A stretch of DNA of 23,007 bases from positions 1-23,007 of the IMG/VR virus record IMGVR_UViG_3300006916_000417. One strand, 5' to 3'. The stretch's first letter is position 1. Every line of letters begins with the position of its first letter. A model generated the notes under the pieces. The model was given only the letters and a program-made list of their open reading frames with translations. It had not been told where the DNA came from and made no database searches. This DNA comes from a virus. Below are positions 1 to 23,007 of the stretch, one piece after another. Both the position numbers and the translations under genes were made by a program.

Positions 1-450
1 AGTAACAACATTACCATGGCGTAATATCCACGAGTTGTCATGGTTGTCATTAGTCTTTTCATATAGACTTCGATTGAGTGGCACTGAATTACAGTTATCA
101 ATATGACCGTGACCGAACTGCTTATCGTATTGTATTGCAGTTTCATTCAGATACATAAAGCCTCCGTGATATGGATCCATGTATCGTTTATAGATACAAT
201 GACACACATCTTTTGGATTGTTATTACGCTCGAAAGCAGCTTTGAAGACTTTATGACAATGACTACAACGAGTATCGACTAATGGACTGTCGCATTCTCT
301 ATTGAAGTGACGAGCGATATCTAGACGATTCTCAATAGGCACTTCAACGAAGACGTAGTCGGTTGCATGATCAATACCTAGTAGCACTTTCTCTGAATGC
401 GATACTAGGGTTTCAATCGCTTTATCAACGACTGTTTTCTTTGGTTGCAT
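1..450 (-). CDS. Hypothetical protein with Cys/His cluster, partial at window edge
   Basis: A leftward open frame of 150 codons runs off the left edge without a stop, so the C-terminus is missing. I chose the ATG at 450 because AAGGATC lies just upstream. An in-frame ATG at 465 exists but overlaps that ribosome binding site. The protein carries a Cys/His-rich patch at residues 53-85 (C53, C62-x2-C65, H64, H66, C83-x-C85) that could bind zinc. No family is recognised. It is the third gene of the leftward block and has its own upstream inverted repeat (513-550) and a T7-like promoter motif at 655-675. Codon choice resembles the other leftward genes more than the late genes. That it is coding is well supported; its function is unknown. 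Confidence 0.75.
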   Translation of the reverse strand, partial: MQPKKTVVDKAIETLVSHSEKVLLGIDHATDYVFVEVPIENRLDIARHFNRECDSPLVDTRCSHCHKVFKAAFERNNNPKDVCHCIYKRYMDPYHGGFMYLNETAIQYDKQFGHGHIDNCNSVPLNRSLYEKTNDNHDNSWILRHGNVVT

Positions 451-512
451 AGCTGATCCTTTCATTTAACTATGTTGGCTATTAATATTACTTACAAGGT
501 AATATTAAAGAG

Positions 513-550
513 ATTATTTTTAAATTATGACAAGGAATTTAGAAAATAAT
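513..550 (-). promoter_or_regulatory. Conserved intergenic inverted repeat, copy A, with promoter-like sequence
   Basis: Outer arms ATTATTTT (513-520) and AAAATAAT (543-550) pair. The inner arms AAATT (522-526) and AATTT (536-540) also pair around a 9-nt loop. T521 opposite G542 makes a wobble pair and A541 is bulged. On the minus strand TTGTCA (528-533) and TTTAAT (504-509), 18 nt apart, look like a sigma-70-type promoter for the leftward gene starting at 450. The same design recurs at 1357-1393 and 2031-2101. Whether it acts as a promoter, an RNA hairpin or both is not settled. Confidence 0.6.
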
Positions 551-654
551 ATTATGCAGGCAGCATTGTGGGAGCTCGATATTGGTCGGGAATCACCCAA
601 AAGGCATAGTAATCTATCCTATACGGGTATATGTCTAACCACCCCGGCCCCTCT

Positions 655-675
655 TCTCTCTAATAGGAGACACTT
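655..675 (-). promoter_or_regulatory. Putative phage RNA polymerase promoter, leftward copy
   Basis: The minus strand reads AAGTGTCTCCTATTAGAGA followed by GA. It matches the copies at 2230-2250 and 4750-4770 with one or two differences in the 19-bp core. The 3' part (CTATTAGAGA) resembles T7/SP6-class promoters (CTATAGGGAGA, CTATAGAAGA). It lies between the terminator of the 172-codon gene and the leftward gene ending at the left edge, so it would drive that gene. Confidence 0.65.
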
Positions 676-689
676 CGGTACGTCGGAGC

Positions 690-713
690 ACAACGCGGTC
701 CCGCTTTTAAAAA
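690..713 (-). repeat. Post-terminator conserved block, copy A
   Basis: The minus strand continues past the U-tract as TTTTTAAAAG, then CGGGACC, GC and GTTGT. The same order with few changes follows the other leftward terminator (1443-1467). Its function is unknown; conservation across otherwise different spacers suggests a transcription or processing role. Confidence 0.55.
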
Positions 714-739
714 CAAGGACTCCCTTTCGGGAGCCCTTG
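709..739 (-). terminator. Intrinsic terminator of the 172-codon gene
   Basis: On the minus strand an 11-bp stem (CAAGGGCTCCC paired with GGGAGTCCTTG, one G-U wobble) closes a GAAA tetraloop and is followed directly by TTTTT. It begins 11 nt after the stop codon at 751. Confidence 0.9.
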
Positions 740-750
740 CTGCACCTAAA

Positions 751-1269
751 TTAGTCAAGAACCTCGAAGCCGTCAGTCTTTTTAGCTTCTTCTTTCTTGT
801 CTTCATCAGACTCTATGTCTAGATGCTCATCCTTTTCTTCTTCTATTTCAGATGATAACTCATCCAAGAAGTTGTCGAGGTTGTTCTTGCTTTTCTTGCC
901 TTTCAGCAATTCAGCTAGAGCATCTTTGACTTTACCTTTGGCAGGCACGAATCCGTTGAAGGAATCCATGTCATTTGGCATGATACCTTCGATGTCCAAG
1001 TCTTTCACACAAGCCTTGTTCGAATGGTTATGTATGTCAGAGATACGACTCCATGTTCTGGTGTCGATGATCTGGAACTGGATAACCAATCTACCTGATC
1101 GCCATGCATCGTAGAACTTGCTGTTAGCAAATGCAAAATACATGAACCTCAAGGCATGCATCGGGTTCTTGAAGAAGTTACTAGCTCGATCAAGACCTTC
1201 GATCTTGTGGAACTTCTTAGACACCTTGTTATCGGCTGCCATAGGCGTTACGTTATATTTGTCGGCCAT
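751..1269 (-). CDS. Hypothetical protein, GIMxND-motif family, 172 aa
   Basis: Leftward gene of 172 codons starting at ATG 1269, with a strong AGGAGGT ribosome binding site five bases away and an intrinsic terminator 11 nt after the stop. No known family is recognised. Residues 95-126 carry GIMPND, then GFV after five residues and GKK after fifteen more. The neighbouring 129-residue protein has the same elements at identical spacing, and an ungapped N-terminal stretch (N35, R41, Y44, A48, K51) also matches it. The C-terminal third is highly acidic and ends FEVLD, reminiscent of the acidic tails of single-strand DNA-binding proteins, but that is only a resemblance. Codons are mostly C- or G-ending (AAC, TTC, ATC, AAG), unlike the late genes, which hints at high expression. 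Having its own terminator and upstream regulatory repeat points to independent expression. Confidence 0.85.
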   Translation of the reverse strand: MADKYNVTPMAADNKVSKKFHKIEGLDRASNFFKNPMHALRFMYFAFANSKFYDAWRSGRLVIQFQIIDTRTWSRISDIHNHSNKACVKDLDIEGIMPNDMDSFNGFVPAKGKVKDALAELLKGKKSKNNLDNFLDELSSEIEEEKDEHLDIESDEDKKEEAKKTDGFEVLD

Positions 1270-1290
1270 GTTGGACCTCCTATATGTTGG

Positions 1291-1306
1291 CTACAACTAC
1301 GTGTAG
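1291..1306 (-). promoter_or_regulatory. Leader hairpin upstream of the 172-codon gene
   Basis: CTACA (1291-1295) pairs with TGTAG (1302-1306) around a 6-nt loop, ten bases upstream of the ribosome binding site. It is a small 5'-leader structure; its effect is unknown. Confidence 0.35.
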
Positions 1307-1356
1307 CAGGTTGATCATACAATGTTGTAACATACATCATATGATATATTATATAG

Positions 1357-1393
1357 ATTATTTTTAAAATCCCTAAGGATTTTAGAAAATAAT
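1357..1393 (-). promoter_or_regulatory. Conserved intergenic inverted repeat, copy B, with promoter-like -10
   Basis: The outer arms are the same as in copy A (ATTATTTT at 1357-1364, AAAATAAT at 1386-1393). The inner arms differ but still pair: AAAATCC (1366-1372) with GGATTTT (1377-1383) around a CTAA loop. The T-G wobble and bulged A are kept. On the minus strand TATAAT lies at 1348-1353, within 25 bp identical to copy C. A -35 match is weak (TTAGGG). It lies 87 bp upstream of the start at 1269. Confidence 0.6.
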
Positions 1394-1425
1394 AATATGC
1401 ACTAGCAGATGAAGGTAGCCGTAAA

Positions 1426-1441
1426 GGCCACAGCGGTGGCC
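1426..1441 (-). repeat. GC-rich hairpin between terminator and copy B
   Basis: GGCCAC and GTGGCC form a perfect 6-bp stem around a 4-nt loop in an otherwise AT-rich spacer. It stands just after the post-terminator block. No U-tract follows, so it is not a terminator; a role in RNA processing or stability is possible. Confidence 0.4.
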
Positions 1442-1442
1442 G

Positions 1443-1467
1443 ACAACGGTGGTCTCCCTTTTAAAAA
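1443..1467 (-). repeat. Post-terminator conserved block, copy B
   Basis: The minus strand reads TTTTTAAAAG, then GGAGACC, ACC and GTTGT, matching the block at 690-713 in order and spacing. It overlaps the U-tract of the terminator of the 129-codon gene. Confidence 0.55.
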
Positions 1468-1494
1468 CAAAGGCACCCATTGAGAGTGCCTTTG
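1463..1494 (-). terminator. Intrinsic terminator of the 129-codon gene
   Basis: On the minus strand CAAAGGCACTC pairs with GGGTGCCTTTG (one wobble) around a 5-nt loop, followed by TTTTT. It starts 12 nt after the stop. Stem bases differ from the 709-739 terminator, but the CAAxGG/CCTTTG ends and downstream block are shared. Confidence 0.9.
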
Positions 1495-1506
1495 CCAACC
1501 TTGAAA

Positions 1507-1896
1507 TTAATCAAGTATATCTTCCAAAGAATCGGAAGAGGTTTCAACCTTCTTTTCAGAGGTTTTATCCTTCTTCTTCTTCTTTGGAGAAGAATCGAGT
1601 TCCGCTTGCAAGATCTCGATTGCAGCAACGATTGCTTTCTTCTTACCTGTAAGGCAAGCGAAAAGCACAACTGCAAAAGCCTTGCGTTTCATTACGAAAC
1701 CATCATGACCTTTTGGGTCATTTGACATGATTCCGCCGAAAGGCTCGTTAGCCACTACATGGTGACGATCCTTAAGAAAGTCAGCGTAGTAGGTTAACGT
1801 TGCAGACGAAGACTGCTTGAACAGCTTCTTCGATGCAAGCAACGAGTAAACAACTCTTGCAAGTTGATACACGTTCTTTGTTGTATTTCGAGCCAT
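1507..1896 (-). CDS. Hypothetical protein, GIMxND-motif family, 129 aa
   Basis: Leftward gene of 129 codons, ATG at 1896 with AAAGGAGT upstream and the same CCAAC ATGGC start context as its 172-residue neighbour. Residues 55-86 hold GIMSND, GFV five residues later and GKK after fifteen more, the same spacing as in the neighbour. N8, R14, Y17, A21 and K24 also align without gaps. The main length difference before the motif is a 13-residue indel. The C-terminus is a lysine run (residues 105-109) followed by an acidic, serine-rich tail ending in LEDILD. No known family is recognised. It is likely independently expressed, given its own leader with two hairpins, an upstream inverted repeat and a terminator. 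A small nucleic-acid- or host-protein-binding phage protein is possible but unproven. Confidence 0.85.
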   Translation of the reverse strand: MARNTTKNVYQLARVVYSLLASKKLFKQSSSATLTYYADFLKDRHHVVANEPFGGIMSNDPKGHDGFVMKRKAFAVVLFACLTGKKKAIVAAIEILQAELDSSPKKKKKDKTSEKKVETSSDSLEDILD

Positions 1897-1911
1897 GTTG
1901 GACTCCTTTCT

Positions 1912-1945
1912 GCGCTATTGCGCTTTGTGCAGTTACAACAACTGC
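1912..1945 (-). promoter_or_regulatory. Tandem leader hairpins upstream of the 129-codon gene
   Basis: Two perfect short hairpins lie in the leader: GCAGTT/AACTGC around ACAAC (1929-1945) and GCGC/GCGC around TATT (1912-1923). The second ends five bases before the AAAGGAG ribosome binding site. They could tune translation or protect the transcript; neither is followed by a U-tract. Confidence 0.4.
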
Positions 1946-2030
1946 GGTTAATACACGACGGATTAGTAATTAATCACATCGAGTTATATATAATAAAGTA
2001 TAAGAATATAAGTTATTATATATTATATAG

Positions 2031-2101
2031 ATTATTTTTAAATTATTAGAGAGTAAGTTAATGAAGAGAGAGTAAGTTAAGGAAATAATTTAGAAAATAA
2101 G
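2031..2101 (-). promoter_or_regulatory. Conserved intergenic inverted repeat, copy C, with promoter-like -10
   Basis: The outer arm TTATTTT pairs with AAAATAA (2094-2100). The inner arm AAATTATT (2040-2047) pairs with AATAATTT (2084-2091). The T-G wobble and bulged A of copies A and B are kept, but the loop is longer (36 nt) and contains two near-identical AGAGAGTAAGTTA direct repeats. Minus-strand TATAAT lies at 2022-2027. It is about 134 bp upstream of the start at 1896. Confidence 0.55.
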
Positions 2102-2118
2102 ATACGAGATATAGATTT

Positions 2119-2151
2119 AAAAATATTATTAATGGAATAAATAATATTTTT
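2119..2151. repeat. 12-bp A/T inverted repeat
   Basis: AAAAATATTATT (2119-2130) and AATAATATTTTT (2140-2151) are perfect complements around a 9-nt loop. With flanking A- and T-runs it could act as a weak bidirectional terminator or an easily melted site. Confidence 0.5.
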
Positions 2152-2229
2152 TAGATATAAAAAGAAGGGGGGTATAAAAATATAAGGGGGTGTATATATA
2201 TAGGCGTATTTTTTTAAGTTTATTTAAAG

Positions 2230-2250
2230 AAGTGTCCCCTAGTAGAGATA
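2230..2250 (+). promoter_or_regulatory. Putative phage RNA polymerase promoter ahead of terminase
   Basis: AAGTGTCCCCTAGTAGAGA followed by TA matches the copies at 655-675 (minus) and 4750-4770. It lies about 30 bp ahead of the first rightward ribosome binding site, so transcription starting near 2243-2246 would give a short leader for the terminase operon. Confidence 0.7.
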
Positions 2251-2255
2251 ACAAT

Positions 2256-2272
2256 TGGTTAAATTTTAACCA
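2256..2272 (+). promoter_or_regulatory. Leader hairpin or operator directly before the ribosome binding site
   Basis: TGGTTAA and TTAACCA form a perfect 7-bp stem with an ATT loop. It touches the AGGAGG ribosome binding site (2272-2277) of the gene starting at 2282 and follows closely on the promoter motif. It may be a 5'-end stabilising hairpin, a translational control element or a repressor site. Confidence 0.45.
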
Positions 2273-2281
2273 GGAGGTATA

Positions 2282-2542
2282 ATGATTCTCTACAATGATC
2301 CCTGCGATGATGTAGGTATTAGTGTTAGTGATTGGATAAAAAGGATTAATAATGAACAAAAAACATTTAAAGCAGGATTTGATAGTACTAGGCGTGATAG
2401 CGGTAATCATCTTGCTAGCTATTGGGGTTCATTATGGACAATAAACAAAAACTTGCCATCATTAAAGAAGCACGAAGAAGAAAACTCTTATCAAGATACG
2501 AAACCGACTTTGAAAGATTCGCAAAGGATCAAGTCAAAATAA
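2282..2542 (+). CDS. Small hypothetical protein overlapping terminase start
   Basis: An 86-codon frame preceded by a strong AGGAGGT site, the best ribosome binding site near the promoter at 2230. No family is recognised. The first 23 residues are encoded by sequence not used by another gene; the rest overlaps a membrane micropeptide (+1 frame) and the first 109 nt of the terminase. The C-terminal half is hydrophilic and lysine/glutamate-rich, as expected of a frame shadowing another gene. It may therefore be a real overlapping gene, or only its 5' part may matter, to deliver ribosomes to the genes behind it. Confidence 0.5.
   Translation: MILYNDPCDDVGISVSDWIKRINNEQKTFKAGFDSTRRDSGNHLASYWGSLWTINKNLPSLKKHEEENSYQDTKPTLKDSQRIKSK
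2352..2444 (+). CDS. Membrane micropeptide, 30 aa
   Basis: ATG at 2352, preceded by AAGGATTAATA, opens a 30-codon frame. After a short basic start (MNKKHLKQ) it is almost wholly hydrophobic, with one transmembrane segment at about residues 9-27. It ends 11 nt inside the terminase gene, so it could couple translation into TerL. It is embedded in another frame of the 86-codon ORF. A clean Lys-rich N-terminus, a hydrophobic helix and a short polar end are unlikely by chance but not proof of expression. Function is unknown; small phage membrane proteins often act in lysis or exclusion. Confidence 0.5.
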   Translation: MNKKHLKQDLIVLGVIAVIILLAIGVHYGQ

Positions 2543-4077
2543 TAACAAAAGATGCTGCTAAGGGGTTTACTCCATTCTTATTTAATGATGCACAAAAAGA
2601 AATAAACAGACAACTAGAAAAACAATTAAAAGAAAAAGGCAGAGTACGAGCACTTGTATTAAAGGCTCGTCAACAAGGAATATCTACATATTGTACTGCT
2701 CGCACTGCATGGAAGAGTTACTTTACTCCTAATGCAAGATCTGTGGTAATGGCTCATGACAGTGCTACTTCTGATGCTTTATTTAGCATGAGCAAAAACT
2801 TAATAGAAAGAATGGAAAATGAATTCAAACCTCCTTTAATAGCATCAAACGCAAAGGAGATTAAATTTGAGCATAACAATGCAGGATATAGATTATATAC
2901 GGCGGGTTCTCCAGAAGCGGGTCGTGGAACTACCCCTACTATTGCTCACCTTAGTGAGGTGGCCTTTTGGACTTTTGACGAGAAGATTCTTGCCGGATTA
3001 TTCCAAGGTATCTCTCAAGCTGAGGGTACCGAAGTTATACTGGAATCGACAGCCAACGGTGCAAAAGGAGAATTCTATAGGCTTTGGAAGCAAGCTGAAA
3101 AAGGTTATTATAGAGGTGAGTCAGAGTACATACCTATATTTCTACCTTGGTATATCACTTCTGAATATAGGAGAGAAGCTCCGGAAAATTTTGAACCTAC
3201 TGAAGAAGAGCTTAAACTCATTGATGAACATGGACTGGACTTTGATCAGCTATACTGGCGTCGTCTCAAGATTTCTGAGTCGGGTGAAAGAAAATTTGTC
3301 CAGGAGTATCCGAGTCATCCTGAGGAAGCCTTCTTAGTTAGTGGCAGCAGTGTATTTGATTTAGGTAAATTAAACGCTCTTGAACCCGTACCTTATTTAA
3401 AGAAGATGAGATTAGACTTAGATTCTAAGTTTTTTGAAACTACTAACGAGGGTGACATTGAAATCTATGATTATCCTAACCATGAAAAAGGATATGTTAT
3501 AGGAGCTGATGTTGCTCTTGGAGTAGGTAAAGATTATTCTGCTTCTATTGTGCTTGATGAAAAGCGCAATATAGTTGCAGTATATAGAAACAATAGAATA
3601 GATCCTAGCAAGTTCGGAGACTTTTTATTCTATCTAGGAAGATATTATAACAATGCTTTGCTTGCTGTAGAATCTAACTCTATGGGTATAGCTACACTAC
3701 AGAAGTTAGATGACATGGGGTATATAAATTTATATAAGCAAACAAAGATTGCTAACGTAAGTAGAGAAGAAGGAGAAAGATTAGGCTTTAGAACTACTAC
3801 AGCAACTAGAAGTACAATAATAGGAAACTTAAAGAATGCTATAGAAAACGAGGACGTATACATACCTAGCATTGAAGTTATCCAGGAACTAAAAGACTAT
3901 ATAGTAAATGACCATGGGAAAGCAGAAGCAGCTCCAGGATGTTATGACGATTATGTAATGTCTCTTGCTATTGGATTAGAAGTACTGCGCTCTCACTATG
4001 ATCGTATAACAACTAATAAGGTGCCATGGAACCAAAAGTTTTCAACGACACCTACAGATAATACGAGGTGGATATGA
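2434..4077 (+). CDS. terL: Terminase large subunit (TerL)
   Basis: 547-residue DNA-packaging motor that cuts genome concatemers and pumps DNA into the prohead through the portal. The N-terminal ATPase shows a Walker A-type KARQQGIS at about residues 77-84, a Walker B-like region with SEVAFW near residue 175, and a coupling motif ESTANG near 205. The C-terminal RNase H-like nuclease shows acidic residues in IGADVALG (about 357), AVESNSMG (about 413) and YDDYVMS (about 505). Length is typical. I use ATG 2434, with a weak GGGG upstream and the ORFs ahead reading into it; a TTG at 2422 has no ribosome binding site. Its stop overlaps the next start (ATGA). AGA and ATA codons are frequent, as in the other late genes. 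Confidence 0.95.
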   Translation: MDNKQKLAIIKEARRRKLLSRYETDFERFAKDQVKIITKDAAKGFTPFLFNDAQKEINRQLEKQLKEKGRVRALVLKARQQGISTYCTARTAWKSYFTPNARSVVMAHDSATSDALFSMSKNLIERMENEFKPPLIASNAKEIKFEHNNAGYRLYTAGSPEAGRGTTPTIAHLSEVAFWTFDEKILAGLFQGISQAEGTEVILESTANGAKGEFYRLWKQAEKGYYRGESEYIPIFLPWYITSEYRREAPENFEPTEEELKLIDEHGLDFDQLYWRRLKISESGERKFVQEYPSHPEEAFLVSGSSVFDLGKLNALEPVPYLKKMRLDLDSKFFETTNEGDIEIYDYPNHEKGYVIGADVALGVGKDYSASIVLDEKRNIVAVYRNNRIDPSKFGDFLFYLGRYYNNALLAVESNSMGIATLQKLDDMGYINLYKQTKIANVSREEGERLGFRTTTATRSTIIGNLKNAIENEDVYIPSIEVIQELKDYIVNDHGKAEAAPGCYDDYVMSLAIGLEVLRSHYDRITTNKVPWNQKFSTTPTDNTRWI

Positions 4078-4499
4078 TACTAGAAACTGCACTTATGTGT
4101 ATGGCTGCTAATATATATCACGAGGCAAAGAACCAATCTATGCTAGGGCAATTTGCGGTTGCTCAAGTAGTAATGAATCGAGTAGAAGACCATAGATACC
4201 CTAACACAATCTGTGAGGTTGTAAAGCAGGGTTTAACATATAAAAACGGAAAGGTAGTAATAGGCAAATGCCAGTTTTCCTGGTACTGCGATGGAAAGTC
4301 TGATGAACCTAGAAGAAAAAGTAAAGCATGGAGTAACGCTATAAGACATGCATCTATAATAATGGGTGAAAGTATTAATCTAGACGTAACCGATGGTGCT
4401 ACTCACTATCACGCAAGCTACGTTAGGCCATCATGGGCTAAAACAAAAACACGAACAACGAGGATTGATAAACATATATTCTATAGGTGGGAGAAGTAA
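4074..4499 (+). CDS. SleB-like cell wall hydrolase (Hydrolase_2 family)
   Basis: 141-residue enzyme of the SleB/CwlJ family, which cleaves peptidoglycan glycan strands. It shows the family start ANIYHEAKNQ with the likely catalytic Glu17, the VVMNRV helix, the CQFSWYCDG motif (residues 66-74) and a late GATHYHA segment. There is no signal peptide, so it needs a holin or a virion route to reach the wall. The start is ATG 4074, overlapping the terminase stop; the GAGG ribosome binding site lies inside an alternative GTG start at 4068, which argues against that start. It is the first of two wall hydrolases in this window. Confidence 0.9.
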   Translation: MILETALMCMAANIYHEAKNQSMLGQFAVAQVVMNRVEDHRYPNTICEVVKQGLTYKNGKVVIGKCQFSWYCDGKSDEPRRKSKAWSNAIRHASIIMGESINLDVTDGATHYHASYVRPSWAKTKTRTTRIDKHIFYRWEK

Positions 4500-4501
4500 C
4501 T

Positions 4502-4750
4502 ATGAGTAAAAACGTTAAGCTTTCTGTAGGAAGAGGTGAAAAGAGATCAGTAAAATCAGGAGCTGGATTAACGGCAAAAGGAGTAGCAAAGTATAAACGC
4601 GCTAATCCTGGATCTAAACTAAAAACTGCTGTAACAGGTAAAGTAAAACCTGGAAGTAAGGCAGCAGGCAGAAGAAAATCTTTTTGTGCGAGGTCTAAGG
4701 GATGGACCGGCGAAAGAGGTAAAGCTGCTAGAAGAAGATGGAAATGTTAA
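4502..4750 (+). CDS. Small basic protein, DUF6321-like
   Basis: 82-residue, strongly basic protein resembling a family (DUF6321 as I recall) found in many phages. It has the typical blocks GRGEKRSVKSGAGLTAKG, PGSKAAGRRKSFCARSKG and a C-terminal RRRWKC. Two cysteines and the many Arg/Lys suggest nucleic-acid or metal binding, but the role is not known. ATG 4502 has GGAGAAG upstream; a GTG at 4487 in frame would overlap the hydrolase more and lacks a site. It is followed directly by the promoter motif at 4750, so it ends a transcription unit. Confidence 0.85.
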   Translation: MSKNVKLSVGRGEKRSVKSGAGLTAKGVAKYKRANPGSKLKTAVTGKVKPGSKAAGRRKSFCARSKGWTGERGKAARRRWKC

Positions 4751-4770
4751 AGTGTCCCCTATTAGAGAAT
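4750..4770 (+). promoter_or_regulatory. Putative phage RNA polymerase promoter ahead of packaging/lysis/head genes
   Basis: AAGTGTCCCCTATTAGAGA followed by AT is the closest of the three copies to the shared consensus. It begins on the last base of the preceding stop codon and sits 26 bp before ATG 4796. It would start a transcript covering small terminase, lysis and head genes down to the terminator at 12019. Confidence 0.7.
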
Positions 4771-4795
4771 TTTATAAAAAACAGTGGAGAGTAAC

Positions 4796-5212
4796 ATGAG
4801 TAGAGGTGGCAATTCACATCCAAACTCACTAAAGAACCTGCGCCCCTTCACTCGTGAAGGTGCGCGCGCGGGCCAAAAAAATTCGGTAATTGCGCGTAAA
4901 GCTAATAAAGAAGCGCGGGAAGCTTTAAAAGTAACGCTAAAAGATTGGCAAGCTTTAAAAGATGAAGTGAAAGACGATGCACCAGCAGCATTAGATGTAT
5001 TAAAAATAGCAATGACAAAAGCATTAGCTGCTGAAGATATGGATGAAGCAACAAGACTAGCAACAGTATTAGCTGAGTTTGAAGCACCAAAATTACAAAG
5101 ACAAGATATAACACAAGTCACTCAGACTTCTGATATGACCGACGAACAACTACAGAAAGCTTTAGAAGATATGGATCTTGAGTTTACTGTAGAACCTAAA
5201 AACTTTAACTAA
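4796..5212 (+). CDS. Possible terminase small subunit
   Basis: 138-residue protein with a basic N-terminus (RGGNSHPNSLKNLRPFT, then Arg/Lys-rich to about residue 45), a helical middle and an acidic C-terminus. Size, charge layout and place beside TerL fit a small terminase subunit, which recognises the packaging site, but no defining motif is seen. ATG 4796 has GGAG six bases upstream; an in-frame GTG at 4784 is less likely. The 5' part holds a GC-rich hairpin (4840-4865) in otherwise AT-rich DNA. Alternative: an unrelated DNA-binding or structural protein. Confidence 0.5.
   Translation: MSRGGNSHPNSLKNLRPFTREGARAGQKNSVIARKANKEAREALKVTLKDWQALKDEVKDDAPAALDVLKIAMTKALAAEDMDEATRLATVLAEFEAPKLQRQDITQVTQTSDMTDEQLQKALEDMDLEFTVEPKNFN
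4840..4865. repeat. GC-rich hairpin inside the putative small terminase gene
   Basis: GCGC (4840-4843) and CCTTCAC (4845-4851) pair with GTGAAGG (4854-4860) and GCGC (4862-4865), with one C/T mismatch and a 2-nt loop. A GCGCGCGGGCC run follows. It stands out in local composition. Packaging sites often lie in or near small-terminase genes, so this is a candidate pac/cos element (inference). Confidence 0.45.
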
Positions 5213-5234
5213 TGGAACCATATGAGGAATTAAT

Positions 5235-5552
5235 GTGGAAGATACGAAATCCTTACAAAAGGGTAGCAAGTACAATGAATATGACGAGGACGGAGACGGA
5301 ATTGTTACAGATGAAGAACTCAGGCATGTCAAAGAAATTAAGGAAGTCGAACATAATTTACGGAAACAACGTGCACAGAGACGAATGGCCACTTGGACAC
5401 TTATCGGAATGGGTGCGTTCACGGTGGTAATGTTTGTTTTACCTTTAGAAAGAATAGCTGCATTAGCCGATATTAGTAATTTATTTTATATTAGTGGCGC
5501 AGGTATAGTAGGCGCATACATGGGTACAACTGCTTATATGAGCAAAAAATAA
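5235..5552 (+). CDS. EF-hand protein with two membrane helices, holin candidate
   Basis: 105-residue protein. Residues 17-28 form a canonical calcium-binding EF-hand loop (DEDGDGIVTDEE, acids at positions 1, 3, 5 and 12). A charged helix follows (about 30-50), then two transmembrane segments (about 52-70 and 80-101). It starts at GTG 5235 with GAGGA upstream. An overlapping frame from ATG 5212 lacks a ribosome binding site and domain features. It lies just before an endolysin and after a wall hydrolase, so a holin role is likely. The calcium-binding loop on the soluble N-terminus could gate or tune membrane permeabilisation; that is inference. Similar EF-hand/two-helix proteins occur in marine phages. 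Confidence 0.8.
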   Translation: MEDTKSLQKGSKYNEYDEDGDGIVTDEELRHVKEIKEVEHNLRKQRAQRRMATWTLIGMGAFTVVMFVLPLERIAALADISNLFYISGAGIVGAYMGTTAYMSKK

Positions 5553-5563
5553 AAAGGAAAGTT

Positions 5564-6037
5564 ATGGCTTTTAAATTATCACAAAGATCGTTTCAGAAAC
5601 TAGTTGGCGTACACCCATATATGGATTCTGTTGTAAGGAAGGCTATTGAATTAACTAAAGTAGACTTTGGTGTTATATATGGTGTAAGAACCGTAGAAGA
5701 ACAAGAAAAGCTAGTAGCTGCTGGCAGATCACAAACTATGAAGAGTAAGCATTTAAAACAAGATGATGGCTATTGTCATGCTGTAGACTTAATGGCATAT
5801 GTAGACGGAGAACCTTGTTGGGAAATAAATGTGTATGATGATATATGTGATGCAATGAAAGAAGCAGCTAAAGCACAAAATATAGCTATTAAGTGGGGAG
5901 CTGCTTGGTCTGAAGGTGATATTAGAGACTATCCAGGCACTGCTGAAGAAGCTATGAATAAATACGTTGATCTAAGAAGATCACAAGGAAGACGCCCGTT
6001 TATAGATGGGCCACATTTTGAATTAATACTTGATTGA
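5564..6037 (+). CDS. Endolysin, M15-family L,D- or D,D-peptidase
   Basis: 157-residue zinc peptidase that cuts peptidoglycan peptide stems at lysis. Family marks are YGVRTVEEQ (about residues 39-47), SKH at 61-63, AVDL with Asp75, an IKWG region and GPHFEL with His141 near the end. H63, D75 and H141 are the likely zinc ligands. Compared with the short SxHxxGxAxD form, a few residues are inserted between H63 and D75 (KQDDGYC), as in several phage enzymes. There is no signal peptide, so it would be released by the EF-hand membrane protein encoded 11 bp upstream. ATG 5564 has AAAGGAAAG upstream. Confidence 0.9.
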   Translation: MAFKLSQRSFQKLVGVHPYMDSVVRKAIELTKVDFGVIYGVRTVEEQEKLVAAGRSQTMKSKHLKQDDGYCHAVDLMAYVDGEPCWEINVYDDICDAMKEAAKAQNIAIKWGAAWSEGDIRDYPGTAEEAMNKYVDLRRSQGRRPFIDGPHFELILD

Positions 6038-6056
6038 TTGAACCCAGGAGCGGATC

Positions 6057-6221
6057 ATGCCAGAAGATAAAACATATATTCAGCAATCTGTTGAACAAGA
6101 TATAAAAGACCAGAAAAAAGAAAAACATGAAGATCGTGTTTTACCAAAGCCTGGAGAATACGACGGAATAGATTTAGAAAGAGCAGCTAAGATATACTCT
6201 CCTATTGGAGGTAAATATTAA
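6057..6221 (+). CDS. Small hypothetical protein, 54 aa
   Basis: ATG 6057 has AGGAGCGG upstream. The 54-codon frame is highly charged (residues 1-27 rich in Asp, Glu, Lys, Gln) with a C-terminal segment LERAAKIYSPIGGKY. Its stop shares bases with the portal start (TAATG), which indicates translational coupling. No family is recognised; the position suggests a minor head or portal-associated protein. Confidence 0.75.
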   Translation: MPEDKTYIQQSVEQDIKDQKKEKHEDRVLPKPGEYDGIDLERAAKIYSPIGGKY

Positions 6222-8380
6222 TGGCACAAAGTTACGGTTATAAAGAACCAGTAACTGATGAACAGCTTATTAATATGATAGAGCAGGGTGTTCAAAGTAG
6301 TACTGGTGATTTTTTAAATAGTTCTGATCTTGCAAGAGAAAGACTGAAATCAACATATGAATATGCTGGCGTGGCGGCTGATCATCTATCACCACAAGGA
6401 GTTTCATCAATAGTTGATACTTCTACAACAGAGGTTATTGAGGCTTATACTGCTATACTTTCTGATTTATTTTTATCTAATCATAGGTTAGCTAGGTTTG
6501 TGCCTTATGATGATAGTCCAGGAGCTTTTAAAGCTGCAAGAGACGCAAGTGATGTAGTAAACTACTGTATATTTAAAAAGAATAATGGCTGGGAGTTTTT
6601 ATCTAGCTGGATTAAATGTTCTTTGCTATGGAAAAATGCAGTATGTAGATGGGATTACATAGAAGATTATGATTATGTGTTTGAGGATTACGAAGAAGTA
6701 ACTCAAATGAAGCTTGACGAAATTTTATCTGATAGTACTGCAGAGGTAATTGGTGAATTAAAATACCAAAACAGAACTACTAGTATGGATAACGAAGTAA
6801 ACAACGTTGAGCTAGTATATAAAGACGTACGAATAAGAAAGAAGATAGATAAGTCTAGAGTTAAGTTGGAGTTAGTTCCACCTGAAAACTTTAGAATATC
6901 AAGAGATGCTACAGAAATAGAAGATGCTCAGTTTGTAGGTATACAGACTCAGATGACTAGATCTGAAATAAGAAAATATTATCCTGACGTAGTTGATGAT
7001 ATTGATTTTGATAATATGCACGATACTTCATGGTTAGGTTCTGCAAAATACTCACAAGATGTAGCAGCTAGAAAAGCTGTAACAGGACAAGAGTATTGGC
7101 AAGGATCTGTTGAACAACATGAAGTACCGTTAGAAGCAAACATAAATGTGAATGTAACTGAATGCTGGATTGAAGTAGACAGAGACGGAGATGGCATTGC
7201 TGAACTAAAGCACATAATGACTATTGGTAACCACATTGTTTATGAAAACGATGTAGAAGAAATACCACTAGCATCTATTGTGCCTATTGATATACCGTTT
7301 GAATTTTATGGTTTGTCAATGGCAGACTTTACAAGAAGCTCAACATTAGCTTCTACAGCAATACTAAGAGGTTTTGTAGAAAATACATATCTTACAAACT
7401 ATGCTCCTAAGTTAGCGGATCCTAATATAGTTGATTTTTCTGCTTTACAAAATATGAAGCCAAAGCAGATAATACCTACTAATGGTAATCCACAAGCTGC
7501 AGTTTCTACTTTACCACCTGAAACTATATCTACTGGTACTGTGCCTTTACTAGAGCATTTGCAAACTATTAAAGAGCAAGCAACTGGTATGAGTAAGACT
7601 GTACAAGGTCTTAATGACACATTGTACGTTTCAGGAAATTCAGAACAAAAGTTCGCCGCTGTCCAATCAGCAGCCCAGAAGCGTATTCAACATATTGCGC
7701 GGCGTTTTGCGGAAACAGGATTTAAGCGGTTGATTGCTGGAGTCTACGAAACTATGCACAAGAGCATGAAGCGTAAAGTTTCATATAGCATGGATGGTGT
7801 ATATAAAACCGTAGATATGAACGCACTTCCATCTAAGATGGACGTTGAAATTCTTCTTGATATAGGAGAAAATAGTAATAGTAACAAGTTACAAAAATTA
7901 CAAAAAATAGGTGCAGAAGTTCTTCCAGCTCTTAATAATAATGGTGCAGGTATAGTTATACGACCTGAAGCACCAGCTGTTTTAGCAACTCAAATAATAG
8001 AATCCATGAATATGGATAGTAACGATTTCTTAGAAGATTACAATACTGAAGAGTTTAGACAACGAGCAATGGAGTCTGTTGAAAAGCAAACAAAAGACGC
8101 TGAACTAGCAAAGCAGCTTGAGCAACAAAGAGCTGCTGCTGAAGTTGACTTACAATCAGCAAATGTACAGTATACTAGAGCTCAAGCTAAAAATACAATG
8201 GACGATAATGCTAGACAATTAGCAGTCTCTATTGATAAACATTTTCAAGAATGGGCAGATTTAAATATTAAAGCTGTCAAAGAAGGAACGCAAGTGCCAC
8301 AACATCCTTCTTATAACGAAATATTAATGATGGCACAACAAATATTAGGAGGACGCCCAAATGGGAACAGTAACAATTAA
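6221..8380 (+). CDS. Portal protein (P22-like)
   Basis: 719-residue portal, the ring at one head vertex through which DNA enters and leaves and on which the tail is built. Length, position after the terminase and the sequence fit the P22/SU10-type portals of podoviruses: an early segment with TTEVIEAYTAILSDL (about residues 70-84), a central VPPENFRISRDA (about 220), then PIDIPFEFYGLSMADF (about 353-368). The tail-end part is helical and Gln/Ala-rich (about 615-660), like the barrel of long portals. GGAGGT lies nine bases before the ATG. Confidence 0.9.
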   Translation: MAQSYGYKEPVTDEQLINMIEQGVQSSTGDFLNSSDLARERLKSTYEYAGVAADHLSPQGVSSIVDTSTTEVIEAYTAILSDLFLSNHRLARFVPYDDSPGAFKAARDASDVVNYCIFKKNNGWEFLSSWIKCSLLWKNAVCRWDYIEDYDYVFEDYEEVTQMKLDEILSDSTAEVIGELKYQNRTTSMDNEVNNVELVYKDVRIRKKIDKSRVKLELVPPENFRISRDATEIEDAQFVGIQTQMTRSEIRKYYPDVVDDIDFDNMHDTSWLGSAKYSQDVAARKAVTGQEYWQGSVEQHEVPLEANINVNVTECWIEVDRDGDGIAELKHIMTIGNHIVYENDVEEIPLASIVPIDIPFEFYGLSMADFTRSSTLASTAILRGFVENTYLTNYAPKLADPNIVDFSALQNMKPKQIIPTNGNPQAAVSTLPPETISTGTVPLLEHLQTIKEQATGMSKTVQGLNDTLYVSGNSEQKFAAVQSAAQKRIQHIARRFAETGFKRLIAGVYETMHKSMKRKVSYSMDGVYKTVDMNALPSKMDVEILLDIGENSNSNKLQKLQKIGAEVLPALNNNGAGIVIRPEAPAVLATQIIESMNMDSNDFLEDYNTEEFRQRAMESVEKQTKDAELAKQLEQQRAAAEVDLQSANVQYTRAQAKNTMDDNARQLAVSIDKHFQEWADLNIKAVKEGTQVPQHPSYNEILMMAQQILGGRPNGNSNN

Positions 8381-8657
8381 TGCTTCAGGCGTTGGCGCAG
8401 CTCAGTCAGGAACAGTAACTACTGCTGGCGGATCTGGTGGAGGTATTATTATGGTAACAAACCATAGTGATGCTACAATAACGTTTGATGTGGCGACTGC
8501 TGGTACAGTAGTGCAATCAGATTTAACAATAGGGCCTAAGGACTACCAAATAGTCACAGGTCTTAACAATGGTGCACAAACCTTGGTGAACTTAAAAACT
8601 TCTCATGGTACTGCTGCACAAGTTAACGAAGTAGTGTACAATACACTAGTAACCTAA
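8361..8657 (+). CDS. Hypothetical small structural protein, 98 aa
   Basis: 98-residue protein rich in Gly, Thr, Val and Ala, with a predicted all-beta character and no charged clusters. The start lies 20 nt inside the portal gene, with AGGAGG upstream. No family is recognised. Its beta-rich composition and location between portal and scaffold genes suggest a virion component such as a decoration or neck protein. Its weak resemblance in style to the 115-residue protein at 16641 is not strong enough to claim homology. Confidence 0.75.
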   Translation: MGTVTINASGVGAAQSGTVTTAGGSGGGIIMVTNHSDATITFDVATAGTVVQSDLTIGPKDYQIVTGLNNGAQTLVNLKTSHGTAAQVNEVVYNTLVT

Positions 8658-8735
8658 ATGAATAAGGAAGCTATGATAACGCATACTGTTATGGTTATCG
8701 GACTTTGCTTATTCATTTATTATCTTGCTTTTTAA
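8658..8735 (+). CDS. Membrane micropeptide, 25 aa (or 20 aa from ATG 8673)
   Basis: A 25-codon frame starts directly after the previous stop. The inner ATG at 8673 has AAGGA upstream and would give a 20-residue peptide, MITHTVMVIGLCLFIYYLAF, which is essentially one transmembrane helix. It ends just before the ribosome binding site of the Hsp20 gene. It fills an otherwise empty gap exactly and resembles in design the micropeptide at 2352. Expression is unproven. Confidence 0.45.
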   Translation: MNKEAMITHTVMVIGLCLFIYYLAF

Positions 8736-8745
8736 GGAGAAACAA

Positions 8746-9165
8746 ATGAATAGACATTTAGAAATTATAGATTGGTTTAATAATTACACACCTTATACTA
8801 TTGGCTTTGATAGATTGGTGGAACGATTAGCCGCAAATACTAACACGGATACTTATCCTCCGTTTAATATTATAAAGGAGGACGCAGAAAACTTTAAGAT
8901 AGAAATGGCTGTAGCTGGCTTTGAAAAATCTGAAATAGATATTACAGTAGCTGACGGTATGCTATCAATTAAATCTGCAAAAGAGAATAAAAACGATGAT
9001 GATAAACTTTACAGAGGTATTTCTTACAGAAAGTTTAATAAAAAGTTTACGCTAGCTGAAGATGTAATCGTAAAAGACGCATCACTAATCTGCGGATTAT
9101 TAACTATTAAACTAGAAAAAATACTTCCTGAAGAGAAGAAACCTAGGACTATTAAAATAAACTAA
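8746..9165 (+). CDS. Small heat-shock protein, Hsp20/alpha-crystallin family
   Basis: 139-residue ATP-independent holdase chaperone. The alpha-crystallin domain spans about residues 38-130 with the signature GLLTIKLEKILPEE (117-130), and a C-terminal IKI (136-138) matches the I-x-I oligomerisation motif. ATG 8746 follows AAGGAG; a TTG at 8725 in frame overlaps the upstream micropeptide and is less likely. Hsp20 genes are known in marine cyanophages. Here it sits between portal and scaffold genes, suggesting help in folding or assembly of capsid proteins or protection of host proteins late in infection. Confidence 0.9.
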   Translation: MNRHLEIIDWFNNYTPYTIGFDRLVERLAANTNTDTYPPFNIIKEDAENFKIEMAVAGFEKSEIDITVADGMLSIKSAKENKNDDDKLYRGISYRKFNKKFTLAEDVIVKDASLICGLLTIKLEKILPEEKKPRTIKIN

Positions 9166-9173
9166 GGATTATT

Positions 9174-9512
9174 ATGGACCAGTATAAGAAAGCAGCCGAG
9201 ACGAGGCTAAATAATTCTGCGTCCCATGGAAATCATAAAGTTCACCCGGAAGAACTAGCACGAAGAGCCCACACCCGTGGGCACTTTGCAGCTAAAGAAC
9301 GAGATGAGTTTTTTGATCAAGTCTATGGTGATATACTAGTAGAATATTTTATGCAATGGTTAAAAACCGAGCCTCACGAAACTAAGTCTCGAGAGTTTTT
9401 ATATGCATCTGCTATGGCGCTAGGTAGTGTCAAAGAGAAGATGATTGCTTTCGAAACTTATGGAAAAAACATACCACACATGAAGGAGAATAGTAGTGAG
9501 GGAGATAAATAA
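9174..9512 (+). CDS. Hypothetical protein, 112 aa
   Basis: 112-residue soluble protein with several His residues in the N-terminal third (HGNHKVHPEELARRAHTRGH) and a helical, acidic remainder. AAGGA precedes the ATG. No family is recognised. It lies between Hsp20 and scaffold-like genes; the next gene's GTG start overlaps its 3' end by 17 nt. The His cluster could bind metal. Confidence 0.7.
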   Translation: MDQYKKAAETRLNNSASHGNHKVHPEELARRAHTRGHFAAKERDEFFDQVYGDILVEYFMQWLKTEPHETKSREFLYASAMALGSVKEKMIAFETYGKNIPHMKENSSEGDK

Positions 9513-9696
9513 ATCGGAATTATTGTATAATATCGATAATATGATAAATACATTAGAGTATGATTCAATGCGATCACCAGGTAAATGTAAAATAAATGCA
9601 AGTTTATTAGTTAACCTGTATGCTCTTAAAGATGTATATTTAAAGGAATTAAAGAATTCAAAAGCAGCCCCTAAAAAGGAGGTAGCAAATGGATAA
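9496..9696 (+). CDS. Hypothetical protein, 66 aa, GTG start
   Basis: 66-residue small helical protein starting at GTG 9496, with AAGGAG inside the preceding gene seven bases away. The stop overlaps the scaffold-like gene by 8 nt. No family is recognised. Tight overlap on both sides supports a real, translationally coupled gene. Confidence 0.65.
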   Translation: MREINKSELLYNIDNMINTLEYDSMRSPGKCKINASLLVNLYALKDVYLKELKNSKAAPKKEVANG

Positions 9697-10798
9697 CAAT
9701 ACAGAAGCGCAAGTGGACTCTACCCAACAGGATGACTCCCAAGCCGATGTAGGTCGAACAGAGGAACAGTTGCTGGCTGACATTGTTCGTAATTCGGATT
9801 TTGTTTCGAATGACGAGGAATCTCTACCCGAAGAGCAAGTACCTGAGTTAGACCCGGAAAAATCAGATTCAGAGACCCAAGAGTCTGAGGAAGCCGTTAG
9901 TGAAGAAGTTGAAGAAGAGGTTCAAACAGAAGGTGAAGAAGTTCCAGTTGAGGATGCTGCGACTGCCGCTACCCAACAATCTGAAATTTACTCGCAAGAT
10001 GATTTGGACTTAGATGCTAAAGTTTCTGTCAAAATTGATGGACAAGAAACTGAAATATCTTTTGGTGATCTTATTAAAGGTTACTCTACTGAACAATCTC
10101 TTTCTAATAAGGGTCGAGAGCTTGGAGATGCTAGGAAAAAACTCGAAGCAGAATTTCAAAGTAAACTAACAGAGCTTGACAATATGTCTAAAGCAAGTGT
10201 AGCTGTACTTTATTCTCAAGAGAAAGCCAAAGCAGATCAATATCATGAGCTTGAAAAAAAGATCACTGAAGCACGTACAAGTGGTGATACTTACAATTTA
10301 ACTGAATTAAAAGATCAACGCGAACAAGCACAAAAGGAGTATTGGGAAGCCAGACAACAACGTGAGGGTTTAGGACAGGCTGTTCAAAAAAGCCAAGAAG
10401 AACAATTACAAAAGGAATGGCAAGCTTCAATATCTCATTTTAATGAAACAATACCGACGTTAATACCTGGATATGATGAAAGCAAAGCGAAACAAATTCG
10501 TGAGTTTGCATTAGCTGAAGGTATATCTGAAGATGTTTTAAATATGGTAGTTGACCCAACTATTGTAAAGTTTGTTGATGATTACAGACAGTTAAAACAA
10601 GGCGTTACTAAAGGCGCTGTAAAACGTAAAGCATTACCTGCTAAAAAAGCCCCAGTTAAAAAAGCTAAGACTGTTACACAACAGAAATCTGATGCTAAAC
10701 AAGTACTGAGGTCTAAAGTGCTAAGCGGTGAAGGTAATTCAAGTGATGAAAAAGATTTTTTAAGGGCTATGGCTGAGCGATCTCTGGGTAATATTTAA
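9689..10798 (+). CDS. Capsid assembly scaffold-like protein
   Basis: 369-residue protein placed directly before the major capsid gene, the usual position of a scaffold. The first about 105 residues are extremely acidic (Asp/Glu/Gln). A helical, probably coiled-coil region spans about 140-240. A lysine/alanine-rich basic stretch lies near 305-335, followed by a short helical end. Acidic N-terminus, coiled coil and basic C-terminal capsid-binding region fit internal scaffolds that guide prohead assembly and then leave. AAAAAGGAGGT gives a strong start. The alternative, an inner virion protein, cannot be excluded. Confidence 0.75.
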   Translation: MDNNTEAQVDSTQQDDSQADVGRTEEQLLADIVRNSDFVSNDEESLPEEQVPELDPEKSDSETQESEEAVSEEVEEEVQTEGEEVPVEDAATAATQQSEIYSQDDLDLDAKVSVKIDGQETEISFGDLIKGYSTEQSLSNKGRELGDARKKLEAEFQSKLTELDNMSKASVAVLYSQEKAKADQYHELEKKITEARTSGDTYNLTELKDQREQAQKEYWEARQQREGLGQAVQKSQEEQLQKEWQASISHFNETIPTLIPGYDESKAKQIREFALAEGISEDVLNMVVDPTIVKFVDDYRQLKQGVTKGAVKRKALPAKKAPVKKAKTVTQQKSDAKQVLRSKVLSGEGNSSDEKDFLRAMAERSLGNI

Positions 10799-10829
10799 TA
10801 TTAACTCAATGCCTTGGAGGTAACTACTT

Positions 10830-12011
10830 ATGGCTAATACACTCGGTGTACGTGGTACAGGCGGACCAGCAGGTCCAGCGCGTGCTACAAACAAGGACGT
10901 CTCTGAAAGAGAGGATCTTGCTAATTTTATTACAATGATAACAAGGGACGAAACTCCCTTTACAGCATCTATCGGTAAAACTAAAGCTACTGCTATTTAT
11001 CATGAATGGCAGACTGATGAGCTCGAAGCTCCTGGTAACTCACGAATTGGTGAGGGTACTGATTGGATCGCTCCAACTGCTGATGGTTCTGGTGGTACAG
11101 GTGCAACACCTGCTACTGGTGCTAAGTTCGCAGTCTCTGGTCCTAACAGAACCAGACTAGGTAACTATACACAGATCAATGGTAAAACTATTGCTGTGTC
11201 AGGAACTAGACGAGCTGTCGATCAGGCTGGTGTAGCTGATGAATACGCATATCAACTTAAAAAGCGTGGTACTGAACTACGACGTGACGTTGAGTTTGAT
11301 ATGATTCATGCTCATAACATCTCAAATGCTGTAGGTTCGCAAAACGCTAACTCACGTTCTGCGGGTGGATATTCATCATTTATTAACAGTACAGCTACTT
11401 GTAACTATGTAGGGCAATGGGAAGCTCCTTCTGCTGCTACTACAGGTGCAGGTAACGATAATGAAGGTACTGCTATTCCTCGATCTAGCGTTAACGTATC
11501 TTCTTCTGCAGCTCCAAATAGAGGTTCTTTAACATTATCTGATATTGATCAGGTTATGCAGAAAATCTATGAGGAAGGTGGTAAAGCTACTAAAGTTATG
11601 GTTTCACCAAAAATCCGTAGAGATTTCTCTGATTTAATGGTATCTGATACCGGGGTTAAGCGAGAAATCGGTGACAGTGGTAAACTACGACAATCTGTCG
11701 ATGTATACATGTCTGACTTTGGTGACATCATGGTTGTGCCTAACTATATCATGGGATTATCTAACTCTCATGCTGCTATCTTAGGTGATGGCCACGCATC
11801 TAACTATTTCACAAGCAGTGGAATTCCAGATATGGCTGACTTTGCAGCTTACATCTATGATCCAATGTGGTTCTCAACAGCTTACCTACGATCTCTACAA
11901 GAGGTTGACGTAGGACAAAAGGGTGACTCAACTGTCGGAATGATGGTTGAAGAGTGCACTCTTGAAGTGCGTAACCCAAAAGGTTGCGGAGCTATTTACG
12001 GTCTTGCATAA
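10830..12011 (+). CDS. Major capsid protein, SU10-like (DUF5309-type)
   Basis: 393-residue capsid protein, expected to have the HK97 fold. The N-terminal part (DLANFITMITRDETPFTASIG, about residues 30-50) and the KTKATAIYHEWQTDEL segment are typical of the DUF5309/SU10 capsid family, which is found in podoviruses such as the phiEco32/SU10 group. No N-terminal pro-region is visible. GGAGGT lies nine bases upstream and a strong terminator follows the stop. Codon use is less AT-biased than in neighbouring genes, as expected for the most abundant late protein. Confidence 0.9.
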   Translation: MANTLGVRGTGGPAGPARATNKDVSEREDLANFITMITRDETPFTASIGKTKATAIYHEWQTDELEAPGNSRIGEGTDWIAPTADGSGGTGATPATGAKFAVSGPNRTRLGNYTQINGKTIAVSGTRRAVDQAGVADEYAYQLKKRGTELRRDVEFDMIHAHNISNAVGSQNANSRSAGGYSSFINSTATCNYVGQWEAPSAATTGAGNDNEGTAIPRSSVNVSSSAAPNRGSLTLSDIDQVMQKIYEEGGKATKVMVSPKIRRDFSDLMVSDTGVKREIGDSGKLRQSVDVYMSDFGDIMVVPNYIMGLSNSHAAILGDGHASNYFTSSGIPDMADFAAYIYDPMWFSTAYLRSLQEVDVGQKGDSTVGMMVEECTLEVRNPKGCGAIYGLA

Positions 12012-12018
12012 GACTTTT

Positions 12019-12051
12019 TTGGGGAGGTTTAATCGCCTCCCCAATTTTTTT
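12019..12051 (+). terminator. Intrinsic terminator after the major capsid gene
   Basis: TTGGGGAGG pairs with CCTCCCCAA (9 bp) around an 8-nt loop, followed by seven T. It lies just after the capsid stop and would limit transcription into the tail genes. Confidence 0.9.
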
Positions 12052-12064
12052 GATGAGGTAAGCT

Positions 12065-13420
12065 ATGGAAGTACGTGTACCAATGCCAAGACCTAATAAC
12101 ATAGGTCCTTTAGTTGTACCAGCTCCTTTGGCTAAACCACTAGAACTTATGACCATAGATGAAAAGAAAGCTATGGTTGAAAACTATAAAAGAACTGTGC
12201 CTTATCATCATCGTGCGTTAGGAGATGTAGAGTTTAGAGCTGATATTGATAAATACGTTAATACTAGTCCTAGAGCAATACTAGCTCTTCATGATATAGA
12301 AAAAAGAACTGGAGGAGATTACGGTCAGTTAATAGATTTTAATGCGTTTCAAGATGCTGACAAAGATATGGGAGAAGATGGTAACTTAGGTAGTTATAAC
12401 TGGAGACCTATAGGAGTGTTAAACGATCAGTATTTACAAGGTATTACTATAAATCCTGTAGAAACTGATTTCTTAGGAGACCTAATGGCGCAAGATTCTA
12501 GTCTGAGAGAATCGTTTAGAAAAAATAATATTAAAGATATTTATGCAAAATCACCGTGGTGGTCTACACTTAGACACGAGTTAGATCATTATGCAGATGA
12601 TTATCTTTTTGGTCCTCTTAATTTTGCTCAAGCCCCTAACTTAAATACAAGTAAAAGTGGTCCTTTTACTTATGGTACAGCTAGTCGCCCAGATATAGTA
12701 AACGAACAAATGTGGTTAGCAAGTCATGGCTATCAAAGCGCATATGATCCAAGAAGAAGAGAAGTTATAATTACTGGTAAAAGAGATAAGTTTGTTCCTG
12801 AACAAGGACCTTTTTATGATTCAACTACTGAGTTAGGTTCTGACGTACAAAACGTACAAAACTTAATTACTTCTTTAAAAGCTGATTATGCTAAAGCTGA
12901 AGAGGCTGCTGAGCAAAAATTAATTGAAATGGGCTTTGATACACACAACGATATATGGAATAAATACACAAATAAAGAAATTAATAAAGAAGAATATAAA
13001 AAAGAAAACGATAAATATATAGATCGTATGCTTAAGTTTGGAGGAATGAACGATCAACAAAAAGCAATGTTTACAGAAATGGAACGATATGGTGGTAATT
13101 TTACATCATCTATGAGACATAGGAACTTAACTCCTTTAGATGTACTAGATGATAGAAGTACTGGTTACGCAGATTTTCTATATCCTCCAGAGATAGGTGA
13201 TAGCAAAACAGCTGATTTATTAGAGTATGAAAACGTAAATATACCAGAAGGAAGTCATGCTGAAGCAATAAAAGCTATAGAAAGTTTAGCTTTAAAAAGA
13301 TTAGAAGAGTTAGGTGTTCCAAGAACGCCAACAAACATACGTAAATTAAGTCTTTTAGATAGACTTGGTTCAGTGCTAGGATTAAGAGAACTTCCTAAAC
13401 AACCAAGATATACATATTAA
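12065..13420 (+). CDS. Hypothetical protein with HExxH metallopeptidase-like motif
   Basis: 451-residue protein, first gene after the capsid terminator, with a GAGG ribosome binding site. The N-terminus is proline-rich (MPRPNNIGPLVVPAP). At residues 171-175 it has HELDH, in the context WWSTLRHELDHYADD. This is the HExxH zinc-peptidase signature on a plausible helix, followed by Asp178/Asp179. The middle is Lys/Glu-rich (about 265-325). No peptidase family is recognised, and a third zinc ligand is not assigned. Possible roles: a capsid maturation protease, a virion-borne enzyme acting on the host surface, or a structural protein with a chance motif. That it is a real gene is clear. Confidence 0.8.
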   Translation: MEVRVPMPRPNNIGPLVVPAPLAKPLELMTIDEKKAMVENYKRTVPYHHRALGDVEFRADIDKYVNTSPRAILALHDIEKRTGGDYGQLIDFNAFQDADKDMGEDGNLGSYNWRPIGVLNDQYLQGITINPVETDFLGDLMAQDSSLRESFRKNNIKDIYAKSPWWSTLRHELDHYADDYLFGPLNFAQAPNLNTSKSGPFTYGTASRPDIVNEQMWLASHGYQSAYDPRRREVIITGKRDKFVPEQGPFYDSTTELGSDVQNVQNLITSLKADYAKAEEAAEQKLIEMGFDTHNDIWNKYTNKEINKEEYKKENDKYIDRMLKFGGMNDQQKAMFTEMERYGGNFTSSMRHRNLTPLDVLDDRSTGYADFLYPPEIGDSKTADLLEYENVNIPEGSHAEAIKAIESLALKRLEELGVPRTPTNIRKLSLLDRLGSVLGLRELPKQPRYTY

Positions 13421-13434
13421 TAACGGAGGGAAAA

Positions 13435-13656
13435 ATGTACGTTATACGATCCGCAAACGGAAATATATATCCAGTAGATAGATCTGTTTTTAGAATAGCA
13501 GAAGCAACAGGTGGTGGATATAAACTAACTCATTTTACTGCTAATGCAGGTAGTGTAGCAACTAACGCAAACCCAGCAGCTGCAACTGCAGGTGACGAAC
13601 TAGGTTATATAGGTAAGTCAGGTAGATTTGTTGCTATAACAGAACCAGCAACTTAG
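13435..13656 (+). CDS. Hypothetical protein, 73 aa
   Basis: 73-residue protein with a short beta-rich start (MYVIRSANGNIYPVDRSVFRIAEATGGGYKL) and an Ala/Gly/Thr-rich remainder. GGAGGG precedes the ATG. No family is recognised. Size and place between head and neck genes suggest a small virion protein. Confidence 0.7.
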   Translation: MYVIRSANGNIYPVDRSVFRIAEATGGGYKLTHFTANAGSVATNANPAAATAGDELGYIGKSGRFVAITEPAT

Positions 13657-13664
13657 GAGTAATT

Positions 13665-14009
13665 ATGGGTAAACAATATGAATTTGATTTTAGTAGTGCC
13701 ACAGTAGATCCTAAAAAGTCTATTAAAGCAGGATTTGATTTAGAGACCGGACAGTGGCAAGCTACGCAAAACGTTCAACAATATTTAGATAGCGCAAAAT
13801 TAGACAGGGATAAGCAAAACTATTTTGGCAGAACAAAGTATAAAGGTTTTCGTAAGATGGCTACTATACCAGATATAGTTGCTATTAAAATAAAAGAGGA
13901 TTGGGGTATTGATTTACACGATCAAACCTTTATGCAAGATACTGACAAGATGGCAAAATTAAAAATAATTTTAAAGCAAGAATATCCTCATCTATTAATT
14001 AATACATAG
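13665..14009 (+). CDS. Hypothetical protein, 114 aa, conserved type in marine phages
   Basis: 114-residue soluble protein with segments KGFRKMATIPDIVAIKIK and GIDLHD and a C-terminal KQEYPHLLINT. As far as I recall, similar segments occur in small proteins of marine phages next to the neck genes; their function is not known. AGGAG lies upstream of the ATG and the next gene starts 10 bp after the stop. Confidence 0.75.
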   Translation: MGKQYEFDFSSATVDPKKSIKAGFDLETGQWQATQNVQQYLDSAKLDRDKQNYFGRTKYKGFRKMATIPDIVAIKIKEDWGIDLHDQTFMQDTDKMAKLKIILKQEYPHLLINT

Positions 14010-14019
14010 GAGGATTATT

Positions 14020-14883
14020 ATGACCTATGCTGAACTTGTTACATTAGTACGCAGTTGGTGTAATAGAGATGAGGAAGTTGTTAGTGACGATCAAATAAAA
14101 GATTCATTAAAATACGCAGCAGATAAAGCTTACAGAAAACTACGAGTACCTCCTTTAGAAAATGTAGCTGAATACGAAAAGTCTTTATTAGAAGCTGCTT
14201 CAACTACTAGTACATCTACTAGATTAAGCCGAACTGAATTAAAAATACCGTTTGATTTAATAGAAATTATACAAATAAAAGAAATAGACGCTGCTGGTTT
14301 ACCTACTAGAGTATGGAATGAAAAGTTAGATGTAAGAACATTTAATGATCCTTCTGCTGAAAAGTATACTGCCAATAACTATTTTACAAGAGAGCGTAAT
14401 GTTATTTATGTAAGTCCTGCCTTTGGTGAAAACACTAATAGTAATGCGGGTAATGCTATTGAAATGCTATACTACAGGCGTTTACCTGCCCTAGACGCTA
14501 AGTATGCGGTTACTGTACTAAACTATAAAGCTGGATTTTTAACTACATCAGGTGGTACAACACCTTTATACTTTGTAAATGGTAACACAACTGATGCGTA
14601 TTTAACATCTACAGAGGCAACAGCCGCAGCAGATGGTGCAGGAACTAATACAGCAAATTATATAGGCACAGAAGTACCTAATTGGTTACGAGATGAAAAC
14701 GAAAAAATATTATTATATGGAGCTTTAGTAGAAATATTTGCTTTTGTTGGCGATGACGAACAAGCAGCTAAATATAAAATAATGTTTGATGGTGAAATTC
14801 AAGAACTTAATGACGAAGATGCTAAGCGTAATTCTTCTGGAGGTAATGTACAAATAAACTTTAACGGGAGAGGGTTAATATAA
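14020..14883 (+). CDS. Head-tail (neck) adaptor protein
   Basis: 287-residue protein resembling SU10/T7-type adaptors that bind under the portal and link it to the tail. It begins with a helical MTYAELVTLVRSWCNRDEEV segment, has a beta-rich middle with YYRRLPAL, and ends in a helical region with NWLRDENEKILLYGALVEIF (about residues 223-242), the layout of such adaptors. The assignment rests on pattern and position after the capsid gene. AGGAGG precedes the start. Its stop overlaps the next start (TAATG). Confidence 0.7.
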   Translation: MTYAELVTLVRSWCNRDEEVVSDDQIKDSLKYAADKAYRKLRVPPLENVAEYEKSLLEAASTTSTSTRLSRTELKIPFDLIEIIQIKEIDAAGLPTRVWNEKLDVRTFNDPSAEKYTANNYFTRERNVIYVSPAFGENTNSNAGNAIEMLYYRRLPALDAKYAVTVLNYKAGFLTTSGGTTPLYFVNGNTTDAYLTSTEATAAADGAGTNTANYIGTEVPNWLRDENEKILLYGALVEIFAFVGDDEQAAKYKIMFDGEIQELNDEDAKRNSSGGNVQINFNGRGLI

Positions 14884-16631
14884 TGACAACACCAGCACGA
14901 GCAGGTCAGTTTACAGGAGCTACAGACAATGCAGCTAAAGGTGGTTTATTTACTGACTCAAAAATCGACGGTATACCCGATTTGGTGGCAGCAGATGTTG
15001 CATCGGCACAAACTTCTGCAGATACAGCCACTACTCAGGCAGCTACAGCGACTACGCAAGCAACCACAGCAACAACAAAAGCCACAGAAGCGGCAGCTTC
15101 AGCAACTGCAGCAGCTAGTTCTGCAACTGCAGCAGCTACAAGCGCCACAAACGCAGCCAGTAGCGCCACAACAGCTAGCAATGCTGTGTCTTCTGTTAAC
15201 ACAAACGCGACAAACGCTGCTACAAGTGAGACAAATGCAGCAACTAGTGCTACAAACGCAGCAGCTTCAGCTTCGACAGCGTCGACTCAGGCCACAAATG
15301 CCACAACACAAGCAAACTCTGCGCTTTCTAGTGCGTCTGCGGCTAATACAAGCGCTTCTAACGCGTCTACTAGCGCAACTAACGCGTCAAACTCAGCCTC
15401 AGCGGCTGCAACTAGTGCTAGTAACGCTGCAACTAGCTACGATAACTTTGATGACAGGTATTTAGGCGCAAAAAGTAGCAATCCGTCTGCAGATAACGAC
15501 GGAGATTCACTAATTACAGGAGCTTTGTACTTTAATAATACAAGTGGTATGAAAGCTTACAACGGATCTGCGTGGGAAGACTTAAAGCCTACAACTGCAG
15601 AACAAAATAACATAAACAGTCTTGCAGGAATCCTTGATGGTACAAAAACTTATGCCGTAACTGTAACAAACCCAGGCAGTGGTAACGTATTTGTACTAGA
15701 TGGAGTAAATGCTCCTGCATTAACACTAGTAAAAGGATTTACTTATACATTTGACGTAAGCAACGGAACTGTAGGAGGACACCCACTAGCATTTAAAGAT
15801 TCTGGTGGTAATGCTTATACTACCGGTGTAACCGTTAGTGGTAGTGCAGGTAACGCAGGTGCTACGGTTGTATTAGCTATACCTAAAACAGGTACAATGC
15901 CTGCAAGATACTATTGTACTGCTCATGGTAATGCTATGGGTAATACTATTACTGTTGAAGAGAATGATATTGCTACTGTTGCTTCTATATCTACTGAAAT
16001 AGGTGAAGTAGCAGCTATTGATAGTAACGTAACAACCGTTGCAGGTAATAATAGTAATGTAACTACAGTAGCTGGAATATCAGGTAACGTAACCTCAGTA
16101 GCTGGTGTAGCTGCTAACGTAACTACAGTAGCAGGAATAGCAAGTAACGTAACAACTGTGGCAACTAATAATAGTAATGTTAGTACTGTTGCAGGATCTA
16201 TAAGTAACGTAAATACAGCAGCAGGATCTATAGGTAATATTAATACTACAGCTGGAGCTATAAGCAACGTAAATACAGTAGCAAGTAATATAACAGATGT
16301 TAATACTTTTGCTAATAGATATAGAATACAGAGTGGTGAGCCTAGTTCTAGTTTAGATGAAGGGGATTTAGTTTTTGACAGCGCAACAGGAGTAAAAGTA
16401 TTAAAGTATTATAACGGATCTGCATGGGTAGAAGTGGCAGCTAATACAAAAGGTATTGGCAACGGTAATGTAGCAGAATTTACTACAGGCGTAGCTGACG
16501 ACGATTTTTTAAGAATTAGCGGTACAAAAGTAGAAGGACGTTCTGCTTCAGAGGTACTAACAGATATAGGTGGAACTACAGCTACAGCTGCTGCAGATGA
16601 AGCCACAGCATTAGCTATTGCATTAGGATAG
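14883..16631 (+). CDS. Tail fibre protein with Ala-rich shaft, cupredoxin-like domain and 10-residue repeats
   Basis: 582-residue fibre. Residues about 38-190 are Ala/Thr/Ser/Asn repeats of about seven residues (SATAAAS type), a shaft common in marine phage fibres. A tip-type segment with AYNGSAWEDL follows (about 220-233). Residues about 255-362 form a plastocyanin-like domain: GHPLAF with His300, then YYCTAHGNAMG with Cys345, His348 and Met352, the His/Cys/His/Met set of type 1 copper sites. Ten tandem 10-residue repeats of SNVTTVAG type fill 381-480. A second YYNGSAWVEV segment lies near 510-520. The start overlaps the adaptor stop. Fibre role is well supported; copper binding is inference. 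Confidence 0.85.
   Translation: MTTPARAGQFTGATDNAAKGGLFTDSKIDGIPDLVAADVASAQTSADTATTQAATATTQATTATTKATEAAASATAAASSATAAATSATNAASSATTASNAVSSVNTNATNAATSETNAATSATNAAASASTASTQATNATTQANSALSSASAANTSASNASTSATNASNSASAAATSASNAATSYDNFDDRYLGAKSSNPSADNDGDSLITGALYFNNTSGMKAYNGSAWEDLKPTTAEQNNINSLAGILDGTKTYAVTVTNPGSGNVFVLDGVNAPALTLVKGFTYTFDVSNGTVGGHPLAFKDSGGNAYTTGVTVSGSAGNAGATVVLAIPKTGTMPARYYCTAHGNAMGNTITVEENDIATVASISTEIGEVAAIDSNVTTVAGNNSNVTTVAGISGNVTSVAGVAANVTTVAGIASNVTTVATNNSNVSTVAGSISNVNTAAGSIGNINTTAGAISNVNTVASNITDVNTFANRYRIQSGEPSSSLDEGDLVFDSATGVKVLKYYNGSAWVEVAANTKGIGNGNVAEFTTGVADDDFLRISGTKVEGRSASEVLTDIGGTTATAAADEATALAIALG
16023..16322 (+). repeat. Ten tandem 30-nt coding repeats in the tail fibre
   Basis: The protein repeats a 10-residue unit ten times (S/G/A-N-V-T/N-T-V-A-G-x-x). 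The DNA units share ...AACGTAACWACWGTWGC... with many silent changes, so the repeats are old or selected at protein level. They probably form a beta-solenoid or fibrous stalk and are prone to length change by recombination. Confidence 0.8.
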
Positions 16632-16640
16632 GGAGAAACT

Positions 16641-16988
16641 ATGGCAAATACATTTAAATTACATAATCAAGCTACGGCTTCTACAAACGCAATAGGTGGT
16701 GGAGCAGCCGATGATTTTTATACAGTTCCGGGCAGTACAACAACAATTGTTTTAGGATTAATGTTGTGTAACATACATACATCACAAATAACTGTTGATG
16801 TTAAAATTGTTAATGCTAGTCCAAGTGTTACATCTCATTTGCTAAAAGGTGTTGCAATACCTTCAGGAAGCAGCTTAGAAGTATTATCAGGTAATAAGAT
16901 TAATTTAGAAACCGGAGATAAAATACAAATACAATCTAGCGTAGCTGCTAAAGTAAGCGCAACAATGAGTATAATGGAGATAACCTAA
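16641..16988 (+). CDS. Hypothetical structural protein, 115 aa, conserved type in marine phages
   Basis: 115-residue beta-rich protein with segments TTIVLGLMLCNI, HLLKGVAIPSGSSLEVL and ETGDKIQIQS. Similar short proteins are, as far as I recall, common beside marine phage fibres. Function is unknown; probably a tail or virion surface protein. GGGAGAAA precedes the ATG, and its stop overlaps the next start (TAATG). Confidence 0.75.
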   Translation: MANTFKLHNQATASTNAIGGGAADDFYTVPGSTTTIVLGLMLCNIHTSQITVDVKIVNASPSVTSHLLKGVAIPSGSSLEVLSGNKINLETGDKIQIQSSVAAKVSATMSIMEIT

Positions 16989-17437
16989 TGGCACTTATAG
17001 GAAATCAAGCAGCAACAACATATCAACAGATACCTGATGTACAACGATTTAATGGAGATAATAGTGATACTACATTTACTCTTAACCGAACCGTATCTAA
17101 TGTACAAGACATATTGGTATCGGTAGATGGGGTTGTTCAAGATACAACAGCGTATAGCATACCTGACGGAACTACGTTAACTTTTACAGCAGCTCCTTCT
17201 ACAGGTACAGCAAATATATTTGTAAACTATTTAGGATTATCAGAAGGAAGTATAACTCCTCCTGACGCTAACAAAGGTAACTTTAGACTTGGTGGAATGT
17301 TTAGGATTAACGCTCAGACTGTAGACGTTAATACAACTATCAACGCTAATGAAAATGCTAATGTTACAGGACCCATAACAATAGGTAGTGGCATTACGCT
17401 TACCGTAAACTCGGGAGGCCACCTGGCAGTGATATGA
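16988..17437 (+). CDS. Short tail-fibre-associated protein, 149 aa
   Basis: 149-residue beta-rich protein with the marine-phage fibre segment RFNGDNSDTTFTLNRTV and DILVSVDGVVQDTTAYSIPDG. The C-terminus (GPITIGSGITLTVNSGG) matches in style the end of the 153-residue protein at 20503 (GPITLNNATVTVNGVW), so the two are likely paralogues with the same beta-hairpin layout. It probably forms part of a fibre tip or connector. It is coupled on both sides (TAATG start, ATGA end). Confidence 0.75.
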   Translation: MALIGNQAATTYQQIPDVQRFNGDNSDTTFTLNRTVSNVQDILVSVDGVVQDTTAYSIPDGTTLTFTAAPSTGTANIFVNYLGLSEGSITPPDANKGNFRLGGMFRINAQTVDVNTTINANENANVTGPITIGSGITLTVNSGGHLAVI

Positions 17438-17943
17438 GCAACTTATTAGTACAAAATATAAAGCATACGAATAATACTACGGCTATGACAATCGATAGTA
17501 GTGGGCGAGTATTAACTCCTGCAAGACCAACTCTGTTTGCTGATTGCGATAATGGAAGTTCAGCAGGATACGATACAATAGGGGATTTCAGCACAGTGCC
17601 TTATAGAAATATTGTATCGGGTTCTGGTATTTCTTTAGATACATCAGAGTATGCTTTTACAATTCCAATCACTGGTTTTTATCAGGTAAACGCAACAGTA
17701 TTAAATAATAATGTTGAAACTGTTGAGATTGCAATGACAATTGGTGGTGCAAGTAGTTCCAATATAGTTCAAAGGTCTATGTCATATCAAGATAATAAAT
17801 CTTGTTTTTTGCATCATGCAATGGAGCTTCAAACTGGTGATGTATGTAGAATACTAAATGTTTCTGGAGGTAATAGAGGGTTTCACAGAAACACAAATGC
17901 AAATGACAGATATACGTCACTTTCTGTTTATTTAGTAGGATAA
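17434..17943 (+). CDS. C1q/TNF-like fibre tip protein, copy 1
   Basis: 169-residue protein. The N-terminus MSNLLVQNIKHTNNTTAMTI and DSSGRVLTPARP is a fibre-attachment segment shared with the protein at 22112. The rest shows a C1q-like jelly-roll pattern (YAFTIPITGFYQVNA in the middle, final SVYLVG). Such trimeric tips can bind host surface sugars or proteins. It overlaps the preceding gene (ATGA) and is followed by a tail-assembly chaperone, the same pair order as at 22112-22868. Confidence 0.7.
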   Translation: MSNLLVQNIKHTNNTTAMTIDSSGRVLTPARPTLFADCDNGSSAGYDTIGDFSTVPYRNIVSGSGISLDTSEYAFTIPITGFYQVNATVLNNNVETVEIAMTIGGASSSNIVQRSMSYQDNKSCFLHHAMELQTGDVCRILNVSGGNRGFHRNTNANDRYTSLSVYLVG

Positions 17944-17947
17944 CGCC

Positions 17948-18172
17948 ATGAGTGAAGAATTAAATTTTTTAAGACAACATAGAAATAAACTATTAATTGA
18001 AAGCGATTGGACGCAAGCTAATGATAGTCCTTTATCTGATGATAAAAAAGCTGAATGGAAAACATATAGACAAGCGTTACGAGACATTACAAAAACTGCT
18101 AAACCAAAAATGAATAGTAGTTATAGTAATTTAGATATGTCATCTGTAACCTTCCCGGAGAAACCATCATGA
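17948..18172 (+). CDS. Tail fibre assembly chaperone-like protein, copy 1
   Basis: 74-residue protein with the pattern RNKLLIESDWTQANDSPL then WKTYRQALRDI, typical of phage tail assembly chaperone domains. It probably helps fold or attach the fibre tip encoded next to it and is likely not in the virion. It is close to the 22644 copy; the last 21 nt of coding sequence and the following start are identical in DNA. It overlaps the next gene (ATGA). Confidence 0.8.
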   Translation: MSEELNFLRQHRNKLLIESDWTQANDSPLSDDKKAEWKTYRQALRDITKTAKPKMNSSYSNLDMSSVTFPEKPS

Positions 18173-18173
18173 G
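18151..18173 (+). repeat. 23-bp chaperone/fibre junction repeat, copy 1
   Basis: The 3' end of the chaperone-like gene and the first codon of the next fibre gene are identical over 23 bp to 22847-22869. The core reads CCCGGAGAAACCATCATGAG and includes the ribosome binding site and ATGA overlap. Confidence 0.85.
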
Positions 18174-18678
18174 TACATTAAGAGTAGACAACTTACGAGG
18201 ACAGACGGCAGATGGTAAAAGTAGGTATATAGTACAAGTTGCTGAAGCACTTAAGACAGATGTTTTTTCAACATCATCAACTTCTTTTGTTGACGTAACA
18301 GGATTATCTGTGAACATAACACCTAGTTTTTCCACAAGTAAACTGCTTGTTTCATTTAATGTGGCTGTAGGGCGTAATGCAGGGTCTCAAAGCACTATGC
18401 AATTGGTAAGACAAGTTGGTGGGTCAGACACTATTATTAATCCATGCGCATACAATCAAGGAACAACTATGACATTTAATGGCAGTAGTGATGCGGGTTG
18501 GGATAGAGAACTTCAATCTTATCAGTTTCTTGATTCACCCTCAACTACATCACAGGTCAATTATAGATTAAGAACTTACTTTTATAGTGCTAGTTATATT
18601 ATGTATGTAAATCGTTGTCACAATAGTTCAGATGCTACTGGATCGTCTACTTTGACAGTCATGGAGATAGCCCAATGA
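18169..18678 (+). CDS. Short fibre tip protein, 169 aa
   Basis: 169-residue beta-rich protein. The N-terminus MSTLRVDNLRGQT is the shared anchor (VDxIxG type) of this fibre array; the body has SVNITPSFSTSKLLVSFNV and ends in VMEIAQ, a layout seen again at 18675, 20965 and 21477. Probably a trimeric jelly-roll receptor-binding tip. No enzyme motif is seen. Coupled to both neighbours by ATGA overlaps. Confidence 0.7.
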   Translation: MSTLRVDNLRGQTADGKSRYIVQVAEALKTDVFSTSSTSFVDVTGLSVNITPSFSTSKLLVSFNVAVGRNAGSQSTMQLVRQVGGSDTIINPCAYNQGTTMTFNGSSDAGWDRELQSYQFLDSPSTTSQVNYRLRTYFYSASYIMYVNRCHNSSDATGSSTLTVMEIAQ

Positions 18679-19178
18679 GTACACTATCAGTAGATACAAT
18701 ACAAGGCAAGACCACAGCAGGAACATTGGCTATTCCAGCAGGTATGGTAGTGCAAACTGTTTTCCACAAATTCACTACAAACACATCATTAGATAGTAGT
18801 TCAGATACTGATATAGGGGGTACATCACTTACCTTTACACCAAAGTTTGCTTCTAGTCTTTTAATCCTAAGTTGTAGCGTTTCAATTAATATTTATCGTT
18901 CCAACATTAATAACGGATGTACTATTAATTTTAATGTTGATGGGTCAAATATTGATAATACTGGCGAGGATTATGAACTTCTTGATAGCGTACCATCTGG
19001 TAATACAAATGTTTATGTTAGAATGAATAAAGACGTTTCTATGAATGCCTCTAATACAAACGCAAAAACAGTTAAACTTACTGGAAGAGTTTATCAGACT
19101 GGAAGTAGTGGTGTAGCTGTTATAAATTCTGGCTCAAATTTTACAAGCAGCATTACAGTTCAAGAAATATCACAATAG
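18675..19178 (+). CDS. Short fibre tip protein, 167 aa
   Basis: 167-residue member of the same array. The anchor is MSTLSVDTIQGKTTAGTL, followed by PAGMVVQTV; the body has LTFTPKFASSLLILS and ends in VQEISQ. It differs strongly from its neighbours in the body, as expected for receptor-binding variants on a shared anchor. Overlaps the previous gene by ATGA. Confidence 0.7.
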   Translation: MSTLSVDTIQGKTTAGTLAIPAGMVVQTVFHKFTTNTSLDSSSDTDIGGTSLTFTPKFASSLLILSCSVSINIYRSNINNGCTINFNVDGSNIDNTGEDYELLDSVPSGNTNVYVRMNKDVSMNASNTNAKTVKLTGRVYQTGSSGVAVINSGSNFTSSITVQEISQ

Positions 19179-19188
19179 GGAGAAAACA

Positions 19189-19605
19189 ATGACAACAATA
19201 GCAACAGCCTTATCTGAATTAGGCATTAAAGAGTGGGTACTTAGAGGAGAACCTACAAGCGAAGCAGAGTTTAACTCAATGTTTCGAAAAGTAACAGGAG
19301 CAGATAGCAATGGTTCAGCCATTGAGAGTTCTAATCCTAGTGACTTTGGTACTACTTGGAAAGCAGTATCAGATAAAAAGGCAGCACTTATAGCAGCTGC
19401 TCCACTAGCAGAGCTTCGTAACCAACGGAACGCTAAGTTAGCTGAGACAGACTATTTAGCTCTGTCAGACGTAACTTTATCTGCGGATATGAAAACTTAC
19501 AGACAAGCATTACGTGACTTGCCTGCTCATGCAAACGGCAAGGACGCAGCTTTCGATAGTGATGGTAGAACATTGAAGAATGTGACTTGGCCTACTAAAC
19601 CGTAG
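19189..19605 (+). CDS. Fibre-associated protein with C-terminal assembly chaperone domain
   Basis: 138-residue protein of a type common in marine phages. The N-terminal part has LGIKEWVLRGEPTSEAEF and a VTGADSNGSAIESS segment. The C-terminal part (about residues 78-138) has RNAKLAETDYLALSD, MKTYRQALRDLP and final VTWPTKP, the tail-fibre chaperone pattern also found alone in the 74-residue proteins at 17948 and 22644. GGGAGAAA precedes the ATG. Confidence 0.8.
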   Translation: MTTIATALSELGIKEWVLRGEPTSEAEFNSMFRKVTGADSNGSAIESSNPSDFGTTWKAVSDKKAALIAAAPLAELRNQRNAKLAETDYLALSDVTLSADMKTYRQALRDLPAHANGKDAAFDSDGRTLKNVTWPTKP

Positions 19606-19614
19606 GAGGATTAA

Positions 19615-20142
19615 ATGGCTTTAACTAAAGTTAGGACAGCAGGTTTCGACCATGGACAAAAAGGAAATAGTTTAGTTAATACAGGAACTATATTACCTCA
19701 TGGTAGTAGTACAGCTCCTACTGGATTTTTATCCTGTGATGGTAGTGCTGTAAGTCGTACTACATATGCAGATCTTTTTGCTGTAATAGGAACTACCTGG
19801 GGTACGGGTAATGGCTCAAGTACTTTTAACGTACCCGATTTACGTGCAGCTATGATTAGAGGAACTGGTACTCATGGTTCTAGCACTAACGGAAATACTG
19901 GTGCTGCATTTACTAGAGGTAACGTAGGTACTTTAGAAAATGATTCTGTTCAATCTCATTCACATAATATTAGTTTCTATAATGCTGGCTCTGCTCAAGG
20001 GTCAAGTTATAAATCTGGTTCTGGAGGATCGGATTGGGCTGGAAGCACAACAAAAACTGCAATGATCGAGAGTACTGGCGGTAGAAGTGGAAATGAAACA
20101 ACAGGATTTAATGCGTCAGTTTTATACGTAATAAAAACATAG
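19615..20142 (+). CDS. Tail collar domain fibre tip protein
   Basis: 175-residue protein with a phage tail collar domain: GTILPHGSSTAPTGFLSCDG, YADLFAVIGTTWGTG and FNVPDLR (about residues 23-83). Then comes a Gly/Ser/Asn-rich tip with SHSHNISF and a final FNASVLYVIKT, the usual arrangement in short fibre tips. The HSH motif resembles the metal-binding histidines of long-fibre tips. Probably contacts the host receptor. AGGAGG precedes the ATG. Confidence 0.9.
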   Translation: MALTKVRTAGFDHGQKGNSLVNTGTILPHGSSTAPTGFLSCDGSAVSRTTYADLFAVIGTTWGTGNGSSTFNVPDLRAAMIRGTGTHGSSTNGNTGAAFTRGNVGTLENDSVQSHSHNISFYNAGSAQGSSYKSGSGGSDWAGSTTKTAMIESTGGRSGNETTGFNASVLYVIKT

Positions 20143-20151
20143 AGGAAGATT

Positions 20152-20493
20152 ATGGCAATAACTTGGAAAATAAATAACTTAACAAGTAAATCTTCTGATG
20201 GAGGAGTTATTACTGTTGATTGGCAATGTGAAGTTAAAGATGATACGCACAATGATTGTTTGCATATAGTTAAGGATTCATTTAATTGTACTCCTGATCC
20301 TACAGCAGCGGGGTTTATTAAATACACAGACTTAACTGAAAGTAAAGTTTTAGAGTGGGTATACAATAATATACCCGTAGGAGATGAAACTCCTTCTTCT
20401 GCAAAAGCAAGACTTGAAGCATTTGCTTCTAATATTGTAAAAGATATGGTAGAAGATAAAACAAAAAATACAAAAGGTTTACCTTGGAGTTAG
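20152..20493 (+). CDS. Hypothetical protein, 113 aa, MAITWK...GLPW type of marine phages
   Basis: 113-residue protein with MAITWKINNL at the start, TPDPTAAGFIKYTDLTESKVLEW-type middle (TPDP and LEWVYNN visible) and GLPWS at the end. I recognise this layout from small proteins in marine phage fibre regions; function unknown. It lies between tail collar and fibre genes and is likely fibre-associated. AGGAAG precedes the ATG. Confidence 0.75.
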   Translation: MAITWKINNLTSKSSDGGVITVDWQCEVKDDTHNDCLHIVKDSFNCTPDPTAAGFIKYTDLTESKVLEWVYNNIPVGDETPSSAKARLEAFASNIVKDMVEDKTKNTKGLPWS

Positions 20494-20502
20494 GAGAATA
20501 AC

Positions 20503-20964
20503 ATGCCATATATAGGGAAAGCGCCTAACCAAGGAGTTAGGAATAGGTTTGTTTACCAAGCAACAGCTGGCCAGACAAGCTTTAGTGGGTCAGATGCAAA
20601 CTCTCTTACGTTAGCTTATGCTGATGGAGAGTATGTAGATGTATACCAGAATGGAGTATTACTTAAACCTGTAACAGACTATCAGGCTACTTCAGGTACT
20701 ACAGTTATATTAACTACAGGAGCGTCAGTCAGTGACGTTGTAGAGATTATAGCTTATGATGCTTTTACAATAGCTAATAGTTATACTAAAGCAGAAGCAG
20801 ATGATAGGTATCCGTTCTTAGGTAACAACTCAATGATTAGAACAAACGGTAATAGTATTACAGCAGATATAACAATACCTTCTGGTAGCAATGGTATGTC
20901 AGCAGGACCTATTACTCTTAATAACGCGACTGTTACAGTCAATGGCGTATGGACGGTGGTATAA
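20503..20964 (+). CDS. Short tail-fibre protein, MPYIGKAP type, 153 aa
   Basis: 153-residue protein beginning MPYIGKAPNQGVRNRFVYQA, with YVDVYQNGVLLKPVTDYQAT and VVEIIAYDAF, a common marine phage fibre layout. The C-terminal GPITLNNATVTVNGVW parallels the 149-residue protein at 16988. Probably a fibre shaft or connector. Its stop is immediately followed by the next ATG. Confidence 0.8.
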   Translation: MPYIGKAPNQGVRNRFVYQATAGQTSFSGSDANSLTLAYADGEYVDVYQNGVLLKPVTDYQATSGTTVILTTGASVSDVVEIIAYDAFTIANSYTKAEADDRYPFLGNNSMIRTNGNSITADITIPSGSNGMSAGPITLNNATVTVNGVWTVV

Positions 20965-21477
20965 ATGACAAGCAGATTATTAGTAGATAAAATTGAATCA
21001 AAATCAGGCACTCAAATTGATATGTCTACAAATGACGTAATTATGCCAACAGGTCATGTTATTCAAACAACACCAATGGTAGCCATAAATGATGTTCAAG
21101 AAGTAGGGGCTAACTCATCACAAAATACACTCATAGGTAATGGAATTATATGTAGTATTACTCCAAAAAAGGCAAACAGTAAAATTAGAACTTGTTTAAG
21201 TTATTTTGTCTTTGTTGCTGATGGTACAGCAGCTAATATATTTATGGGTAGAAGTGTTGCAGGTGGAACTTATAATTATGTAAATAGTGGGAAAACACAA
21301 AATAGATTTGAAGGTCAATGGAGTAATGGAATCATAGATCTTATTGATACTCCTACATATTCAGTAGGACAAACAATTTCGTATCAACCTTATTGGAATA
21401 CATCAAATACCTCCTCTAATATGTATTTTGGTATTAGTGGTGGAGCTATTACGTTCTATTTACAGGAGATAGCATAA
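20965..21477 (+). CDS. Short fibre tip protein, 170 aa
   Basis: 170-residue member of the array with the anchor LLVDKIESKSGTQIDMSTND and PTGHVIQT, the SITPKKANSKI segment and the end LQEIA. Same plan as the proteins at 18169, 18675 and 21477. Coupled to both neighbours (ATG directly after stop, TAATG at the end). Confidence 0.7.
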   Translation: MTSRLLVDKIESKSGTQIDMSTNDVIMPTGHVIQTTPMVAINDVQEVGANSSQNTLIGNGIICSITPKKANSKIRTCLSYFVFVADGTAANIFMGRSVAGGTYNYVNSGKTQNRFEGQWSNGIIDLIDTPTYSVGQTISYQPYWNTSNTSSNMYFGISGGAITFYLQEIA

Positions 21478-22112
21478 TGGCAAGTGAATTACATGTAGAC
21501 GCGATCAAGCACTCCGGTGGTACGAGTGCCTTGACGATAGATAGTAGTGGGAATATTACAGCTAACGCAAATGTTCATTATGCAGGGGGAGTAGTGCAAA
21601 CAGTAAGCAATACAAGTTATGGAAGTTCTGCATATAGCTTGAGTGCAAATACTGAGCAAAATGTTATCTCTTGTAGCATCACTCCTAAGTATTCAAGCAG
21701 TCATATGTTTATTACTATAATATGGTATTATGCTCCAATAAGCAGTAATGATGATTATGGTCTTGCAATGAGAAGGGAAATAGGTGGTTCATTAACTGGG
21801 TATGTTAATGGTTCTACAAGACCAGATGCCACAAGAGGAAAATTTACTGTAGGAAGCACTACAAGAGAACCTTTTTTCTGGCATGATGATGCACCTAATA
21901 ACGCAAATGGGTCAAGAATATACTATGATTATTCAGTTATGCCAGCTTCAGCTTTTCTAAAAGATACCTATTCTGGAACTGATGCAAGAACTTATCAAAT
22001 GACATTAGGCACTTCAGATACAGGAAAAACTATATATTGGAATAGGAATACTCAAGGTACAGTATCAGGTGGTGGAAACACAGCTATCATAATACAGGAG
22101 GTAGCACAATAA
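21477..22112 (+). CDS. Short fibre tip protein, 211 aa
   Basis: 211-residue member of the array and the longest of this group. The anchor is LHVDAIKHSGGTSALTIDSS, then GGVVQTV; the body has SITPKYSSSHMFIT and a tyrosine-rich middle with PFFWHDDAP, ending IIIQEVAQ. It combines the TIDSSG anchor of the C1q-like tips with the jelly-roll body of the others, as if modules have been shuffled. TAATG overlaps at both ends. Confidence 0.7.
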   Translation: MASELHVDAIKHSGGTSALTIDSSGNITANANVHYAGGVVQTVSNTSYGSSAYSLSANTEQNVISCSITPKYSSSHMFITIIWYYAPISSNDDYGLAMRREIGGSLTGYVNGSTRPDATRGKFTVGSTTREPFFWHDDAPNNANGSRIYYDYSVMPASAFLKDTYSGTDARTYQMTLGTSDTGKTIYWNRNTQGTVSGGGNTAIIIQEVAQ

Positions 22113-22639
22113 TGGCCTCAATAATAAAAGTAAATACCATACAAGACGCAACGAACTCTAATACTGCTATGACTATTGATAGCACAGGACGTATTCTAAC
22201 TCCTGCCAGACCTGCGTTTAGAGCTACAATAGCAGGGTCAAGTTCATCACATGGCGATCAAGGTGTGTTGATTTTTGAAACAGAAGATTTTGATACTGGT
22301 GGAAATTATGACCACACAAATGGCACATTCACTGCTCCAATAGCAGGGATATATCATTTTATGTTTAGGTCTTTGACTGCGACAACAAATGGAGGTGTTG
22401 CGTCTAATGATGGTGACGTTGTATTTGCAGACATACAAAAAAATGGTTCTAATGTCTCTGGTACTAGAGCTTACTCTTATTTTGCGAGTGCAGGAGCGCA
22501 TCATGCAACACTTATGATTAATCAAATACTTCAATTATCTGCTACTGACACAATAAGAATTAATGTTCCTCAGGAGTTTGTGTATTCTGATACGAATGCG
22601 CAAAATGACCCAACTTTTCAAGGATATTTATTAGGATAA
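22112..22639 (+). CDS. C1q-like fibre tip protein, copy 2
   Basis: 175-residue protein with anchor MASIIKVNTIQ and TAMTIDSTGRILTPARP, nearly the same as the 17434 protein. A clear C1q-like domain follows: FDTGGNYDHTNGTFTAPIAG, IYHFMF, DIQKNGSNVSG, LQLSATDTIRINV and final FQGYLLG. C1q-like folds form trimers that bind varied ligands, fitting a receptor-binding tip. A chaperone-like gene follows. Confidence 0.8.
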   Translation: MASIIKVNTIQDATNSNTAMTIDSTGRILTPARPAFRATIAGSSSSHGDQGVLIFETEDFDTGGNYDHTNGTFTAPIAGIYHFMFRSLTATTNGGVASNDGDVVFADIQKNGSNVSGTRAYSYFASAGAHHATLMINQILQLSATDTIRINVPQEFVYSDTNAQNDPTFQGYLLG

Positions 22640-22643
22640 AGAT

Positions 22644-22868
22644 ATGTCAAAAGAAATGGAAAAATTAAGAGTAGTAAGAAATGAAATGTTGTCAGATAGT
22701 GATTGGTCAGTTATGCCAGACAGCCCCTTATCAGATAGTAAGAAAGATGAGTGGAAAACATACAGACAAGCTTTAAGAGATATAACGAAAACGTCTAGTC
22801 CAAAGATTGACTTTGATACATTACAAGTAGATCCATCCTCAGTAATCTTCCCGGAGAAACCATCATGA
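22644..22868 (+). CDS. Tail fibre assembly chaperone-like protein, copy 2
   Basis: 74-residue protein with RNEMLSDSDWSVMPDSPL, WKTYRQALRDI and final FPEKPS, a paralogue of the 17948 protein of exactly the same length. Its 3' end and the start of the following gene are identical in DNA to the corresponding junction at 18151-18173. It overlaps the next gene by ATGA. It likely assists folding of the preceding C1q-like tip or the following fibre protein. Confidence 0.8.
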   Translation: MSKEMEKLRVVRNEMLSDSDWSVMPDSPLSDSKKDEWKTYRQALRDITKTSSPKIDFDTLQVDPSSVIFPEKPS

Positions 22869-22869
22869 G
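22847..22869 (+). repeat. 23-bp chaperone/fibre junction repeat, copy 2
   Basis: Exact match of the junction at 18151-18173 at the end of the second chaperone-like gene. It could serve as a homology point for exchange of fibre genes. Confidence 0.85.
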
Positions 22870-23007
22870 CAAAGCAGCAGAGCTAGCCAGCTTAATAGGC
22901 AACATCAACGCAGGCGGTGGTGGAGTAAATAGGAACTGTGTAATTAACGGAGATATGAGCGTTAGTCAGAGGGCAACATCCGTTTCATCTATTACAGGAG
23001 CAGGATA
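22865..23007 (+). CDS. Fibre protein, partial at right edge
   Basis: ATG 22865 opens a frame that runs off the window after 47 codons. It begins MSKAAELASLIGNINAGGGG and continues with NRNCVINGDMSVSQRATS, a start I know from large fibre or receptor-binding proteins of marine podoviruses (INGxMxVxQR). It shares the ATGA overlap with the chaperone-like gene. C-terminal domains are not visible. Confidence 0.75.
   Translation, partial: MSKAAELASLIGNINAGGGGVNRNCVINGDMSVSQRATSVSSITGAG

Follow-up and report, generated by a model that had tools for sequence, protein, structure and literature searches.

An ordered tail-fibre gene array in which replaceable heads are probably exchanged between slot-specific anchors

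Why should two gene pairs of one virus, lying several kilobases apart, end in exactly the same 23 bp? The window studied here is the whole of IMG/VR virus record IMGVR_UViG_3300006916_000417, 23,007 bp long, linear and probably a fragment, and the genes placed by coordinates below lie on its + strand. A first-pass annotation had described 17434-18172 and 22112-22868 as duplicated units, each made of a C1q-like tip gene and a 74-residue chaperone-like gene, and had proposed that receptor-binding genes are exchanged by recombination at the ends that the units share. The locus raises the question of whether the units are copies of each other, what the shared sequence does and where the boundaries of any exchange lie.

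Both units are present at these coordinates with the order and lengths described, and their anchors read TTAMTIDSSGRVLTPARP in tipA and NTAMTIDSTGRILTPARP in tipB. The second tip, tipB (22112-22639, 175 aa), consists of the anchor MASIIKVNTIQDATN and a head that is recognized as C1q by its Pfam profile (PF00386, E 5e-11, 43.3 bits against a cut-off of 23.7). The first, tipA (17434-17943, 169 aa), has no C1q match in Pfam, where it reaches only BclA_C at 0.015, below the cut-off; its AlphaFold model (mean pLDDT 82), however, resembles the structures of TNF and C1q domains (best E 8e-8, probability 1.00), and the protein is filed as an anchor with a C1q/TNF-like head by predicted fold only. The two 74-aa genes, apcA (17948-18172; PF16778, 5e-17, 61.9 bits) and apcB (22644-22868; 3e-15, 56.1 bits), both belong to the Phage_tail_APC family, as does a third and longer copy, apcL (19189-19605; 4e-13, 49.6 bits), located between the two units; all three lie above the curated cut-off of 26.6 bits. 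The term chaperone-like is retained here as a name that comes only from annotation, which attributes to APC proteins a role in tail assembly.

To call the units duplicated is misleading. The products of apcA and apcB share 46 of 74 residues (62%), while each of them has a best APC match elsewhere, in another phage, at 72-73% identity, and the two do not come out as sisters when 68 short APC genes are placed in a tree; since each copy is closer to the genes of other phages than to its counterpart in the window, a recent local duplication of both units is ruled out. The closest heads to that of tipB, in the comparison of slots, are found at slot A of other phages (51-58%). A strict tie between chaperone and head can also be rejected, given that the slot A tips of two related contigs, L164 and L165, are 79% identical to tipA and have no adjoining APC gene. 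In another pair (L254 at slot H and L177 at slot A) head and chaperone match together, as far as stop +216.

The units are better described as two places in a longer array of short tail-fibre genes belonging to a marine phage. In loci drawn from IMG/VR by their portal, APC, tip and stem proteins, about 90 contigs maintain the fixed order S1-A-(apc)-C-D-apcL-E-S2-F-G-H-(apc)-Z, with some places missing from shorter related arrays. The short APC gene is not always present; it can stand after A, G or H, and L164, L165, L216 and L217 have none at A. The two units of the earlier description are slots A and H, each with its optional APC gene. In the window, the array opens with the stem or adaptor protein S1 (16988-17437; phrog_18673 tail fiber, 1e-30; 68% to HMO-2011 gp41), which is followed by tipA and apcA, by the slot C head gene (18169-18678; anchor MSTLRVDNLRGQTADG; phrog_6942 tail fiber, 4e-14), placed there by array order, and by the slot D head gene (18675-19178), whose head is common to slot F of other phages. 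Beyond apcL (89-96% aa identity in siblings) come slot E, a protein with a tail collar domain (19615-20142; PF07484, 2e-21), and the second stem or adaptor protein, S2 (20503-20964; 71% to HMO-2011 gp33). Array order likewise identifies the head genes of slot F (20965-21477; anchor MTSRLLVDKIE) and slot G (21477-22112; anchor MASELHVDAIKHSGG), after which tipB and apcB lead to the start of the closing gene Z (22865-23007, beginning MSKAAELASLI; 57% to HMO-2011 gp28), which is cut by the end of the record. We infer the virion location of these proteins from annotation and homology.

Each head gene is formed by an N-terminal anchor, some 15 residues long and particular to its slot, and a replaceable head, and in slots A, G and H the anchor leads into a common linker, TAMTIDSSGR. 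The heads that were modelled or profiled are jelly-rolls of the C1q/TNF-like type. By predicted fold, the slot D head resembles TNF-like lectins (Photorhabdus PLTL, TMt up to 0.82; Burkholderia BC2L-C). For this same head, the very best E-values fall to Chlamydia Pgp3.

The contrast between constant stems and variable heads is evident in the siblings of the window. In L244, L245, L246, L239 and L316, the proteins S1, S2 and apcL are 87-99% identical to those of the window (aa), whereas the heads at the same places share only 20-44%, and DNA homology with several relatives ends at position 17528, which is the end of the slot A anchor. The nearest siblings are L003 (99.9% identical), collinear with the window over 11937-18361 and through the first junction, and L004 (99.8%), which ends at 16049; among siblings above 99%, none covers the second junction.

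As for the junctions themselves, 18151-18173 and 22847-22869 are identical, as had been reported, over exactly 23 bp: CTTCCCGGAGAAACCATCATGAG. This sequence spans the last codons of the chaperone-like gene (FPEKPS) with an embedded GGAG ribosome-binding site, the stop codon, and the overlapping start of the next gene (ATGA). Viewed apart from the gene family, the identity looks improbable, in that the window contains the 22-bp core at two positions and shuffled sequences never contained it; an exact scan of 2.9 million viral contigs found it only in the near-identical sibling L003, so that the junction is no widespread site. The surprise of the identity is modest, given the homology of the two APC genes: their DNA is 65% identical and gap-free, a run of 23 within this pair has P = 0.003 by permutation of sites and P = 0.018 by permutation of codon blocks, and identical runs of 23 bp or more, reaching past the stop, are found in 23 of 143 pairs of short APC genes (16%) with 65-85% identity over the last 150 nt.

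The function of the gene ends accounts for what is shared. The terminal codons of APC genes hold GGAG or GAGG in 7/7 cases in which the next gene overlaps and in 0/14 in which a spacer is present (Fisher P = 9e-6, a generous value, like all those of the junction and exchange statistics, because the contigs are related); in the spaced junctions, it is the spacer that usually carries TAGGAT, TAGGAG or AAGGA. Head genes ending in E-I/V-x-x obey the same rule: their glutamate codon is GAG in 121 of 124 cases when the neighbouring start lies within 4 nt and in only 5 of 25 when the gap is wider, other glutamate codons being GAG in 25-32%. These counts establish statistically that, where genes abut or overlap, a head or chaperone gene supplies, from its own last codons, the ribosome-binding site of its downstream neighbour. 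HMO-2011, a phage in culture, has this design too, with GGAG lying inside the codons for a terminal GDLA and WPEKP. What the two junctions have in common is, therefore, best understood as coding sequence with an embedded start signal and an overlapping start codon, and the special role in recombination that had been assigned to the 23 bp is not supported. The rule is also a warning that short exact repeats at the gene ends of operons like this one need not be recombination sites.

Exchange itself is visible elsewhere, in heads that recur behind different anchors. Among 355 heads, 55 families (at least 70% identity) have two or more members, and 22 of the 55 are found behind different anchors, slots A and H alone having six families in common. 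The best A/H case is formed by the slot H head of L256 and the slot A head of L266, which are 99% identical in amino acids and 96.5% in DNA. In the best A/H pairs, the DNA match begins at start +41 to +52; in this 99% pair it sets in where the anchor ceases to be slot-specific (start +41/+47) and breaks off at stop +8/+9. Of 24 representative pairs from different slots, 23 have their 5′ boundary no more than 120 nt from the start and 16 have their 3′ boundary no more than 12 nt from the stop; of the remaining eight, six end earlier and two extend further. Moreover, the head is more similar than apcL and S2 of the same contigs in 24 of 33 cross-slot pairs, an example of which is given by L246 (slot D) and L288 (slot A), with a head identity of 93.5% and a backbone identity of 67-68%. 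The window itself takes part in this pattern: its slot D head is 79-84% identical (aa) to the slot F heads of L250, L249 and L248, and in the comparison with L250 the head reaches 90.6% in DNA, while S2 and apcL remain at 66-76%. Places whose linkers are alike (A/G/H and D/F) share heads more often than expected, accounting for 13 of the 24 pairs against an expectation of 26% (P = 0.003), a result that agrees with homology-guided recombination and also with the compatibility of folds. The case for exchange comes entirely from the comparison of metagenome contigs, and single cases may be assembly chimeras; L250, in which apcL comes after slot F, could represent either a real rearrangement or a faulty assembly, and no decisive weight is placed on it. 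The earlier proposal of exchange at shared ends is thus partly upheld, in that heads do appear to be swapped, A and H included, and amended as to the boundaries, which fall not at the 23 bp but at the TAMTID portion of the anchor and, in most cases, at the stop codon.

The notion that cross-slot matches are merely old paralogy, with heads diverging fast in place by ordinary descent and never passing from slot to slot, deserves consideration, inasmuch as the order of the slots is fixed, many heads have no close relative and, in same-slot pairs too, the head is closer than the backbone in 26 of 44. It is nonetheless improbable in view of heads from separate phages whose DNA is 92-97% identical despite their differing anchors, the identity ending at the anchor, and of the cross-slot pairs just described (L246 and L288 among them) in which the head is closer than the backbone. 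Heads that are 95-99% identical behind different anchors are equally hard to obtain from templated mutation, and this bears on the proposal that the variation is produced by a diversity-generating retroelement or a Mu/P1-type invertase, a proposal that would agree with the hypervariable C1q heads and conserved N-terminus of marine phages described in PMC3909814. In 18 relatives, neither the reverse transcriptase PF00078 nor the serine recombinase PF00239 gave any match, the positive controls being detected in 3/14 and 10/14, respectively; and in place of the inverted repeats around the variable part that distinguish Mu/P1-type systems, units and junctions are direct repeats. Given these absences and the direct orientation, inversion and retroelement mechanisms were ruled out as candidates, and we find them barely credible.

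Direct repeats of exactly 23 bp can recombine, and it has to be asked whether the junctions are sites of rearrangement within one genome, by deletion or switching between the units. One contig, L239, starts at junction 1 and breaks off within the slot H anchor, as would be expected of an assembly at a branch point. Set against this, the product that such recombination predicts (A-apc-Z) is present in none of the contigs; L003 runs collinear through junction 1 at 99.9%; no resolvase-type recombinase was found in the 18 relatives; a deletion between the junctions would lose slots C to H; and the repeat is already explained by the function of the gene ends. Inversion is impossible between repeats in direct orientation, and no contig joins unit 1 to the gene after unit 2. 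Rearrangement at the junctions is, on this evidence, very improbable, and the pattern of exchange is one between phages over evolutionary time and not a switch within one genome.

The reading that we hold to be highly probable is that of a fixed-order array in which slot-specific anchors carry replaceable heads, the latter being exchanged by recombination between coinfecting phages, and in which the 23-bp identity is an embedded start signal. The exchange would take place through homologous or homeologous recombination, with common anchors, stems and gene ends as its guides; ERF and RecA were not found in the 18 relatives. Each head would owe its place on the tail to its anchor and would bind structures of the host surface, probably sugars. 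More tentatively, the array may be regarded as a plug-in system of receptor recognition, in which anchors address the heads, head ends carry the next start signal, and a pool of jelly-roll heads is common to different places and to unrelated phage groups, a new combination leaving the expression of its neighbours intact. With the array as described, the hypervariability of host recognition in marine phages acquires a readable grammar of fixed places, named anchors, movable heads and defined boundaries, one that lets heads be catalogued across contigs, tied to hosts and tracked over time.

The modularity of fibres and the hypervariability of C1q genes are both known, and what is described here is a variant of that modularity whose new element is the exchange of heads between the anchors of one ordered array. 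The metaviromic islands of PMC3909814 are similar in that the N-terminus of their C1q-type receptor-binding genes is conserved while the globular head varies; they differ in that the head is marked by poor read recruitment, and the consulted passages of that paper report neither ordered slots nor the same head behind different anchors. Klebsiella tailspikes (PMC12692247) also combine a conserved N-terminal anchor with an independent receptor-binding part, but modular receptor-binding proteins of this kind are usually one or two large proteins, whereas the present array consists of many small genes, with a separate anchor for every place and heads that pass from one place to another. No description of the heads of one array moving between anchors, or of a start signal carried by the head, was found in the open-access papers that were searched.

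With regard to isolates, megablast against isolate phages gave no match, and the protein similarities of the window point in two directions. The closest isolate for terminase, portal and capsid is Roseobacter phage CRP-7 (53-56% aa; 39-56% when the scaffold is included). The stretch of CRP-7 that was examined lacks both an APC gene and an array of this kind; all that it shows of the fibre region is a partial similarity to S2 within a larger protein. The fibre array, by contrast, resembles the tail-fibre cluster gp41-gp28 of the SAR116 phage HMO-2011, whose layout is similar, whose stems, APC genes and closing gene are homologous to those of the window, and in which the C1q protein gp31 is followed by the APC-like gp30 in the manner of a tip and its APC gene; its fibre heads are different, and its annotation makes no mention of slots or exchange. 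The terminase, portal, scaffold and capsid of the window have no match in HMO-2011, whose own head and capsid genes are unrelated, and by capsid, portal and terminase the window does not belong with the HMO-2011-type phages. Conversely, S1, apcL and Z match HMO-2011 and have no match in CRP-7. Since the morphogenesis genes are CRP-7-like and the array is HMO-2011-like, the latter appears, from these sequence comparisons, to have moved as one block from one phage group to another, in agreement with the recombination of modules described for the morphogenesis genes of HMO-2011-type phages (PMC8528129).

The heads of the slot genes, which lie behind a slot-specific N-terminal anchor, are in some related contigs found in places other than their own. 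In L246, a sibling of the window, the same head is present in slot D (2374–2886) and in slot G (5376–5663) of a single contig, the two agreeing at 86% in amino acids and at 95.8% in DNA over 190 nt, and this pair is a candidate for a recent copy between places within one genome. In L288 (144–1060), a slot D type head follows the slot A anchor and leads directly into apcL, the long Phage_tail_APC gene, which is the layout that a deletion spanning the stretch from place A to place D would leave. A head of the same type stands behind the slot F anchor in L250 (679–1185), and the genes downstream of it are also D-type (98.6% to L284 over 1994 nt); this arrangement is either a rearrangement or an assembly chimera.

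Another sibling, L239, runs from junction 1 (the end of apcA and the start of the slot C gene) into the anchor of slot H, where it stops, its positions 1–52 and 4559–4617 corresponding to window 18164–18215 and 22097–22155, as would be expected if assemblies break at anchors common to variants.

The head and packaging genes (2422–14883) match CRP-7, a Roseobacter phage, whereas the match of the fibre array (16988–23007) is to the SAR116 phage HMO-2011; the window thus appears to be a block-level mosaic between phage groups. Upstream of the array there are also two candidate cell-wall enzymes, at 4068–4499 (Hydrolase_2, 9e-26) and at 5564–6037 (a weak Peptidase_M15_4 match, 0.0075, below the cut-off), and a gene for a small heat-shock protein (HSP20, 7e-20; 8725–9165) that is flanked by the portal and scaffold genes.
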